NCBI GenBank assembly: GCA_027076405.1
Contig: JALTJN010000100.1
Coordinates: 14,970 to 78,969, forward strand
DNA: 64,000 nt
Direction of reading: 5' to 3'
From: Chromatiales bacterium
Lineage (GTDB): Bacteria; Pseudomonadota; Gammaproteobacteria; UBA6429
Shown here: piece after piece, positions 1 to 64,000 of the stretch
Layout: each line of letters begins with the position of its first letter
Position numbering within the stretch: position 1 is the first letter of the stretch
The notes under the pieces: model-generated
The model's database searches: none
What the model saw: only the letters and a program-made list of their open reading frames with translations
Told to the model about the DNA's origin: nothing
Position numbers and translations under genes: made by a program

Positions 1-764
1 AAGCCAAAAATATGTGAAAGGTTATCAGAGGTGTCTGAGGTTGTTTTTGCTTTATTCATATTAATAAAGCCATGTTTAAAAAACAATCGGGTAAAGTAAC
101 GCTCTGTAAAATTATATTCAAGACCGATTTTCAGGCTGTAACCTGTACCGGAAATAGCAAATTCATCATTACGGACTCCACCAAATAGTGTTGCGTTAGT
201 TCTGGGAAACATAATCGCAAGACCAGGTCCCCAATAAAATGATAATGCTTGTGTTTTTTTCAGGTTACTCCATAAAGTGAGATAATGTTCCATCTCGACG
301 GAAACATAATTTAGGCCATCGGTATATTCAAAAGCAAGCAGAGTATCGACATCTTTAGTGTCCGATCCGGAGTAAGTGCCATCATGAGGTGCTCCTTTCC
401 CTGTAATTGTTCCACTAATACCAACCGTTTGCTTATTTCTCATAATGTATTTCATGTGATCGCTACCAAATGAAACAGAGAGATTATCACGGAAAAAGTA
501 GCTGAAACGAGAATTGTTTTGCGGTACAGATAAATTCCAGGGAAGTAAAAATTCGAGTTTGGGTTCAGACTGGCCATCACGTGCAGCAACATTTCTCAAC
601 GTAAAGTCGTAACCATTGCCAGTTAAGTGGTAATCGCTATTAGAATATGAGGCACGATTATAACCATAGTAAAAAGACCACTTACCTTTTCGCTCCAGTA
701 CGTTGGCTTGTACACTGGTTAAGAAACTAAGAAATAAAATTGTGGCAATAGTATAAAATTTCAT
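1..764 (-). CDS. Outer-membrane beta-barrel-like protein, C-terminus cut by window edge
   Basis: The frame is open from an ATG at 762-764 to the left edge, about 254 codons without a stop. The first 20 or so residues form a signal peptide (MKFYTIATILFLSFLTSVQA), so the protein is exported. The mature part is rich in Tyr, Phe, Asn and Gly, with alternating hydrophobic/polar stretches and turn-like Asn/Gly/Asp segments, as in outer-membrane beta-barrels. I do not recognise a specific family; a porin-like or MipA/OmpV-like protein is possible. It lies 158 bp downstream of yqeY on the same strand and may have its own promoter in that gap. The 3' end is missing from the window. Confidence 0.7.
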   Translation of the reverse strand, partial: MKFYTIATILFLSFLTSVQANVLERKGKWSFYYGYNRASYSNSDYHLTGNGYDFTLRNVAARDGQSEPKLEFLLPWNLSVPQNNSRFSYFFRDNLSVSFGSDHMKYIMRNKQTVGISGTITGKGAPHDGTYSGSDTKDVDTLLAFEYTDGLNYVSVEMEHYLTLWSNLKKTQALSFYWGPGLAIMFPRTNATLFGGVRNDEFAISGTGYSLKIGLEYNFTERYFTRLFFKHGFINMNKAKTTSDTSDNLSHIFG

Positions 765-922
765 TTTAATTTTCCAAAATATGATGACGGTTTAAGTCAT
801 TATTAATTATGAATAGCCAGACTATAGTAATACAAGACAGGCTTTAATAAAATTTTTTTGTGTGATTTTACTAGCAGGAATGCTTGAGTAGTTTAATCGG
901 AAATTAAATGATGAGGTAAAGA

Positions 923-1375
923 TTAAGAAAGTTTAGCTTTGATTTTTCCGCTTACAGCACCCATGTCGGCTTTACCGGCAAGTTGTGGCTTGAGTATACC
1001 CATGACTTTACCCATGTCTTTCATTGCTTCAGCACCAGTAGAAGAAATAGCTTCATCAATAAGTGCGTCGACCTCTGCATCAGACATTTGTTCAGGCATA
1101 AATTCTTTAAGAATAGCGACTTCTTTAATTTCGATTTCAGCAAGCTCATTACGACCGGCTTTTTCGAATTGTTCGATACTGTCTTTACGTTGCTTAAGCA
1201 TTTTTTCAACAACGGCAACAACTTGCTCGTCATTAAGCTCAATACGCTTGTCTACTTCGATTTGTTTAATGGCAGCCGTTAACAGGCGCAACGTGCCAAG
1301 ACGTTCTTTGTCTTTGCTGCGCATGGCAGTTTTGACATCGTCATTAATCCGAGTTTTGAGAACAGAATCAGTCAT
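923..1375 (-). CDS. GatB/YqeY domain-containing protein
   Basis: A 150-residue protein of full family length. YqeY proteins are single-domain relatives of the tRNA-binding tail of GatB, the amidotransferase subunit; their exact cellular role is not settled. Recognisable family features are the N-terminal DVKTAMRSKDKERLGTLR helix, the central LKQRKDSIEQFEKAGR segment and the C-terminal MGKVMGILKPQLAGKADMG block. It lies 57 bp downstream of rpsU on the same strand, a pairing widely conserved in proteobacteria (rpsU-yqeY-dnaG-rpoD). Here the next gene to the left is an outer-membrane protein, so the dnaG-rpoD part of that operon is not in the usual place. Confidence 0.93.
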   Translation of the reverse strand: MTDSVLKTRINDDVKTAMRSKDKERLGTLRLLTAAIKQIEVDKRIELNDEQVVAVVEKMLKQRKDSIEQFEKAGRNELAEIEIKEVAILKEFMPEQMSDAEVDALIDEAISSTGAEAMKDMGKVMGILKPQLAGKADMGAVSGKIKAKLS

Positions 1376-1395
1376 GAAAGTGGAGTAAAATTAGA

Positions 1396-1417
1396 ACCAC
1401 CTCAGGAAAGAGGCAGT
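1396..1417 (-). promoter_or_regulatory. Hairpin between rpsU and yqeY
   Basis: Read on the minus strand, an eight-pair stem with one G-T and one T-G pair closes a six-base loop just after the rpsU stop and before yqeY. No T-run follows, so it is more likely an mRNA-stabilising or attenuating hairpin than a full terminator. The function is inferred from position only. Confidence 0.35.
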
Positions 1418-1432
1418 TTAAAATTCTAATTC

Positions 1433-1648
1433 TTAATATAAACGCTTTAAACGATTACGATCGCGAGACGTTTTCTTAAGGTTGCGCTTAACAGCAGCGG
1501 CTTTTTCACGTTTGCGAACAGATGTTGGTTTTTCGTAGAATTCGCGACGGCGAACTTCAGACAAAACACCAGCTTTTTCACAAGAACGCTTGAAGCGACG
1601 TAGAGCGACATCAAATGGTTCGTTTTCTTTTACGCGTACAGCAGGCAT
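1433..1648 (-). CDS. rpsU: 30S ribosomal protein S21
   Basis: A 71-residue very basic protein, the normal length for S21. It carries the family hallmark near the N-terminus ([20 protein letters not shown]) and an Arg/Lys-rich tail ending in RLKRLY. S21 belongs to the small ribosomal subunit and helps in mRNA base-pairing and translation initiation. It is divergent from tsaD with about 108 bp between the starts, the classical gammaproteobacterial arrangement. A GAGG-like ribosome site precedes the ATG on the minus strand. Confidence 0.98.
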
Positions 1649-1756
1649 GTAATCCTTACCTCTAAAAATTTATTGCAATTGAGAAAGCGCGCAAGTTTAA
1701 TCCCTGTGGGGCGAAAAAGCAAAGATCCACAGGCAAAAGAATGAAATAATAGCATT

Positions 1757-2770
1757 ATGTTGATATTAGGAATAGAAACCTCGTGTGACGAGACCGGAAT
1801 CGCGCTTTTTGACTCTGAAAAGGGGCTTTTAGCCGATGCTTTATATAGTCAGATTGCTGTGCATGCTGAATATGGCGGGGTGGTGCCAGAACTTGCCTCG
1901 CGTGACCATATTCGTAAAACCTTGCCGTTAATCAAGCAAGTTTTTGCTGAGGCCGGGATTACAGCAAAAGATCTCGATGGTGTCGCTTATACGGCAGGTC
2001 CCGGATTAGCGGGAGCATTACTGGTTGGTGCCGGGATTGCGCGAAGTCTGGCTTATGGCTGGGATATACCTGCTGTTGCTGTCCATCACATGGAAGGGCA
2101 CTTATTAGCACCAATGCTGGAAGAGAATCCTCCCGAATTCCCTTTCGTGGCGCTGTTAGTTTCAGGTGGTCATACCATGCTGGTAAAAGTGGAAGCAATC
2201 GGGAGCTACCGTTTACTCGGTGAGTCTCTGGATGATGCGGCAGGTGAAGCCTTTGATAAAACTGCAAAAATGTTAGGGCTAGCCTATCCGGGCGGGCCAG
2301 CCGTGGCAAAATTAGCGCAACAAGGAGAGGCCGGTAAATATACGTTCCCACGTCCAATGTGTGATCGTCCGGGTTTAGATTTTAGTTTTAGTGGGCTGAA
2401 AACTTTCACCTTAAATACGCTGCAAAAAAGTGATAAATCCGAGCAAACCAAAGCGGATATTGCCTGCGCATTTGAAACCGCTGTTGTCGAGACAATCGCG
2501 ATAAAATGTCGAAGAGCATTACAGCAAACCAAGTTAACTCGCCTGGTCATTGCTGGCGGAGTAAGCGCTAACACTCGTTTAAGAGAGCGGCTGGAAGAAA
2601 TGGTGCAAAAAGAAAAAGCACAAGTTTATTATCCAAGGCTGGAGTTTTGTACCGACAATGGTGCCATGATTGCGTTTGCCGGTTGCCAGCGATTAGTGGC
2701 AGGGCAACATGAAAATCTGGAATTTCACGCCAAACCACGGTGGGATCTGGAAACGCTAAAAGCTATTTAA
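1757..2770 (+). CDS. tsaD: tRNA N6-adenosine threonylcarbamoyltransferase
   Basis: TsaD transfers the threonylcarbamoyl group from threonylcarbamoyl-AMP to A37 of ANN-decoding tRNAs, working with TsaB, TsaC and TsaE in the cytoplasm. The 337-residue length is normal. Diagnostic features are the N-terminal [10 protein letters not shown] motif, the metal-binding HHMEGH at residues 110-115, the LVSGGHT block, and the C-terminal GGVSAN and FCTDNGAM motifs that complete the ASKHA nucleotide/metal site. It is divergent from rpsU, as in many Gammaproteobacteria. A palindromic repeat begins 7 bp after its stop codon. Confidence 0.98.
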
Positions 2771-2777
2771 AATGCTT

Positions 2778-2892
2778 GCCACGAAGGACACGAAGAAAAA
2801 GAATTAACCACTGGGTTCACGGGGAGTAATATGTAAAATATTTCCCTGTGGTTTTTGATTTTTATCTTGGTGTGCTTTGTGCCCTTCGTGGC
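2778..2892. repeat. Palindromic CCACGAAGG element, copy 1 (tsaD-plsY gap)
   Basis: The left arm GCCACGAAGGACACGAAG (2778-2795) pairs with a right arm ending at 2892 (CTTTGTGCCCTTCGTGGC). An inner inverted pair (AACCAC...CGGGGA with TCCCTGTGGTT) lies between. The element fills almost the whole gap between the convergent tsaD and plsY genes. It is related to the copies at 3560-3745 and 46473-46543. Such elements can serve as bidirectional mRNA 3'-end hairpins; that role is inferred. Confidence 0.75.
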
Positions 2893-2900
2893 TATTACTT

Positions 2901-3512
2901 TCAAGGTTTATCCGTACCGATAGCGTCTTCAGTGCCTTTTATCATATTTTGAATATTTGAACGGTGTCGCCAGAATAAAATGACGGTCATGACGATAGTT
3001 ACCCCAATACTGATATTCGTATTAAACCAATACCAGATATAAACCGGGGCAACCGCAGTGGCGACTAATGCTGAGAGTGAAGAAATTTTTACTACTTTGG
3101 CCATAAATAACCATGTTGCGATTGTGGCTAAACCGACCCACCAGGAAAACCCCAGAAGCACACCAAGCATGGTTGCTACACCCTTGCCGCCCTTAAATTG
3201 AAAAAAGACAGGGTATAGGTGGCCGAGAAAAGCGGCAAAACCAACCAGCGAAAGGGTGACGGCGCTTGTATCCAGGTACTTTGCAACAAGAACTGGAATC
3301 AAGCCTTTTACCATATCGCCAAACAGGGTAATGGCCGCTGCTTTTTTACCACCAAAACGTAAAACATTGGTTGCACCGGGGTTGCCAGAGCCTTCACCAC
3401 GTGGATCAGGTAATCCCATGATTTTGCAGACAATAATGGCTGAAGAAAGTGAGCCTATTAAATAAGCGGCAAAAATCAGAATGTAATCGAGTATTTCAAG
3501 TTGTATATTCAT
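2901..3512 (-). CDS. plsY: Acyl-phosphate:glycerol-3-phosphate acyltransferase PlsY
   Basis: An inner-membrane enzyme that transfers an acyl group from acyl-phosphate to glycerol-3-phosphate, the first step of phospholipid synthesis. The 203-residue length and several hydrophobic helices fit. The three family motifs are visible: SxxSA near residues 21-26, the GSGNPGATN glycerol-phosphate loop at 41-49, and the FKGGKGVAT loop in the middle. The gene is convergent with tsaD and divergent from folB; the tsaD-plsY-folB neighbourhood is standard in Gammaproteobacteria. Unusually, a palindromic repeat of the same family lies on each side of it. Confidence 0.97.
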   Translation of the reverse strand: MNIQLEILDYILIFAAYLIGSLSSAIIVCKIMGLPDPRGEGSGNPGATNVLRFGGKKAAAITLFGDMVKGLIPVLVAKYLDTSAVTLSLVGFAAFLGHLYPVFFQFKGGKGVATMLGVLLGFSWWVGLATIATWLFMAKVVKISSLSALVATAVAPVYIWYWFNTNISIGVTIVMTVILFWRHRSNIQNMIKGTEDAIGTDKP

Positions 3513-3559
3513 AAGTTAAAGGTACAAGATTTTAAGGGGGTTAGACAAGAAAAATAATA

Positions 3560-3745
3560 GCCACGAAGGGCACGAAGAACACCAAGGTAAAATTTAAAAA
3601 GTTAAACTATAGGGCGGACAGGGTGCATGCGGTAAAAAAATAGAATAACTGCTCATGCATTATTTTACTTACGGACATCCTGTCCTAATGTGCTTCCTTA
3701 TGGTTTCAAAAAAAACTTCTTAGTGTTCTTCGTGCCCTTGGTGGC
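3560..3745. repeat. Palindromic CCACGAAGG element, copy 2 (plsY-folB gap)
   Basis: The left arm 3560-3588 (GCCACGAAGGGCACGAAG then AACACCAAGGT) pairs with the right arm 3721-3745 (TAGTGTTCTTCGTGCCCTTG then GTGGC). The interior has a further gapped dyad, GGACAGGGTGCATGC near 3607 against GCATG near 3655 and GGACATCCTGTCC near 3673. It fills most of the divergent plsY-folB gap, so promoters of one or both genes must lie in or next to it. Confidence 0.75.
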
Positions 3746-3787
3746 AATTTTATTTATCTTTATTCCTCAATACTGTATCTTCCGCTC

Positions 3788-4159
3788 ATGGATATTATTT
3801 TTCTTAACGATTTAAAAATTGAAACCATTATTGGCATTTATGATTGGGAGCGTGAAACCAAACAGACCATCAGTCTTGATTTGGAGATGGCGACCGACAT
3901 CCAAAAAGCAGCAGCGACGGATGATATTGAAAATACGCTTGATTACAAAGCAGTTTCAAAGCGTCTGATTAGCTTTGTTGAAGTAAGTGAGTTTTTATTG
4001 GTTGAACGCCTGGCTGAAGAGTGCGCACAAATTATATTAAATGAATTTAATGTGCCATGGGTACGCTTAAAACTTAATAAAGGTGAAGCGGTACGCGGTG
4101 CAAGCGGTGTAGGGATTTTAATTGAGCGTGGCGTTAAACCACAAGTAATCAGCAGTTAG
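3788..4159 (+). CDS. folB: Dihydroneopterin aldolase
   Basis: FolB cleaves 7,8-dihydroneopterin to 6-hydroxymethyl-7,8-dihydropterin and glycolaldehyde in tetrahydrofolate synthesis. The protein has 123 residues, normal for the family. Visible motifs are the start MDIIFLNDLKIETIIGIYDWE, the ENTLDYKAVSKR segment and the LLVERLAEECAQ helix, then the VRLKLNKGEAVRGA strand with the catalytic-site lysine. folK starts 4 bp after its stop, so the two are cotranscribed and supply consecutive pathway steps. Confidence 0.97.
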   Translation: MDIIFLNDLKIETIIGIYDWERETKQTISLDLEMATDIQKAAATDDIENTLDYKAVSKRLISFVEVSEFLLVERLAEECAQIILNEFNVPWVRLKLNKGEAVRGASGVGILIERGVKPQVISS

Positions 4160-4163
4160 GCGT

Positions 4164-4652
4164 ATGGCTAAAATTTATATTAGCATTGGCAGTAATATTG
4201 ATGCGGAAAACAATATTCGTTTAGCTGTTCGCGCTTTGGAAGATCATTACGGTAAGCTTATTTTATCTTCTGTTTATGAGAGTGAGGCGGTTGGTTTTGA
4301 CGGGGATAATTTTTTAAATCTTGTTGCCGCAGTGAAAACGGATGAAGATGTTCATACGGTTGCCCGCGTTTTACATACCATCGAAGATGAAAATGGTCGT
4401 GATCGCAGTGGGCCGCGCTTTTCATCACGGACTGTCGATTTAGACTTACTATTGTATGATGATCTTATTCTTGAAGAAGGTGGTCTCGAGCTTCCTCGAG
4501 ATGAAATTACAAAAAATGCTTTTGTATTACTCCCGCTTGAAGAAATCGCCCCGCAACTCATTCACCCTATAACCGGTAATACTATGTGTGATCACTGGAT
4601 GAGTTTTGACAAAAATTCACAAAAATTATGGCCAATTAGTTTTAATTTTTAA
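4164..4652 (+). CDS. folK: 2-amino-4-hydroxy-6-hydroxymethyldihydropteridine pyrophosphokinase
   Basis: FolK uses ATP to pyrophosphorylate 6-hydroxymethyl-7,8-dihydropterin, the step directly after FolB. The 162-residue protein has the N-terminal YISIGSNIDAENNI motif, SSVYESEAVGF, and the RTVDLDLLLYDD signature at residues 90-100 whose aspartates bind the two magnesium ions. It also has LELPRDEITKNAFVLLPL in the C-terminal half. It directly follows folB. In many Gammaproteobacteria folK sits with panB instead; the fused folB-folK pair with a nearby pteridine reductase makes a small folate cluster. Confidence 0.96.
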   Translation: MAKIYISIGSNIDAENNIRLAVRALEDHYGKLILSSVYESEAVGFDGDNFLNLVAAVKTDEDVHTVARVLHTIEDENGRDRSGPRFSSRTVDLDLLLYDDLILEEGGLELPRDEITKNAFVLLPLEEIAPQLIHPITGNTMCDHWMSFDKNSQKLWPISFNF

Positions 4653-4720
4653 GCTCAATTGTTTTAGCTCAAAAAAAAATTATTTTATTTATAATTACAC
4701 TGTAACTCAGCGTTTTTAAT

Positions 4721-4748
4721 TAAAGTTTACTTCGATGTAAGACGCTAA
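4721..4748 (+). promoter_or_regulatory. Possible sigma-28 (FliA) promoter of the chemoreceptor
   Basis: TAAAGTTT (4721-4728) matches the FliA -35 element and GACGCTAA (4741-4748) matches six of eight bases of the GCCGATAA -10 element. The spacer is 12 bp where 11 is usual. It lies 41 bp upstream of the chemoreceptor ATG, the kind of gene normally read by the flagellar sigma factor. Confidence 0.5.
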
Positions 4749-4789
4749 CCATGGTATGAATTTTTTAAAATATACAAAGGTTTAACATC

Positions 4790-6829
4790 ATGGCTACTTC
4801 ATCTTCAGGTTTATTTGCTCCTTCTATTGCGTTGTTAAATAGGCTGAAATTCACTTCAAAATTCGCGCTTATTTTTTCTTTATTTTTATTACCTATTGTT
4901 TATTTTACTTTTGTCTTAATCACGAGCGAGTCAAAAGCAATAGCGCTGACAAAACTGGAAATGGATGGCACTCAGTATATGGCAAAAATACACCCTCTTT
5001 TTAAGCACATGGCGCAAACAAGAGGGATGACTAATGCCTACTTAAACGGCAAATCGGAGTTAGAACAAAAAATTAATACAAAGCGCTCGGAAGTAGAAGA
5101 AGGGCTGGCAGAATTAATAAAGATAGATTCTTTACTGGGAACAGAGTTACGAACAGGGAATCAGGCTAAAACAATATTAAATGAATGGAATAGTGTGATA
5201 AAAAATGCTTTTAGTATGAAACCGGCAGAAGCGTTTAGTGCCCATACCTCTGTGATTGAAAAAGTATTAAGGCTTAAAGCGCACATATTAGAAACTTCAA
5301 AATTATTACTGGATCCTTCGATAGATCGTAACTTTATGGCAAATGCTTTAAGTTTGCGTATTCCTGTTCTAGCGGAAAATATGGGGAAGTCGCGCGGGCT
5401 GGGCTCAGGTATTATTGCTGCCGGTAGCTTCACACCGGAATCATTTCTTCAGTTAACCGGTTTTATACAAACAATAGAAGATGCAAACAGAGCGATGATG
5501 CATGGTTTTGATGTTGTTTTTGAACATAATAAAGCAGTTAGTCAAAAGTTATCTTCATTAAGAAATAAAGCAAATGAGGCGACAAAACAATTTATTGCCT
5601 TAACACGAAAAGAAGTGCTTGAGTCGGAAAAAATTAATATTGATTCGGCAGGCTATTTTGCAAAAGGTACACAGGCAATTGATGAAAACTTAAAATTATA
5701 TAAAGCTGTTATGCTTGAGTTAAATGAACTTTTACAGAAGCAGATTAAAGAACTGCAACAACAAGAGATGTTTAATTTTGGACTAAGTTTGATTTTACTT
5801 TTTGTCGTGTTGTATCTATTTGTCGGTTTTTATCATAGTTTGATGAATTCAATTAATACAATAAAAGCGGCCGTGCATAATATAGCGCAAGGTGATTTAA
5901 CCACCGTTGTAAAAATTGATGCAAAAGATGAAATGCAGATAATTGCAACTGATATGAATTTAATGATCGAGCAAATTAACGCTTTAGTTGGGCAGGTGAT
6001 TAGTTCCGCTAATCAGGTTGTTATTACTTCTGACGAAAGTGTTGCTGCATCTGAAGATACGCGTGATGGAGTAAATAAACAAAATATGGAGCTGGAACTT
6101 GTGGCCACGGCAATGAACGAAATGTCAGCCACGGTGCATGAGGTGGCAAATAATGCCGCTAGTACCGCCGAGGCAACACGAAATGCAGATAAAGAAGCGA
6201 ATAACGGGCGAGCCGTTGTTAATGAAACGATTCAATCCATCAATAAATTATCAAATGAAATGCAAGCAGCAAGTACTGTCATTAAACAACTTGAGGCAGA
6301 TACCGAAAGCATTGGAACCGTGTTAGATGTTATTCGGGGGATTGCAGAGCAAACGAACTTGCTTGCATTAAATGCGGCCATTGAAGCTGCCCGTGCAGGC
6401 GAACAAGGCAGGGGCTTTGCCGTTGTTGCGGATGAGGTCAGAACATTAGCCAGTCGGACTCAGGATTCGACGCAGGAAATTCAAACAATGATAGAAAAGT
6501 TACAGCAAGGTTCACGTAATGCGGTAAAAGTGATGGATGAAGGAACACAACAAACCGAGAAAACCGTAGCGACTGCCGCTGAAGCAGGAGAAACCCTAGA
6601 GGCTATCACTGCTGCAGTTGACCATATCACGATGATGAATGAGCAAATTGCCAGTGCGGCAGAAGAACAAAGTAGTGTCGCGGAAGAAATTAACCGTAAC
6701 GTGGTAAACGTGCGGGATGTTGCAGAACATACGGCAGAAAATGCAAATCAAACTGCATCAAGTAGTGAAACACTTAAGGGCGTTGCTTCACAGCTGCAAA
6801 GCTTAGTTGCCGAGTTTAAAGTTAACTAA
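4790..6829 (+). CDS. Methyl-accepting chemotaxis protein with NIT-like sensor domain
   Basis: A 679-residue transmembrane chemoreceptor. After a short cytoplasmic start comes TM1 (about 24-46), then a large helical periplasmic region (about 47-325), TM2 (about 327-350), a HAMP domain and the cytoplasmic signalling domain. Its hairpin tip ([18 protein letters not shown]) starts near residue 518 and is fully canonical for binding CheA/CheW. The periplasmic part resembles the NIT (nitrate/nitrite-sensing) fold: two helical bundles with [14 protein letters not shown] in the first and a second Arg-Gly motif (GKSRGLGSG). No CheR-tethering pentapeptide is present at the C-terminus (EFKVN). It has its own promoter region and terminator. 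Nitrate as ligand is inference, made more attractive by the nap-type cluster downstream. Confidence 0.9.
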
Positions 6830-6849
6830 AGTCTTCTGTAAAAGTGAAC

Positions 6850-6880
6850 AAAAAAAGCCGCTTTTATAGCGGCTTTTTTT
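6850..6880. terminator. Bidirectional rho-independent terminator
   Basis: AAAAAAGCCGCT, a short loop, then AGCGGCTTTTTTT: a GC-rich stem flanked by A- and T-runs on both sides. It lies between the convergent chemoreceptor and pteridine reductase genes and can stop both transcripts. Confidence 0.92.
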
Positions 6881-6906
6881 AACATCATAAAACCTAAAGT
6901 ATCATT

Positions 6907-7641
6907 TTAGCTGTTTAAACTTCGCCCACCATCAACAGCAATGATCTGGCCAGTTACATAGTTGGCATCTTTTATTAAATATAAAATGGTTTTAGATATA
7001 TCATTGGGTTCGCCCTGACGTTTCAGAAAGGTACGGGACACAATACGTTGTTTTGCCACTTCATCGAGATTTTCCGGCCAGAGTATCGCACCGGGAGCAA
7101 CACCATTGACTCTGATTTCCGGCCCTAGTTCACAGGCGAGAGATTTTGTCATCATGGCCAGCCCGGCTTTTGCCATGCTGTAGATAGGGAAAGTTTTTAA
7201 CGGGCGCTCTGCATGAATATCAACAATATTAATAATACAGCCGCTGGTTTTTTTTAAGTGTGGTGCTGCAGCCTGAGATAAAAAAAACGGTGCTTTAAGA
7301 TTTGAGCCGATAAGATCATCCCATTGTTCTTCTGTCGCTTTTCCCATTTTTGTCGGATAAAAACTCGATGCGTTATTAATTAATACATCTAGTCGTCCCC
7401 ATGCTTTAACAGATTCTTCAATCAGTGTTGGCAGGCCATTGGTAATATGTAAGTCGGCCTGAATAAGAATGACAGAGTTTTCTCTTTTGTCATTGAGCTC
7501 TTTTTGTACAGCCTGAGCCTGTTCACGTGAGCCACGATAATGCAGCACAATATTCATCCCGTGTTGATGAAGTAATTTAGCGGTGGTCGCACCAATGCGG
7601 TGTGCAGCTCCGGTAATTAAAACGACGGGTGACTCTGACAT
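6907..7641 (-). CDS. Pteridine reductase (short-chain dehydrogenase family)
   Basis: A 244-residue NADPH-dependent SDR. The nucleotide-binding motif TGAAHRIG (residues 10-17) has the Arg typical of pteridine reductases. The usual catalytic Ser is replaced by Asp141, 13 residues before Tyr154 of the YSMAK motif. The same Asp-Tyr spacing is found in the pteridine reductase PTR1/FolM group. NN90ASSFYP and the C-terminal VDGGRSL motif also fit. It would reduce dihydrofolate, dihydromonapterin or related pterins. Position close to folB-folK supports a folate/pterin role. It is divergent from the MidA-like gene. Confidence 0.85.
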   Translation of the reverse strand: MSESPVVLITGAAHRIGATTAKLLHQHGMNIVLHYRGSREQAQAVQKELNDKRENSVILIQADLHITNGLPTLIEESVKAWGRLDVLINNASSFYPTKMGKATEEQWDDLIGSNLKAPFFLSQAAAPHLKKTSGCIINIVDIHAERPLKTFPIYSMAKAGLAMMTKSLACELGPEIRVNGVAPGAILWPENLDEVAKQRIVSRTFLKRQGEPNDISKTILYLIKDANYVTGQIIAVDGGRSLNS

Positions 7642-7705
7642 TTGTGGTATCCTTGAATTGAATTTTATTTACTGTAACACAAGAAATCAGGTCTAGTCAG
7701 TTTTC

Positions 7706-8917
7706 ATGTCTTCCGAACAATATAATCAACAACTTTATCAGTCTGCACGAGAGACAAAAGAACTACCTGTTCCCGATGGTATAGCGCAGCATCATAGTGA
7801 AAAATTGATCACGTTAATCAAAAATGAGATTGAACAAAATGACGGTGCGATTTCATTCCAGCGTTATATGGAATTATCCTTATATGCACCGGGGCTAGGT
7901 TATTATGCTGCCGGCAGTGCCAAGTTGGGTGAAGAGGGTGATTTTGTTACCGCACCTGAAATCTCACCATTATTTTCTCAAGCATTAGCGAATGCAATAT
8001 TACCAGCACTGGAAAAAGATCAAATTATTCTTGAAGTGGGTGCCGGTCGTGGTCGCATGGCGGCAGATATTTTGCTGTATTTAAAACAGGAAAATAAATT
8101 ACCGGCAGAGTACTGGATTTTAGAACTGAGTGCGGATTTAAGGGAACGACAAAAACAAACGATTGCAGAAATCATTCCTGATTTTCTGGATAAGGTAAAG
8201 TGGCTGGATAAGTTACCCGATACATTCTCTGGTGTCGTTTTGGCTAATGAATTACTCGATGCGATGCCGGTGAAACTGTTTCAGAAAACAGAAAATGATA
8301 TTAACGAAGTTGATGTTGTTTGGCGCAATGATACTTTTTCTTTTAAGTTGAAATCGAGTTCCGACCAACGTCTGGTTCACCGGCTTAAAAATATTGAAAC
8401 CGAGTTAGAAAAAGAATTTAATTCAGGTTATGTCTCTGAAATAAATTTTGCTGCTGAAGACTGGATTAAAAGTATTGCTGCCAGCTTGCAACATGGAATT
8501 ATTATCTTAATAGATTATGGTTTTCCCCAGCATGAGTATTACCATGAGCAACGTACTCAGGGTACCCTGATGTGCCATTACCGGCACCGAACGCACCCGG
8601 ATGTGTTTGTGTATCCCGGCTTGCAAGACATTACCGCACATGTTGATTTTACTGCAATGGCAGATGCGGCATTGGATGCAAATTTAAAAGTGATGGGTTA
8701 TACCAATCAGGCCAGTTTTTTAATGGGAGCCGGTTTGCTTGAGCTTGCTGATATCGAAAAATTAGAAATACAGGAACAAATGGAGGCTGCAGCGCAAATT
8801 AAAAAACTGACTTTACCGCATGAGATGGGAGAGTTATTTAAAGTCATTGGTTTTAGTAAAAATACTGATGTTGTGTTACCCGCATTTGAGTTTAGAGACT
8901 TGCGTGAGTATTTATAA
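7706..8917 (+). CDS. SAM-dependent methyltransferase, MidA/NDUFAF7 family (DUF185)
   Basis: 403 residues, normal for the family. The N-terminal part has the conserved GAISFQRYMELSLYAPGLGYY segment, followed by GDFVTAPEISPLF and a class I SAM-binding motif EVGAGRGRMAADIL around residue 112. LANELLDAMPVKLF is another hallmark. Eukaryotic NDUFAF7/MidA methylates an arginine of a complex I subunit; the bacterial substrate is not established. It is divergent from the pteridine reductase, an adjacency I recall from other Gammaproteobacteria. The gap after it carries a gapped palindromic sequence before uppP. Confidence 0.9.
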   Translation: MSSEQYNQQLYQSARETKELPVPDGIAQHHSEKLITLIKNEIEQNDGAISFQRYMELSLYAPGLGYYAAGSAKLGEEGDFVTAPEISPLFSQALANAILPALEKDQIILEVGAGRGRMAADILLYLKQENKLPAEYWILELSADLRERQKQTIAEIIPDFLDKVKWLDKLPDTFSGVVLANELLDAMPVKLFQKTENDINEVDVVWRNDTFSFKLKSSSDQRLVHRLKNIETELEKEFNSGYVSEINFAAEDWIKSIAASLQHGIIILIDYGFPQHEYYHEQRTQGTLMCHYRHRTHPDVFVYPGLQDITAHVDFTAMADAALDANLKVMGYTNQASFLMGAGLLELADIEKLEIQEQMEAAAQIKKLTLPHEMGELFKVIGFSKNTDVVLPAFEFRDLREYL

Positions 8918-8930
8918 TTTAAAATTTACG

Positions 8931-9046
8931 AATTAGTAAGTGGGGATGTTCGGGTTATGGAATGGGGGAGTCAAATCAAGACGCGCAAAATATATGCTCG
9001 ACTGCCATCCCCTTGCTTTATTACTTGTACTAACTAATTAAAAGTT
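8931..9046. repeat. Gapped palindrome containing a 23-bp dispersed sequence
   Basis: AATTAGTAAGTGGGGATG near 8931 is mirrored in pieces by CATCCCC (near 9008), TTACT and AACTAATT near 9040. Inside it, positions 8971-8993 match 28353-28375 on the opposite strand at 22 of 23 bases. The gap lies between the MidA-like gene and uppP and shows no gene. Confidence 0.5.
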
Positions 9047-9073
9047 ATTGATAGAAAAATATAAGGAAATGAA

Positions 9074-9880
9074 ATGTTTTTTTGGCAAATAGTTATTCTT
9101 GCTTTAGTCCAGGGCTTTACAGAGTTTTTACCGATCTCAAGTTCGGCGCATTTGATTCTTGTACCTGTATTAAGTAACTGGAATGATCAAGGTTTGGCAT
9201 TTGATGTAGTAATGCATCTGGGTACGTTAACTGCAGTGATTTGGTATTTTAGAAAAGATGTTTTGCAGCTCAGTGTTGACTGGACACAGTCATGTATTAA
9301 AAAACAAACTGTTGGTGATAGCCGTTTAGCATGGCTGGTGATTGTTGCAACAATTCCTGTTGGTGCAGCAGGTTTGTTACTTAATGATTTTATCGACAGT
9401 ACTTTACGTTCTCCCATTGTCATTGCCTGGGCAACCATTGGTTTTGGCTTATTGTTAGGAATATCAGATTATGTCGGCAAAAATAAAAAGAACAAATATA
9501 ACGAACATCAACTAAGCTGGAAAAGTGGTATCTCGATTGGTTTAGCTCAAGCTTTAGCGCTGATTCCGGGAACCTCTCGTTCCGGTATTACAATGACCGC
9601 GGGTTTATTTGCAGGTTTAACGCGGCAGGGTGCTGCACGTTTTTCATTTTTGTTATCCATACCAACCATTTTAATGGCGGGTGGATATAAAACCCTAAAA
9701 CTGATTCAGCAAGGTAATGGTGTTGACTGGTTTTCATTAGGTTTAGGTTATGTTTTGTCTGCAGTGTCTGCTTATATTTGTATTCATTATTTTTTAAAAT
9801 TACTTGAGACGATGGGAATGACACCATTTGTTATTTATCGTATTGCTCAAGGTATCATTTTGCTGTACTTATTTTCATAA
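9074..9880 (+). CDS. uppP: Undecaprenyl-diphosphatase
   Basis: An integral membrane phosphatase that converts undecaprenyl diphosphate to the monophosphate for reuse in peptidoglycan and other envelope polymer synthesis; also called BacA. The 268-residue length fits. The two active-site motifs are present: FTEFLPISSSAH at residues 15-26 and PGTSRSGITM from residue 165. Multiple hydrophobic helices surround them. AAGGA precedes the ATG. The gene is the expected neighbour of plsY-folB and cca in Gammaproteobacteria. Confidence 0.97.
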   Translation: MFFWQIVILALVQGFTEFLPISSSAHLILVPVLSNWNDQGLAFDVVMHLGTLTAVIWYFRKDVLQLSVDWTQSCIKKQTVGDSRLAWLVIVATIPVGAAGLLLNDFIDSTLRSPIVIAWATIGFGLLLGISDYVGKNKKNKYNEHQLSWKSGISIGLAQALALIPGTSRSGITMTAGLFAGLTRQGAARFSFLLSIPTILMAGGYKTLKLIQQGNGVDWFSLGLGYVLSAVSAYICIHYFLKLLETMGMTPFVIYRIAQGIILLYLFS

Positions 9881-9888
9881 CACGTAAA

Positions 9889-10269
9889 ATGTTAATTTAT
9901 AAAAAATTATGGTTAACAATTGGCTGGGTAATGATTGCACTGGTTTTCTATTTTTCTTTAACCCCGAGTCCGCCTGAAATAGAATTGGGTTTTGAATATC
10001 TTGATAAAGCAGAACATTTCCTAGCTTACTTTATTTTAGTGTTCTGGTTTGCACAAATATATAAAACACATAAGACTCGGCTTATTTATGTTATGTTTTT
10101 TATTGCAATGGGGGTGCTAATTGAAATTTTACAAGATATGGGGAAGGCTCGTTTTTTTGAATACAGTGACATGCTAGCCAATACGACAGGTGTTGCTTTT
10201 GCATGGTTATTAACAACAGGAAAACTGAATAATTTATTATTAACTTTTGAAAATAAATTATTAAATTAA
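9889..10269 (+). CDS. VanZ-like family membrane protein
   Basis: A 126-residue protein with about four transmembrane helices. The [27 protein letters not shown] region contains the Asp-Lys-x-x-His motif seen in VanZ-like proteins, and [10 protein letters not shown] with an acidic residue in the third helix also fits. VanZ-like proteins occur in many bacteria with no proven reaction; one member gives low-level teicoplanin resistance in enterococci. It starts 8 bp after uppP and is probably cotranscribed. Its last four bases overlap the convergent rimO gene. Confidence 0.8.
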
Positions 10270-11588
10270 TCGATTGGTGTTGCTATCAAGTCATGCTCGG
10301 TAGCGGCAACAATTTTCACATCGACAAAATCACCCAGCTCTATATTTTCAAAACCATCCAGAATAACTTCACCATCTATTTCAGGTGCATCGGCTTTTGA
10401 GCGGGCAAGCACCAATCCTTCTTCGCCATAACGATCGACTAATACAGTCATGGTCTGGCCAATTTTTTTCTGTAGTTTGTCAGCACTAATTTGAGCTTGT
10501 AAGTGCATAAAACGCTCGAGTCGTTCCTGTTGAATTTCTTCCGGGACAAAGTTGCCGAGTTCATTTGCTTTAGCACCCTCAACCGGTGAATAAGCGAAAG
10601 CGCCAACCCGATCAAGCTGTGCTTCCTCAAGAAAGTCGAGCATTAATTCAAAGTCATCATCGGTTTCACCCGGAAAACCAACAATAAAGGTTGAACGTAA
10701 GGTAATGTCGGGACAAATGGTGCGCCAGTTTTTAATCCGCTCAATTGTTTTATCAATTTTACCGGGACGTTTCATTGCTTTAAGAATTTTTGGGCTGGCA
10801 TGCTGTAATGGAATATCCAAATAAGGAAGAATTTTTCCTTCGGCCATTAAAGGTATTACCTCATCAACATGCGGGTAGGGATAAACATAATGTAAACGTA
10901 CCCAGGCACCGAGCTCGCTGAGCGCGGCAGAAAGATTAGTCATGTGTGTTTTAATGGGTTTGCCACCCCAAAATCCGGTTCGATATTTTACATCGACGCC
11001 ATAGGCACTGGTATCTTGTGAAATGACTAATAACTCTTTTACCCCTGAATTAACCAGGTTCTCAGCTTCTTGCATTACTTCGCCTATGTCACGGCTAACG
11101 AGGTCTCCACGTAAGGAAGGAATAATGCAAAAGGTACAACGATGGTTGCAGCCCTCTGATATTTTTAAATAGGCATAATGTTTCGGGGTTAGTTTAATCC
11201 CTGCGTTTGGTACTAAATCTGCAAAAGGATTATGAGGTTTAGGTAGATGATCATGTACGACTTGCATCACTTCTGTTGCGGCATGCGGCCCTGTTACAGC
11301 GAGGACATTAGGGTAAGCTGTTTCAATGACTCCTTCTTTTGCACCAAGACAACCGGTAACAATGACTTTACCATTTTCTTCGAGTGCTTCACCTATTGCC
11401 TCCATAGACTCTTCTACTGCCGAGTCGATAAAGCCACAAGTGTTTACAATAACGAGTTGTGCATTTTCATAGCTGTCAGTTATGTCATAACCTTCAGCTC
11501 GAAGCTGAGTAATAATGTGTTCAGAATCAACCAGAGCCTTCGGGCAACCGAGGCTAATAAAACCAACTTTTGGGGCGTGCTGTGTCAT
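10266..11588 (-). CDS. rimO: Ribosomal protein S12 methylthiotransferase
   Basis: RimO adds a methylthio group to an aspartate of ribosomal protein S12 using two [4Fe-4S] clusters and SAM. The 440-residue protein starts with the UPF0004 domain ([15 protein letters not shown], Cys15). It then has the radical-SAM motif CNHRCTFC around residues 147-154 and a C-terminal TRAM domain ([15 protein letters not shown]...). Asp-rich features separate it from MiaB. It is convergent and overlapping by four bases with the VanZ-like gene, and the desaturase gene ends 8 bp upstream of its start. Confidence 0.97.
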
Positions 11589-11596
11589 ATGAGACT

Positions 11597-12709
11597 CTAT
11601 TTTGTTGTTGACTTACTCTGGTTATATTGAGCAACAGAAATAATTTTCTGTTGCTCAATATCCCAAAGTATAAATTTAAATTCTTTAAGTACATCACGTA
11701 AGCGAATACGTTTTACATCTTCAAATAAATGAGCGTAATCTTTATGACAGGATGAGAGATTATAATTCGGGATGCTTGCTGATAAATGGTGTATATGGTG
11801 ATAAGCAATGTCTGCCCCAAACCAGTTGATTACTTTAGGAAAAATAAAAAAACTGGTGCCTGTTAACGCCCCCTGATAGTAATCCCAATGCTTGGTATCA
11901 GATGCGTATGAACCTTCAAAGTTATGTTGTAGCGTAAAAATAATAATTCCTGCTGCGCCACCAAGAGACAGGCTGGTGATATAAATTGTGAAAAATGCTT
12001 CAGCACCAAAATACATGCTGGCATAATACCAAATACTTAAGAGAGCGATATTGTTAAGGGTGATATGTAAATATTCTTTGTCATTCTTCCAGTATCGTGA
12101 CTTTTGATTTTTAATAATCTTTGCAAAGCTTTCATTCGGTGTTTGAATTTTCTTAATTATAATATATACAAAATATTGTAAGCTGCCAAATAGCCAGTTA
12201 AATCTCGGGTTAAAAATAAAATACATAAAGGCGCCTAAAGGAGCAAGTAAAATATTTCTGGCATTGCGGTATTTTCTTTGTTCTTTTGTGCTGAGTTTTT
12301 CATACTCGCTGACGGATAAAATATTTAAAGGTCCGCGATATTTTTCCCAGTTACCATTAGTTGAATGGTGAAAATTATGATGTTGTGCCCAGACATACTG
12401 TGGCATACCGACTAAGACACCCGTAATAAATCCGCCGATGGTATTTAGCGTTTGATTTTTGAACATGCTTTTATGACCGCAGTCATGCATTAGCATAAAT
12501 ATTCTGACTATGAATAAAGAAAGTGCCAGCGTGTAGATTGCTGTGAGCAGGTATGATTGTGATTGCCAGCTTTGTAGTGCCAGATAGAAAAAAGCAAAAT
12601 AAGGAACAAGTGTATTTAAGTTTTGAAATAGTGCTTTAGCGTTACTTTTTTCTGAATATTTCTTGATGATTTCCGGGGCAATTTCTTTTAGCTGAGCGGG
12701 GGAGGTCAT
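11597..12709 (-). CDS. Membrane fatty acid desaturase
   Basis: A 370-residue di-iron membrane desaturase. Three histidine boxes are visible: HDCGH (75-79), QHHNFHH (109-115) and HHIHH (304-308). Hydrophobic helices lie at about 35-75, 90-107 and between the second and third boxes. The box pattern is that of acyl-lipid desaturases (DesA/delta-12-like or related), acting on membrane lipid acyl chains with O2 and an electron donor. Which bond it modifies cannot be told from sequence. It is just upstream of rimO on the same strand, and may form a transcript with it. Confidence 0.88.
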
Positions 12710-12828
12710 ATGTGAGTTGTCCTAATACAGCAATATTAATAAGGCGTATTATTATAGAGTAATTTAACGTCAAAAAAAGGAATTTGTTGACGTTCTATAC
12801 CACTATTTAAACTTATAATACCTTAATC

Positions 12829-13569
12829 TTATAACACCTCGACAAGATTACCGGATTTTTCTATTGCTGTTTTTAAGGCATCATCAGCTCTGTTGACGAT
12901 AGTCACCTTATTGTCATCATCAATAAACTGGGTAATACCCAGGCTAGATGTAATATTGCCGATTTCATCAAACTTGAAATTTTCCATAGTGTTGCGAATT
13001 TTTTCAGCGATGATTTTTGTTTCATTTGCATTTTTATTTGAAATTAAAATGAGAAATTTTTCATCTTCCCAGTGTGAAATAATGTCAGACTTTCGCAGGC
13101 AAACGGCAAGCTGCAAGGCAACGCTGCGAAGCAGGTCATCAACAATATCAGGTTTGTATGAAGTATTAATTCTTTTGAAATTATCAATGCTACAAAAGAT
13201 GATAGATAATCCGGCTTTGTAGCGTTTTTCTTTTTCCATTTCATATTCTAAAACTTCATACAGTTTTCTTTTATTAAACAATGAAGTGAGAGGGTCATTT
13301 GTTTCTAGATATTTTAATTCTTCTGCGTCATCAGATTTTTGTTGAATTTCTTTTTTTGATTTATTGATATAAATAACAAAAGCGATGATTAAAGCAGAAA
13401 CAGAAAACCGCATCCAGAGTTCATGACTGTTTGTGGTTAGGAAACTGCTAATGAAATCCGGCTGGGTTTTAAAAACAGACACATCCAGAAGCGTATCAAA
13501 AACCCAGTAAGTAAAAGCAAGAGGCACACCGGAAAAGCTTAACAGTGAATTTAATAATTTTGTTTTCAT
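12829..13569 (-). CDS. Membrane protein with degenerate GGDEF domain
   Basis: 246 residues: two N-terminal hydrophobic segments (about 8-28 and 50-67), then a GGDEF-type domain with a clear NDPLTSLFNKRKLYEVL start and IDNFKRIN core. The catalytic signature is WEDEKF instead of GG(D/E)EF, so the active-site glycines are lost and cyclase activity is very unlikely. Such domains can act as c-di-GMP or GTP sensors or as partner proteins. It follows the MpaB-like gene with a 15-bp gap and is probably cotranscribed with it. Confidence 0.8.
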   Translation of the reverse strand: MKTKLLNSLLSFSGVPLAFTYWVFDTLLDVSVFKTQPDFISSFLTTNSHELWMRFSVSALIIAFVIYINKSKKEIQQKSDDAEELKYLETNDPLTSLFNKRKLYEVLEYEMEKEKRYKAGLSIIFCSIDNFKRINTSYKPDIVDDLLRSVALQLAVCLRKSDIISHWEDEKFLILISNKNANETKIIAEKIRNTMENFKFDEIGNITSSLGITQFIDDDNKVTIVNRADDALKTAIEKSGNLVEVL

Positions 13570-13584
13570 ATTAATTTACCTTTG

Positions 13585-14940
13585 TTATTTTTCAGATAAA
13601 TAGCTGGTGCGAACGAGAGTGTCAGGAATAATAAGAGGCTTGTGCCCCCCTCTTTTAAGATGCTGCTGTTTTTTATCCGGAAAGTCTTTACGCCAGTCCC
13701 ACAGTGTTTTTGCAATTCGGGAAAAAACAATATTTGATAATGTACGTAAAAATTTGTAATTAACCAGAAATCCAAAGAAGCGAACGCCTGTCCAGACAAA
13801 AAAACGAACAATACGATCATAAAAACCTAGTTCAAGATTTAATGCTGTGTAGGATTTTTTTGAAATTAATTTTGAGGTGATAAGCCGGGCAACACGTTTA
13901 ACGTGAAGCAGCTGAGCAAAGGGTGTTGGAATGGTACGGCGAGCCGTTTCCGAAAAAGCACCCAACAGAGCCTGTTCCAGTAATACACCATCATGTGAAT
14001 TTCCACGGCGACGATCCATAATTTGTTCGTAGATCTGTTCGGTTTTATTATATTGTGTAAATTCGTTTAAAAACACTTCATCTACTCCGAGTAAATAACC
14101 AACAACATTCCATGAATGTAAATAGGCCTCTGTATTTTGGGGCGTTAGCTTCACCCCGATGGTTTTTAATCCTTTTAATATTGTGTATGAGAAAGTGAGC
14201 AGTATTATTGCCAATGCTTCATTGTTAATGGGAATGCCATCTGTTTTAACATCCCATGCATCAGGTTTTTTATGACCCGACCAGTTGCATTGATCTTGTA
14301 GCGAGTCATAGACATAGGCCAATAAATAATTTTCAGAATCTGGTTGTGCGTGTTTACTGACAAGCTTTTCTTTGTGCAGCATTAAATGTCGAACTGATGC
14401 ATGAATTAAACGTATTTTTAAAATTGATTGAACCCCTTTACCACTTAGTTTATTTTCATGAATAGACAATCCGTTTTCCGCCATCATGTCCGTTACCATT
14501 TGAGCAGTTTCTATCAAACGTTTTGGTGCGTTATTGATCAGGCGGCGGGTAAATCCGAGAACTTTTGTGTCAGGCTGGCACACATAGGTAGTCGGGAGAC
14601 TTGCGCAGCCAAGAATCATAATGCTTGAAAAAATATGATCCTGAAAAACATGGGTGCCGCGCACTAATTTTTCACTATCAACCCACTCGGGAACAATGAC
14701 TGCCTGAGTAAAATATTTCTTTAGCGCATTTTGTATTTGCTCGTCATCCGGAAAATGATTGTTTATTTCTTCGAGAATTTCGCCTTCAACAGGCAAGCTA
14801 AACATGTTGATTAATTTCTCGACAAGTAACTCAATCGATGAATCAAATTGAGAGGCAAAAACATCAATGACTTCATCTGCAAGAGGATCTCCCTGCTGTC
14901 GAAAATTATTTAGCATTTCATCGGTGAAAGGTGAGTTCAT
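13585..14940 (-). CDS. MpaB / latex-clearing protein family oxygenase (DUF2236-like)
   Basis: A 451-residue protein that I place in the family grouping rubber oxygenase Lcp and fungal MpaB. The core is LVRGTHVFQDHIFSSI (about 92-107), then the KIRLIHASVRHLM helix (175-187), which holds the Arg and His residues expected near the b-type haem, and INNEALAIILLTFSYTILKGL. Known members cleave carbon-carbon double bonds in isoprenoids or fatty acids with haem and O2; the substrate here is unknown. No signal peptide is seen, so unlike secreted Lcp it may be cytoplasmic or membrane-bound. The C-terminal region has hydrophobic aromatic stretches. The desaturase nearby suggests a lipid substrate; that is inference. 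Confidence 0.65.
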   Translation of the reverse strand: MNSPFTDEMLNNFRQQGDPLADEVIDVFASQFDSSIELLVEKLINMFSLPVEGEILEEINNHFPDDEQIQNALKKYFTQAVIVPEWVDSEKLVRGTHVFQDHIFSSIMILGCASLPTTYVCQPDTKVLGFTRRLINNAPKRLIETAQMVTDMMAENGLSIHENKLSGKGVQSILKIRLIHASVRHLMLHKEKLVSKHAQPDSENYLLAYVYDSLQDQCNWSGHKKPDAWDVKTDGIPINNEALAIILLTFSYTILKGLKTIGVKLTPQNTEAYLHSWNVVGYLLGVDEVFLNEFTQYNKTEQIYEQIMDRRRGNSHDGVLLEQALLGAFSETARRTIPTPFAQLLHVKRVARLITSKLISKKSYTALNLELGFYDRIVRFFVWTGVRFFGFLVNYKFLRTLSNIVFSRIAKTLWDWRKDFPDKKQQHLKRGGHKPLIIPDTLVRTSYLSEK

Positions 14941-14961
14941 AATTTATTCTCTATTATTTTT

Positions 14962-16182
14962 TTAACTCATACGAGCTTGTTTGATACTTTTTATACGTAA
15001 TCTTGCCAGTTCTTCTTTTATTTCCTTGCCTTTTAATCCCTGTGAAACCAGCTCTTTGGCATTTATTTTTTTTGCCGCATTAAATGCCTTTCTGTATATG
15101 GACGGTTGATCAAAATGTTTATTTTCATAACCGGTTCGGCCGCGGGAGTCTGCTTCGCAAGCAAGCAAGAAAAGTTCAAATCGTTGCGGGCGACGAAAAG
15201 CATCCAGTGATTCGAGTGTTTTTAAAAATGTAGCATCACGTAACTCGGCAGCACGATGGTAATGCAAATGATATTGCGTGACGATAAGTGCCAGCTCACG
15301 ATAATCATTAGGAATACGATAACGGTTACATAATGCTTTAACCAGTGGTACACCACGCGATTCATGATCGATATGTTTTGGCCATTTGTTTTTGGGTGTC
15401 GTACCTTTACCCAGATCATGAACCAGAGCAGCAAAACGAACTTTAGGATCGCTGGATAATTTGGCCGCTTGTGTTAGTACCATCATAGTGTGAATGCCTG
15501 TATCAATTTCCGGATGATGTTTTTCGGGTTGCGGTACCCCCCACAGTCGGTTTATTTCGGGAAACAGTTTTTCTAATGCGCCACTCTCACGTAATACTTC
15601 AAAATAACGTGCGGGTGTTTTTTCTGTTAATGCCCGCATGGTTTCCTGCCAGACACGTTCGGGCACTAAAGCATCAACTTCACCATTTTCCACCATCTGT
15701 GACATGAGCTCTTTTGTTTCAGTCGCAATGGTAAACTCTAAATCAGCAAAGCGGGCTGCAAAGCGGGCAATGCGTAAAATTCGTACAGGGTCTTCAACAA
15801 AAGCCGGTGAGACATGACGTAAAACTTTTGCTTTTATATCGGCCTGACCATTAAAAGGATCAATTAAATGACCATCAGCATCTTCTGCAATGGCATTAAT
15901 GGTTAAGTCACGTCGAATTAAGTCTTCTTCAAGAGTGACATCGGCTGTTGCGTGAAAACTAAACCCATCATAACCCGCGGCAGTTTTTCGTTCGGTTCGC
16001 GCAAGAGCATATTCTTCGTTTGTTTCAGGATGCAAAAAAACCGGAAAATCTTTTCCAACCTGTCGATAATTTAACTTTAATAATTCATCGGCAGTTGCAC
16101 CAACGACTACCCAGTCACGATCCTTGGTCTCTAGTCCCAATAATTTGTCACGTACATAACCGCCAACAAGATAGATTTCCAT
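14962..16182 (-). CDS. cca: CCA-adding enzyme (multifunctional CCA protein)
   Basis: Adds or repairs the 3'-CCA of tRNAs. The nucleotidyltransferase domain opens with the GGYVRDKLLG motif (7-16) and metal-binding DRD (21-23), followed by RRDLTINAIA. RILRIARFAARF belongs to the neck/tRNA-binding region. A C-terminal HD domain (HDLGKGTTP; HHPEIDTGIHTM) marks the gammaproteobacterial multifunctional type with phosphatase/phosphodiesterase activity. 406 residues is close to the E. coli enzyme. uppP-cca proximity is conserved in Gammaproteobacteria, here split by five inserted genes. Confidence 0.97.
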   Translation of the reverse strand: MEIYLVGGYVRDKLLGLETKDRDWVVVGATADELLKLNYRQVGKDFPVFLHPETNEEYALARTERKTAAGYDGFSFHATADVTLEEDLIRRDLTINAIAEDADGHLIDPFNGQADIKAKVLRHVSPAFVEDPVRILRIARFAARFADLEFTIATETKELMSQMVENGEVDALVPERVWQETMRALTEKTPARYFEVLRESGALEKLFPEINRLWGVPQPEKHHPEIDTGIHTMMVLTQAAKLSSDPKVRFAALVHDLGKGTTPKNKWPKHIDHESRGVPLVKALCNRYRIPNDYRELALIVTQYHLHYHRAAELRDATFLKTLESLDAFRRPQRFELFLLACEADSRGRTGYENKHFDQPSIYRKAFNAAKKINAKELVSQGLKGKEIKEELARLRIKSIKQARMS

Positions 16183-16296
16183 AGTTATTAAATGTCTTTA
16201 CTGATTATTATCTTGTCATCATTGTATAGATTATTAACGCGTTGATCACACTTTAGTTATATGTCTTTGCATAATTCGGTTATTGGTATAAATTGA

Positions 16297-16319
16297 GCTA
16301 TAGTTATTTTATCTATAGC
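16297..16319. promoter_or_regulatory. Dyad upstream of the aldehyde dehydrogenase gene
   Basis: Perfect seven-base arms GCTATAG and CTATAGC separated by nine A/T-rich bases, about 45 bp before the aldehyde dehydrogenase start. The size and position fit a repressor or activator operator; no regulator is known for it. Confidence 0.35.
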
Positions 16320-16362
16320 CGACTTATATAAGGTATGTCGTTAATAATTTAAGGAGCAGAGT

Positions 16363-17727
16363 ATGAGTTTTGAAGTGATTAACCCTGCAACTGGCGAGAA
16401 AGTCACCGAAATTCCTGTTTGGGATTCTCAGCAGCTCGAAGCAGCGCTCGCGGCGGTCGCAGCAGCATCACCGTTATGGCGGAAGACGTCAATGACCGAG
16501 CGTTGTTCTTTAATGCATAAGGCAGCAGAAGTTCTGCGAAAAAATAAAGATAAATATGCTGCCATTGTGACTCAGGAGATGGGTAAATTAATTAATGATG
16601 CCCGCGCTGAAGTTGAAAAATGTGCCGGTGTTTGTGATTTTTACGCAGATAATGGGCCACAATTTTTAGCCGATGAAGCGATCGAGTCAGATGCCGGTAA
16701 GAGTTATGTTGGTTACTTTCCAATAGGTACTGTGCTTGCGGTTATGCCCTGGAATTTTCCTTTATGGCAGGTCTTTCGCTTTGCTGCACCTGCTTTAGTT
16801 GCCGGTAACACGTGCATTTTAAAACATGCCTCTAACGTGCCACAGTGTGCCTTATTGATTGAAGATGTTTTTAAAGAAGCCGGTTTTCCTGAAAATGTAT
16901 TCCGTTCTTTAATGATTAAGGCTTCACAAGTTCAATCCGTTATTGAAGATCCTCGTGTACATGCTGTTACTTTGACGGGCAGTGAACCGGCAGGTCGGCA
17001 GGTTGCGGCAACGGCAGGTGCAAATCTTAAAAAATCGGTGTTGGAACTCGGTGGTTCGGATGCCTTTATTGTTCTGGAAGATGCTGATCTCGATCTCACG
17101 GTACAAGGTGCAGTGATGTCACGTTATTTAAATACTGGACAAAGTTGCATAGCTGCAAAACGATTTATTGTGGTTGATGCTATTGCAGAAGATTTTATTA
17201 CTCGCTTTAAAGCGGCCGTTGAAGCGTTAAAGATGGGGGATCCTATGGATGAAACCACCACTTTAGCACCGATGGCGCGCGAAGATTTGCGCGACGAGTT
17301 ACATATTCAGGTTGCTGACACGATTGCCGCCGGTGCTGAAGCAGTAACTGGTTGTGAACCGGCCGCCGGAGCAGGCGCATTTTATAAGGCTTCGATTCTT
17401 GATCGGGTTGAATCCGGAATGCGTGCATATCATGAAGAACTATTTGGTCCTGTTGCCATTGTCATACGTGCTCGTGATGAAGAAGAAGCTTTACGTATTG
17501 CGAACGATTCTCCGTATGGCTTGGGCGGGAGCGTCTGGACGCAAGATTCGGTTCGCGGTGAAGCACTTGCTCGTCAGGTGGAATCGGGTTGCACCTTCGT
17601 GAATGGCATGGTGAAGAGTGATGCCCGTTTACCGTTTGGCGGGATAAAAAATTCAGGCTACGGGCGGGAGCTGTCACGGCATGGTATTCGGGAGTTTACC
17701 AATGCAAAAACAATCTGGATTAAATAA
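16363..17727 (+). CDS. NAD(P)-dependent succinate-semialdehyde dehydrogenase-like enzyme
   Basis: A 454-residue aldehyde dehydrogenase, the length of the Sad/YneI group, shorter than GabD. It starts [12 protein letters not shown]. Glu228 in LELGGSDAF is the general base and Cys262 in [10 protein letters not shown] the nucleophile. [12 protein letters not shown] lines the active site, and the C-terminal block with [14 protein letters not shown] is intact. It would oxidise succinate semialdehyde or a similar short aldehyde to the acid; the substrate is assigned by family only. AAGGAG lies 7 bp before the ATG. It is convergent with the next gene with 3 bp between the stops. Confidence 0.87.
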
Positions 17728-17730
17728 ACT

Positions 17731-19509
17731 TTATTTTCCCGGTTTGGCTGAAAAATAACCCTGCCCCCAGGACACGCCCAACTCCTGCAGGACATCGAGA
17801 GTTGCCTGATCTTCAATATGTTCTGCGATGGTAATTAAATTAAGTGATTCAGCCATTTTCTGGATACCGTTAATGATTTTTCGGGCGCGATCTTCATAAG
17901 CTACTCGTTTAATTAGGCCACCATCAAACTTTAAATAACTAATCGGTAAATCTGCCAGATAAGTGAGAGAAGAATAGCCGCTGCCAAAGTCGTCAATCGC
18001 AAGTGGCATACCGAATTCTATAAACGGGGCAAGTAGCACCTTTACCTCATCCATATCACCAAGCAGTTCCTGTTCGGTAATTTCGATAACGATAGGTTTT
18101 TCTGCACAATTACTTTGTTCACATTCATCGTATTTTTCTTTCGCAAATTGAATAATTTCTTTAACTAATTGAGGGTGACGAAGTAAATCTGCAGACAAAT
18201 TAACAAAATGAGGAAGTGTATTAGGTTGTTTTTTATAGCTCTCAACACAACGGCTAATCATTTTTTTTATTATTTGTGAATCAATGCGATGCACCATTTG
18301 CAGTTCAACAGCAGCATCAATAAATTCATGTGCGGCAATGAGCGAACCGTCTGTATTTTGAATTCTCGCTAAAGCTTCTTCTGCCACCTGCTCGCCGGAT
18401 TTTAAATCAAATATGGCCTGATACACTGGAACAATTCGATTTTCATTTAATGCTTTTTCAAGCAAGCTCCCTTTAGAAAAAACACTTTTAGTTGTTTGTC
18501 GACTACTATGAATCCGGTTGCGGCCATTTTGTTTTGCCTGATGCAGTGTGGTGTCAGCAACGCGATATAATCCTTCAGGAGTAGAGCCATCTTTGGGATA
18601 ATTAGCGACACCTATACTCACTGTCACAGGAACTTCATGGTCATAAATAATAAAGGGGGCTTCTGCGATGTTTTGACATAAGCGCTCTGCAATTTTACAA
18701 GCGGTGTTAATATCTGCATCTGGCAGAATGCACATAAACTCTTCACCACCCCAGCGACCAAGATTGTCTTTGTCACGAATAAAATGTTGCATTCGTTCTG
18801 CAATCATTTGTAGTAGCAGGTCTCCGCTTTTATGACCATAGTTTTCGTTAATAAGTTTAAAGCGATCGATATCGAGCAATAGTAGCGAATAAGTACTTCG
18901 CTTACGGATATAATTATTGTGCAGGTGATTTATGGATTGCTGTAGCGTATTTCGGTTTGCTGTTCGTGTTAGTGTGTCATGACTAAACTGGTAGAGCATG
19001 GGTCTTTGTTGTAAGTCACTTGCCAGACTTATTTTATGAAACATTAACATAACAGTATTTTCATCCAGCGGCGAAATACTGAAGTCGACATAAATTTCTT
19101 TATTTTTTTTTGTTTTTATTTGGTGACGTTTAATGGGCCCGAATATATGACCGGACTGCATAACTTTGGTGATTATTTTTAAATAAGATTTTTCCAGAAT
19201 ATTATTACAAAACTGGAAAACTTTATCTAACGGTTGATGTTTTGCATCTTCGTGTAGCCAACCGGTTATTTTACTGGCAGTTTTATTAATAAAGATAATT
19301 TCTCCATCCTTATTAATACCAATAGCACCATCATAGTAAATGGATAACAAGTCTTCCGCATAATGATCGGTACCGGAATCATCAAATAACGAAACGATGG
19401 AGGTTGAATTTTGAATTTGATCGCTGGCGCGTTGCTTGTACTTCGGGTTTGCCACAATTTTGCCTATAATTGCTCTGCTATATAGATGATGATGGAGTAA
19501 GAGTAACAT
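17731..19509 (-). CDS. PAS-GGDEF-EAL c-di-GMP signalling protein
   Basis: 592 residues with no membrane segments. A PAS-like domain (about 50-165: DGAIGINKDGEIIFINKTAS) is followed by a GGDEF domain with intact GGEEF (RWGGEEFMCIL) and an EAL domain. The EAL half keeps EEALAR, VNLSADLL, EITEQELL, DDFGSGYSSL and LKFDGG, so phosphodiesterase residues are largely present and the enzyme could be bifunctional. The start is uncertain: a GTG at 19455 would remove an untypical 18-residue leader (MLLLLHHHLY...). It is convergent with the aldehyde dehydrogenase gene and divergent from the permease gene. Confidence 0.92.
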   Translation of the reverse strand: MLLLLHHHLYSRAIIGKIVANPKYKQRASDQIQNSTSIVSLFDDSGTDHYAEDLLSIYYDGAIGINKDGEIIFINKTASKITGWLHEDAKHQPLDKVFQFCNNILEKSYLKIITKVMQSGHIFGPIKRHQIKTKKNKEIYVDFSISPLDENTVMLMFHKISLASDLQQRPMLYQFSHDTLTRTANRNTLQQSINHLHNNYIRKRSTYSLLLLDIDRFKLINENYGHKSGDLLLQMIAERMQHFIRDKDNLGRWGGEEFMCILPDADINTACKIAERLCQNIAEAPFIIYDHEVPVTVSIGVANYPKDGSTPEGLYRVADTTLHQAKQNGRNRIHSSRQTTKSVFSKGSLLEKALNENRIVPVYQAIFDLKSGEQVAEEALARIQNTDGSLIAAHEFIDAAVELQMVHRIDSQIIKKMISRCVESYKKQPNTLPHFVNLSADLLRHPQLVKEIIQFAKEKYDECEQSNCAEKPIVIEITEQELLGDMDEVKVLLAPFIEFGMPLAIDDFGSGYSSLTYLADLPISYLKFDGGLIKRVAYEDRARKIINGIQKMAESLNLITIAEHIEDQATLDVLQELGVSWGQGYFSAKPGK

Positions 19510-19554
19510 AAACTAACTACAATATTTATTACGGGACAGTCTGAGCTCACAAAA

Positions 19555-20769
19555 ATGACAAATAAATCGAAATTAGTTAGAAAGCTATCACTGCCACTGC
19601 TCGTTTTTTACGGTATAGGTACGATTTTAGGGGCCGGGATTTACGTTTTGGTTGGTAAGGTGGCGGGTGTTTCCGGCTTTTATGCCCCCGTTTCTTTTAT
19701 TTTGGCCTCATTGCTTGCCACATTTTCAGCATTTTCTTACGCCGAGTTAGCTGCACGCTTTCCTCGAAGTGCCGGCGAAGCGGTTTATGTAGAAGAAGGT
19801 TTTGGAGTTAAATCTTTATCAATTGTTATTGGTTTGATGATTGTTGCGGTTGGTATCATTTCTACCGCGACACTGGCACATGGTTTTTTTGGTTACTTAA
19901 AAATATTTATTGATCTGCCCGAAGTCTTTGTTGTTGTATTTCTTGTTCTGGCGGTTGGTGCTGTTTGTGCTTGGGGCATAGGACAGTCGGTGAAGCTTGC
20001 TTCGGTCATGACGATTGTAGAAATTATTGGTCTAGTAATTATTTTATATGTGGGCCGTGATGCTTTTTCTTTAATACCGGCAAGATTACCGGATATGATC
20101 CCCTCGTCAGAAATGTCAGTTTGGGCAGGAATTTTTATTGGTAGCTTTATTGCATTTTATGCATACCTTGGTTTTGAGGATATTGTTAATGTTGCTGAGG
20201 AAGCGATCAAACCACGAATCAATATTCCGTTAGCAATTATTATTTCATTAATTGTTACAACATTATTTTATATTTTGATTTCTGTTGTTGCTATTATATT
20301 AATACCGCCGGAAGAACTTAGTCAAAGTCAGGCACCATTAGCGATGTTGTATCAAACAACAACAGGACAGTCACCGCTTATTATTACGATCATAAGTTTA
20401 ATTTCAGTAATTAATGGTGCTTTAATACAAGTGATTATGGCATCTCGGGTTTTATACGGGATGAGTCGAAAAAAATGGCTACCGGAAAAAATTGGAGAAG
20501 TAAATTCGACAACACGTACACCATTAAATGCAACAATAATCATTACACTACTGGTTATATTGTTTGCACTTTCTTTTCCATTATTAAGTCTGGCAAAAAT
20601 AACGAGTTTTATTACTTTAATTATTTTTATGATTATTAATTTTGCATTAATAAAAATAAAGTTTTCAAACAGGGTGCATGAAGGTTTTACGGTTCCCGTT
20701 TGGGTACCTTTGCTGGGTGGTGGAGCAACTTTGATATTTATTTTCTATTTACTGACAACCTTTATTTAA
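19555..20769 (+). CDS. APC-family amino acid permease
   Basis: A 404-residue membrane transporter with about eleven to twelve hydrophobic helices. The first helix carries the unwound GTILGAGIYVLVGKVAG motif diagnostic of amino acid-polyamine-organocation permeases. AFYAYLGFEDIVNVAEEAIKP in the middle fits the substrate region of the family. MASRVLYGMSRKKWLP is another APC hallmark. Substrate unknown; cationic amino acid or YhdG/AmpT-like members look closest. The TauE/SafE gene begins 3 bp after its stop, so the two are likely cotranscribed. Confidence 0.9.
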   Translation: MTNKSKLVRKLSLPLLVFYGIGTILGAGIYVLVGKVAGVSGFYAPVSFILASLLATFSAFSYAELAARFPRSAGEAVYVEEGFGVKSLSIVIGLMIVAVGIISTATLAHGFFGYLKIFIDLPEVFVVVFLVLAVGAVCAWGIGQSVKLASVMTIVEIIGLVIILYVGRDAFSLIPARLPDMIPSSEMSVWAGIFIGSFIAFYAYLGFEDIVNVAEEAIKPRINIPLAIIISLIVTTLFYILISVVAIILIPPEELSQSQAPLAMLYQTTTGQSPLIITIISLISVINGALIQVIMASRVLYGMSRKKWLPEKIGEVNSTTRTPLNATIIITLLVILFALSFPLLSLAKITSFITLIIFMIINFALIKIKFSNRVHEGFTVPVWVPLLGGGATLIFIFYLLTTFI

Positions 20770-20772
20770 ATT

Positions 20773-21576
20773 ATGCTGGAATTATTTTTTTCATATCTTG
20801 GGCTGGGCTTAGTGGCCGGTTTTATTGCTGGCTTACTGGGGGTTGGTGGTGGTTTGATTATTGTGCCGGTATTAATTTTTATTTTTAAGACTGAAAATAT
20901 TAATCAGAATATTATTGTTCACATGGCCATTGCTACATCACTGGCAACTATTATATTGACTTCACTGTCTTCAATTTATGCTCACCATGTAAAACATCAA
21001 GCTGTACGCTGGGACATAGTAAAGTTACTGACTCCGGGTATTATTGTTGGCGCTTTGCTTGGTGCAATGATTGCTGATTTTATGCCGGCAAAAAAATTAC
21101 AGCTGTTTTTTGCCTTGTTTGAATTATTTGTTGCGATACAAATGGCGCTGAATATTAAAGCGCATGCCGCACGAGCTTTACCGGTACAAGGCGGTATGTT
21201 TTTTGCCGGTTCGGTCATTGGGACGATATCCTCAATCGTTGGCATTGGGGGTGGTACTCTAACCGTTCCCTTTCTGGTCTGGTGTAATGTGAAAATACAG
21301 CAGGCTGTCGCTACTTCGAGTGCCTGTGGTTTGCCTATTGCGGTCGCGGGTGCCACAGGATTTATTGTAACCGGCTGGAATGAAACCGCTTTACCTGAAT
21401 ATAGCCTTGGTTATGTTTATTGGCCTGCTTTTATTTCAATTGTCGTGAGTAGTATGCTGGTTGCTCCATTAGGTGCCCGGCTGGCACACCGATTACCTGC
21501 TGCACAGTTAAAACGTGCTTTTTCGCTGGTTCTCTTTATTCTGGGAATAAAAATGCTATCTGGAATAATACTATAA
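20773..21576 (+). CDS. TauE/SafE family anion exporter (possible sulfite exporter)
   Basis: 267 residues with about eight hydrophobic helices and the two internally repeated family motifs: GLLGVGGGLIIVPVL near residues 21-36 and GIGGGTLTVPFLVW near 160. Family members export sulfite, sulfoacetate and similar organosulfur anions, but many are untested. In this window sulfite oxidation genes (soe, apr, sat) make sulfite a reasonable cargo; the direct neighbour is only an amino acid permease, so the substrate is inferred. Confidence 0.88.
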   Translation: MLELFFSYLGLGLVAGFIAGLLGVGGGLIIVPVLIFIFKTENINQNIIVHMAIATSLATIILTSLSSIYAHHVKHQAVRWDIVKLLTPGIIVGALLGAMIADFMPAKKLQLFFALFELFVAIQMALNIKAHAARALPVQGGMFFAGSVIGTISSIVGIGGGTLTVPFLVWCNVKIQQAVATSSACGLPIAVAGATGFIVTGWNETALPEYSLGYVYWPAFISIVVSSMLVAPLGARLAHRLPAAQLKRAFSLVLFILGIKMLSGIIL

Positions 21577-21731
21577 AATTCAGTTGGTTAACGCTTATGA
21601 ATACGTTGGTTTGACTGATGAGTTTATAGCCTTATTTTTATTGTCAGAATATTCAAGTTTTCATGCCTTGTACCGATATATTATTGAATACAGGTAAATT
21701 TCAAATTTAGGGTTCGAGTTCATTTCCAGTT

Positions 21732-23417
21732 ATGTTTAAAATCTTTAAGCCTCACTCTTTGGTTCAGCATTTGATTTTGAGCGTTTTGCTCATTGCGCTG
21801 GTTCCCCTGTCTTTTTTATCGGCACATTTATACCATGCGGCATGGGATAACAGTTGGCGTGAAATTCGTGAAAAACATCAATTGATTGCCGAAAATCTGG
21901 CTTTGCCGCTCACGGTTTATATTGATGATCACCGCAATATGCTGGCCTTAACAGCAGAAAGGTTGCTCCATAAAAAAATGCGAAATCACGCAGATGTTGA
22001 GCATATTTTATTTGCCACGCTAAAAAATACAGATGGATTTAACTCCCTGACCTTGCTGGATGACAAGGGTCATATCTTAGGCTTAACCCAACACTTGCGA
22101 AAAAAACACCCTGATTTAGCTTTCATCAAAAAAAGATTGTCGCGGGAAAAAACATATTTACAAACTTTAAAAACAGGTAAGGGACAGTTATCCGGTATCA
22201 AGCGTTGTCTCATTGGTGGTGAGCCAACTCTGGTATTATCATACCCGGTTTATTCAAAACAGAAAAAACTCGTGGGTGTCATTTTAAGTGAGTTAAAAGT
22301 TGGACTGATTGAAAAATTACGCCGAAATGTAAAATTTGGCGTCAAAGGGCATTCTGCGATTGTTGATCAATATGGCCATGTCATTGCCCATCCGAACCCT
22401 GTCTGGATGGAAGAAATGCGTGATATTTCTCATCTCTCTGTGGTGAAGTTAATGATGGCGGGTAAAACAGGCGTCACAACATTTTATTCTCCTTTTATTA
22501 AACAAAATATGGTGGCGGGTTATACCTCGGTACCGAAATATGGATGGGGAATTATGGTGCCTCAGCCGGAAAGTGAAGTGGTTGCCCAGGTGCGTCGTTT
22601 GATGTATTCCAATCTTATCTGGGGGTTGATAGGTGTTTTGTTTGCCATTGTCTTGGCGATTATTTTGGCTCGCTGGATTAATAATCCGATTAATCGATTA
22701 GCGGCAGCTGGTAATGCCTTGTTAAAGAATAATTTGATCGGGGATTTGGGAGAAAGTCATAAAAATGATCCCTATGAAGTGAAGCAACTCAATAGTGTTA
22801 TTCGTTCGCTGGTTTTTAGTCTGCAACGGTCACAGCAGGAGTTACAGGAATTAAATGACAGTTTGAATTTACGTATCGAAGAGGCAACCAAACGATTGCG
22901 TGAATCCAATACACAACTGGAAAACACGGTTAAAAGCGACTACTTAACTTCTCTGTCAAACCGTCGCCACTTTGAAGATGTTTTGAGTAAAATTGCCCGT
23001 CAGCGTAGTACCGACAGTAAAGAGCTGAGTATTATGCTGCTTGATATTGATAATTTTAAATTAATTAATGATCAGTTTGGTCATGCCGGTGGTGATAGGG
23101 TCTTAATTGCTATTGCACAATTATTAATGGATATAGTTAGAGCCGAAGATATGGTTGCGCGCTATGCAGGTGATGAATTTGTTTTAATTTTACAATGTAA
23201 TGTCAAAATGGCATTAAAACGTGCCGAGCAAATCAGGGCAGATATAGAAAATCTGGTTATTTCCTGTGAAGGGAATATGATTAAAACAACAGTAAGTATC
23301 GGTGTACATTATTGTAATAATATTCATGAGCTGGATGTATCAAAGGTTATGTTACAGGTTGATGAAGCCATGTATAAGGCAAAACAGGAAGGACGTAATC
23401 GCATTGTTGCGATTTAA
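21732..23417 (+). CDS. Cache-HAMP diguanylate cyclase
   Basis: 561 residues. TM1 (about 13-33) is followed by an extracytoplasmic dCache_1-type domain (about 40-290) containing GVILSELKVGLIEKL and GHSAIVDQYGHVIAHPNP, which are typical Cache strands. TM2 lies at about 295-318, then HAMP and a coiled coil (SQQELQELNDSLNLRI). The GGDEF domain (DYLTSLSNRRHFEDVL; signature AGDEF in RYAGDEFVLIL) keeps the catalytic acidic residues. It should make c-di-GMP in answer to a small external ligand, which is unknown. It is convergent with moaA, only 4 bp apart. Confidence 0.92.
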   Translation: MFKIFKPHSLVQHLILSVLLIALVPLSFLSAHLYHAAWDNSWREIREKHQLIAENLALPLTVYIDDHRNMLALTAERLLHKKMRNHADVEHILFATLKNTDGFNSLTLLDDKGHILGLTQHLRKKHPDLAFIKKRLSREKTYLQTLKTGKGQLSGIKRCLIGGEPTLVLSYPVYSKQKKLVGVILSELKVGLIEKLRRNVKFGVKGHSAIVDQYGHVIAHPNPVWMEEMRDISHLSVVKLMMAGKTGVTTFYSPFIKQNMVAGYTSVPKYGWGIMVPQPESEVVAQVRRLMYSNLIWGLIGVLFAIVLAIILARWINNPINRLAAAGNALLKNNLIGDLGESHKNDPYEVKQLNSVIRSLVFSLQRSQQELQELNDSLNLRIEEATKRLRESNTQLENTVKSDYLTSLSNRRHFEDVLSKIARQRSTDSKELSIMLLDIDNFKLINDQFGHAGGDRVLIAIAQLLMDIVRAEDMVARYAGDEFVLILQCNVKMALKRAEQIRADIENLVISCEGNMIKTTVSIGVHYCNNIHELDVSKVMLQVDEAMYKAKQEGRNRIVAI

Positions 23418-23421
23418 ATAA

Positions 23422-24408
23422 TCAACCACCCGTCATTGACATAAAACGTACCAGCTTACCGGGCTGTTCACTAAACTCATGTTTTTCAGGTTTGAGGTCA
23501 ATGGCTTTTTGAATATGCTGTTTTAATTCATCATCTGTAATACCTGCACGCATTAATTCACGTAGCGGATAGCTATCATCTTGTCCCAGACAAAGATAAA
23601 GCGTGCCATCAACAGAGAGCCGGACACGGTTACAGGTATCACAAAAGTGTTGAGATATTGGTGTAATAAAACCAATTCTTAACTCGGTATCGTCAACTCG
23701 CACATAGCGTGCCGGGCCACCGCCATTCATATTGGCTTTAACCAATTTGTATTTTTTAGCGAGACGATCATGAATTTTATTGAGCGGAATATATTGCTTG
23801 TTTGCTTCACGTCCGGTGTCACCCATGGGCATAGCTTCAATAAAGCGAAGAGTAAAGTCATGATCGATGCAAAACTGCACCATATCTTCAACTTCATCAT
23901 CGTTTACGCCGCGCATTACAACCATATTGATTTTAACCGGCTGGAAGCCGGCTTCTTTTGCGGCCATTAAACCATCAATGACTTTTTCCAGTTTGCCACC
24001 GCCAGTTATTTCTTTAAAGCGGTCGGCGCGTAAAGTATCCAGACTGACATTAATGCGAGAGATACCTGCCTGCTTGAGAGGGGCGGCCTGTTTTCTCAAG
24101 CGCGTTGCATTACTGCTGATGGATAAGTCTTCAATGCCGGGCAGTTGAGAGAGTCTGGCTGCAAGCTCCGGTATATTTTTTCTAACCAGTGGTTCTCCTC
24201 CGGTAAGACGAATGCGTTTAGTACCCAGTTCACCGAATACCCGAATAACGCGTTCAATTTCGTCAAAGGTTAACCAGTCTTTGGGCTCGCCAAAATCTTT
24301 AAAGCCCTCGGGTAAACAGTAATGACAGCGTAAGTCGCACCGATCTGTGACGGAGAGGCGCAAGTATTCAATGTTGCGGCCATATTGATCAGTAAGTTGT
24401 TCTGGCAT
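23422..24408 (-). CDS. moaA: GTP 3',8-cyclase, molybdenum cofactor synthesis
   Basis: MoaA is the radical-SAM enzyme that starts molybdopterin synthesis by converting GTP to 3',8-cyclo-7,8-dihydro-GTP. The 328-residue protein has the N-terminal CDLRCHYC cluster motif (Cys24, 28, 31), the GGEPLVRK SAM motif and the C-terminal second cluster (CDTCNRVRLS ... LCLG). The normal GG tail is present (SMTGG). Its product is needed by NapA and SoeA encoded elsewhere in this window. The other moa/mob genes are not here. Confidence 0.97.
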   Translation of the reverse strand: MPEQLTDQYGRNIEYLRLSVTDRCDLRCHYCLPEGFKDFGEPKDWLTFDEIERVIRVFGELGTKRIRLTGGEPLVRKNIPELAARLSQLPGIEDLSISSNATRLRKQAAPLKQAGISRINVSLDTLRADRFKEITGGGKLEKVIDGLMAAKEAGFQPVKINMVVMRGVNDDEVEDMVQFCIDHDFTLRFIEAMPMGDTGREANKQYIPLNKIHDRLAKKYKLVKANMNGGGPARYVRVDDTELRIGFITPISQHFCDTCNRVRLSVDGTLYLCLGQDDSYPLRELMRAGITDDELKQHIQKAIDLKPEKHEFSEQPGKLVRFMSMTGG

Positions 24409-24520
24409 ATAAAAACCCTGTGAGTTAGGTGGGTTTAAGTTGGAAAAGCTGTATTAGAATATGCTAATTATAGCTGATTGGGAAGGAGCAGGACGGTCTA
24501 TTTTTACTTAATTTTAGTAA

Positions 24521-25135
24521 TTATAAGTTTTTAACATCTAATGACATCCTGACGAGATCAGCGACTGAGCTCGCAGCCATTTTATCCATAACATTAGCCC
24601 TATGTACTTCAACTGTTTTAACGCTTATTTCAAGTTTTTTGGCAATATCTTTATTTAGCATGCCTGTTACAACATGCTCCATCACTTCTTTCTCACGCTT
24701 GGTTAAAGAATTTATTCTTTCAAGTGTAATATTTTGTGAGTTATTTTTTCTTCGGTCATCCTTATGTTTACTAACTGCATTATGAATAAGGTCTAGCAGT
24801 TCCTGACCTTTAAATGGTTTTTCAAGAAAATCGAGCACTCCCGCCTTCATGGCTTTGACTGCGGTAGAAACATCACCAAAGCCACTGATCATAATAACGG
24901 GGAGATCAATGTTGTTATCGGTTAGTTGTTGATGTAATTCCAATCCATTGATTCCGGGTAGGCGTAAGTCAAGAATTAAACAGCCGATGCCATCATCATT
25001 ATATGTACTTAAAAACTCATTCGCATTATCATAAGTTTTTGATTTGTAATTAATGGTAGCAACCAGATCACTTAAATAATTAAGCATACTTGGATCATCA
25101 TCAACAATATGTATAGTAACGTTTTGGTTTTTCAT
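24521..25135 (-). CDS. FixJ-type two-component response regulator (orphan)
   Basis: 204 residues: an N-terminal receiver domain (acidic pocket VDDD, phosphoacceptor Asp56 in LILDLRLPG, FLEKPFKG with the conserved Lys) followed by a LuxR-type helix-turn-helix (LTKREKEVMEHVVTGMLNKD, then KTVEVHRANVMDKM). This is the FixJ/NodW/TodT layout. No histidine kinase gene is adjacent. It is divergent from ccmA across a 332-bp gap with several dyads, so it may control itself and the ccm genes. That link is inferred from position only. Confidence 0.93.
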   Translation of the reverse strand: MKNQNVTIHIVDDDPSMLNYLSDLVATINYKSKTYDNANEFLSTYNDDGIGCLILDLRLPGINGLELHQQLTDNNIDLPVIMISGFGDVSTAVKAMKAGVLDFLEKPFKGQELLDLIHNAVSKHKDDRRKNNSQNITLERINSLTKREKEVMEHVVTGMLNKDIAKKLEISVKTVEVHRANVMDKMAASSVADLVRMSLDVKNL

Positions 25136-25467
25136 TTTTGTGTTAACTTTAAATCCCGTTTAGCCCTGATTTATTCAAGGATCGAACTCTTATAATGAAA
25201 GAGTTCATTTTAAATTTTATTATCTCTACACAAAACAGCAATATACAATGGTAGTTATGATGACATGTTTTTATTTGTTAAATTGAATCTCAGGGGGAGT
25301 GAGATATTTTTAACAAGATGTAATCATATTTGGTATTAGGTACTAATCATATTATGATCACTATTTATTGATATTAGGGTATACCCTTATATACTGCAAA
25401 AAAGTGCGTAATTTATACAATATGTCGCTTTATATCAGCGTCTGCATTTAGGTCTGCAATTATATTT
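25136..25467. promoter_or_regulatory. Divergent fixJ-like / ccmA control region with three dyads
   Basis: No gene is seen. Three inverted repeats stand out: GAACTCTT (25184-25191) with AAGAGTTC (25199-25206), 49 bp before the regulator start; ATCAT/ATGAT at 25346-25358; and the perfect 12-bp palindrome AGGGTATACCCT at 25376-25387, 80 bp before ccmA. They are candidates for binding by the FixJ-type regulator or another factor. Confidence 0.5.
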
Positions 25468-26103
25468 ATGGAAACGAAATATACATATACAGGGAAGTTA
25501 GAGGTTAAGAATCTTGCTTGTTGGCGGAATGAGCAACTTCTGTTTAATGATGTCTGCTTATCCTTATCTCCACAAAATGTGCTGTTTTTAGAAGGGCAAA
25601 ATGGTAGTGGCAAAACCAGCCTGTTAAGGATTCTTTGCGGCTTTCGTTTAGCCGATGAAGGCGAAATCAACTGGAACAATGAATCGGTAACATCAGTCCC
25701 TGAATATTTTCAGAATATCTCTTATGTTGGTCATAAAAATGGAATTAAAGATGAACTGACGGTTGAAGAAAACCTGAATTTAATGCGTTCAATGGCAACA
25801 GCGGATGAAATAAAAACAGATGATGTTTTAAAACGAATTGGTTTATTTAAAAAGGCAGATGTTTTGAGCCGTCAATTATCCGCAGGACAAAAGCGAAAGC
25901 TTGCTTTGGCCCGTCTGATGATGACGAATAATTCCTTTTGGATTTTAGATGAACCTTTTACTTCATTAGATACAGCAAGTGTTCGTTTTTTTGAGTCGTT
26001 GATTCAAAAACATATTTCACGTGGTGGATTATTAATATTAACCTCGCACCATGACATCGATTTATCCGGTTTATCAGTAAACCGCTTTAATTTAAGTAGC
26101 TAA
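25468..26103 (+). CDS. ccmA: Haem exporter ATP-binding subunit CcmA
   Basis: The ATPase of the CcmABCD complex that releases holo-CcmE for cytochrome c maturation. The 211-residue protein has Walker A (GQNGSGKT, 43-50), the ABC signature LSAGQKRKLALARL, and Walker B WILDEPF, with a His switch in LTSHHD. It is the first gene of the ccm cluster, followed by ccmB after 4 bp. A near start is METKYTYTGK; a shorter start is possible since the conserved region begins at LEVKNLAC. Confidence 0.96.
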   Translation: METKYTYTGKLEVKNLACWRNEQLLFNDVCLSLSPQNVLFLEGQNGSGKTSLLRILCGFRLADEGEINWNNESVTSVPEYFQNISYVGHKNGIKDELTVEENLNLMRSMATADEIKTDDVLKRIGLFKKADVLSRQLSAGQKRKLALARLMMTNNSFWILDEPFTSLDTASVRFFESLIQKHISRGGLLILTSHHDIDLSGLSVNRFNLSS

Positions 26104-26107
26104 ATAT

Positions 26108-26776
26108 ATGTTGAAGGCATGGAGACAAATTTTTAAACGCGATTTATTGATTGCTTTTCGACGTCGTTCAGAGATTATTCATCCGCTGATATTTTTTGTT
26201 ATGGTAATTTCATTATTTCCTTTAGCCATTGGTGACGATAAGGCTTTGTTACAAAAAATTGCTCCGGCCATTATTTGGGTGACCGCATTGTTAGCCACCA
26301 TGTTGTCACTAGACAATTTATTCCGTTCTGATTTTGAAGACGGTAGTCTGGAACAAATGACCTTGCTAAAAACACCGTTATCTTTTTTGGTAACAGCAAA
26401 AATAATTGCACACTGGTTTATTACTGGCTTGCCTTTGATTTTAATAACCCCGCTACTGGCAGTGTTACTTTATTTACCTGCGGATACGGTTTCAATGTTA
26501 TTATTAACCTTGTTATTAGGAACGCCAACATTAAGCTTGATTGGTGCAGTGGGTATTGCATTAACTGTAGCATTAAGACAGGGCGGGGTAATTTTGTCCT
26601 TGTTAATTTTACCTTTATATATTCCTGTTCTGATATTTGCGACGTTAGCCTTGCAAAATACTGCTCAAGGATTTTCAGCAGAGGCGCAATTAGCGATGCT
26701 GTTGGCAATATTGGTACTTGCTATCACTTTATCTCCCTTTGCTATTGCAGCAGCATTAAAAGTAAGTTTGAATTAA
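26108..26776 (+). CDS. ccmB: Haem exporter membrane subunit CcmB
   Basis: 222 residues with six hydrophobic helices, the normal CcmB length. The family segments FKRDLLIAFRRRSEIIHPL at the start and FEDGSLEQMTLLKTPL in the centre are present, as is LGTPTLSLIGAVGIALTVAL. It forms the membrane channel of the CcmABCD complex in the inner membrane. ccmC begins 3 bp after its stop. Confidence 0.96.
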   Translation: MLKAWRQIFKRDLLIAFRRRSEIIHPLIFFVMVISLFPLAIGDDKALLQKIAPAIIWVTALLATMLSLDNLFRSDFEDGSLEQMTLLKTPLSFLVTAKIIAHWFITGLPLILITPLLAVLLYLPADTVSMLLLTLLLGTPTLSLIGAVGIALTVALRQGGVILSLLILPLYIPVLIFATLALQNTAQGFSAEAQLAMLLAILVLAITLSPFAIAAALKVSLN

Positions 26777-26779
26777 GCT

Positions 26780-27538
26780 ATGAGTATTGTTACAAGCATT
26801 ACAAAACTGTATCACCAGTTTGCATCGCCGCCTTATTTTTATCGAATTTCAGGTATGTGGTTGCCGTATATTATGGGCTTGTTTGCCTTGTTATTTATAG
26901 CTGGTTTATATGACGGTTTGATTCTTGCTCCAGTTGATTACGAGCAGGGTGAAGCCTACCGGATTATTTTTGTGCATGTTCCGGCAGCATGGATGTCACT
27001 CTTTATATATATGGTTATGGCAGTTACCGGAGCCATTAGTTTGATCTGGCGCTTAAAACTGGCAGAAATTGTTATGATTAGTAGTGCCCCCATTGGTGCC
27101 GGTTTTACTTTTCTTGCTTTAGTGACCGGTTCTATCTGGGGTAAACCCATGTGGAATACATGGTGGGTATGGGATGCCCGCTTGACCTCGGAACTTTTAT
27201 TATTATTTTTATATTTCGGTGTAATGGCTTTGTACAATGCTATTGAAGACCGGCGTACTGCGGCGCGTGCTGTTGCGATTTTAGCGCTGGTTGGTGTGGT
27301 GAATATTCCGATTATTCATTATTCGGTTGAATGGTGGAATACCCTACATCAGGGGCCGACAGTAACAAAGTTTGATAAACCATCAATCCATCTATCAATG
27401 TTAATTCCTCTATTAATTATGGCAGTGGCATTTAAATTATTTTATATCGGCAGTTTGTTTATGCGGGTAAGAACAGAAATATTGGTGCGTGAACAAAAAA
27501 GTAAATGGGTTATGAAATTACTGGAGTCAAACAAGTAA
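26780..27538 (+). CDS. ccmC: Haem-handling protein CcmC
   Basis: 252 residues, six transmembrane helices. CcmC presents haem to CcmE. The tryptophan-rich haem-binding WWD motif is intact (WGKPMWNTWWVWDARLTS), flanked by the haem-ligand histidines in IFVHVPAAWMS and IPIIHYSVEWWNTLHQG. ccmD starts 1 bp after its stop codon (ATG at 27540). Confidence 0.97.
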   Translation: MSIVTSITKLYHQFASPPYFYRISGMWLPYIMGLFALLFIAGLYDGLILAPVDYEQGEAYRIIFVHVPAAWMSLFIYMVMAVTGAISLIWRLKLAEIVMISSAPIGAGFTFLALVTGSIWGKPMWNTWWVWDARLTSELLLLFLYFGVMALYNAIEDRRTAARAVAILALVGVVNIPIIHYSVEWWNTLHQGPTVTKFDKPSIHLSMLIPLLIMAVAFKLFYIGSLFMRVRTEILVREQKSKWVMKLLESNK

Positions 27539-27539
27539 A

Positions 27540-27701
27540 ATGGAAGCATTAGATTTTGGTAAGTACAATTTATATATTTGGGCATCGTATGGCCTGACCT
27601 TTGCTATTCTAATTTGGAATATTGTTATTCCATTAGTTGCAAAAAAGCGATTAGTGAAAAAAATTAAACGTCAAAATTATTTAAATGGGAATCAGCCGTG
27701 A
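27540..27701 (+). CDS. ccmD: Haem exporter accessory protein CcmD
   Basis: A 53-codon gene found by reading the ccmC-ccmE gap. The product begins MEALDFGKYNLYIWASYGLT, has one transmembrane helix (about 11-33) and a basic tail with KKRLVKKIKRQN. That is the exact layout of CcmD, which links CcmC-CcmE to CcmAB. The TGA stop overlaps the GTG start of ccmE (GTGA at 27698-27701). Confidence 0.93.
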   Translation: MEALDFGKYNLYIWASYGLTFAILIWNIVIPLVAKKRLVKKIKRQNYLNGNQP

Positions 27702-28159
27702 AACCAGCTCGTAAAAAAAGATTGTTCTTTATTGTTTTTCTTGTGGCCGGTGTCACGCTTGCTGCCGGCTTTGCAATGTATGCTTTCAATCAAAATCTGA
27801 TGTTTTATTTTTCGCCAACGGATGTTAAAGAAGGAAAAGCACCGGTTGATAAATTATTTCGTATGGGTGGCATGGTTGTAAAAGGCAGTTTTACTAAAGA
27901 GCCAAAGAGTTTAAAGGTTCACTTTGATCTTACTGATTATGAAAAAACAGTCTCAGTTGAATATGAAGGTATTTTGCCAGATTTATTTCGCGAAGGTCAG
28001 GGGATTATTAGTCGCGGCAAACTGAATGCTCAAGGTGTATTTATAGCAGAAGAAGTTTTAGCCAAGCATGATGAGAATTATATGCCGCCGGAAGTTGCCG
28101 ATTCTTTAGAGAAAGCGAAAAATAAGCTGGAAAATAAAGCAAAAGAAAATACGAAATAG
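27698..28159 (+). CDS. ccmE: Haem chaperone CcmE
   Basis: A 153-residue membrane-anchored periplasmic haem chaperone. It has an N-terminal anchor (about 8-29), the OB-fold domain with VKGSF and FDLTDYEKTVSVEYEGILP, and the covalent haem ligand His124 in LAKHDENYMP, with Tyr128. It starts with GTG overlapping ccmD. It is the last gene before a 299-bp break in the ccm order. Confidence 0.97.
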   Translation: MKPARKKRLFFIVFLVAGVTLAAGFAMYAFNQNLMFYFSPTDVKEGKAPVDKLFRMGGMVVKGSFTKEPKSLKVHFDLTDYEKTVSVEYEGILPDLFREGQGIISRGKLNAQGVFIAEEVLAKHDENYMPPEVADSLEKAKNKLENKAKENTK

Positions 28160-28458
28160 GAATACATCTTTAAACGTTTAGTACGAGTTAAAAGGTAAGG
28201 GCCTGGAATAGGGATTTTTAAATTAAGACCGTTTACTGTAAGGATGCAGGAAGTGGGGTAACGTAATAATTGTTGCTAAAGGACGCACAGTCGAGAGTCA
28301 AAGTAGTCAGGCATCTTTCTCTTCGTCAGCCTTCCTCTGCTGTTAGATGATAATATTTTGCGTGTCTTGATTTGAAACTTTTCTAGTGTGGAGTTGAAGA
28401 AATTCCCGGACCTCTCGTTCTTGTTGTTGAATTTTATAGAGTAAAAAGTAGATAAATC
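28160..28458. other. Unusual 299-bp gap between ccmE and ccmF
   Basis: No protein or RNA gene is recognised. The gap contains TTTAGTACGAGTT...GTAAGGG near 28178 and the 23-bp block 28353-28375 that also occurs, inverted, at 8971-8993. In most ccm operons ccmE and ccmF lie next to each other, so this looks like inserted repeat-type DNA. Confidence 0.5.
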
Positions 28459-30420
28459 ATGATCCCAGAACTCGGCCACTTTGCATTAATCATGGCGTTA
28501 GTCATGTCCCTGATCCAAGCCAGCATCCCTGTTATAGGTGCAACAAAAGGCATTCATTCGTGGATGGATATAGCCAAGCCCGTTGCACGCTTACAGTTGT
28601 TTTTTATGCTGATATCTTTTGCTGCTCTTGTTTATGCTTTTGTTGTACACGATTTTTCGGTGGCCTATGTTGCTAATAACTCAAACACGGCTTTACCTTT
28701 GGTTTATCGGGTTTCCGCTGTGTGGGGAGCGCATGAAGGTTCGTTGTTATTATGGGCATTAGTACTATCAATTTGGACCGGTGCAGTAACAGTCTTTAGT
28801 CGCAGTATTCCAAAAGATATGCTGGCTCGGGTTATTAGTGTCATGGGTATGGTCAGCGTTGGCTTTTTACTTTTCATGTTATTCACCTCTAACCCTTTCG
28901 ATCGTTTAGCGTTTGCACCGGCACAAGGTCGTGATTTAAATCCATTATTGCAAGATTTTGGTTTAGCGATTCATCCACCGATGCTGTACATGGGCTATGT
29001 TGGTTTTTCGGTCGCCTTTGCTTTTGCTATTGCTGCCATGTTGGGCGGCAAGTTAGATGCCGCATGGGCAAGATGGTCACGTCCGTGGACTAATATCGCC
29101 TGGTTATTTTTAACTTTAGGGATTGCGCTGGGTAGCTGGTGGGCTTATTACGAGCTTGGCTGGGGTGGCTGGTGGTTTTGGGATCCGGTTGAAAATGCAT
29201 CTTTCATGCCCTGGTTAGTCGGTACTGCATTAATGCATTCTCTTGCGGTGACTGAAAAACGTGGCACCTTTAAAGCATGGACAGTGTTATTAGCTATCTT
29301 TGCTTTCTCGTTAAGTTTATTAGGAACATTTTTAGTGCGTTCGGGGGTACTGACTTCGGTACATGCTTTTGCTACCGATCCTGCTCGTGGTGTGTTTATT
29401 TTAATATTCCTTATTATTGTTATTGGTGGTTCGTTAGCGTTATATGCCTGGCGTGCCCCAAGTATTCGCAGCAGCACCACGTTTGAACTTTTTTCACGTG
29501 AAACGGCGTTACTTTTTAATAATGTTATTTTAGTTGTTGTTGCCGCCAGTATTTTATTGGGTACGTTATATCCTTTATTATTGGATGCATTGGCGATCGG
29601 TAAAATTTCAGTTGGCCCTCCCTATTTTGAAAGTGTCTTTGTTCCTTTAACAATTCCTCTGGCTTTATTACTTGGCATTGGAGCCATGATGCGCTGGAAA
29701 CAGGATCAACCAATGCGGTTGGTTAAAGCGCTAGGTCTATTGTTTGTGATTAGCGTAGTCGTGGGTAGTTTGTTGCCTTTGCTGTTTTCTCATTATGAAT
29801 TTGGCGCAGCAATCGGTTTGATGCTTGCTTTATGGATAACCCTTACCACATTACAAGGCATTCGCTTGCGGCTAACAAATAAAGGATATTCTTTTGTGTC
29901 ATTCATGAGTATTCCCCGCAGCTTTTATGGAATGAGTATTGCTCACATTGGTGTTGCTGTTTTCATTGTTGGTATTACATTAACGTCAATTTATAGCGAA
30001 GAAAAAGATGTACGAATGGTGCCTGGCGAGCAATTTGTATTAGGTGGTTATAGTTTCGAATTTAAGGGCGCGGGTTCTGTTCCGGGGCCAAATTATCTTG
30101 CACAAAAAGGACATCTTGTTGTGAGCAAGGATAATCAGGTTGTAGCGACGATGTATCCGGAGAAACGAGTATATCGGGTACAACGTAATCCAATGACAGA
30201 AGCGGCGATTGATGCCGGTATTACGCGTGATTTATTTATTGCTTTAGGTGAACCTCGTGGTGCTGATGGGGCATGGAGTTTACGGCTGTATGTTAAACCG
30301 TTTATTCGCTGGATTTGGCTCGGTACAATTATTATGGCTCTGGGTGGTTTGCTTGCAGCAACCGATCGACGCTATCGTTTGTTAGGAAAAAACAGTCAAG
30401 CTAAAGAGGCCGCAGTATGA
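28459..30420 (+). CDS. ccmF: Haem lyase subunit CcmF
   Basis: A 653-residue polytopic membrane protein, the normal size. It has the tryptophan-rich WWD motif (WGGWWFWDPVENASFMPWL), HEGSLLLWALVLSIW near the start, and the AIHPPMLYMGYVG and LLGTFLVRSGVLTSVHAFA blocks with conserved haem-ligand histidines. With CcmH and CcmI it ligates haem to CxxCH sites. Its stop overlaps the start of ccmG by four bases. Confidence 0.98.
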   Translation: MIPELGHFALIMALVMSLIQASIPVIGATKGIHSWMDIAKPVARLQLFFMLISFAALVYAFVVHDFSVAYVANNSNTALPLVYRVSAVWGAHEGSLLLWALVLSIWTGAVTVFSRSIPKDMLARVISVMGMVSVGFLLFMLFTSNPFDRLAFAPAQGRDLNPLLQDFGLAIHPPMLYMGYVGFSVAFAFAIAAMLGGKLDAAWARWSRPWTNIAWLFLTLGIALGSWWAYYELGWGGWWFWDPVENASFMPWLVGTALMHSLAVTEKRGTFKAWTVLLAIFAFSLSLLGTFLVRSGVLTSVHAFATDPARGVFILIFLIIVIGGSLALYAWRAPSIRSSTTFELFSRETALLFNNVILVVVAASILLGTLYPLLLDALAIGKISVGPPYFESVFVPLTIPLALLLGIGAMMRWKQDQPMRLVKALGLLFVISVVVGSLLPLLFSHYEFGAAIGLMLALWITLTTLQGIRLRLTNKGYSFVSFMSIPRSFYGMSIAHIGVAVFIVGITLTSIYSEEKDVRMVPGEQFVLGGYSFEFKGAGSVPGPNYLAQKGHLVVSKDNQVVATMYPEKRVYRVQRNPMTEAAIDAGITRDLFIALGEPRGADGAWSLRLYVKPFIRWIWLGTIIMALGGLLAATDRRYRLLGKNSQAKEAAV

Positions 30421-30944
30421 ATCGTGCTTTATTACCCTTACTTGCTTTTGTTATTTTAGTTGTTTTTTTAGGTATTGGTTTAACCAAAGATCCACGTAAA
30501 TTACCTTCTACCTTTATCGGTAAAAGCGCACCGATGTTTACATTGCCATTATTGCATGAGCCTGCAAAATCTTTTTCACCAACGACGATGCTTGGCAAAG
30601 TCTGGATTTTAAATGTATGGGCTTCATGGTGTGTTTCATGCCGGGCTGAGCATCAGGTTTTAAATTCGATGGTCAGTAGTCATAAAGTAAATTTAGTCGG
30701 ACTAAATTATAAAGATGAAGTTAGCGACGCGTTGCGCTGGTTATCCCGTCATGGTGATCCTTATCAATTTAGCGTTAGTGATATTGAAGGCTTGATTGGT
30801 ATTGAGTGGGGCGTTTATGGTGTGCCGGAAACATTTATTATAGATAAAAAAGGCATTGTTCGTTTAAAGCACACAGGACCGGTTAGCCGTAAAGATATCA
30901 CAGAAGAAATTATTCCAATGATTAAACAACTGGAGAAGGAATAA
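30417..30944 (+). CDS. ccmG: Thiol:disulfide interchange protein CcmG/DsbE
   Basis: 175 residues: an N-terminal membrane anchor (about 5-22) and a periplasmic thioredoxin fold with WASWCVSC (Cys72, Cys75) and the GVPETFIID cis-proline loop. CcmG keeps the apocytochrome cysteines reduced before haem attachment. It overlaps ccmF and abuts ccmH (stop and start share a base). Confidence 0.96.
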   Translation: MNRALLPLLAFVILVVFLGIGLTKDPRKLPSTFIGKSAPMFTLPLLHEPAKSFSPTTMLGKVWILNVWASWCVSCRAEHQVLNSMVSSHKVNLVGLNYKDEVSDALRWLSRHGDPYQFSVSDIEGLIGIEWGVYGVPETFIIDKKGIVRLKHTGPVSRKDITEEIIPMIKQLEKE

Positions 30945-31411
30945 TGAAACAATTTATTATACTTCTTTCCTTGCTGGTAACTCTGTCTGTTGCAGAAGCT
31001 GCAGTTGAAGTAAAAGAATTTAACACGCCGCAACAGGAACAGCGTTATAAGAAGCTTATAAATGAATTTCGTTGTGTGGTTTGTCAAAACCAGAATATCG
31101 CAGACTCAAATGCAGCTCTGGCAAAAGACTTGCGTAAGCAAGTTTATAAAATGGTCATGGCAGGTAAAAATGACAAGGCTATTCGGGACTTTATGGTGAC
31201 GCGCTACGGTGATTTCGTTTTATATAATCCACAATTTAACTCCATGACTTTTCTTTTGTGGGCCGGCCCTTTTATTATTTTTATTATTGGCTTCTATGTA
31301 CTGGTGAGTTTTATCAGACAACGAAAGAAAGTGGTTGTTACACATTTAAGTCATGCTGATAAAGAAAAGCTGGCAAAGCTACTGGCAGAAAATAAGGATA
31401 AAGCTAAATGA
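30944..31411 (+). CDS. ccmH: Cytochrome c maturation protein CcmH (CcmL-type)
   Basis: 155 residues with a signal peptide (about 1-19), the redox motif RCVVCQNQNIADSNA (Cys44, Cys47) and one C-terminal membrane helix (about 104-125). It corresponds to the short thioredox form of CcmH; the TPR part is the separate ccmI gene. The last four bases overlap ccmI. Confidence 0.96.
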   Translation: MKQFIILLSLLVTLSVAEAAVEVKEFNTPQQEQRYKKLINEFRCVVCQNQNIADSNAALAKDLRKQVYKMVMAGKNDKAIRDFMVTRYGDFVLYNPQFNSMTFLLWAGPFIIFIIGFYVLVSFIRQRKKVVVTHLSHADKEKLAKLLAENKDKAK

Positions 31412-32676
31412 TTATGTTTTGGATTATTGCTCTTGCGATGGTTGTTATTGCGTTAATATTTCTCCTGCGCCCGCTTTTACATGAGTTAAATAAAAAAGAT
31501 ATTGATCGAGAAGCACAAAATATCTCGATCACCAAAGAAAGATTAAATGAGTTAAAAGTTGAGCTTGAGCAGGAAACCATTACTGCGGCAGAGTATGAGC
31601 AAACTAAAGAAGAGCTGGAACAAGCTTTATTAAATGATGTTGAAGTTTCAAACAGGGCATCTGCAATCGTTAATCCTCAATCTTTTACCCGTACAGCACG
31701 TTATATTGTCATTATTTCTGTTCCTGTATTAGCGTTAGGTTTATATACTGTATTAGGACAGCCGGATTTAATTGAAGGTGGGAAAAAGCAAGCATCAGCT
31801 GTTCCTGCGGGTCATGGTTCTGCCGCTAAAGGTAATGCCGGTTTAGGTAGTATCGATGAAATGCTTGAAAAGCTTAAGGCAAAATTAAAACAAAATCCGA
31901 ATAATGCCGAAGGCTGGTTTTTGCTTGCACGTTCTTATATGTCAATGAACAGGTATGAAGAAGCCGTTGTTGCTCTGGAAAAAACTAATCAGCTTGTTCC
32001 TAATACGCCCGTTGTGATGCTGCGATATGCTGATGCCTTAACGATGTTAAATGGCGGAAAAATTAGTGGTAAGCCTTTTGAGTTAATAAAAAAAGCCGTG
32101 GTGATAAAACCTGATGATCCAACCGGATTATGGTTAATTGGTATGGGCTATGCGGAACAAGGCGATTTCCAAAAAGCCATTTCATACTGGAATCTTTTAT
32201 TACCTTTATTAAAAGATGATAAATCAATTAATGAAGTACATCAGTTAATTCGTCAGGCAAAAAGTAAATCAGGTATTGCTCTTGCGGATGAGTCAAAAAC
32301 AACCAGCACCTTACCTAAAAATAAAGCTATAACTTCATTAAAAGTCAAAGTGAGCATTGATCCGTCTATGCTGAAAAATGTTTCGATGAATGACACGGTT
32401 TTTATATTTGCGAAAGCGGTTAATGGTCCACCTATGCCATTAGCGGTTGTGCGTAAGAAAGTTAAAGATCTACCTTTAGATGTTATTCTTGATGATTCGA
32501 TGGCGATGATACCGAGTATGAAGCTTTCATCTTTTGATAAAGTGAAGGTTACTGCCAGAGTTTCCAGAACAGGAAAACCTTTGTTGCAGAAAGGGGATAT
32601 TTATAGCAAAGAAAAACAGATTGGGTTACCTTATAAAGGATTAGTGATTATTAAGATTGACTCTGTCGCTGACTAG
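31408..32676 (+). CDS. ccmI: Cytochrome c maturation protein CcmI
   Basis: 422 residues. Two N-terminal membrane helices (about 3-22 and 95-115) enclose a cytoplasmic coiled-coil segment (ERLNELKVELEQETITAAEYEQ). Then come TPR repeats (NAEGWFLLARSYMSMNRYEEAVVALEKT and following) and a C-terminal domain with PLAVVRKKVKDLPLDVILDDS. CcmI binds apocytochrome c C-termini. It closes the ccm operon and is followed by a hairpin. Confidence 0.95.
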   Translation: MIMFWIIALAMVVIALIFLLRPLLHELNKKDIDREAQNISITKERLNELKVELEQETITAAEYEQTKEELEQALLNDVEVSNRASAIVNPQSFTRTARYIVIISVPVLALGLYTVLGQPDLIEGGKKQASAVPAGHGSAAKGNAGLGSIDEMLEKLKAKLKQNPNNAEGWFLLARSYMSMNRYEEAVVALEKTNQLVPNTPVVMLRYADALTMLNGGKISGKPFELIKKAVVIKPDDPTGLWLIGMGYAEQGDFQKAISYWNLLLPLLKDDKSINEVHQLIRQAKSKSGIALADESKTTSTLPKNKAITSLKVKVSIDPSMLKNVSMNDTVFIFAKAVNGPPMPLAVVRKKVKDLPLDVILDDSMAMIPSMKLSSFDKVKVTARVSRTGKPLLQKGDIYSKEKQIGLPYKGLVIIKIDSVAD

Positions 32677-32677
32677 C

Positions 32678-32722
32678 ATTTACTTTATAACCAAGTGAAT
32701 GAGTCGGTTATAAAAAGTAAAT
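32678..32722 (+). terminator. Long hairpin after ccmI
   Basis: ATTTACTTTATAACC (32678-32692) pairs with GGTTATAAAAAGTAAAT (32706-32722) with a two-base bulge and a 13-base loop. It starts directly after the ccmI stop. It has no clear T-run, so it may mark the mRNA 3' end or stabilise it instead of being a strong terminator. Confidence 0.5.
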
Positions 32723-32741
32723 ATAAGTAGTTAAGCAACTC

Positions 32742-32782
32742 TTGATATAGATCATTTTTTTTTAAAGGATTTATCCTATAGT
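32742..32782 (+). promoter_or_regulatory. FNR-type box and promoter of the nap-type cluster
   Basis: TTGATATAGATCAT (32742-32755) matches the FNR consensus TTGAT-N4-ATCAA in nine of ten positions. TATAGT (32777-32782) is a good -10 element. The box centre at 32748.5 lies 41.5 bp before an expected start near 32790, which is exactly the class II FNR activator geometry. The first gene starts at 32840. Oxygen-limited activation of the cluster is therefore likely. Confidence 0.75.
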
Positions 32783-32839
32783 CAGTACACGATAAAAAGT
32801 TTATTAGTAGTAGTCCATAAAAAATATTAAGGAGGACAC

Positions 32840-33559
32840 GTGAATACTAAGAATTTTGTATTACTTACGCTATCTGTTTTTGTTCTGAGTCTATCAGGCT
32901 GTTCAAAGGAACAAGACACATCATCCACAAGTTCAAGCACAAAATCTGCATCATCTTCTATGGCAGGATTGCCAGAAAAAGTTGATCCCACATTAGCTAG
33001 TGCAGGGAAAGCTATTTATGAACAAAATTGTATATTTTGTCATCAGGCTGATGCCATTGGTAAAGTGGGTTTTGCACCTTCGTTGACAAATCAGGAATTT
33101 TTAGAAACGGCCTCCGATAAGTTTTTGATGGCAACCATTCGAGATGGTCGCGCCGGAACCGGTATGCCACCTTTTGCTCATCTCGGACGTAAAGATGTTG
33201 AAGCCATAGTGGCTTATCTTCGTCAACACGCTAAGCGTGCTAATCGTTCTGCAGAAATTGATGCAGAGCCACGCAGTCAGGGTGATGAACGATTGGGTCG
33301 ATTCTGGTTTGATTCTATTTGCTCTACTTGCCATGGTCCAAATGGTGATGGTTATGTAGCAGGAGGTACCGGTACAGCCATTGGTAAAGCAGGTTTTCTT
33401 GATAAGGCGACGGATGGTTTTATACGGGAAACGATTATTAAGGGTCGTACGAATACACGTATGATTGGTTATGGTGGTCCAGATTCAATGGCGAACCTGA
33501 GTAAGAGTGACGTGGATGACATTATTGCTTATCTTCGTACAGTGCCAAGTAAAAATTAA
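32840..33559 (+). CDS. Diheme c-type cytochrome lipoprotein
   Basis: 239 residues starting at GTG, preceded by a strong AAGGAGG ribosome site (32829-32835). A lipoprotein signal ends at LSLSGC with Cys21 as lipidation site, followed by a Ser/Thr-rich linker. Two cytochrome c domains follow: CIFCH (64-68) with axial Met in GTGMPPF, and CSTCH (161-165) with TRMIGYGG. It is the first gene of the nap-type operon, 23 bp before napA, and may take the place of the missing NapB as electron donor to NapA. That role is inferred; other cytochrome c electron carriers look the same. Confidence 0.88.
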   Translation: MNTKNFVLLTLSVFVLSLSGCSKEQDTSSTSSSTKSASSSMAGLPEKVDPTLASAGKAIYEQNCIFCHQADAIGKVGFAPSLTNQEFLETASDKFLMATIRDGRAGTGMPPFAHLGRKDVEAIVAYLRQHAKRANRSAEIDAEPRSQGDERLGRFWFDSICSTCHGPNGDGYVAGGTGTAIGKAGFLDKATDGFIRETIIKGRTNTRMIGYGGPDSMANLSKSDVDDIIAYLRTVPSKN

Positions 33560-33582
33560 AATTAATTGAGGGAATAAGTAAA

Positions 33583-36276
33583 ATGAAACGTTTTAAAATG
33601 AATCGACGCGATTTTCTCAAAAGCAGTAGCTTTATTACAGGTGCAACAGCAGCAACAGGTTTATTTGTTGCAGATAACCCTGAACTAGAAGCGGCGCCAG
33701 CGAAAGAAAAAACTGAACGTAAAACGGCGATTGCCCAATGCCCTTATTGTGGAGTGGGCTGTGGAACAATTATTCAGACAGAGAACGGAAAAATTGTTTC
33801 CATGCGTCCGGATAAAGATCATCCAACTAATCGCGGTTTACAATGTATTAAAGGCTTAACTGCCGCTGAACCGATTTATGTCGATCGGATGGAAGGCGAC
33901 CCGTATGTCCGTAAAGATGTATGGGCAGAGTGGCAAAAACCCGGCCATGGAGACATTGAATTTACCAGTAAAACAAAAAATTCATTTGATGAGGATCTCT
34001 TTGTTCGTGTTCCTTACCATGAAGCTGAAGAAATGACCGCTCACAAGATTGCTCATTTGGTTAAAAAATACGGTGGTAACTCAATAAGTTTATATGGTTC
34101 TGGTCAGCTTACTATGGAAGGCCAGTACCTGGAAAATTTATTTATGAAAGGTGTGTTGGGTTCCAATACCATTGAAGCAAATGCACGTATGTGTATGACT
34201 TCTGCGGTAACCGGTTACTTTGCGACACTGGGTTCGGATACCCCTCCTTTAGCTTATGAAGATATCGAGCTCGCCGATATGGTGATGCATTTTGGTCATA
34301 ATGCGCGTGAATCACATCCTATTATCTTCTGGCGTATTGCCGATCATAAACGTAAGAAAGATATTCCTACGGTAGTAGTTGATCCTCGTTTTACAGGTAC
34401 AGCGAAAGGTTATCATGATATTAATGCTAATAACTCCAAACATGTACCTATTCTGAATGGCGATATCAGTTTCCTGAACTCAATAGCTCATGTGTTATTA
34501 AAAGAGCACAAAGATGTTATTGACTGGAAATTCCTTAAAGAACATACCAATGGCTGGAAAGAATATACCGATGGTGTATTAAAAGATTACAGCCCGGAAC
34601 AGGTTCAGGATCGCATGGGTGGAAAAAATCATGATGTATCTCCTGCTCTGATTCGGGAAGTTGCCGGTATGTTTGCTGATGCGACACGTAAACGTTTGCT
34701 ACGCAGTAAAGGTAAGCATGAAGGTAAAGGTTATGGTGGCGTTATTATTATGTGGGGTATTGGTTATAACCAGCACATCCATGGGCAACATAACGTTATC
34801 TCAATTATTAACTTATTAACTCTGACAGGTAATCTGGCAAAACCCGGGTGTGGACCTTTCTCTATGACAGGTCAGCCTAATGCTATGGGTGAACGTTTTA
34901 CTGGTGGTTTAACTGGCCGTTTACCCTTTAACCAGCCATTGAAAAATAAGTCACATCGTAAATGGATGGCAAAAAACTGGCGTGTGCCAGAGAAGAATTT
35001 AATTAATGCAATGAACTCCAAAAATCCCGGTATGGCTGTGGGTATGATGGAGCGGGTATTAAAAGATGAAGTTAAAGCGATGTTTCTGGTTTATGCCACG
35101 CACATTGATTTGCCGGATCAACGAAATCTTGTTCGTCCGGCATTAATGAAAAGCTTCAATGTGGTTCAGGAAATTTATCGTCATGCACCAAATAATCTGT
35201 TTGCCGATGTTATTTTCCCGGCAGCAACATGGGGTGAAGTTGATGGTGTTTATATTAGCTCAGAGCGCCGTATTAACCGTGTAGAAAAGGCTGCAGAAGC
35301 TCCTCCAGGTTGCCGTGCAGACATGGATATGGTTATCGATAAGGGTAAAGCGATTGCCAAATTATTGGGTATGAATCCTGAGAAGATATTTCCATGGTCA
35401 AAAAATAAAGATGGATCTTATAATGCAGAAGAAATATTCCGTGATGTAGTCGTTGCTTCGGGTGGTACAGATACTGATTTAACCGGAATGCTGGAAGTTG
35501 AAAAAATTGATGGTAAAGGACTTTATCAGCAACTACATGACCTACGTGGCATTCAATGGCCGGCCCCCACTTATGAAATTGCCAAAAATGGTGGTAGTAA
35601 ACGTCGATTTATGGCTCAGGAAGGTGTCTGGAAAAATAAACCTTATGGTTATTTCCGAACCAATGATGGCAAGGTGCATATGAAACTTTGCAAGCAGGAC
35701 TATAGTCAGCGTGAAGAAATCACCAAACAGCTTATGGCATTTGGGGTTAAGAAAGATCACTATACGATTGATAATATTCCTTTGATTAAAAAAGCACGTG
35801 ACATGGGCTTAACACCGGATCTGCCGGATGAAGCGGAACGTGGTCAAGCATGGGATAAGGTTGCTAAAGACAAATTCCCATTCTGGTTAGGATTAGGTGT
35901 TGTTTATGAACACTTCCATACCGCTAAATCTAATCGCAGTCCGACTACACGTCGTTTGGTGCCAGAAATGTATGTAGAAATGCATATTGATGATGCCAAA
36001 GAACTTGGAATTAAAGATGGTGATAAAGTTAACTTAATCACTCGCCGTGGACAGTTCCAGGCCAAGGCTCAGGTTGGTACGAATAGTTTAGTGAAACCTG
36101 CTCGTAACAGTGTGCCAAGAGGGTATGTCTTTAGCCCTTGGAATCTATCGGTTGCTGATAGTGCGGATCCGAAGAAGAACAAATGGCTGGTAAATGCTGT
36201 ATCCAGCCGGGTTTGGGATCCTGTATCAGGTCAGGTTGATTTCAAGAAGTTGGCATGCCGTATCGAAAAAGCTTAG
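33583..36276 (+). CDS. napA: NapA-like periplasmic molybdopterin nitrate reductase
   Basis: 897 residues, longer than usual NapA (about 830). A Tat signal is present (MNRRDFLKSS). The [4Fe-4S] ligands are Cys53, 56, 60 and 88 (CPYCGVGC ... QCIKG), and the Mo ligand is Cys204 in ARMCMTSAV. The motif CPYCGVGC is more usual in Nas and formate dehydrogenases; NapA normally has a C-x-F/Y-C-G-T-G-C version. About 60 extra residues lie between the cluster and Mo-ligand regions. GQPNAMGER and the C-terminal molybdopterin-binding block RRLVPEMYVEMHIDDAKELG are intact. NapG/H/C/F-type neighbours make nitrate the most likely substrate, but a related oxyanion cannot be excluded. Confidence 0.82.
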   Translation: MKRFKMNRRDFLKSSSFITGATAATGLFVADNPELEAAPAKEKTERKTAIAQCPYCGVGCGTIIQTENGKIVSMRPDKDHPTNRGLQCIKGLTAAEPIYVDRMEGDPYVRKDVWAEWQKPGHGDIEFTSKTKNSFDEDLFVRVPYHEAEEMTAHKIAHLVKKYGGNSISLYGSGQLTMEGQYLENLFMKGVLGSNTIEANARMCMTSAVTGYFATLGSDTPPLAYEDIELADMVMHFGHNARESHPIIFWRIADHKRKKDIPTVVVDPRFTGTAKGYHDINANNSKHVPILNGDISFLNSIAHVLLKEHKDVIDWKFLKEHTNGWKEYTDGVLKDYSPEQVQDRMGGKNHDVSPALIREVAGMFADATRKRLLRSKGKHEGKGYGGVIIMWGIGYNQHIHGQHNVISIINLLTLTGNLAKPGCGPFSMTGQPNAMGERFTGGLTGRLPFNQPLKNKSHRKWMAKNWRVPEKNLINAMNSKNPGMAVGMMERVLKDEVKAMFLVYATHIDLPDQRNLVRPALMKSFNVVQEIYRHAPNNLFADVIFPAATWGEVDGVYISSERRINRVEKAAEAPPGCRADMDMVIDKGKAIAKLLGMNPEKIFPWSKNKDGSYNAEEIFRDVVVASGGTDTDLTGMLEVEKIDGKGLYQQLHDLRGIQWPAPTYEIAKNGGSKRRFMAQEGVWKNKPYGYFRTNDGKVHMKLCKQDYSQREEITKQLMAFGVKKDHYTIDNIPLIKKARDMGLTPDLPDEAERGQAWDKVAKDKFPFWLGLGVVYEHFHTAKSNRSPTTRRLVPEMYVEMHIDDAKELGIKDGDKVNLITRRGQFQAKAQVGTNSLVKPARNSVPRGYVFSPWNLSVADSADPKKNKWLVNAVSSRVWDPVSGQVDFKKLACRIEKA

Positions 36277-36301
36277 TCGTATTTTGCTAGGCAATTAAAT
36301 G

Positions 36302-36356
36302 TAAAGGCGTAAAGGACGTAAAGAGTTATATTTTTCTTAGCGAACTTTGCGCCTTT
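36302..36356. repeat. Palindromic AAAGGCGTAAAGG element between napA and napG
   Basis: TAAAGGCGTAAAGGACGTAAAG (two direct half-units) is mirrored by CTTAGCGAACTTTGCGCCTTT. The layout (two short direct repeats per arm) is the same as in the CCACGAAGG elements, but the unit differs. It sits inside the nap-type operon and could act as a processing or partial termination point. Confidence 0.6.
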
Positions 36357-36411
36357 TCATTTTTAGGTATTAAATATTAATGTAATAGTTAAAAAAGTAA
36401 GGTTGTATTAA

Positions 36412-36990
36412 GTGAAACGTCGTACATTTATACAAGGAGTCATTGGAACAGGCTTATCAAGTTTGTTGGCTGAAAATACCTTAGCTGCTCGCAATAATCC
36501 TTCAGTACGATTTCTTCGTCCACCCGGTTCGTTGCCGGAAGATGAATTTGTATCACGCTGCATTCGCTGTGGTAAATGTGGTGAAACTTGTCCTAACCGT
36601 ACCATTAAATATTTTGATTTGGAAAATGGCGTATCCTCTATGGATACTCCTTTTATTATTCCTAGAGAGCAAGCTTGCATACTTTGTATGAAGTGTGGTG
36701 ATGTTTGTCCTACTGGAGCGATTCAACCTGTTAAGCGAGATATGAAACCTATTTTAGAAAAAGTAAAAATGGGTAAAGCGCGTGTAGATAAAAATTTATG
36801 TTTGTCTTATCAGGGTAAAACATGTGGCGTTTGTTATCGTGCCTGCCCTTTAGCAGATGTAGCGATTCGAATCGGTATGCTAGAGCAGCCGCATATCTTA
36901 AAAGATTGCGTGGGTTGTGGTTTATGTGAACGCTCATGTATTCAGATACCTCAGGCTATTAGAATTATTCCAAATCATGAACGGTCGTAG
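36412..36990 (+). CDS. napG: NapG-like periplasmic ferredoxin
   Basis: 192 residues starting at GTG. The start carries a twin-arginine-like signal (KRRTFIQG). Four cluster-binding motifs follow: CIRCGKCGETC (50-60), CILCMKCGDVCP (89-100), CGVCYRACP and CVGCGLCERSC, the MauM/NapG layout. NapG passes electrons from membrane NapH towards NapC/NapB in the periplasm. It is the first of two NapG-like genes here, with napH-like between them. Confidence 0.87.
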   Translation: MKRRTFIQGVIGTGLSSLLAENTLAARNNPSVRFLRPPGSLPEDEFVSRCIRCGKCGETCPNRTIKYFDLENGVSSMDTPFIIPREQACILCMKCGDVCPTGAIQPVKRDMKPILEKVKMGKARVDKNLCLSYQGKTCGVCYRACPLADVAIRIGMLEQPHILKDCVGCGLCERSCIQIPQAIRIIPNHERS

Positions 36991-37024
36991 TTAATCTTAT
37001 TTTAAAATTCAAAGTAGAAAGCAG

Positions 37025-38044
37025 GTGAAATTAAATTTTATGAAAAAACTGATGATTAAGATTCAGCGACATTTAAATAAGCTTCGTTGGGGTGTTCTGT
37101 CACTAGTTTTCAGCATGTTAATTCTGTTGCCTTTCCTTCATTTATATCAAACCTATGAAGCTGCACATGCTTATGATTTATTATCACCCTCTGAAAAATC
37201 TATTTCAGATACGATGGAATGGTTAAGTAAACCTTTTGTTAAAGATCCTGAAGTGGATTTAAATAATTTAAAAGGCACAACCTGGTCAGGTACTTTATTT
37301 GGTTTAAAATTGAGTGATCCATTAGCTGTTGTTGGTCAAATTTCTGCAGGTAAAACTATTTACCTGCCATTTTTAATCACAGCACTTATTCCTATACTTT
37401 TAACACTTATTTTCGGGCGTTTCTTTTGTGGCTGGATTTGTCCGGCGACTTTTATCTACGAACTTAATGATAATCTTGCAACCTGGCTGCGTAAAGCGGG
37501 CTTACCTGTTGGTAAAAGAAAACTGGATTTTCGACTTAAGTATTTAGTGCTTGCTATGGGAATTATTATTTCAGCCGCAACAGGTATGATCGCGTTTGCA
37601 TCCATGTATCCACCTGCATTGATCGGTCGTGAAATTTATTATGCTGTTGCTTTGAGCGGCTTTGGTTCAGGTATGGTTTTTTTCCTGCTGACATTGTTAT
37701 TTGATTTGATGGTAACTCGTCGGGGATTCTGTCGCTATGTTTGTCCGGGCGGAGCCTTATATTCTTTGCTTGGTCATTTTCGTTTATTTCGAATTAAACG
37801 TGATGTTGCATTATGTAATGACTGTGCAAAGTGTAATGTCGTTTGTCAGTTTGGTTTAGATCCACTACGGGATGATTTTACTCAGGAATGTAATAACTGC
37901 ACCGCATGTATCGCGGTATGTCCAACCGATGCATTATCTTTTACTGTTAACGTTAAAGATATCCCAAATCAGGGACCGGGCCATTTAGGGCATGAATATA
38001 AACGGTTACATAACATTAAAGATGATCAGGATATAAAGTCATGA
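37025..38044 (+). CDS. napH: NapH-like membrane ferredoxin quinol dehydrogenase
   Basis: 339 residues from a GTG start (an ATG six codons in, at 37040, is an alternative). About four to five transmembrane helices. The cytoplasmic-loop motifs CGWICP and CRYVCPGG and the C-terminal double cluster CNDCAKCNVVC / CNNCTACIAVCP match NapH, which oxidises menaquinol or ubiquinol and works with NapG. Compared with E. coli NapH (287 residues) there is an added periplasmic segment after TM1 (about 50-100). Its stop overlaps the next start (ATGA). Confidence 0.87.
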   Translation: MKLNFMKKLMIKIQRHLNKLRWGVLSLVFSMLILLPFLHLYQTYEAAHAYDLLSPSEKSISDTMEWLSKPFVKDPEVDLNNLKGTTWSGTLFGLKLSDPLAVVGQISAGKTIYLPFLITALIPILLTLIFGRFFCGWICPATFIYELNDNLATWLRKAGLPVGKRKLDFRLKYLVLAMGIIISAATGMIAFASMYPPALIGREIYYAVALSGFGSGMVFFLLTLLFDLMVTRRGFCRYVCPGGALYSLLGHFRLFRIKRDVALCNDCAKCNVVCQFGLDPLRDDFTQECNNCTACIAVCPTDALSFTVNVKDIPNQGPGHLGHEYKRLHNIKDDQDIKS

Positions 38045-38700
38045 AACGTCGAAGTTTCCTGCAAAAAACAGTTTTTGGTTTTGGCATTTTAGGATTTAGC
38101 AGTTTACCCTTTGGCTTATCCCGTTTACTTTCGCCAAAAGCTAATGCTGCATTGCAAAATTATTCAATTTTACCCGGCGCAATATCTGATCCGGAAGCAT
38201 TTAATGCTGCATGTATTGGCTGCGGTTTATGTGGTGAAATTTGTCCTCCGAAATGTATTTTATTCCATAAGAATGACGGTGGACCCGAGTCAAATAAACC
38301 TTACATACAGCCTGCTATTAAGAGTTGTACATTATGCGGTTATTGTATGGAAATTTGTCCAACAGAAGCCTTAACCGTCACACCGATCAGGGAAGTTGAT
38401 ATGGGAGTTGCACAAATTGATCGTGCAGCTTGTTATCCATGGGTTGATAAAGGTGTATGCGGAGCATGTGTTGCTGTCTGCCCATTAGGAGACAAAGCGA
38501 TTGATTATGATTTTGGCAACTTTTATCGTCCTGTTGTTAAAGATGGTTGCGTTGGCTGCGGTCAATGTGTTGAAGTTTGTCCAGAACCAAGTTTACCTAT
38601 ACGAATTGTACAAGGCACAGACAGTAAAGTTGCAAGACATGGTGTAGGGCTTAATCAGCAATACAAATGGCAAGAAAGTGATAGTCGGTTAAAATATTAA
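38041..38700 (+). CDS. Second NapG-like periplasmic ferredoxin
   Basis: 219 residues with a Tat-like signal (MKRRSFLQKT, hydrophobic stretch to about 36, ANA cleavage). Cluster motifs are CIGCGLCGEICPPKC, CTLCGYCMEICP, CGACVAVCP and CVGCGQCVEVCP. Its layout is that of NapG/MauM, and it overlaps the napH-like gene by four bases, the arrangement expected of the true NapG-NapH pair. Presence of two NapG paralogues is uncommon. Confidence 0.85.
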   Translation: MKRRSFLQKTVFGFGILGFSSLPFGLSRLLSPKANAALQNYSILPGAISDPEAFNAACIGCGLCGEICPPKCILFHKNDGGPESNKPYIQPAIKSCTLCGYCMEICPTEALTVTPIREVDMGVAQIDRAACYPWVDKGVCGACVAVCPLGDKAIDYDFGNFYRPVVKDGCVGCGQCVEVCPEPSLPIRIVQGTDSKVARHGVGLNQQYKWQESDSRLKY

Positions 38701-38702
38701 AA

Positions 38703-39281
38703 ATGAAATTTAAAAAAGTTGTTTTACTGATATTGCTAATTAATATTTTAAGCTTTAATCAGGTATTTGCTCATCATGTATTAGGCCGGCCATCTTATAG
38801 TTTAGGTGATGATTCAAATACACCGCCTAGCCTGCAGGTTGAAACACAAATAGGCGAATACTATGTAACATACATGGCCTTTCCTGCTTTCCCAAAACCC
38901 AATGAGTCAGGTCGAGTCAATTTATATGCTTCACGTATCGATAATGGAAATACATTTAATGGCAAAGTAACTTTTAAAGTTAGAGATGATAGTTGGTTTT
39001 CATCAAAGCAGGAAATATTAGGAACGCAGGAAATTGATGATGGTGTATACCGGCAAGGTTTTGTTTTTAGTAAAGCAGGAAATTATATCGTAACAGCTGA
39101 ATTTGAATCCGGTGGCGAGCCTTATACGATTGATTTCCCGCTACGTATTGGTGAACCGGATTCTATTGGCCCAATAGGATTAGCTGTTGTTATTATAGTT
39201 TTAGTCATTGTTGCGGTAAATATAACACAGCGCCATCGTTTACAACGATTAAAGGCAAAGCAGCATCATAGTGATCATTAA
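38703..39281 (+). CDS. Membrane-anchored periplasmic protein, FixH-like, in nap-type cluster
   Basis: 192 residues. A signal peptide (about 1-23, ending VFA) leads to a His-His start of the mature protein (HHVLGRPSYSL), a beta-rich domain of about 130 residues (ETQIGEYYVTYMAFPAFP; GVYRQGFVFSKAGNYIVTAEF), and a C-terminal membrane helix (about 158-177) followed by a basic tail. The fold is reminiscent of FixH/YtkA-like domains, which are linked to metal delivery for respiratory enzymes; the N-terminal HH could bind a metal. The gene starts 2 bp after the NapG-like stop and is followed after 2 bp by the NosR-like gene. Function unknown. Confidence 0.7.
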   Translation: MKFKKVVLLILLINILSFNQVFAHHVLGRPSYSLGDDSNTPPSLQVETQIGEYYVTYMAFPAFPKPNESGRVNLYASRIDNGNTFNGKVTFKVRDDSWFSSKQEILGTQEIDDGVYRQGFVFSKAGNYIVTAEFESGGEPYTIDFPLRIGEPDSIGPIGLAVVIIVLVIVAVNITQRHRLQRLKAKQHHSDH

Positions 39282-39283
39282 AG

Positions 39284-40861
39284 ATGTATGAGTTAGTTGT
39301 CAATTTTATTAATAACCTAATTTATGTGCCAGAGGAAGGGATGGTGCATCCCGGATTGCCTGCTGGATGGGTTGCATTTATTTTTTTCAGTATGGTTGTC
39401 ATTGCAATACGTTATATTTTCTTCTCTGTTCAGTCCGGAACAGGTTTTAAATTCCCAATTAGTAATTCTTTTATTAAAAAAATCACTACCCGACCATGGC
39501 TTATTGTTAGTTTTAGGCTGGTTGCGGCAGCTGTTTTTTTACTTGTTGTTTATGCAGGTTTATTTGGTACCCCTGTTCCTGAAAGAAATATTGCAACAGT
39601 TTTAACCTGGACTATTTGGTGGTCAGGCGTTGTCATTAGTATTTTCTTTGTTGGTTCAGCATGGTGTGCAATCTGCCCATGGGATGCTATTGCGACATGG
39701 TTAGTTCGGCAAAAGTTGTGGAAACGCGCAAGTGAAACCAGTAGTTTAAATATACGTGTGCCAAAAGTTTTACGCTCGGTATGGCCTGCACTAATCATGT
39801 TTGTTGGTTTGACCTGGTTAGAGCTGGGAGTTGGTGTAACCGTTAGTCCCTATGCAACCGCATTAATGGCTTTATTTATGGTGGTGGCAGCTACGGTTTC
39901 TTTGGCGGTATATGAACGCAAAGCATTTTGCCGTTACTTTTGTGCAATAGGCAGAACGATTGGTGCATATAGTTCTATTGCACCCATTGCTTTAGCCCCT
40001 GTTAATGAAAAGACATGTGCTGATTGTAAAACACTTGAATGTTATCACGGCACAAAAGATATCGAACCCTGTCCGACAAATCTTGTTATGGGACGGCTCT
40101 CTCAGAATACTTATTGTACTTCTTGTGGTGCATGCAGCATGAGTTGTCCACATCAAAACGTAAGCTGGCGAATTCGTGGCGTGGGAGATGAAATTACTCA
40201 AACTCCACGTTCATCTGCATTAAGGGGACGCGTTGATGAAGGCTGGTTTATTCTAGGTTTAGTTGCATTAACAATATTTCATGGAATTACCATGATGCCA
40301 TATTGGGAAAGTTCGATTCATAAACTGGCATATTTGATTGGTGATTCAGGACAATTATTAACAAGTTTTAGTCTCGGGATGTTTGCGGGCATGGCTATTC
40401 CGATAATATTATTTTTAGCATCCATTAAATGGACTCAAATTTTGTTAAAAACAAAAGAGGAATACAATCGTATTTTCTCGGCTTTTGCACTAAGCATCTT
40501 ACCCTTGGCTTTTACTTACCATATTGCACATAACATGACACACCTGGTAAGAGAGAGTCAGGGTTTCTGGACAGTATTATTTAATCCATTAGGTATAAAT
40601 ACACAACCATTAAGTATGATGGAAAGACATATGCGGCATATGAACCCGATTATCAATGACAATATCGTGTTTGGTATTCAGGGTTTGCTTGTTATTTTCG
40701 GATTTTATTTGTCACTGCGTATTGCCAGACAGCGGTTTAATCAGGTGAGTGCGACATCTAAGGTTATAAAACGAGTGTATGTGCCACTGTTTTTATATAT
40801 CTCTTTTATTAGTCTTGTCGATTTATGGCTTTTAATGCAACCAATGATTATGCGTATGTAA
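39284..40861 (+). CDS. NosR/NapH-like membrane polyferredoxin
   Basis: 525 residues. Two helices precede the motifs CAICPWDA (about 127-134) and CRYFCAIGR, then a double ferredoxin region (CADCKTLECYHGTKDIEPCP; CTSCGACSMSCP) and at least five further helices with conserved histidines (FHGITMMPYWE; AYHIAHNMTH). It resembles the C-terminal half of NosR or CcoG-type proteins but lacks the N-terminal FMN domain of NosR. It probably moves electrons between quinol pool and the periplasm or assists enzyme activation; that is inferred. Confidence 0.78.
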   Translation: MYELVVNFINNLIYVPEEGMVHPGLPAGWVAFIFFSMVVIAIRYIFFSVQSGTGFKFPISNSFIKKITTRPWLIVSFRLVAAAVFLLVVYAGLFGTPVPERNIATVLTWTIWWSGVVISIFFVGSAWCAICPWDAIATWLVRQKLWKRASETSSLNIRVPKVLRSVWPALIMFVGLTWLELGVGVTVSPYATALMALFMVVAATVSLAVYERKAFCRYFCAIGRTIGAYSSIAPIALAPVNEKTCADCKTLECYHGTKDIEPCPTNLVMGRLSQNTYCTSCGACSMSCPHQNVSWRIRGVGDEITQTPRSSALRGRVDEGWFILGLVALTIFHGITMMPYWESSIHKLAYLIGDSGQLLTSFSLGMFAGMAIPIILFLASIKWTQILLKTKEEYNRIFSAFALSILPLAFTYHIAHNMTHLVRESQGFWTVLFNPLGINTQPLSMMERHMRHMNPIINDNIVFGIQGLLVIFGFYLSLRIARQRFNQVSATSKVIKRVYVPLFLYISFISLVDLWLLMQPMIMRM

Positions 40862-40873
40862 TGGAATAACATT

Positions 40874-41533
40874 ATGTTGAATAAATTTAAAAAATATTTA
40901 CAGAATTACTGCAGCTTAAGTGCGCGTTGTCCCATTGGGGTTTTTTTTAGTGTTTTTATTTTAGGTATTTTATTCTGGGGGGCTTTCAATACCAGTATGG
41001 AATTAACGAATACCGAGACTTTTTGTATTTCCTGTCATGAAATGGAAGAGAATGTTTATAAAGAATATAAAGAAACAATTCATTATTCGAATAGAACAGG
41101 AGTAAGAGCAACCTGTCCCGATTGTCATGTACCAAAAGACTGGATACACAAAGTAATACGGAAAGTTGGTGCAACGAACGAGCTTTTTCATAAGGTGATT
41201 GGCAGTATAGATACACCGAAAAAATTCGAAACAAAGCGTTTGCAGCTGGCACAACATGTCTGGAAAACCATGAAAGATACAGATTCGCGTGAATGCCGGA
41301 ACTGTCATGCTTTTAACTCAATGAATCTTAAGGTGCAAAAAAAATCATCACAAAGTGCACATAGACGTGCTCTTGAAAAAGGACAGACATGTATAGATTG
41401 CCATATGGGAATCGCACATCATATTGCCAAAAAGTTTGATAAAGATTTAGTCTTGCATGATAAATTTAAAAAAGAGAAAAGGCCTTGTGCGGATTGTCAT
41501 AAGGGGATGCCTCAACCCGGCGCCGGCTGGTAA
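40874..41533 (+). CDS. napC: NapC/NirT-family cytochrome c with five haem motifs
   Basis: 219 residues, membrane-anchored by one helix (about 22-40). The four NapC haem motifs are CISCH (51-55), CPDCH (81-85), CRNCH (141-145) and CIDCH (173-177). A fifth, CADCH (205-209), lies in a C-terminal extension ending PQPGAGW. NapC takes electrons from quinol to periplasmic reductases. With no NapB in the cluster, the additional haem could help direct transfer to NapA. AATGGAA is a weak ribosome site. A long palindrome follows directly. Confidence 0.88.
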   Translation: MLNKFKKYLQNYCSLSARCPIGVFFSVFILGILFWGAFNTSMELTNTETFCISCHEMEENVYKEYKETIHYSNRTGVRATCPDCHVPKDWIHKVIRKVGATNELFHKVIGSIDTPKKFETKRLQLAQHVWKTMKDTDSRECRNCHAFNSMNLKVQKKSSQSAHRRALEKGQTCIDCHMGIAHHIAKKFDKDLVLHDKFKKEKRPCADCHKGMPQPGAGW

Positions 41534-41658
41534 ATTAACCATTACAGACGGTGTTAGCGGCGTTAAGTCTAAAATTTAAAAAATTCATTTATTTATTATA
41601 AATTCATTTTTTAAATTTTAAACTTGCCTTGCTTCCATCCGCCTGTAAAGGTTAATTA
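41534..41658. repeat. 124-bp imperfect palindrome between napC and napF
   Basis: ATTAACCATTACAGACGG at the left is mirrored by CCGCCTGTAAAGGTTAAT at the right, and AAGTCTAAAATTTAAAAAAT inside is mirrored by ATTTTTTAAATTTTAAACTT. The centre is near 41596. It starts one base after the napC stop and occupies most of the 194-bp gap. It could be a MITE-like relic or an mRNA-stabilising/attenuating hairpin. Confidence 0.75.
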
Positions 41659-41727
41659 TGTGGTGATTTAGACTATCTTTTGTTTAAATCATAATACTGC
41701 TTTGTAACTTATTGAATAAGGTTAATA

Positions 41728-42288
41728 ATGGATCGTAGAGATTTTTTTAGACGGGGTTTGGGTAAAGCGGCAGAGGTTGCTGTTAAAACCGTTGATAAGC
41801 GTGCGGCTGACAGGGCAAAACACTGGATCCGTCCTCCTTATGCGGTTGCTGAACTTGATTTTTTATTAGCCTGCACACGTTGCAATGCTTGTATCGAAGC
41901 TTGTCCGCACAATATTATTTTTCCATTGGCCGCTCGTTTAGGTGCGGATGTCGTCAATACACCTGCTCTCGATTTATTAAAAAAGGGTTGTCATTTATGT
42001 GAAGACTGGCCATGTGTAAATGCATGTGAAGCAAAGGCATTAGTGCGCATAGAAAATGAAAGCCCGACAAAATTTGCCAGAGCTGAAATAAATGAAAACC
42101 TTTGTTTACCTTTTTCTGGGCCGGAATGTGGTGCTTGTGTGCCGCATTGTCCGGTTGAAGGGGCAATGGAATTAATAAATGAAAAACCTGTTATTCATCA
42201 GGATGTCTGTTCAGGTTGTGCTTTATGTCGCGAGGTTTGCGTTGTAGAGGAAAAAGCAATATTGATAACGCCCTTTATTGTAGAATAA
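41728..42288 (+). CDS. napF: NapF-like ferredoxin
   Basis: 186 residues with no clear signal cleavage site, though it starts MDRRDFFRRGLGK as NapF proteins do. Cluster motifs: CTRCNACIEACP (about 50-61), CHLCEDWPCVNAC, CGACVPHCP and CSGCALCREVC. NapF acts in the cytoplasm, binding NapA and helping its maturation. In this cluster, where napD is absent, it may carry more of that chaperone role. It is 11 bp from the convergent kinase gene. Confidence 0.88.
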   Translation: MDRRDFFRRGLGKAAEVAVKTVDKRAADRAKHWIRPPYAVAELDFLLACTRCNACIEACPHNIIFPLAARLGADVVNTPALDLLKKGCHLCEDWPCVNACEAKALVRIENESPTKFARAEINENLCLPFSGPECGACVPHCPVEGAMELINEKPVIHQDVCSGCALCREVCVVEEKAILITPFIVE

Positions 42289-42298
42289 AAGTGATTTT

Positions 42299-43624
42299 TT
42301 AAAAGCTTATAATTATTTTTGCACCACCGAGTAAGCTTTTTGTTATCTTCATTTCGCCTTTATATAGTAATAAAATGTCATTTACCATTGCGAGTCCCAA
42401 TCCATGGCCAGGTGTATTCTGATCGGCGCGTTGTCCACGCAATAATATCCGTTCCTTTTCATCTTCAGCGATACCGATGCCATCGTCTTCTATTGCCAGT
42501 TCAATCTGCTGATGATTTTTACTGGCAGAAATAGCTACTTTTTTATCGCACCATTTAAAAGCATTTTCTAATAAATTACCTAGCAACTCATAAAGGTCAC
42601 CTTGGTCTATTTTAACTTTTAATTTCTCATCAACTTTAATATTAACCTGCACCTCTTTTTCTGTATGTACCTTTTGTAGAGTGTTTACTATTTTATTAAT
42701 GACAGGTAGTAAATTAAGTGTTTCAGTAAAATGTGATTTTGCAACCGTTGCTGCTCTATTCAACTGATATTCAACAATATTGTTAATGGTTTTTAATTGT
42801 TCATCTGCGGTATCTTTTTCTTTCCCTGACAGACTGTTTGTTATTCCTTGTAATACTGCAATCGGTGTTTTTAAACTATGCGCCATATTACCAAGCGCAT
42901 CCCGATAGCGGGTAAGCTGTTGTTGAGACGAATCAAGGAGCTGATTTAAATTATTTGTTAAAGGTGTAATTTCTTTTGGGTATAGAGCAGTCAGTTTTTC
43001 AGCTTCTCCTTCTTCTATTTTTATTAAATCGTCTGCAACATATCGCAACGGTTTTAATCCCCAGCGCAGAATGAGCGTTTGGATAATAATTAACAGTAAG
43101 CTGACTCCGGCTAGCCAGCCCCATAAGTTTTTACGAAATAGAGAAATTTGTGAATCATAAACATTCTTGTTTTCTGCAACCTGAAAAATATAGGTGTCTT
43201 CACCTTCAACTGTTATCCATATTGTGGCAAAGTTGACTGAAGTATATTCTTGTCCATCGACAGAGATATTGGAAAAAGAAAATTCTCCCACTTTATATTC
43301 GTCAGGAAAAGGAATTTTTGTGTTTAGCATAGATTCAGATTGCCAGACGATTTTTTTATTTGCGCTGATAACCTGAGCATGCAGGGTTGATTCCGAAATA
43401 TTGAGTCGAGGCTCCATATTTTCTACAGGAAGTTTTAAATATTCAGCATCATCGAGTTCTGCTGTTGCAAGCAAAGCATAAATTTGGGTACGCAAGTTTT
43501 CGCGTTGTGCATTTTCTATATTGTTGCGGAATGCTTTATCTAATACCAGTCCGGTTAGGCTCATAAAAAAAATCAGGATAATTAATGCAGAAAATAAAAT
43601 TCGGGTATGGATGGAAAAAATCAT
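42299..43624 (-). CDS. PhoQ-like sensor histidine kinase
   Basis: 441 residues. TM1 (about 8-27) and TM2 (about 163-185) flank a periplasmic sensor of about 135 residues. A HAMP-like segment follows, then the dimerisation domain with His near 248 in MAHSLKTPIAVLQG and the ATPase domain (NLLENAFKWC; DDGIGIAEDE; GHGLGLAMV). The overall layout and HSLKTP motif are those of the PhoQ group. It overlaps the upstream response regulator by four bases. Confidence 0.92.
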   Translation of the reverse strand: MIFSIHTRILFSALIILIFFMSLTGLVLDKAFRNNIENAQRENLRTQIYALLATAELDDAEYLKLPVENMEPRLNISESTLHAQVISANKKIVWQSESMLNTKIPFPDEYKVGEFSFSNISVDGQEYTSVNFATIWITVEGEDTYIFQVAENKNVYDSQISLFRKNLWGWLAGVSLLLIIIQTLILRWGLKPLRYVADDLIKIEEGEAEKLTALYPKEITPLTNNLNQLLDSSQQQLTRYRDALGNMAHSLKTPIAVLQGITNSLSGKEKDTADEQLKTINNIVEYQLNRAATVAKSHFTETLNLLPVINKIVNTLQKVHTEKEVQVNIKVDEKLKVKIDQGDLYELLGNLLENAFKWCDKKVAISASKNHQQIELAIEDDGIGIAEDEKERILLRGQRADQNTPGHGLGLAMVNDILLLYKGEMKITKSLLGGAKIIISF

Positions 43625-44322
43625 GTTAACGACACATCATTCGTATTTGTTTGATTTAAATTCCAGCGATAACCTCTGCCGCGCAATGTTTCTATGGGTT
43701 TTAATGTACCATCGGGATCCAGTTTTTTTCTTAGCCGACCTACGAATACTTCAATAACATTACTATCGCGGTCAAAATCCTGTTCATAAATATGTTCTGT
43801 TAATTCAGTTTTTGAAATGACCTTGTCTTTATTCATAACCAGGTATTCTATAACCTTGTATTCATAAGCGGTCAGCTCAAGTTCGGCATCATTGACGAAT
43901 ACTGATTGTGATGATGTATTTATATTGATTGCTCCGAAATGAATAAGCGGTTGTGCAACACCGGCAGAGCGTCGTAATAAGGCGCGTATTCTTGCAAGTA
44001 ACTCCTCATTATGAAAAGGCTTCACCAGATAATCATCGGCTCCGGCTTCAAGGCCTTCAACCTTATCCTGCCATTTTCCCCGTGCGGTTAAGATAAGAAT
44101 AGGGAAAGATTTTTCCATTTTACGCCACTGCTTAATGACCTCGATGCCTGATAATTTTGGTAGCCCTAAATCAACAATGGCCATATCGAAGGAATACTCA
44201 TGACCCATGAACAGCCCCGCTTCACCATCTTTTGCAATATCAACGGCAAAACCATTTTCCTGTAAATATTTTTGTAGTTGAGCCCTTAAGTTGGGTTCAT
44301 CTTCAATAATTAACAAACGCAT
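43621..44322 (-). CDS. OmpR/PhoP-family response regulator
   Basis: 233 residues: receiver domain with phosphoacceptor Asp51 (MAIVDLGLP), acidic EDEP at 7-10 and DYLVKPFHNEEL, followed by a winged helix DNA-binding domain (LTAYEYKVIEYLVMNK; NVIEVFVGRLRKKLD). It forms an operon with the overlapping kinase and with the small PepSY-like gene, which ends 5 bp upstream of its start. Confidence 0.94.
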   Translation of the reverse strand: MRLLIIEDEPNLRAQLQKYLQENGFAVDIAKDGEAGLFMGHEYSFDMAIVDLGLPKLSGIEVIKQWRKMEKSFPILILTARGKWQDKVEGLEAGADDYLVKPFHNEELLARIRALLRRSAGVAQPLIHFGAININTSSQSVFVNDAELELTAYEYKVIEYLVMNKDKVISKTELTEHIYEQDFDRDSNVIEVFVGRLRKKLDPDGTLKPIETLRGRGYRWNLNQTNTNDVSLT

Positions 44323-44327
44323 AAAAA

Positions 44328-44600
44328 TTACCCGGCATTAACTCTAAAGGTTTGTATTTTCCCGGAAGGTAGTAATACTTTTATTTTATAAATACGGTGT
44401 CCATTTTTTTGTACTGTTTTAGCAGAGAGTATCCGGCCCCCCGTTTTTAGTTTTATTGTCGTTACTGCCTGATTTAAAGTTTGACTATTGTTTTGGCTTA
44501 AGCGTATTTTAGGTTCTGACGATATGGCTTCTGCAGGAGTTGCGGCAGAAAACGTTGTGATGAGAATAAAAAAAAGGGAAGGAATAATTGTATATTTCAT
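44328..44600 (-). CDS. Small secreted PepSY-like protein
   Basis: 90 residues: signal peptide (1-25, ending AEA) and a mature domain of about 60 residues (AVTTIKLKTGGRILSAKTVQ ... GHRIYKIKVLLPSGKIQTFRV), the alpha-beta pattern of a single PepSY domain. Small PepSY proteins are common beside PhoP/PhoQ-type systems, and may modulate the kinase in the periplasm. It is the first gene of the three-gene unit with the regulator and kinase. Confidence 0.75.
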   Translation of the reverse strand: MKYTIIPSLFFILITTFSAATPAEAISSEPKIRLSQNNSQTLNQAVTTIKLKTGGRILSAKTVQKNGHRIYKIKVLLPSGKIQTFRVNAG

Positions 44601-44711
44601 TTTTATCTCAATTTATTGTTAGGGATTAATATGCAGGACTCAATTAATTTATTGTGTCCTGCATATTAAGGATAACCAAGCCATAAAATTTTAACCAGAT
44701 TTATTCTTAAA

Positions 44712-45281
44712 TTAATGTTGTGAAATAGCATTTCCAACCATAGCACCAAAAATAGCGCCACCAAATGCCGCACCTGCATCACCACCACTGGCGTCACTGG
44801 CTATGGCTGAACCAATAAGTCCTCCGGCTAATATGGGTAAGACATTATCAGAATGGTGCCCACTGCTGATGACTACACGCGAGCGATAGCGAGGTACAGC
44901 ATAGTAGTCAGGGGCAATGTAACTGCTGTGGCGATAGAAATGGCTACGCTCGTATCTCCAGTCATTATTCCAGTGATAATATCTTCTGTGAGCACGGATA
45001 TACTTTCTCATATGACGATTGAATCTCCGTTGTTGCCGTTCATGACGTAATTCACGGCGAACTTCACGACGAATTTGACGGTGACGTTTTGCATGTCTCC
45101 ATTGCTTATGTTGATTATATTTGCGGAAATTGCGCTCATGATGAGGGGTGTCATATTGGCGATAATGACCTCGATCATCAAGACGCTCATTGTCTCTTTC
45201 ATGATGTTTCTGACCTGCTTCTGCCATAGAAACACTGCTTAAAGCGATGATAATTATGCCAATAGTTGCTTTGATATTCAT
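44712..45281 (-). CDS. Secreted basic His/Arg-rich glycine-zipper protein
   Basis: 189 residues. A signal peptide (about 1-22, ending AEA) is followed by a stretch of over 100 residues dominated by Arg, His and Tyr (for example RREVRRELRHERQQRRFNRH). The C-terminus is a glycine-zipper membrane segment (GGLIGSAIASDASGGDAG and following, about 152-182), as in Rick_17kDa/2TM families. It is probably located in the cell envelope. Function unknown; the His-rich part could bind metals. It stands alone between the PepSY operon and the soe terminator. Confidence 0.7.
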   Translation of the reverse strand: MNIKATIGIIIIALSSVSMAEAGQKHHERDNERLDDRGHYRQYDTPHHERNFRKYNQHKQWRHAKRHRQIRREVRRELRHERQQRRFNRHMRKYIRAHRRYYHWNNDWRYERSHFYRHSSYIAPDYYAVPRYRSRVVISSGHHSDNVLPILAGGLIGSAIASDASGGDAGAAFGGAIFGAMVGNAISQH

Positions 45282-45396
45282 TTTGCTTCTCCTGTTATTT
45301 ATTCGAGCTTTTTTAGCTGTTATAAGAACTATAGACAGATGAAGCTGAACCTAATCTGAATATCTCTCAAATTTATGAGAAAAATTAACAGGTAAT

Positions 45397-45434
45397 AAAA
45401 AAGCCGCTCTGTTGGGTAACAAAGCGGCTTTTTG
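45397..45434 (-). terminator. Rho-independent terminator of soeABC
   Basis: On the minus strand, GCCGCTTTGTT pairs with AACAGAGCGGC and is followed by a T-run; A-runs on the other side make it usable in both directions. It lies 26 bp after the soeC stop. Confidence 0.9.
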
Positions 45435-45460
45435 GTCTTATTTATCAGACTCTATGTTGT

Positions 45461-46438
45461 TTATGTAGTCTGATAATAAAGATTTTGCGGGTGATTTGCT
45501 TGTGCAAAGAAGAACCAGCGTTCAGCAATCAAGCCGATATATTGAATAATAAAAGCGCCCAGTAAAATACTTGTACTACCTGATTCTTCGCCAAGCCAAA
45601 GCAGAATAATTGGAATAGGGAAAACAAGAATCATAAAGCTCCATTTAATAATTTTCATAAAAGTCGCTGTTTTATGATGGAAGAAATCACGGGTATTCAT
45701 TGAGCCGCCTTGCATCCCCATCGATTTTTGCTGGATTTGCGGGTGGCGAATACCGATAGCAGACTGAATGGTTGATTTGGCTTTAATTTTTGCATTACGA
45801 ATTAAAGAACCACTACGAGTGATAAAAGCCGCCGCAGTAATAATAATTGCCCAGTTGGCATACAGGCCTAATAAGTCAGGTGCATTTGCGCTGGCAAATG
45901 CTGCTGCCAAGGTAAAGCCGGATGCGGTACCGAGTAATAAATAATTCGCAACCGTTAATGCACAAGCCCATTCCTGCAGGAATTTAATGGTGGCGTAAAT
46001 CATGCTGGTACAAATAAATAGCAAGAAGGTTGTAATCATGGCAATCGCACCAACGACTAAACTTAATTGCAGGGTTGTGCCTGTTTTACTGGTATATAAA
46101 ACGGTATCCCAACCAAAGAAATGCATCATGCTGTAAATAAAAATTAAGCCCATTACAGTGGGTAATACGATAACTTCACGAGACAACCAGGATGTACGCC
46201 ACATTGCTGCAGAGCGCCATGCACGTTCAGGTCGACCAAGGTGGAAGAAAGAAGCAATTAAGCCGCCGACTAAAAATGCCAGAGCGATAAGCGCGCCTAA
46301 GCCATAAAAGGAAGCACTGTCTTGCGTAGGAACAAGTTCAACTGCTGCGTAACTTTGACCTGTGAACAGAGCGAGAAATAAACCCTGTCCTGCGCCTATT
46401 AATGTTGTTAAAAAGATAACTGAAAATGCCGGATGCAT
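45461..46438 (-). CDS. soeC: Sulfite dehydrogenase membrane anchor SoeC (DmsC-like)
   Basis: 325 residues with about eight hydrophobic helices, homologous to DmsC-type anchors. The HPAFSVIFLTTLIGAGQGL start and FFHLGRPERAWRSAAMWRTSWLSRE motif are family hallmarks. SoeC anchors SoeAB at the cytoplasmic face of the membrane and passes electrons from sulfite to the quinone pool. It follows soeB but is separated by a 112-bp gap with a palindromic repeat. Confidence 0.9.
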   Translation of the reverse strand: MHPAFSVIFLTTLIGAGQGLFLALFTGQSYAAVELVPTQDSASFYGLGALIALAFLVGGLIASFFHLGRPERAWRSAAMWRTSWLSREVIVLPTVMGLIFIYSMMHFFGWDTVLYTSKTGTTLQLSLVVGAIAMITTFLLFICTSMIYATIKFLQEWACALTVANYLLLGTASGFTLAAAFASANAPDLLGLYANWAIIITAAAFITRSGSLIRNAKIKAKSTIQSAIGIRHPQIQQKSMGMQGGSMNTRDFFHHKTATFMKIIKWSFMILVFPIPIILLWLGEESGSTSILLGAFIIQYIGLIAERWFFFAQANHPQNLYYQTT

Positions 46439-46472
46439 TGTCGATCTCCTAAATTTTATTTAAAAAAAGCTT

Positions 46473-46543
46473 AGCCACTAAGTTCACGAAGAATACCAAG
46501 TTTGATATTTTATTATCTTGGTATTCTTCGTGGCCTTTGTGAC
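46473..46543. repeat. Palindromic CCACGAAGG-family element inside the soe operon
   Basis: AGCCACTAAGTTCACGAAGA then ATACCAAG (46473-46500) pairs with CTTGGTATTCTTCGTGGCCT then TTGTGAC (46517-46543), giving a long stem with a 16-base loop. The arms are related to those at 2778-2892 and 3560-3745. The element lies between soeB and soeC. Confidence 0.8.
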
Positions 46544-46550
46544 AATACAA

Positions 46551-47282
46551 TTACCAGGAAGTACTGTCGTCGAGCGTTGTTCCTTCGACCGGGCCACTTG
46601 GTCCACGTTGTTCTTTATTCAATGGATTATCGGCACGTTGTAATTCGTCTTCATGAATATGCATACGAGTTTTACGTCGTGGCAAGTAGTGATTAGACGG
46701 GTTCGTTCCCCATTCAGGCATTAACTGATAACCACCTTCTTCACGAATCTGCACAGAGACTTCTGAATCAGGATCATGTACATCACCAAATAAACGGGCA
46801 CTGGTCGGACAAGCGAGTACACAAGCCGGCTTACGTTCTGACTCGGGTAATGATTCGTCATAAATACGATCAACACATAAAGTACATTTTTTCATGACTT
46901 TTTGTTGTTCATCAATTTCACGTGCACCGTAAGGACAAGCCCATGTGCAATAACGACAGCCTATACATTTATCGTAATCGACTAAAACAATACCGTCTTT
47001 TTCACGCTTGTAACTTGCGCCGGTTGGGCAAACAGGAACACAAGGTGCATCTTCACAATGTAAACAACTCTTTGGAAAGTGAACGGTTTCTGTTTTTGGA
47101 AATTCGCCAATTTCATACGTTTGTACACGGTTAAAGAAAGTACCGGTTGGATCTTTACCATACGGATTTTCATCCGTCATAAAACCTGCGGGACCCGAGG
47201 TATTCCATTCTTTACAACTTGTTACGCAAGCATGACAGCCTACACAAACATTAAGATCAATAACTAAAGCTAACTGAGTCAT
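46551..47282 (-). CDS. soeB: Sulfite dehydrogenase iron-sulfur subunit SoeB
   Basis: 243 residues with four cluster motifs: CVGCHACVTSC, CLHCEDAPCVPVCP, CIGCRYCTWACP and CTLCVDRI ... CVLACP. This is the layout of DMSO reductase-family electron-transfer subunits. There is no signal peptide, consistent with cytoplasmic SoeAB. It shares a base with the soeA stop, so the two are translationally coupled. Confidence 0.93.
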   Translation of the reverse strand: MTQLALVIDLNVCVGCHACVTSCKEWNTSGPAGFMTDENPYGKDPTGTFFNRVQTYEIGEFPKTETVHFPKSCLHCEDAPCVPVCPTGASYKREKDGIVLVDYDKCIGCRYCTWACPYGAREIDEQQKVMKKCTLCVDRIYDESLPESERKPACVLACPTSARLFGDVHDPDSEVSVQIREEGGYQLMPEWGTNPSNHYLPRRKTRMHIHEDELQRADNPLNKEQRGPSGPVEGTTLDDSTSW

Positions 47283-50182
47283 TATTTGGCTCCTTTAGTA
47301 AACATGCCAGCGAAGAAACCTTGAACTTTACGACGTACACCCGTGCCTGGTACAGCAGGCATTTCATCAAATTGAGGATACGTCTCTTTAGGTTCATCAT
47401 CTTCGGCTTTATACACTCGAACACGTACGTCATACCAACCTGCCTGGCCGGTAATCGGATCAGAATTTGATATATGATCACCACATTCGTTAGTTGGTAA
47501 CTCTTCTGCGATTAAATGGTTTAACAAGAAACCTTTCTTCGATTCGTTTGCATCACCGTCAAGGTTCCAGGCGCCTTTTGCTTTACCAACCGCATTCCAG
47601 GTCCAGATTGTACCGGGCTCAACGGCTTCAGAGTAACGAGCCAAGCATCGCACCTTACCGTGCATGGATTCAGCCCACATCCAGCCACCGTCTTCAATAC
47701 CTTGTGCCTGTGCAGTAGAAGGGTGAATGTGCATGTAGTTATGCGCATGGATCTGACGTAACCACGCATTTTGTGAATCCCACGAGTGGTACATTGCCAT
47801 TGGGCGTTGTGTCAGTGCGGCTAAAGGATACTTTTGCTTATCTGTTAACTGCACTTCTAATGGTTCAGCATAGAACGGTAACGGATCAAAGTGTGTTTCA
47901 ACACGGCCACGTAAATGTTCCGGTGGTTGTTTACCTTCAAGCTTACCTTGCGCCGCTAAACGGAACTTCATTAATACTTCAGAATAAATATGAATATTAA
48001 TTGGCTCAGCATAACGTTGTAGTGAATGTTCTTGTGACCATTTCAGATAACCACGGTTCCAGTTACGCATGTACTGGTAAGACTTTGGTAGATGATGATG
48101 GTAAACACAGTTGTTCTTTTCATACATTTCCCACTGGTTCGGGTTTGGTTCACCTTTCATGAATTTTTCGCCACCCTTACCACGCCAGCCGGATAAGAAA
48201 CCAATGCCGGAACCCGGCGCAGTTTCAAAGTTGACCACAAAATCAGGATAGTCACGGAACTTGCGTGAACCGTCTTCTTTGGTGAAAGCAGGTAGCTTTA
48301 AACGTGAACCAAGTTCAATGAGTACTTCCTGGAACGGCTTGCAGTCACCGGTCGGTGGCACAACAGGAATACGGACAGAATCAACAGGGCCATCAAATTC
48401 AGAGATAGGACGATCAAGCATCGACATAACATCATGACGTTCAAGGTATGTTGTATCCGGAAGTAATAAATCAGCATAAGCAGACATTTCAGACTGGAAG
48501 GCATCGCAAACAATCAGGAAAGGAATTTTGAAAGTTCCATCTTCATTCTTGTCGTTTAACATGTCGCGAACTTCACTGGTGTTCATTGACGAGTTCCATG
48601 CCATGTTGGCCATAAAAATCATTAATGTATCAATGTCATACGGGTCCTTATTGACGGCATTGGTAATGGCGTTATGCATTAAACCGTGAGCCGATAACGG
48701 GAACTCCCAGGAAAACGCCTTATCGATACGAACAGGAGTACCTTCATCATCAACAAATAAATCATTGGGTTCTGCCGGCCAGCCTAACGGCATACCATCT
48801 AAAGGTGTATTCGGTTGAACGCCTTCAGGCCCTCTCGGGGTTTTCGCACAAGGTGGAATTGGACGCGGGAATGGTGCTTTGTGGCGGAAGCCACCCGGGC
48901 GGTCAATTGTGCCTAAAAGACTCATTAAGATACTTAAAGCACGAATTGACTGGAAACCATTTGAGTGAGCAGCTAGTCCACGCATGGCATGGAAAGAAAC
49001 AGGATTACCGGTAATGGTATCGTGATCTTTACCCCATGCATCGGTCCAGGCAATCGGCAATTCAATTTGTTCATCACGCGCCGTGATGCCCATTTCATGA
49101 GCCAGTGTTCTGATAGTATCAGCCGAAATACCGGTCACTTCTGCCGCCCATTCAGGGGTGTATTCTTCAACGCGTTCTTTTAATAACTGAAAAGCGGGTT
49201 TAACCTGACGACCATCCGGCATGGTGAATTCACCAAGCAGATAAGGGTCAAGGCTTTCTTCACGCGCATGCATTGGCTTATCGCTATTACGATCCCACCA
49301 AACTTTATCTTGTGCTTCAAAACATTCCGTTTCCTGAGGGATGTCTGTATGGACAAATAAACCAAAGTCATCGCTCGCTTCATCAGTACTTATAAGCTCG
49401 GCAGAGTTAGAGTACTGAACTAAAAAATCACGATCGTAAAGTCCGGTTTTAATAAGCTCATGAATCAAAGCAAGCATTAATGCGCCATCTGTTCCCGGTT
49501 TAATCGGAATCCATTCATCAGCTATTGCTGAATAGCCGGTACGGACAGGATTAATGGAGATAAAACGGCCACCGTTGCGTTTAAATTTAGATAACGCAAT
49601 TTTCATTGGATTGGAGTGATGATCTTCCGCAGTACCAATCATAATAAAGAGTTTAGAACGCTCTAAATCAGGCCCGCCAAATTCCCAGAAAGAACCACCA
49701 ATGGTGTAAATCATGCCCGCAGCCATATTGACCGAGCAGAAACCACCGTGAGCGGCATAGTTTGGGGTACCAAACTGCTTAGCAAATAAACCGGTGAGCG
49801 CTTGCATCTGATCGCGGCCGGTAAACAAGGCAAATTTCTTTGGATCGGTTGAACGTAGGTGGCTTAAGCGCTCTTCCATAATCTGGAAAGCTTCATCCCA
49901 GCTGATTTCTTCAAATTCAGCGGCGCCACGATCAGCACCTTCTTTACGCTTTAACGGCTTGGTTAAGCGAGCAGGGGAGTATTGCTTCATGATGCCGGAA
50001 GCACCTTTGGCACAAATCACACCCTGATTCAGAGGATGATCAGGATTACCCTGAATATAGCGAACTTCGTTATCTCGTAATGTTACGCGGATACCACAGC
50101 GACATGCACACATGTAGCAGGTGGTGTTTTTAGTTTCAATTCTGCCTTCTGGAGGCGAAATCGGGTCATGTAATACGGTCAT
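47282..50182 (-). CDS. soeA: Sulfite dehydrogenase molybdopterin subunit SoeA
   Basis: A 966-residue molybdopterin enzyme, the usual SoeA length. It has no Tat signal, unlike DmsA or PsrA, so it acts in the cytoplasm. The [4Fe-4S] ligands are CYMCACRC near residues 18-25 and ICAKG near 55. A conserved Cys in GGFCSVNMA is the likely Mo ligand. Other molybdopterin contacts include FISINPVRTGYS and AMYHSWDSQNAW. SoeABC oxidises sulfite to sulfate and passes electrons to quinone, and is common in sulfur-oxidising Gammaproteobacteria. Presence of apr/sat nearby supports the substrate. Confidence 0.9.
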   Translation of the reverse strand: MTVLHDPISPPEGRIETKNTTCYMCACRCGIRVTLRDNEVRYIQGNPDHPLNQGVICAKGASGIMKQYSPARLTKPLKRKEGADRGAAEFEEISWDEAFQIMEERLSHLRSTDPKKFALFTGRDQMQALTGLFAKQFGTPNYAAHGGFCSVNMAAGMIYTIGGSFWEFGGPDLERSKLFIMIGTAEDHHSNPMKIALSKFKRNGGRFISINPVRTGYSAIADEWIPIKPGTDGALMLALIHELIKTGLYDRDFLVQYSNSAELISTDEASDDFGLFVHTDIPQETECFEAQDKVWWDRNSDKPMHAREESLDPYLLGEFTMPDGRQVKPAFQLLKERVEEYTPEWAAEVTGISADTIRTLAHEMGITARDEQIELPIAWTDAWGKDHDTITGNPVSFHAMRGLAAHSNGFQSIRALSILMSLLGTIDRPGGFRHKAPFPRPIPPCAKTPRGPEGVQPNTPLDGMPLGWPAEPNDLFVDDEGTPVRIDKAFSWEFPLSAHGLMHNAITNAVNKDPYDIDTLMIFMANMAWNSSMNTSEVRDMLNDKNEDGTFKIPFLIVCDAFQSEMSAYADLLLPDTTYLERHDVMSMLDRPISEFDGPVDSVRIPVVPPTGDCKPFQEVLIELGSRLKLPAFTKEDGSRKFRDYPDFVVNFETAPGSGIGFLSGWRGKGGEKFMKGEPNPNQWEMYEKNNCVYHHHLPKSYQYMRNWNRGYLKWSQEHSLQRYAEPINIHIYSEVLMKFRLAAQGKLEGKQPPEHLRGRVETHFDPLPFYAEPLEVQLTDKQKYPLAALTQRPMAMYHSWDSQNAWLRQIHAHNYMHIHPSTAQAQGIEDGGWMWAESMHGKVRCLARYSEAVEPGTIWTWNAVGKAKGAWNLDGDANESKKGFLLNHLIAEELPTNECGDHISNSDPITGQAGWYDVRVRVYKAEDDEPKETYPQFDEMPAVPGTGVRRKVQGFFAGMFTKGAK

Positions 50183-50317
50183 AGTGTGGCCTTGATTACT
50201 GTGATCAAAAGAGATCTTTAATTAAAAAGCGCGTGATTATATTTGGCTTATCACGCAGTGACTAATCAGGTTTATTAAGAACATAATGAAATCATTATAT
50301 ACTAAAATAGTATGCTA

Positions 50318-50350
50318 TTTCACCTACCCCATTGGGGGGAGTGGGTGAAA
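50318..50350. promoter_or_regulatory. Strong dyad upstream of soeA
   Basis: TTTCACCTACCCC, four-base loop, then GGGGGGAGTGGGTGAAA: 13 of about 15 base pairs match. It is GC-rich in an A/T-rich region, so it may be an operator or a structured leader of the soe transcript. Confidence 0.45.
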
Positions 50351-50685
50351 GTCCTTCTTATCCCTCTAAGTATTAATAAACCGCTTAAAAAATAGGGGTG
50401 CTTAGCTTAAAAATGAGGCTGAAGGTAACTATAGACGATGGCGATTCCATTGCCAGTTTTAATAGCGGCAGAGAAAAATAATTCATTAAAATTATTCTTC
50501 ATATTTTCTCATATTAAATTATCACCGAGTATTTTCTGGAGTACGAATGTGTGTGTTATGAGCAAAAAGTTAAAGGGTACGGATGCTCATAAATAAAAAA
50601 AGTAGTCATTGTCTGCCTCAGACTAGAAACAGTCATTTAAATAACCTGTAACCTTATGATTTTAATTATATTTTTTGTATAAGAA

Positions 50686-50699
50686 TTAATCTATATCAA
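50686..50699. promoter_or_regulatory. Weak FNR-like box before the PstS-like gene
   Basis: TTAATCTATATCAA matches TTGAT-N4-ATCAA except for one base of the left half. It is 137 bp before the chosen ATG. A single dyad of this kind can occur by chance in A/T-rich DNA. Confidence 0.3.
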
Positions 50700-50835
50700 G
50701 TAAAAAGTGAGGTGATTATGGTAACTTTTGTACAGATATTGGGTTATGATTAAAAATAAGCCTTATTTATTCAATATATCATTTAAGGTAAAAATAATAA
50801 TTATTAGTGATAGTTCATTTACCGTTGAGGTGTGT

Positions 50836-51738
50836 ATGCCATTATTTAAAACTTTTTTTCTTTCCTTTTTAGGTTTCAGTCTTATCTTAAGCTTGAGCTC
50901 ATCAATTCAGGCAGCTGAAACACTTCAGTGGGCAGGTTGTGGTATTTCTAAAAAAGCCTTTATGAAAGAGCTGGCGAAAGCTTATACAAAAAAAACCGGT
51001 ATAGCGATTAAATTAAGTGGCGGCGGTGCAACCAAGGGGATTCGCAATGCGGCAAAAGGCTCAATTGATATTGGAGGGGCGTGTCGGGTTTCGATTGAGA
51101 AAAATCCTGAAGAGCGTAATGCCTTTCAAATTCCGGTGGCATGGGATGCATTAGTGGCTTTTGTACATGTCGGCAACCCTGTTGATAATATTACTTATGA
51201 ACAATTAAGAAAGGTATATCTGGGTAAAATAACAAACTGGAAACAATTAGGCGGTAAAGATGCACCGATTGATCTTTATGTGCGCCGAGGAAAGTTATCC
51301 GGTGTTGGGCGTACACTACGTGAACTCGTTTTTGCTAATTATGATCAGGAATTTAAAGCAACGTATGTGGTTAAATCATCCGGTCCGGTTGAAAAAGGGG
51401 TACAAAAAAATCCAAATGGTTTTGGTGTTTCCGGTATCAGCAGCGCAAAAAAACGCAAAGTAAAATTACTTAAGCTTGATGGAAAAGCACCCACCTATGA
51501 AAATATTAAAAATGGTTCATATGCGCTGTATCGTCCTCTTTATCTCGTTATAAAGCGTGGAAATAAAACACCATTGGTACGTAATTTTATTAAATATGCA
51601 TTAAGTTCTGAAGGTCAGGCCATTATTCGGGCACAAGGTACGGTGCCTTATGCAGAAGCATTACATTTAGTGATGAAGCAGCTTGATCAATATGAACGAG
51701 CTAATTCTCAAGGTTTATCGCAAACAAAAGCAAAATAA
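50836..51738 (+). CDS. PstS-like periplasmic substrate-binding protein
   Basis: 300 residues from the ATG at 50836, which is preceded by GAGG and leads straight into a good signal peptide (MPLFKTFFLSFLGFSLILSL ... IQA). A longer frame from 50728 exists but adds untypical residues. The mature part has ETLQWAGCGISK, LSGGGATKGIRNAAKGSIDIGG and YLGKITNWKQLGGKDAPI, the phosphate/oxyanion-binding (PBP-like) layout. The oxyanion could be phosphate, molybdate or another; no permease or ATPase genes are adjacent. A terminator follows it, separating it from aprM. Confidence 0.85.
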   Translation: MPLFKTFFLSFLGFSLILSLSSSIQAAETLQWAGCGISKKAFMKELAKAYTKKTGIAIKLSGGGATKGIRNAAKGSIDIGGACRVSIEKNPEERNAFQIPVAWDALVAFVHVGNPVDNITYEQLRKVYLGKITNWKQLGGKDAPIDLYVRRGKLSGVGRTLRELVFANYDQEFKATYVVKSSGPVEKGVQKNPNGFGVSGISSAKKRKVKLLKLDGKAPTYENIKNGSYALYRPLYLVIKRGNKTPLVRNFIKYALSSEGQAIIRAQGTVPYAEALHLVMKQLDQYERANSQGLSQTKAK

Positions 51739-51763
51739 TTGATATTTCACTCTAAGAGTTAAT

Positions 51764-51788
51764 AAAAAGGAGTTTGGGCTCCTTTTTT
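51764..51788 (+). terminator. Rho-independent terminator after the PstS-like gene
   Basis: AAAAAGGAG, six-base loop, CTCCTTTTTT: a stem of about nine pairs followed by a T-run, 26 bp after the stop codon. Confidence 0.9.
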
Positions 51789-52009
51789 ATTGCATTGAAT
51801 TTATTTATAAAAAGTAGATGTTTTTATCTGAATTTTAGATTAGGGCTAATTATAAGGTTAGAAAAGTATAGGGTATAAAATTTATGTATGGGGGGGTAAT
51901 GCATTAATTCTCGACGCTCGGGCATTTTAGGGATATTCTAGGCGCAATTAATTTTAAGGGTTTTCTATGTGGGAAGCTCGAGTCGCAATAAAATTTTGAG
52001 GATAACAAA

Positions 52010-52858
52010 ATGTTCATGACCAACCCTTTTGACGCTCTTTCAGCGTTAATCTCGCCTGATGTAATGCAGGCATATCTTATCGTGATGGTAGTGCTAGTTA
52101 TTGGGGGCACAATACTCGATATGATGCATAAGAAAAGTGCGAAGTACTTTTTTGAAAATGCAAAAAAAGCAAAAGCAAATGCCAAGCGTACAGTTGGCGG
52201 CGGTGAAAAAGTCGGTATGGCAGTGGCAACACTGGCTAACGAAGTTTTAACTTCTGGCGAATTCTGTAGTACAAAACGTCGAATTTCTCACCTTTTGACA
52301 ATGTACGGCTTTATTACTTTCGTAGTAACAACAGCCATCATGATTTTTGGTCTTTCTTCAAATCCTATCGTGGCACAGCTTTGGCACATTGGTGCAATCA
52401 TGCTTTGTCTTGGTGGTTACTGGTTCTGGTTCTTTATCCGCGTTGACGTATCTGCTGAAGGTGCAAAGTGGTATAAATTAGTACCTGCAGATCTCTTTAT
52501 TGTTTCACTTTTCACAACTGCAACATTCGCATTAATCTGGTCTTACCTACAGTCTGGCGGAATGAACGTTGCTGATATGGGTTGGGCGACATTATTCTTC
52601 GGATTATTCCTCGTTTCAAACACAACGCTTTTCGCTAGTGTATTATGGTCTAAGTTTGCACACATGTTCTTCAAACCAGCTGCAGCATTCCAGAAACGTA
52701 CGACAGTAGCCGATGGTTCAAGAGAGAACTTACCGGGTGATTTCGATTTATCTTCTCCTGAAGTTCAAGCAAAATTCCCTGATATCCCTGAATACATGGG
52801 TAAAAACCCGGAATATATGGGTCACGGTATCAGACGTGAATCACCAAACCATTACTAA
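52010..52858 (+). CDS. aprM: Adenylylsulfate reductase membrane anchor AprM
   Basis: 282 residues with about five hydrophobic helices. ATG at 52010 follows TTTTGAGGATAAC; an ATG two codons later is also possible. AprM is a haem b-type membrane protein that replaces QmoABC in many sulfur-oxidising bacteria and hands the electrons from AprBA to the quinone pool. Recognisable segments are the KRRISHLLTMYGFITFVVTT helix with a possible haem-ligand histidine, the QLWHIGAIMLCLGGYWFWF helix, and the C-terminal tail PDIPEYMGKNPEYMGHGIR. It starts the aprMBA operon, which uses codons like a highly expressed gene. Confidence 0.93.
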   Translation: MFMTNPFDALSALISPDVMQAYLIVMVVLVIGGTILDMMHKKSAKYFFENAKKAKANAKRTVGGGEKVGMAVATLANEVLTSGEFCSTKRRISHLLTMYGFITFVVTTAIMIFGLSSNPIVAQLWHIGAIMLCLGGYWFWFFIRVDVSAEGAKWYKLVPADLFIVSLFTTATFALIWSYLQSGGMNVADMGWATLFFGLFLVSNTTLFASVLWSKFAHMFFKPAAAFQKRTTVADGSRENLPGDFDLSSPEVQAKFPDIPEYMGKNPEYMGHGIRRESPNHY

Positions 52859-52898
52859 CATTAATCTAATAACAATTATTTAAGAAAGAGAGAATATT

Positions 52899-53381
52899 AT
52901 GCCTACTTTTGTATATATGACTCGTTGTGATGGTTGTGGACAGTGCGTTGATATCTGCCCATCTGACATCATGCACATCGATAAAACATTACGCCGTGCT
53001 TATAACCTGGAACCTAACATGTGTTGGGAATGTTATTCATGCGTAAAAGCTTGCCCACATCACGCAATTGATGTTCGTGGCTATGCGGATTTCGCTCCAT
53101 TAGGTTCTTCAGTACGTGTTCATCGCGATGAAGAAAAAGGAACAATTGCATGGCGCATCAAGTTCCGTAATGGCAAGAAAGATATGGAATTACTTGCTCC
53201 AATCACGACTAAGCCTTGGGGATCATGTATTCCACAACTAGCTAATGAATCTGCACCAGCTAAAGAAGTGGTCAACAGTGAGTTATTATTTAATGAGCCT
53301 AAGTATGTTGCTATGAATGACAATGCATTAGCGACACTTGAATCAAATGGCTTGGAAATTAAAGAAGGGGTTTATTACTAA
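52899..53381 (+). CDS. aprB: Adenylylsulfate reductase beta subunit
   Basis: 160 residues. The N-terminal ferredoxin domain has CDGCGQCVDICP (about 10-21) and CWECYSCVKACP (about 47-58), which bind two [4Fe-4S] clusters, followed by the beta-rich tail that wraps AprA. AprB takes electrons from the AprA flavin when APS is made from sulfite and AMP. AAGAGAGA precedes the ATG; it shares its last base with the aprA start. Confidence 0.97.
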   Translation: MPTFVYMTRCDGCGQCVDICPSDIMHIDKTLRRAYNLEPNMCWECYSCVKACPHHAIDVRGYADFAPLGSSVRVHRDEEKGTIAWRIKFRNGKKDMELLAPITTKPWGSCIPQLANESAPAKEVVNSELLFNEPKYVAMNDNALATLESNGLEIKEGVYY

Positions 53382-55288
53382 TGGGCTACAAGACAATTAT
53401 TGAAGATGATATCGACATCTTGGTTGCAGGTGCGGGCCTTGGTGGTACTGGTGCTGCATTCGAAGCAAGATACTGGGGCAAAAACAAGAAGATTGTTATT
53501 GCAGAAAAAGCAAACATCGACCGTTCTGGTGCGGTAGCACAGGGTCTTTACGCGATTAACTGTTACATGGGTACGCGTTTTGGCGAAAATAATCCTGAAG
53601 ATCATGTACGTTATGCGCGTATCGATTTAATGGGTATGGTTCGTGAAGATTTAGCATTCGATATGGCTCGCCACGTTGATTCAGCTGTACATCAGTTTGA
53701 AGAATGGGGTTTACCTATCATGCGTAACACGAAGACAGGTGCTTATCTTCGTGAAGGTCGCTGGCAGATTATGATTCACGGTGAATCTTATAAGCCAATC
53801 GTTGCTGAAGCGGCGAAAAACTCGGCTGATAAAGTATTCAACCGTGTTTGTGTTACTCACTTATTAATGGATGAGTCTAAAGAAAACCGCGTTGCGGGTG
53901 CTGTTGGTTTCAACGTACGTACCGGTAACTACCACGTATTTAAGTCTAAGACTGTAATCTGTGGTGCGGGTGGTGCTTCTAACATCTTTAAGCCTCGTTC
54001 AGTTGGTGAAGGCGCGGGTCGTGTATGGTACGCACCATGGTCATCAGGTTCTGCATACGGTCTTATGATCGATGCGGGCGCGAAAATGACACAAATGGAA
54101 AACCGTATCGTATTAGCGCGTTTCAAAGATGGTTACGGTCCTGTTGGCGCATACTTCTTACATCTTAAGACATACACACAAAATGCTTACGGTGATGAGT
54201 ACGAATCAAAATGGTTCCCAGAGCTGCAAGAAAGAGTGGGTAAAGAATATCTGGATCCGGAAGCGTCACACGCGACGCATCGTCCGATTCCAACTTGTCT
54301 GCGTAACCACGCAATCATCTCTGAGGTGAATGCAGGTCGCGGTCCAATCCACATGGTTACAATGGAAGCATTCCAGGATCCGCATTTAGAAGAAATTGGC
54401 TGGCATAACTTCTTAGGTATGACAGTTGGTCAAGCGGTTCTTTGGGCGGCAACTGACGTTGATCCTAAATATGAAAACCCTGAATTAACTACTTCAGAGC
54501 CATACGTTATGGGTTCACATGCAACAGGTTGTGGTGCATGGTGTTCTGGTCCTGAAGATGTATCTCCTGAAGAATACTTCTGGGGTTATAACCGTATGAC
54601 GACTGTTGAAGGTCTGTTTGGTGCAGGTGATGCGGTAGGTGGTACTCCACACGCATTCTCATCAGGTTCTTTCACTGAAGGTCGTTTGGCTGCTAAGGCC
54701 GCTTGTCAATATATCGACGATGGTAAAGCTGAAGGCATCCGTGTAACTGACGCTCAGATTTCTCGCCGTAAGGAAGAAATCTACAAGCCGATGGAAACGT
54801 ACACTGTAGGCCGTAACGAAATCGTTGCTGGTACAGTTAACCCTAACTACATCAACCCACGTCAAGGTCTGGATCGTTTACAGAAATTGATGGATGAGTA
54901 CTGTGGTGGTTTCGGTGTGAACTACATGACTAACGACAAGCTTCTCAGTATTGGTCTTAAGAAAATGGCTATTCTGGGTGAAGATCTGGATAAGGTTGCA
55001 GCTGAAGATATCCATGAGCTATTACGTGCATGGGAATTGAAGCATCGTTTCCTTACTTCTGAGGCTGTATTCCAACATACGATGTTCCGTAAAGAAACTC
55101 GCTGGCCTGGTTACTACTACCGTGGTGACGCGATGAAGCTGGATGATGAGAACTGGCATGTATTAACAGTTTCTCGTCGTGATCCTAAAACAGGTGAGTA
55201 CACGATGGAGAAAGCGCCTCTGTACCACCTTGTAGGTGACATCGAGGATAAAGACCTGGCTAAACTGAAAGCTGAAGGTCACCACTAA
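53381..55288 (+). CDS. aprA: Adenylylsulfate reductase alpha subunit
   Basis: 635 residues, the usual AprA length. The N-terminal FAD-binding GAGLGGTGAAFEARYWG motif, AEKANIDRSGAVAQGLYAIN and the C-terminal ETRWPGYYYRGD region are diagnostic. In this organism it should run in the oxidative direction, sulfite + AMP to APS, given AprM, Sat and Soe. Highly biased codons (CGT, GGT, AAC, TTC) mark it as strongly expressed. It ends the aprMBA unit before a terminator. Confidence 0.98.
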   Translation: MGYKTIIEDDIDILVAGAGLGGTGAAFEARYWGKNKKIVIAEKANIDRSGAVAQGLYAINCYMGTRFGENNPEDHVRYARIDLMGMVREDLAFDMARHVDSAVHQFEEWGLPIMRNTKTGAYLREGRWQIMIHGESYKPIVAEAAKNSADKVFNRVCVTHLLMDESKENRVAGAVGFNVRTGNYHVFKSKTVICGAGGASNIFKPRSVGEGAGRVWYAPWSSGSAYGLMIDAGAKMTQMENRIVLARFKDGYGPVGAYFLHLKTYTQNAYGDEYESKWFPELQERVGKEYLDPEASHATHRPIPTCLRNHAIISEVNAGRGPIHMVTMEAFQDPHLEEIGWHNFLGMTVGQAVLWAATDVDPKYENPELTTSEPYVMGSHATGCGAWCSGPEDVSPEEYFWGYNRMTTVEGLFGAGDAVGGTPHAFSSGSFTEGRLAAKAACQYIDDGKAEGIRVTDAQISRRKEEIYKPMETYTVGRNEIVAGTVNPNYINPRQGLDRLQKLMDEYCGGFGVNYMTNDKLLSIGLKKMAILGEDLDKVAAEDIHELLRAWELKHRFLTSEAVFQHTMFRKETRWPGYYYRGDAMKLDDENWHVLTVSRRDPKTGEYTMEKAPLYHLVGDIEDKDLAKLKAEGHH

Positions 55289-55345
55289 GCAAATACAGGC
55301 TTGATTTTGCTATTTTAAGAAAGTCACGCTTGAAATAAATTTGCG

Positions 55346-55387
55346 AAAAAAAAAGGACTGACATGTATAATGTTGGTCCTTTTTTTG
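55346..55387 (+). terminator. Rho-independent terminator of aprMBA
   Basis: AAAAAAGGACTGACA, seven-base loop, TGTTGGTCCTTTTTTT: nine stem pairs with one G-T, then a T-run, 58 bp after the aprA stop. Confidence 0.9.
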
Positions 55388-55457
55388 TCTCTTGAGAGTA
55401 TTAATCTCGGACGAGACAACTTTAATGCAACTTGATTTATTTTATTGAGATAGTTAG

Positions 55458-55808
55458 ATGAATATTATTGAAAACACAGATGAAGAAATTTTAGAACACG
55501 CTCACCCAATGTGGGCAGATCTTGTTAAATACTCAAATGAAGGTAACTATGGTGCTTTCACCCGTAACTTCTCGGCTTCTTTTATGAAGGGGGCAAATGA
55601 AGTTGAAATGGGTAAGCAGTTTGCGAGAAGCGATTTAGCCAAAAACCTGTCAGAAGACTACTCATATCTTGGCATGATACGCCGTGGTGAACACGTTACC
55701 GTTCTTTATAAAGTGATTAACAAAAAATCAAAAGGTGAATGGCTGGGCCGACTGGTGCTTGGTTATGAAAAAGAGAAAGTTAAAATCTTTGGTGCGACGT
55801 TATTCTAA
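55458..55808 (+). CDS. Small conserved-looking protein downstream of aprA, function unknown
   Basis: 116 residues, soluble and without signal peptide. A helical N-terminus (EEILEHAHPMWADLVKYSNE) is followed by a beta-rich half (HVTVLYKVINKKSKGEWLGR, LVLGYEKEKVKIFGATLF), which suggests an NTF2-like alpha+beta fold. Codon use is normal and the gene is followed 74 bp later by the SlyD-like gene on the same strand. I do not recognise the family. Its position after apr suggests, but does not show, a sulfur-metabolism link. Confidence 0.75.
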   Translation: MNIIENTDEEILEHAHPMWADLVKYSNEGNYGAFTRNFSASFMKGANEVEMGKQFARSDLAKNLSEDYSYLGMIRRGEHVTVLYKVINKKSKGEWLGRLVLGYEKEKVKIFGATLF

Positions 55809-55882
55809 AAATTAATTTCTAAGTATCAGGATTTTAAAAATAGATTTAAACAACGTTATCAAGAAAACAGGTTTTATTAGAT

Positions 55883-56413
55883 ATGTCAGATACAATTGAA
55901 GACGAAAAATTCGTCGAGTTAAATTATAAAGTCGTCGATGATAAAACGGGCGATGTGCTTGTTACTGTTGATTATCCTATTGGTTATGTTCATGGCGTTA
56001 ATGATGTTATGTCAGAAGAAGTCACCAAGCATCTTTATGGCAAAAAGGTGGGTGATATTATCGACGTGCCAGTGGATACAAAACTTTTATACGGTGAGCG
56101 TGACGAGTCACTCGTTTTTACCGACCGTATAGAAAATGTGCCTGAAGAGTACCGTGAAATTGGCATGACCATCACCATGGAAAATGAAAAAGGTGAGCCA
56201 AAAAGCTTTATCGTTACACGTTTTGATGACAAGACATTAACCGTGGATGGTAATAATCCCTTATGTGGCAGGGATGTAACCTTTATTCTGGAAGTATTGT
56301 CTATACGTGATGCAACAGATGAAGAAGTTGATCTGGGTGGAGCTGTTGATGCCGATCCAGATCTAAATGATATCCTCGAACGCGCAGAACGAAGAACTGA
56401 AGATGAAGTATAG
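55883..56413 (+). CDS. SlyD-like FKBP-type peptidyl-prolyl isomerase
   Basis: 176 residues. FKBP halves (KFVELNYKVVDDKTGDVL; LLYGERDESL) flank an insert-in-flap domain (EEYREIGMTITMENEKGEP to VTRFDDKTLTVDGNNPLCG), closing with VTFILEVLSIRDATDEEVDLG. That is the SlyD layout. The usual GLExAL loop is replaced by GVNDVMSEEV, so isomerase activity may be weaker or altered. SlyD's histidine-rich metal tail is missing; the C-terminus is acidic (DADPDLNDILERAERR). The next gene starts 11 bp before its stop. Confidence 0.85.
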   Translation: MSDTIEDEKFVELNYKVVDDKTGDVLVTVDYPIGYVHGVNDVMSEEVTKHLYGKKVGDIIDVPVDTKLLYGERDESLVFTDRIENVPEEYREIGMTITMENEKGEPKSFIVTRFDDKTLTVDGNNPLCGRDVTFILEVLSIRDATDEEVDLGGAVDADPDLNDILERAERRTEDEV

Positions 56414-57431
56414 TAAGCCATATATTATATATCCTGTAAATCATGCACTTGAGCGAGCTATTGCGGCTTCACTTGGTCTGGTAGACGAAGAAACTCTCGA
56501 ACTCGCCACACCTGACAGAAGTGCCCCGGTTGCAGATAACTTTCTATATTCGCGTGGTAACTATGAGCAGCATAGTTTTAGTGCAAGTATCTATGACGCG
56601 TTACGCGATGCACTTGTGGCATCACTGACAGATGATTTACGTCAACAGGATGCACATGCCTGGGCAGATACGCACAACCGACTGGGAAACATTCTTGGCG
56701 CAATCGGACAACAGCTGCATGATTCTGCGATATATCAGGAAGCGATTGAAAGTTTTAATTGCGCACTGGAAGAGTACTCTCAGGAAGCGACGCCACTGGA
56801 ATGGGCTGCAACACAGGCAAATCTGGCGACAGCACTACAGGCGCAGGGCAGGCTTGATTCAGATGCAAAAGCATTAAATAAAGCGGTTGATGCTTATACT
56901 GCAGCGTTACTGGTTTATACGAAAAAAGAAACACCGGAAGAATGGAAGTTGATTATGCTGCAACTCGGGATGACCTTTCAAGCTTACGGGGTACTTTTAA
57001 ATGGTAATCGTACTTTCCAGAAAGCGGTTGTCGCCTTTAAAAATGCAATTTCAGAGCTGGACGCAGACAATCACCCGGTTGAACTGGCTGCGGCACATAA
57101 TAATTGCGGGGCAGCACTGCTTAATCTGGCGGAGTCGGAAGAAAATCCTGATCGCTTTGCAGAGGCGGTAAGATCTTATGAAACCGGCTGGACCGTTTGT
57201 ATGGAGCAACAGCGCCCGGTGCATTTGTCTGTTCTCTGTCGGGTAAACAAGGTAACAGCAAGAAACGAGCTGGCAGAATTAACAAACGATGCTGTGCTTG
57301 CAGAAGAAATTGCCGATGATTTTGAAATTATCATGGAATGTTTCCCTCATGCTTTACAACCGCTTTGCGTAAAACATTGTGAAGCACAAATGAATCAGGC
57401 AAAGAAATTAGCCGGCGCTTCAGCGGCTTAA
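56403..57431 (+). CDS. TPR-like helical repeat protein
   Basis: 342 residues from the ATG at 56403; an in-frame ATG at 56367 would overlap slyD more. After a short N-terminal region (YIIYPVNHALERAIAASLGL), helical repeat units follow: WADTHNRLGNILGAIGQ, EWAATQANLATALQAQGR, EWKLIMLQLGMTFQAYG and ELAAAHNNCGAALLNLAE, each followed by an A-type helix with AxxAYxxAL-like pattern. Such repeats bind other proteins. There is no signal peptide. It is translationally coupled with the SlyD-like gene, so the two probably work together. Confidence 0.75.
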   Translation: MKYSKPYIIYPVNHALERAIAASLGLVDEETLELATPDRSAPVADNFLYSRGNYEQHSFSASIYDALRDALVASLTDDLRQQDAHAWADTHNRLGNILGAIGQQLHDSAIYQEAIESFNCALEEYSQEATPLEWAATQANLATALQAQGRLDSDAKALNKAVDAYTAALLVYTKKETPEEWKLIMLQLGMTFQAYGVLLNGNRTFQKAVVAFKNAISELDADNHPVELAAAHNNCGAALLNLAESEENPDRFAEAVRSYETGWTVCMEQQRPVHLSVLCRVNKVTARNELAELTNDAVLAEEIADDFEIIMECFPHALQPLCVKHCEAQMNQAKKLAGASAA

Positions 57432-57457
57432 AGAGTCATTCTGGAATTTGATTATCA

Positions 57458-57497
57458 CGTCATTCTGGCTAAACGGCACACCCGTGCCGGAATGGCT
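57458..57497. repeat. CATTCTGG-type hairpin after the TPR gene
   Basis: CGTCATTCTGGCTAAACGGC then ACACCCGTGCCGGAATG: CATTCTGG/CGGCAC arms fold with GTGCCGGAATG around ACCC. It resembles CATTCCGGCAC-type dispersed palindromes of many proteobacteria. It lies between convergent genes. Confidence 0.6.
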
Positions 57498-57514
57498 GAT
57501 TATCTTAGATAGCA

Positions 57515-57943
57515 TTAAACCCGTTCAGAGAGTTCATAATCCACGTTAATAAATGCCCCAATATCTGCACAAAATTTGATTATTCGTGAGCCAAAACCAA
57601 CATCCGGCTTGGTTTCATCCTTATCAATCGATAAAGTGAGCACTACGCCAATTCTTGGAGATAAATTATGGTTCTTACAGACTTCAATAATTTTGTCCTT
57701 GGCAGGTTCAATTTTTTTTAAAATTTCATCATCTATGAGCTTGTAAATATCCAGCTCTTGCGTATCAGAAGTGATTGTTTGTGTTGAAAATTCCCATGAG
57801 CTAATCACCGGTTTATCCAGACTACCACGCATACCAGCATCGTTCGTTGCGGTAGGTTCGAGGCCAATTAAATTTGTGATGATACTCGGGTCAAAGTGAT
57901 AACCGGAGATTCCGAAAAAAGCGCGTCCTTTGTTAGGTGTCAC
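57515..57943 (-). CDS. DUF4279-like protein
   Basis: 142 residues, soluble. The pattern is RAFFGISGYHFDPSIITNLI, GLEPTATNDAGM and SSWEFSTQTITSDTQELDIY, then a helix and two strands (IGVVLTLSIDKDETKPDVGF). It resembles DUF4279 proteins, with no known biochemical role; some occur in immunity-protein lists. It stands alone on the minus strand between the TPR and HIT genes. Confidence 0.7.
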   Translation of the reverse strand: MTPNKGRAFFGISGYHFDPSIITNLIGLEPTATNDAGMRGSLDKPVISSWEFSTQTITSDTQELDIYKLIDDEILKKIEPAKDKIIEVCKNHNLSPRIGVVLTLSIDKDETKPDVGFGSRIIKFCADIGAFINVDYELSERV

Positions 57944-58265
57944 AGATAGTTTCCTCAGCGAAAATAGTTTATATAAAGACGGATTATAGCGTATAGGCTG
58001 ATTAGATACGGTATGCCAAGAGATTATTTTGGCACAATTTTTATCCGACTTGCGTTATTATAAATACTCGTTCTAAAGGTTTAAACATATCCTGTTAGGG
58101 AAACAATGTTCGATTAGAATAAGACAGCCCGCTATAAAAAAATATTATAGAAATACCGTGCTTAGGTTCTGCTTTAAAAGGGCTAAAGATGGTAATATAT
58201 CTGCAAAATTAAGAGCTATTAATTAGCTGTCGTTGTCAAAAATATGCGGTAAAAGGTGTTGGCAC
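57944..58265. other. 322-bp gap between DUF4279-like and HIT genes
   Basis: Divergent promoter region; only short stop-filled frames. No repeat or RNA gene was recognised. It includes the alternative HIT start codon (TTG at 58233). Confidence 0.5.
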
Positions 58266-58676
58266 TTGTCAGCTAAAGATGAAGAAAAAAAACGTGACCC
58301 GAATAATCCGTGCTTGTTTTGCACTGATCCAAGGGGCGTGTCGTTAGAAAAAGAACTCGCGTTTAGTGCCCGTGACACTTATGGCGTTAGCCCTGGACAT
58401 ACTCTTGTTATCCCTCGGCGTCATGTTGCAGAGTTTTTTGATTTGACAGCAGAAGAAGTTGCAGCTTGTATGGAGCTGATAAAAGAAGAAAAAAAGTTGC
58501 TGGACGAAGAATTTAATCCAGATGGTTATAATATTGGTGTTAATGTTGGCCCGGCAGCTGGACAGAGTATTTTGCATGTCCATATTCACATCATTCCCCG
58601 CTACAAGGGAGATGTTGAAAACCCACAAGGTGGGGTGAGACACGTAATACCGAAGAAGGCGCATTATACGCGCTAG
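58266..58676 (+). CDS. HIT-family nucleotide-binding protein
   Basis: 136 residues from the TTG at 58266, chosen because AAAGGTG lies seven bases upstream; a TTG at 58233 would add 11 residues (and no ATG is available). CLFCTDP near the start is the zinc-type Cys pair found in some HIT proteins. The catalytic HIT motif is HVHIHIIP with the central histidine, preceded by GYNIGVNVGPAAGQSILH. HIT proteins hydrolyse AMP-linked or dinucleotide substrates (for example AMP-lysine, ApnA). Presence of APS metabolism nearby is suggestive: some HIT enzymes also act on adenosine 5'-phosphosulfate. Confidence 0.88.
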   Translation: MSAKDEEKKRDPNNPCLFCTDPRGVSLEKELAFSARDTYGVSPGHTLVIPRRHVAEFFDLTAEEVAACMELIKEEKKLLDEEFNPDGYNIGVNVGPAAGQSILHVHIHIIPRYKGDVENPQGGVRHVIPKKAHYTR

Positions 58677-58760
58677 AAAAGTTTATTTAGTCAGTTTACT
58701 GGGAGGGACTGGCATAATGTTGATATTCCTCCCGCTTATACAATTTTAGGAGTTAATATT

Positions 58761-58919
58761 ATGGCTGAATTTTGCAGACCTAAGGTGCCAACAGGTGTAA
58801 CAGAATATGTAACAACAACACAAAAAGAGGTTGTTCCAGGACAGTTTGTTATTGGTTATACAACTGAATGGAAAAGCTTCCAAAAAGAAGTTCCTTATCA
58901 GACACCTAAGAAGCCTTAA
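58761..58919 (+). CDS. Small 52-residue protein, function unknown
   Basis: A 53-codon frame with a strong ribosome site AGGAG nine bases before the ATG. It runs MAEFCRPKVPTGVTEYVTTT to the Lys/Pro-rich end QTPKKP and is followed 65 bp later by a clear terminator. It has one Cys (Cys5), no signal peptide and no transmembrane helix. Its own promoter-to-terminator unit argues that it is a real gene. I do not recognise a family. Confidence 0.7.
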   Translation: MAEFCRPKVPTGVTEYVTTTQKEVVPGQFVIGYTTEWKSFQKEVPYQTPKKP

Positions 58920-58983
58920 GATCTCGTTAGTGTCGTTAAAAAACACATGAGATATCGCTGAATTTATTGAAATTTAGTGAATG

Positions 58984-59015
58984 AAAGCACGCTTATTTTA
59001 GCGTGCTTTTTTTTT
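58984..59015 (+). terminator. Rho-independent terminator after the 52-residue gene
   Basis: AAAGCACGC, eight-base loop, GCGTGCTTT followed by a run of T: an ideal hairpin 65 bp after the small gene. Confidence 0.93.
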
Positions 59016-59251
59016 GGCTAATATAAAGTGATACTTGTGAAATACCTCACTGCTGTGCCGTTTACCCTATATTCTTCATCTCAGCCTAGACTGAAGTGAC
59101 AGGAGAGCTTATTGATAATCTCTGTCACAATTTCTACCATCACACGACAGCTTAAGTTGAACAGAGGGTAAGTATTCGTTAGTGTGAAAATAGTGGAAAT
59201 AAATAATAAATTTTTTAAAAAATGAACATGGCTGGAGAAGATATTGATCTT
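59016..59251. other. Gap before the sensor kinase gene end
   Basis: Mostly A/T-rich. A small hairpin TGACAGGAGA...TCTCTGTCA lies near 59096-59127. No gene was recognised. The convergent kinase gene ends at 59252, without a clear terminator for it here. Confidence 0.4.
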
Positions 59252-61123
59252 TTAGCTAGGCAGCTTAGTTTTAGAAAGAGGCAGATAGATATTAAACGTT
59301 GTTCCTATTCCCTCTATAGAGGAAAAATCGATAATTCCTCCCATGTCTTCGATCATTTGTTTAGTGATAGCAAGTCCGAGCCCCGTACCACCTCTTTCTT
59401 TCGTAGCAGAAGCATCGTTCTGTGAAAACTTGCGAAAGATTTTATTAAAATATTCAGCAGGAATACCTTCACCGCTATCAACAACTGAAATTTTGGCATA
59501 GTCGTTTTCAATTGCTGTATGAATATAAATAGTACTATTTTTTCCTGAGAATTTTGCTGCATTAGATATGAGGTTTGACATTATTTGTGCCAGCCGTAAT
59601 GGATCGGCCTGTATAACAAGTTCATCTATTTTATCATCAAGTTGAATGTTTACCTGATATTGTTTTGCATAATTAAGATTGTCAGCAATTGCTTTCTCAA
59701 GAGCATCTTTTAAATCTATATTTTTATAATTATATTCGAGTTTACCTGCTTCAATTTTTTGCATATCGAGAATATCATTTATTAAATGCATTAGTCGCTC
59801 TGCATTTCTACCTGCTGTTTCAAGTAGCTCGGATATTTTGTCAGGCGTTTTATCAAGTGCACCACTATTGATAAGACTTAACGCACCACGGATGGAGGTT
59901 AACGGCGTTCTTAGTTCATGACTCACTGTGCTGACGAACTCGTCTTTCATTTTATCAACACGTTTACGTTCGGTAATATCACGGACAATACAGATATACA
60001 TAATGGTATTGTCGACCGTTATCCCGGTAAGGCTTGTTTCTAACGGGATCTTTATGCCATTTTTGAGGTGTCCTTCCTGTTCCTGAAAAGTATCAATTTG
60101 TTCTGTAGCAGTATCATGATTGGTAATAAGGAAATTGAGTTTACGATTAATAAGATCTTCACTTGAATAACCAAATATTTCTGATACGGCAGGATTAATG
60201 TTTATAATTGTGAAACTTTGATCCATCGTGATAACGCCATCTGTCATTGAATCTAAAATGGCGCGTTGTTTATGCTCATTGTTTCTTATATCGCTGGTTT
60301 GTTCGTCAACCATTTGTTGCAAATTATCATTTAAGGTTAATAATTCCACTTTCGATGCAGCTAGCCGATTAGATTTATCAGTAAGTGATTGAATTTTTTT
60401 CTGAATTTCACTTGCTAGTGTGTTGTAGGATTCGGCAAGAGCTGAAAGCTCATCTTTATTTTCAATAGGTATACGTGAATCATAATGACCTAAGGCTAGT
60501 TGATGCGCATTTTTTTGCAGGTGAATAATGGGTTGAATAATTTTTTGCCGAATAAAAACAAGAGCAATAATGAAGAGAATAAAATAGGTAACAAGCAATA
60601 ACTTCGATGTAAGTTCGAGTTGCTGTTCTGCACTAATTAATCGATTTAATGATCGTTTACTGACACGTTGAGCTTCGGACAACATGCCTTGTATACGCAC
60701 CTGTATTTGTGAAATGGTCTGGGTTTTTTGGCGTGATAATGAAGGATTACTTAAATCATTAAGTTCTTTATTGGCAATAAGTCCAGCTAAAAATTCTTCT
60801 ACCTGAGTTTCATCAGAGATCATTTTTTTAAGAGAGGCTTTGTCATCAGGCATATTTAAATTTTTTGTTGCTTTGGAAAATGTTGCTTCAAGTGATGCAT
60901 GGCTGTTGGCCCATTGTAGTTGCACTCTTTGATTTCTGTTTGAAATATATTCGTTACTGATAAAACTAAAATCAAAGGTGTTCTTAATAAGAGTCTGTAT
61001 AATATTATTATTTTTGCGTTGATATTCCAGATTGCGTGATGTTTGCCAGAAAGAATAGCCAAACGTTACGGATATAATCAGTAATAATAAAGTCAGGATA
61101 CGAGTTTTAGTGGCTATGGTCAT
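59252..61123 (-). CDS. PAS sensor histidine kinase paired with a binding protein
   Basis: 623 residues. TM1 (about 8-26) and TM2 (about 170-190) flank a helical periplasmic domain, then HAMP (about 190-245), a coiled coil, a PAS domain (about 285-390: ILDSMTDGVITMDQSF) with PAC-like GITVDNTIMYICIVRDITER, HisKA with His near 398 (STVSHELRTPLTSIRG) and HATPase_c (NLISNAAKFS; DSGEGIPAEYF; GTGLGLAITKQM). It starts 1 bp after the upstream binding-protein gene, so both are one transcript. No response regulator lies beside it. Confidence 0.93.
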   Translation of the reverse strand: MTIATKTRILTLLLLIISVTFGYSFWQTSRNLEYQRKNNNIIQTLIKNTFDFSFISNEYISNRNQRVQLQWANSHASLEATFSKATKNLNMPDDKASLKKMISDETQVEEFLAGLIANKELNDLSNPSLSRQKTQTISQIQVRIQGMLSEAQRVSKRSLNRLISAEQQLELTSKLLLVTYFILFIIALVFIRQKIIQPIIHLQKNAHQLALGHYDSRIPIENKDELSALAESYNTLASEIQKKIQSLTDKSNRLAASKVELLTLNDNLQQMVDEQTSDIRNNEHKQRAILDSMTDGVITMDQSFTIININPAVSEIFGYSSEDLINRKLNFLITNHDTATEQIDTFQEQEGHLKNGIKIPLETSLTGITVDNTIMYICIVRDITERKRVDKMKDEFVSTVSHELRTPLTSIRGALSLINSGALDKTPDKISELLETAGRNAERLMHLINDILDMQKIEAGKLEYNYKNIDLKDALEKAIADNLNYAKQYQVNIQLDDKIDELVIQADPLRLAQIMSNLISNAAKFSGKNSTIYIHTAIENDYAKISVVDSGEGIPAEYFNKIFRKFSQNDASATKERGGTGLGLAITKQMIEDMGGIIDFSSIEGIGTTFNIYLPLSKTKLPS

Positions 61124-61124
61124 A

Positions 61125-62108
61125 TTAATGAATAATATTTACAGCTTCAGGTTTAAGCTTTTCCAGACTTTGTACATTTATAAAATTCAGGTAATTCGGC
61201 ACAGGTTTTTTGCTAAAGCCAATATCGATGGCCCATTGCGCTTCATCTTCCAGACCTATAATGATGGACTGTTCCAGTGTGATTTCAAAAATAAAAGAAT
61301 CCCATATATTTTTAACAATGACTGGATCAGCCCCGATTCTTGCCGCGACAATTTGCTGCGCTTTTTGCGGATTATCAAGAATATATTGCTCTGCTTTAAG
61401 TACTGCTTTTAAAAAACGATTAACCTGTTCCTGATTTTTATCTGCATAAGTTTTATTCACGGTAAAAAAGAAATCTTTTCTAAAGGGCATGGGGCTAACG
61501 AGTAATGTCAGTTTAGATTCGTCCAGGACTTTTTTAGTATTATAAATATGTGGTTCCCAGCTGGTAATGGCATCAAGTTCACCACTGATAAGCGCCTGTT
61601 TTAATTTTGCGGCGTTAACATCATAAAGTTGTATATCTTTAAGACTCATACCGTGGTTAGATAAAAAGCCTTCCAAAAAATAATGGCCGGTAGAACGTAG
61701 AGTTGCACCAATTTTTTTACCCTTTAGATCTTTTGCTGTTTTTATGTCATGGTCACGGCGGGCAAGAACTTTTACATCATCTATCGAGTGCGCCATGGTA
61801 GCAATGATGACGTAATCTTCATTATTAAAACTATTAAAAACAACCGGCGTTTGTGCCACTGTTGCCATATTAATATTATTATCTTTAAGCATGCTTTCAA
61901 GCGCATTTCGCCCGGAATCGAATTCACTGATAGTAAGGTCTAACCCTGCTTCCTTAAAATATTGCTGATTTTCGGCCACCCAGACCGTTGCCGGTAACAG
62001 GCTCATTTCTACAGCAATCGTCATACTAAGTGGTTTTATCTGCGTTTCTTTTGAACAGGATACGCCAAATAATATTACGATAAAAAGCAGGGTTAATTGT
62101 TGTTTCAT
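61125..62108 (-). CDS. NMT1/THI5-like ABC-type binding lipoprotein
   Basis: 327 residues with a lipoprotein signal ending at SCSK (Cys18). The mature part has MTIAVEMSLLPATVWVAENQ, DLTISEFDSGRNALESML, LKGKKIGATLRSTGHYFLEG and SGELDAITSWEPHIY, the layout of SsuA/ThiY (NMT1/THI5-like) binding proteins for taurine-type sulfonates, nitrate or thiamine precursors. No permease or ATPase genes are nearby. It is cotranscribed with the downstream sensor kinase; it may be the kinase's ligand sensor instead of an uptake component (inference). Confidence 0.88.
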   Translation of the reverse strand: MKQQLTLLFIVILFGVSCSKETQIKPLSMTIAVEMSLLPATVWVAENQQYFKEAGLDLTISEFDSGRNALESMLKDNNINMATVAQTPVVFNSFNNEDYVIIATMAHSIDDVKVLARRDHDIKTAKDLKGKKIGATLRSTGHYFLEGFLSNHGMSLKDIQLYDVNAAKLKQALISGELDAITSWEPHIYNTKKVLDESKLTLLVSPMPFRKDFFFTVNKTYADKNQEQVNRFLKAVLKAEQYILDNPQKAQQIVAARIGADPVIVKNIWDSFIFEITLEQSIIIGLEDEAQWAIDIGFSKKPVPNYLNFINVQSLEKLKPEAVNIIH

Positions 62109-62469
62109 AAGTAAGATTTAATTCATAACTAATACTGTTTTAGTTATCGGTTAGTTTATGGATAACTTAAGAATCAGATAAGAAAATCTTAGGCTAAGCT
62201 ACACGGAGGATGGTTAAATATGCTGGACTGGTACAGTTTGTGGCCTTTTCTTTAATTGCAGTCTTGGTATGAAGAAAAGTACGCGTATTAATATTGAAGC
62301 TGAGGGAGCAAAGTTCAATATTATTTTGCCCGTTAATCAGCAAAGTGAATAATGGAGTAAATGAAGCAGGTTGTAATAGATAGAAGGTATGAATTGTGAC
62401 TAGAAAATAAAACACCCCGTTCCTGAAGCAGGAAACGGGGTGTTGGCTGATCAGCTAGTTAATCGCTAT
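62109..62469. other. 361-bp gap between the binding-protein gene and sat
   Basis: It contains the sat terminator at 62404-62444 and the promoter region of the binding-protein operon. A 73-codon open frame on the minus strand (62194-62415) overlaps the terminator and lacks a ribosome site, so it is not called. Confidence 0.6.
62404..62444 (-). terminator. Rho-independent terminator of sat
   Basis: On the minus strand, AACACCCCGTTTCCTG pairs with CAGGAACGGGGTGTT (one bulge), followed by TTATTTT. It lies 25 bp after the sat stop. Confidence 0.88.
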
Positions 62470-63654
62470 TTACAGGCTTTGATAATACTCAATCAAAATC
62501 TTGGCCACTTCAGGACGTGAAAATTCTTTAGGTGGCGCTTCGCCATTGCCTAACATTTCACGAACTTTAGTACCTGAAAGAAGAACGAAATCTTCTTTTG
62601 CATGATCATCAACTTCACGCATCATCACAACCTTGTTTAACTTCTTGGACCAGGCGGTGTGATCTGCCATGAACATTTCGATCTCCAGTGCGCCTTTTGG
62701 TACTTCATCTTCGAAGATAGTCTGGGCATCAAATGCACCATAGTAATCACCGACACCGGCATGATCTCGACCAATAATGAAGTGAGTGGCACCCATGTTT
62801 TGACGGAAGTACGCATGCAACACTGCTTCACGAGGACCGGCATATAACATATCAAAACCGTAACCTGTAACCATGGCGCTGTTAGGCGGGAAGTAAACGT
62901 CAACCATTTTGCGGATAGCCGCATCACGTACAGGAGCAGGAATATCCCCCGGCTTTAATTTACCTAATAACATGTGAATCACTAAGCCATCACAACCTAA
63001 GCGATCCATTGCCATGTGGCAAAGTTCTTCATGTGCTAAATGCATCGGGTTACGCGTTTGGAAGGCAACTACTTTATTCCAGCCGTGCTCTTTAATTTCA
63101 TTACGAATTTCAACCGCAGTACGGAAAGTATCCGGGAATTCAGTCTGGAAGTAGCTGAAGTTTAATACCTGAATAGGACCAGAAACGGCAGTTTGTCCCT
63201 GAGTATTAAAGGCAGCAACACCAGGGTGCTCCATATCATCGGTACGATAAACTTTATCTGTCATCGTTTTCATTTGAGCGTCAGAAACCTGTTCGATTGC
63301 TTCAACGTCCATAATTGCAAGAACAGGATTACCATCAACGTTTGGATCACGTAGAGCGATACGTTTTGCGTCACCAATCGCGTCAGTATTTTCTAATAAA
63401 CACATAACAGGCACAGGGAAGAATGAACCGTCAGTCAGAGTCATTTTTTCTGCTGCACCCATGGCATCAGCCACGTTCATAAAGCCTTTTAACGGGCTAA
63501 AATATCCACCGCCCATCATTACTGCATTACCTGCTGCTTGGGAACTAATTACAACAGAAGGGAGAGACTCGGCTTCTTTACTAAGCTTGTCATGTTCGGC
63601 AACGTCATAGACGAAGCGTGGTTGTAGTTCGTCAGAACCTATTGGTTTAATCAT
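62470..63654 (-). CDS. sat: Dissimilatory-type sulfate adenylyltransferase
   Basis: 394 residues from the ATG at 63654, preceded by GAGG eight bases upstream; the longer frame from a TTG at 63681 starts inside the leader. Sat makes ATP and sulfate from APS and pyrophosphate when run in the oxidative direction. Motifs: QTRNPMHLAHE and the HMLLGKLKPGDIPAPVRD block, GRDHAGVGDYYG, and VLLSGTKVREML. It is the single-chain type used in dissimilatory sulfur metabolism (not CysDN) and completes the AprBA pathway encoded 7 kb away. Confidence 0.97.
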   Translation of the reverse strand: MIKPIGSDELQPRFVYDVAEHDKLSKEAESLPSVVISSQAAGNAVMMGGGYFSPLKGFMNVADAMGAAEKMTLTDGSFFPVPVMCLLENTDAIGDAKRIALRDPNVDGNPVLAIMDVEAIEQVSDAQMKTMTDKVYRTDDMEHPGVAAFNTQGQTAVSGPIQVLNFSYFQTEFPDTFRTAVEIRNEIKEHGWNKVVAFQTRNPMHLAHEELCHMAMDRLGCDGLVIHMLLGKLKPGDIPAPVRDAAIRKMVDVYFPPNSAMVTGYGFDMLYAGPREAVLHAYFRQNMGATHFIIGRDHAGVGDYYGAFDAQTIFEDEVPKGALEIEMFMADHTAWSKKLNKVVMMREVDDHAKEDFVLLSGTKVREMLGNGEAPPKEFSRPEVAKILIEYYQSL

Positions 63655-63975
63655 CCTTATTTCCTCGTATCTACGACCCAAATGGGAGTAGTTATATAGT
63701 TAAAATTCGTGAATTGAATCTTTGTATTATTCAATGTTGTTGAAGCAAATTCGGCAATTTGAAGCGGAAAATTCGCTGTTAAATAATAGTGAGGAGCACT
63801 ATACAATATTATTTGATGGCTAAAAAATAGGGTAATTTATGAGGGTATAGATTGAGGTGTAGAAGCGATTATTTTTATCACTCGAAATAAAAAATGCCGC
63901 CAAAAGGCGGCATCGAGTCACAACTTATCCTTTAACTAATGGGGGAAGAGATAAGTCGCAGGGGGGGGGGTAAAT
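63655..63975. other. sat upstream region and right-hand gap
   Basis: Contains the sat promoter region (A/T-rich, with paired ATTCAAT/GAATTGAAT near 63712-63735), a terminator at 63881-63917 and a run of ten G at 63961-63970. No gene was found. Confidence 0.5.
63881..63917 (-). terminator. Rho-independent terminator for the gene entering from the right
   Basis: On the minus strand CTCGATGCCGCC, TTTT loop, GGCGGCATTTTTTATTTCGAG: an eight-pair GC-rich core with a T-run. It lies 59 bp after the stop codon at 63976-63978. Confidence 0.85.
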
Positions 63976-64000
63976 CTAAGCAGCCTGTTCTTTTGCTAAA
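63976..64000 (-). CDS. Last codons of a gene entering from the right
   Basis: The frame ends ...LAKEQAA then TAG at 63978-63976, and is followed on the same strand by a good terminator. Only eight codons are in the window, so the product cannot be named. Confidence 0.4.

Follow-up and report, generated by a model that had tools for sequence, protein, structure and literature searches.

The nine-gene cluster at positions 32840-42288 of the window, the whole 64-kb stretch of Chromatiales DNA analysed here, probably codes for a molybdenum-dependent nitrate reductase that is exported by the Tat system and forms a third lineage, apart from NapA and from the cytoplasmic NasA/NarB; the enzyme would be fed from quinol via NapC and/or NapGH and a dihaem cytochrome that replaces NapB. 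A preliminary description had proposed a distinct quinol-to-nitrate (or related oxyanion) system without NapB and NapD; the conserved operon, the association of NapB and NapD with canonical NapA, and the FNR sites speak for such a system, whereas the NapA, FixH, and NosR labels given to its parts are not supported. What the computation shows is which genes the cluster contains, how they are conserved, which residues the active site keeps, where the enzyme falls in the tree, that the cluster is independent of NapB and NapD, and that FNR sites precede it.

Organization and distribution of the cluster

The nine genes lie on the + strand with intergenic gaps of at most 194 bases, and re-inspection confirmed the order and coordinates first described. 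Specifically, the first gene codes for a dihaem c-type cytochrome, a probable lipoprotein with two CxxCH motifs and an LSGC motif recognized by eye (32840-33559), and is followed by the gene of a NapA-like molybdopterin oxidoreductase of 897 aa (33583-36276). Two NapG-like ferredoxin proteins (36412-36990 and 38041-38700), both with a twin-arginine motif and below-cut-off matches to NF007012 (E 6e-39 and 6e-26, respectively), flank a NapH-like membrane ferredoxin of the quinol dehydrogenase type (37025-38044), whose match to NF007013 covers profile positions 42-282 of 286 and stays under the cut-off (E 5e-45, 153.7 of 234 bits). Downstream lie the genes for a small exported Ig-fold protein with a C-terminal membrane helix (38703-39281), a membrane polyferredoxin with invariant His in its C-terminal part (39284-40861), a NapC/NirT-type cytochrome whose C-terminal extension adds a fifth haem site (40874-41533), and a NapF/NapG-like ferredoxin protein (41728-42288) that matches the NapG and NapF profiles below their cut-offs (E 1e-28 and 8e-17).

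Species-genome loci with the cluster were fetched (80 in all), and 46 of them have enough flank for gene-content scoring. The comparison of gene order, which the preliminary description had suggested for other sulfur oxidisers, finds five core genes in all 46, namely those for the dihaem cytochrome, the NapA-like protein, the first NapG-like protein, the NapH-like protein, and the small Ig-fold protein; the second NapG-like protein and the polyferredoxin are each present in 31/46 loci, the NapC-type cytochrome in 39/46, and the last ferredoxin protein in 43/46. Titles of the loci that keep this operon name Gamma-, Alpha-, and Betaproteobacteria. A sample of 274 genomes of one class includes 18 with the cluster, and marine and sulfur-oxidising bacteria are among its hosts.

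NapB and NapD in the window and in carrier genomes

Profiles made for NapB and NapD, from the E. coli proteins and from fetched ones, have no match among the 979 six-frame stop-to-stop segments of at least 30 residues in the whole window (best E-values 0.17 for NapB and 2.8 for NapD), bearing out the earlier statement that no gap holds a napB or napD frame. Among the 80 fetched loci, napD turns up only at L046, and there the cluster has a distinct, canonical nap operon as its neighbour. In carrier genomes searched for canonical NapA, NapB, NapD, and NarG (n=45; 30 plus 15 further), the first three co-occur in the same 14 of the first 30, and are found in 3, 4, and 3, respectively, of the 15 further ones. 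NarG is above the cut-off in 2/45 and partial in a third. The preliminary description had named co-regulated napB and napD elsewhere in the genome as evidence to the contrary: among these related carriers, NapB lies elsewhere in 18/45 and NapD in 17/45, accompanied by canonical NapA in 17, while canonical NapA, NapB, NapD, and NarG are all missing in 24/45. In two of these 24, the cluster lies on contigs of 3,111,340 and 2,916,906 bases, approximately the size of a genome, so assembly gaps do not explain the missing proteins there. The occurrence of NapB and NapD goes with that of canonical NapA and not with that of the cluster, and maturation of the exported enzyme is apparently possible without NapD in this system. 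Canonical NapA stands alongside the cluster in 17/45 carriers, some with two copies of it, indicating that the cluster is not simply a substitute for canonical Nap.

Active site and putative substrate

The NapA-like protein has a twin-arginine motif, RRDFLK, at residue 8 (motif only). It shares with cytoplasmic NasA/NarB the same nitrate-reductase branch of the molybdopterin family and, with the NasA compared, the CPYCGVGCG motif, but the NasA/NarB proteins compared show no export signal by eye, and their genes do not lie among those for NapC/G/H and cytochromes; an assimilatory NasA/NarB identity, i.e., a cytoplasmic enzyme without signal peptide, fails on the twin-arginine motif. The Mo-ligand Cys, the following Met, the Lys between the Fe-S and Mo centres, and the equivalents of Asp155, Gln, and Arg354 are kept in 22/22 sampled family members, while FdhF has His at the Met position and Cys at the Arg position. 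On these residues, nitrate is the putative substrate. Conversely, the residue after the active-site Arg is Phe in 22/22 family members and Glu in 19/19 canonical NapA rows, an acidic residue being found also in Nas/NarB (Glu in 4/4 rows) and in the Desulfovibrio NapA (Asp), and the Glu156 equivalent is Thr in the family versus Glu in 19/19 canonical rows; with these two changes, the substrate could differ.

The enzyme might therefore keep this export and electron-transfer machinery but act on another oxyanion or N-oxide (e.g., chlorate, selenate, or an organic N-oxide), or it might have a side role next to canonical Nap, for instance in redox balancing. The invariant Phe, a Glu before the Arg, the Thr, the long separate branch of the catalytic protein, and the carriers already equipped with canonical NapA point that way, but the reading appears unlikely: nitrate-reductase residues occupy the Cys, Met, Lys, Asp155, Gln, and Arg positions, NarL and NarX/Q-like genes adjoin a few loci, and the cluster is the only exported nitrate-reductase candidate found in nine carriers that have PF02239 (cd1-domain) genes and neither Nar nor Nap.

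As for this nitrogen-metabolism context, neighbours at some loci include an FNR-type regulator, NarL, a NarX/Q-like sensor, MoaA, and MoeA; the NarX/NarL-type genes occur at only a few loci, and the sensor checked scores below the NarX and NarQ cut-offs. PF02239 is found in 7/18 class-sampled carriers versus 10/80 non-carriers (Fisher p 0.014). Among the 24 Nar/Nap-less carriers, 14 have neither PF02239 nor above-cut-off NirK, three of these with weaker NirK-type matches, and NrfA is absent in all 24. The carrier with the 3,111,340-base contig, presumed to be Sulfuriflexus mobilis aks1, has cd1-domain genes and two NasA/NarB-like proteins without export signal by eye, so that nitrate could be used there without the cluster; for this strain, which has a circular genome, a table in PMC6397845 records positive anaerobic growth and leaves the electron acceptor unnamed.

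Position outside the NapA family

A nitrate reductase lineage of its own is also the reading to which the position of the catalytic protein points. NapA profiles match it under their curated cut-offs (NF010055, 341.4 of 904 bits; TIGR01706, 323.5 of 930.55 bits), and in the tree canonical and monomeric NapA group together with the family outside, as a long separate branch (bootstrap 100, SH-aLRT 99). AU tests reject trees joining the family to canonical or monomeric NapA (p 0.0026 and 0.0019), these tests having been chosen after a first tree and with long branches in play. Scores and tree together place the protein outside the NapA family, of which, as judged by sequence, it is not a member. 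NapA found on plasmids is approximately 25-30% identical to it. Canonical NapA keeps, besides the acidic residue after the Arg, the Tyr58 that is described in an excerpt of PMC13223375 as the NapB-facing residue of heterodimeric Nap; this position is Leu in 22/22 family members versus Tyr in 19/19 canonical rows.

These data weigh against an ordinary divergent Nap, one whose NapA has shed NapB and NapD and that, comparable to Desulfovibrio-type napCMADGH, forms no separate lineage. Such operons without NapB and with NapG, NapH, and NapC are already known (excerpts of PMC13223375 and PMC5276818), and the NapA profile match spans the profile's whole length, but with scores so far under the cut-offs and the joining trees rejected, subject to the caveats above, this origin is distinctly improbable. 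Moreover, the Desulfovibrio/Thermosulfurimonas-type Nap (napCMADGH, napMADGH), which shares with the cluster the absence of NapB, the presence of NapG and NapH, and a different cytochrome thought to feed the enzyme, keeps NapD and the tetrahaem NapM; neither is found in the cluster, and its small cytochrome has two haem sites against the four of NapM. In the tree, canonical NapA is joined by the Desulfovibrio NapA fragment and not by the cluster's protein. Against the known operon types napEDABC, napDAGHB, napCMADGH, and napAGHBFLD, the cluster is without napD and without napB or napM. Since lack of NapB alone is known, the novelty of the third lineage is its separate catalytic protein with its own dihaem cytochrome and a conserved small protein.

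Electron-transfer partners and regulation

Canonical Nap of E. coli (napFDAGHBC), which is under FNR-type control, has in common with the cluster the twin-arginine signal, an active site of 4Fe-4S plus Mo-Cys, partners of NapG/H/C/F type, a presumed donor in the form of a dihaem cytochrome, and FNR-type control, but it has NapB and NapD, both absent from the cluster. The cluster's dihaem cytochrome matches cytochrome-c/CcoP-type profiles and has a conserved Met after each CxxCH, in TgM.Pf and NTRM (69 sequences), suggesting that it probably carries two His/Met haems; it is proposed as the electron donor in NapB's place. The NapC-type cytochrome has CxxCH motifs at residues 51, 81, 141, 173, and 205, matches PF03264 (E 9e-74, 247.4 versus a cut-off of 24.1 bits), and reaches 269 bits with TIGR02161, under the cut-off of 310.6. 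At two loci (L055 and L066, with the genes checked at the latter), cytochrome bc1 genes follow in place of NapC, the polyferredoxin, and NapF, so the module for quinol oxidation can seemingly be exchanged, with the cytochrome as the constant link. A bc1-type electron source is also used by the Qcr-dependent Nap of Campylobacter and proposed for the Caldithrix abyssi nap cluster with Rieske/cytochrome b genes, but the excerpts on these systems describe a NapA enzyme with NapB and with NapM, respectively.

We infer which way electrons flow, what each carrier does, how the haems are ligated and at what potentials they work, and any part that the small Ig-fold protein may play. At the membrane, the NapC-type five-haem cytochrome, the NapGH-type ferredoxin pair (joined by further polyferredoxin modules), or both would oxidise quinol, a task possibly taken over by the bc1 complex at the two loci above; electrons would pass to the membrane-tethered dihaem cytochrome and thence through the 4Fe-4S cluster to the NapA-like protein's Mo centre, at which nitrate would become nitrite in the periplasm, with expression under FNR control and maturation without NapD.

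An FNR-box-like site, TTGATATAGATCAT (32742-32755), with 1 mismatch to TTGATNNNNATCAA, lies 5' of the operon. FNR boxes are found in this position in 27/67 related loci versus 1.26 expected from shuffles, and the operon looks FNR-controlled; across the whole window, matches are no more than expected by chance. A complex acting mainly as a nitrite-to-nitrate oxidase that delivers electrons to the dihaem cytochrome, to which the two probable His/Met haem sites would offer a high-potential partner and for which oxidised NapA, able to oxidise nitrite less efficiently (excerpt of PMC13223375), gives a precedent, is very hard to credit against the FNR boxes and the quinol-dehydrogenase-type NapC and NapH genes, which point to reduction.

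The small Ig-fold protein and the membrane polyferredoxin

The small protein had been called FixH-like, but it has no FixH/CcoH-type family match (NCBIfam at 1e-3; Pfam at E up to 10) and no Pfam family. His24 and His25 are invariant in 39 sequences and form an HH pair at the presumed mature N-terminus, and the predicted structure (pLDDT 89, pTM 0.68), may resemble the periplasmic copper Ig-fold proteins CrdA and FetP/P19, CrdA being the nearest solved fold; the small protein is possibly a metal (copper) protein. Similarly, the NosR-like label of the polyferredoxin is replaced: neither NosR nor its FMN-binding domain is matched in NCBIfam or Pfam, in NCBIfam it hits a single profile, of NapH type, and that weakly (E 5e-5), and "membrane polyferredoxin" is a safer name.

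Implications for periplasmic nitrate respiration

The chances are about even that this enzyme branch gave rise to periplasmic nitrate respiration on at least two occasions. The second exported reductase, a widespread one, would have two constant partners, the His/Met dihaem cytochrome and a membrane protein of Ig fold that possibly binds copper; its quinol oxidiser would be swappable, either NapC/NapGH or a proton-pumping bc1 complex, so that periplasmic nitrate reduction may conserve energy in some species. The cluster bears on whether an exported nitrate reductase needs NapB and NapD at all, and on whether the quinol-oxidising module decides energy conservation in periplasmic nitrate reduction. 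With scores this far under the cut-offs, annotation by the curated NapA models would not count carriers as having Nap, and, if the reading is right, carrier species would be missed or misnamed in marker-gene surveys built on NapA and NarG, and a third exported nitrate reductase lineage has so far gone largely unnamed. Most of the 120 relatives listed have no source name; the names met among them are "assimilatory nitrate reductase large subunit", "anaerobic selenocysteine-containing dehydrogenase", "molybdopterin-dependent oxidoreductase", "molybdopterin oxidoreductase family protein", "ferredoxin-nitrate reductase", and hypothetical.

Gene content and genomic context of the cluster

The cluster is best read as a conserved, FNR-linked, NapB/NapD-independent and exported putative nitrate reductase system that forms a separate lineage; as such it is a variant of periplasmic nitrate reduction. 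The distinct quinol-to-nitrate system proposed in the preliminary description is well supported by the conservation of the cluster, its independence of NapB and NapD and its FNR linkage, while its nitrate substrate and electron flow are putative only. The gene order described there is borne out, with nine genes all on the + strand (32840-42288); the dihaem cytochrome carries two CxxCH sites and the NapC-type protein five, and the NapA-like, both NapG-like and the NapF-like proteins have an RRxF motif near the N-terminal start. The reported absence of napB and napD also holds, since NapB and NapD profiles made from E. coli and fetched-locus sequences give zero matches among the 979 stop-to-stop segments of at least 30 residues in the window. 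The ccm (cytochrome c maturation) operon (25468-32676; ccmA confirmed by profile, ccmF to ccmI named by eye) ends 163 bases upstream of the cluster, and E. coli nap is likewise next to ccm. Downstream lie a molybdoprotein gene (47282-50182; nearest profile PhsA, below cut-off), whose product we take to be SoeA, and, about 11 kb from the cluster, aprA (53381-55288; profile match over cut-off); both fit sulfur-oxidation genes, and aprA is compatible with a sulfur oxidiser.

The cluster is a conserved system and no local accident. Specifically, a search of species genomes with an alignment of 20 relatives as the query yielded 157 confirmed stretches, and the analysis went on with the best 80. Going by record titles, these come from Gamma-, Alpha- and Betaproteobacterial groups, the majority being metagenome-assembled, with Photobacterium profundum, P. 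indicum, Shewanella gelidimarina and S. benthica among the named strains. Gene content was judged at the 46 of 80 loci whose flanks reach 1.5 kb upstream and 6.5 kb downstream of napA, presence being a tblastn score >60 bits and absence a lower score or a position outside the fetched stretch. The dihaem cytochrome, NapA-like, first NapG-like, NapH-like and small "FixH-like" genes recur at 46/46 loci, and the NapF-like (43), NapC (39), polyferredoxin (31) and second NapG-like (31) genes are less constant. In an evenly drawn sample of the class to which the P. profundum genome belongs (that genome counted), 18 of 274 genomes have the catalytic gene.

NapB and NapD in the carrier genomes

NapB and NapD go with canonical Nap, not with the cluster. 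Of 30 carrier genomes picked from the loci, one and the same set of 14 has NapB, NapD and a NapA above cut-off; of a further 15 class-sampled carriers, 4, 3 and 3, respectively, have them; NarG is above cut-off in 2/45 carriers, and a third genome has a partial match. Even with that match counted as presence, 24/45 carriers are without NapB, NapD, canonical NapA or NarG; in others, napB and napD are present elsewhere in the genome, in most of them along with canonical NapA. Most of the 24 are draft genomes; in two, the cluster lies on contigs of 3,111,340 (G161) and 2,916,906 bases (G109) that span approximately the whole genome, and assembly gaps therefore do not explain the absence there. 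At locus L046, the cluster directly adjoins a canonical nap operon (126-7100; napB and napD included) on the opposite strand, offering a natural side-by-side comparison; in genome G151, some 650 kb separate the two.

G161, taken as the circular genome of Sulfuriflexus mobilis aks1, belongs to a sulfur oxidiser for which an excerpt of PMC6397845 lists anaerobic growth and leaves the electron acceptor unnamed. It has three matches to PF02239 (the cd1-domain of NirS and relatives) and two NasA/NarB-like proteins that by eye lack an export signal. Because of these two, the cluster is the only exported nitrate-reductase candidate found in S. mobilis, not its only nitrate-reductase-like protein. A NarB-like protein of 726-731 aa without export signal in S. 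mobilis and G109 (loci L143, 166-4224, and L145, 2537-6740) is accompanied by a fused ferredoxin/membrane anchor look-alike, DmsBC-type by eye. Genes named by eye as aprA, aprB and aprM adjoin the cluster in S. mobilis (L135, 1925-5202) and two relatives (L012 and L011).

The catalytic protein

The NapA-like protein matches two NapA profiles over their full length, but its scores (341.4 and 323.5 bits) fall below their cut-offs (904 and 930.55). Residues were compared across 22 family members from the loci, 19 canonical NapA rows (including E. coli and one identical pair), four NasA/NarB-like proteins, a Desulfovibrio NapA fragment and E. coli formate dehydrogenases, with roles taken from an excerpt of PMC13223375. 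Conserved in all 22 members are the Mo-ligand Cys, the next Met, the Lys that lies between Mo and the Fe-S cluster, and the equivalents of Asp155, Gln and Arg354; likewise in all 22, the active-site Arg is followed by Phe, versus Glu in canonical NapA and Nas, the Glu156 equivalent is Thr, and the NapB-facing Tyr58 position is Leu.

A 34-row tree unites canonical and monomeric NapA to the exclusion of the family (bootstrap 100, SH-aLRT 99). Constraining the family to join canonical or monomeric NapA gives trees that are rejected (AU p 0.0026 and 0.0019); these tests were picked after a first quick tree, and the program warned of long branches meeting, the family's included.

Putative electron path

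In known systems, proteins of the NapC and NapH types form part of quinol dehydrogenases. Across 69 aligned sequences, the two CxxCH sites of the dihaem cytochrome are conserved, as is a Met following each (TgM.Pf, NTRM), a pattern suggestive of two His/Met haems, in contrast to the bis-His haems of NapB. At loci L055 and L066, the fetched stretch gave no match for NapC, the polyferredoxin or NapF (tblastn >60 bits), and Rieske, cytochrome b and cytochrome c1 (bc1) genes, profile-checked for L066, lie at most 400 bases after the small-protein gene; this replacement points to the cytochrome as a constant putative donor and to an exchangeable quinol oxidiser. According to excerpts of two sources, a bc1-type complex feeds Nap in Campylobacter, where nitrate reduction has been argued to conserve energy (PMC6195509), and the NapM-type cluster of Caldithrix includes Rieske/cytochrome b genes (PMC5317091).

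The small protein (38703-39281), whose family is without a Pfam name, is predicted to have a copper-protein-like fold, and two adjacent His at its presumed mature N-terminus are invariant. The C-terminal part of the polyferredoxin (39284-40861) holds invariant His 333, 413, 416 and 420, possibly haem or metal ligands.

Regulation and neighbouring genes

Among class-sampled genomes, PF02239 is commoner in carriers (7/18) than in non-carriers (10/80, the first 80 by handle number; Fisher p 0.014), but only 10 of the 24 Nar/Nap-free carriers have PF02239 or over-cut-off NirK matches, which counts against the association; NrfA is found in 0/24 of them.

Of the 67 upstream regions (of 80 loci) with enough sequence, 27 contain an FNR box with one mismatch or none, versus 1.26 expected from dinucleotide shuffles; the window has such a site, with one mismatch, at 32742-32755. 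Gene clusters neighbouring the 80 loci include MoaA (9 loci) and MoeA (4), together with FNR-type regulators (8), a group of response regulators (7) and NarX/NarQ-like sensors (5). Profile checks on one member of each place MoaA, Fnr, NarL and MoeA above their cut-offs and the sensor below those of NarX and NarQ; only the L015, L034, L036 and L041 members of the response-regulator group adjoin a sensor gene. Lastly, a bacteriohemerythrin gene lies between the NapF-like and NapC genes at L069, L075 (checked by profile) and L017, the hosts being Shewanella benthica, Candidatus Colwellia aromaticivorans and one Alteromonadaceae MAG.
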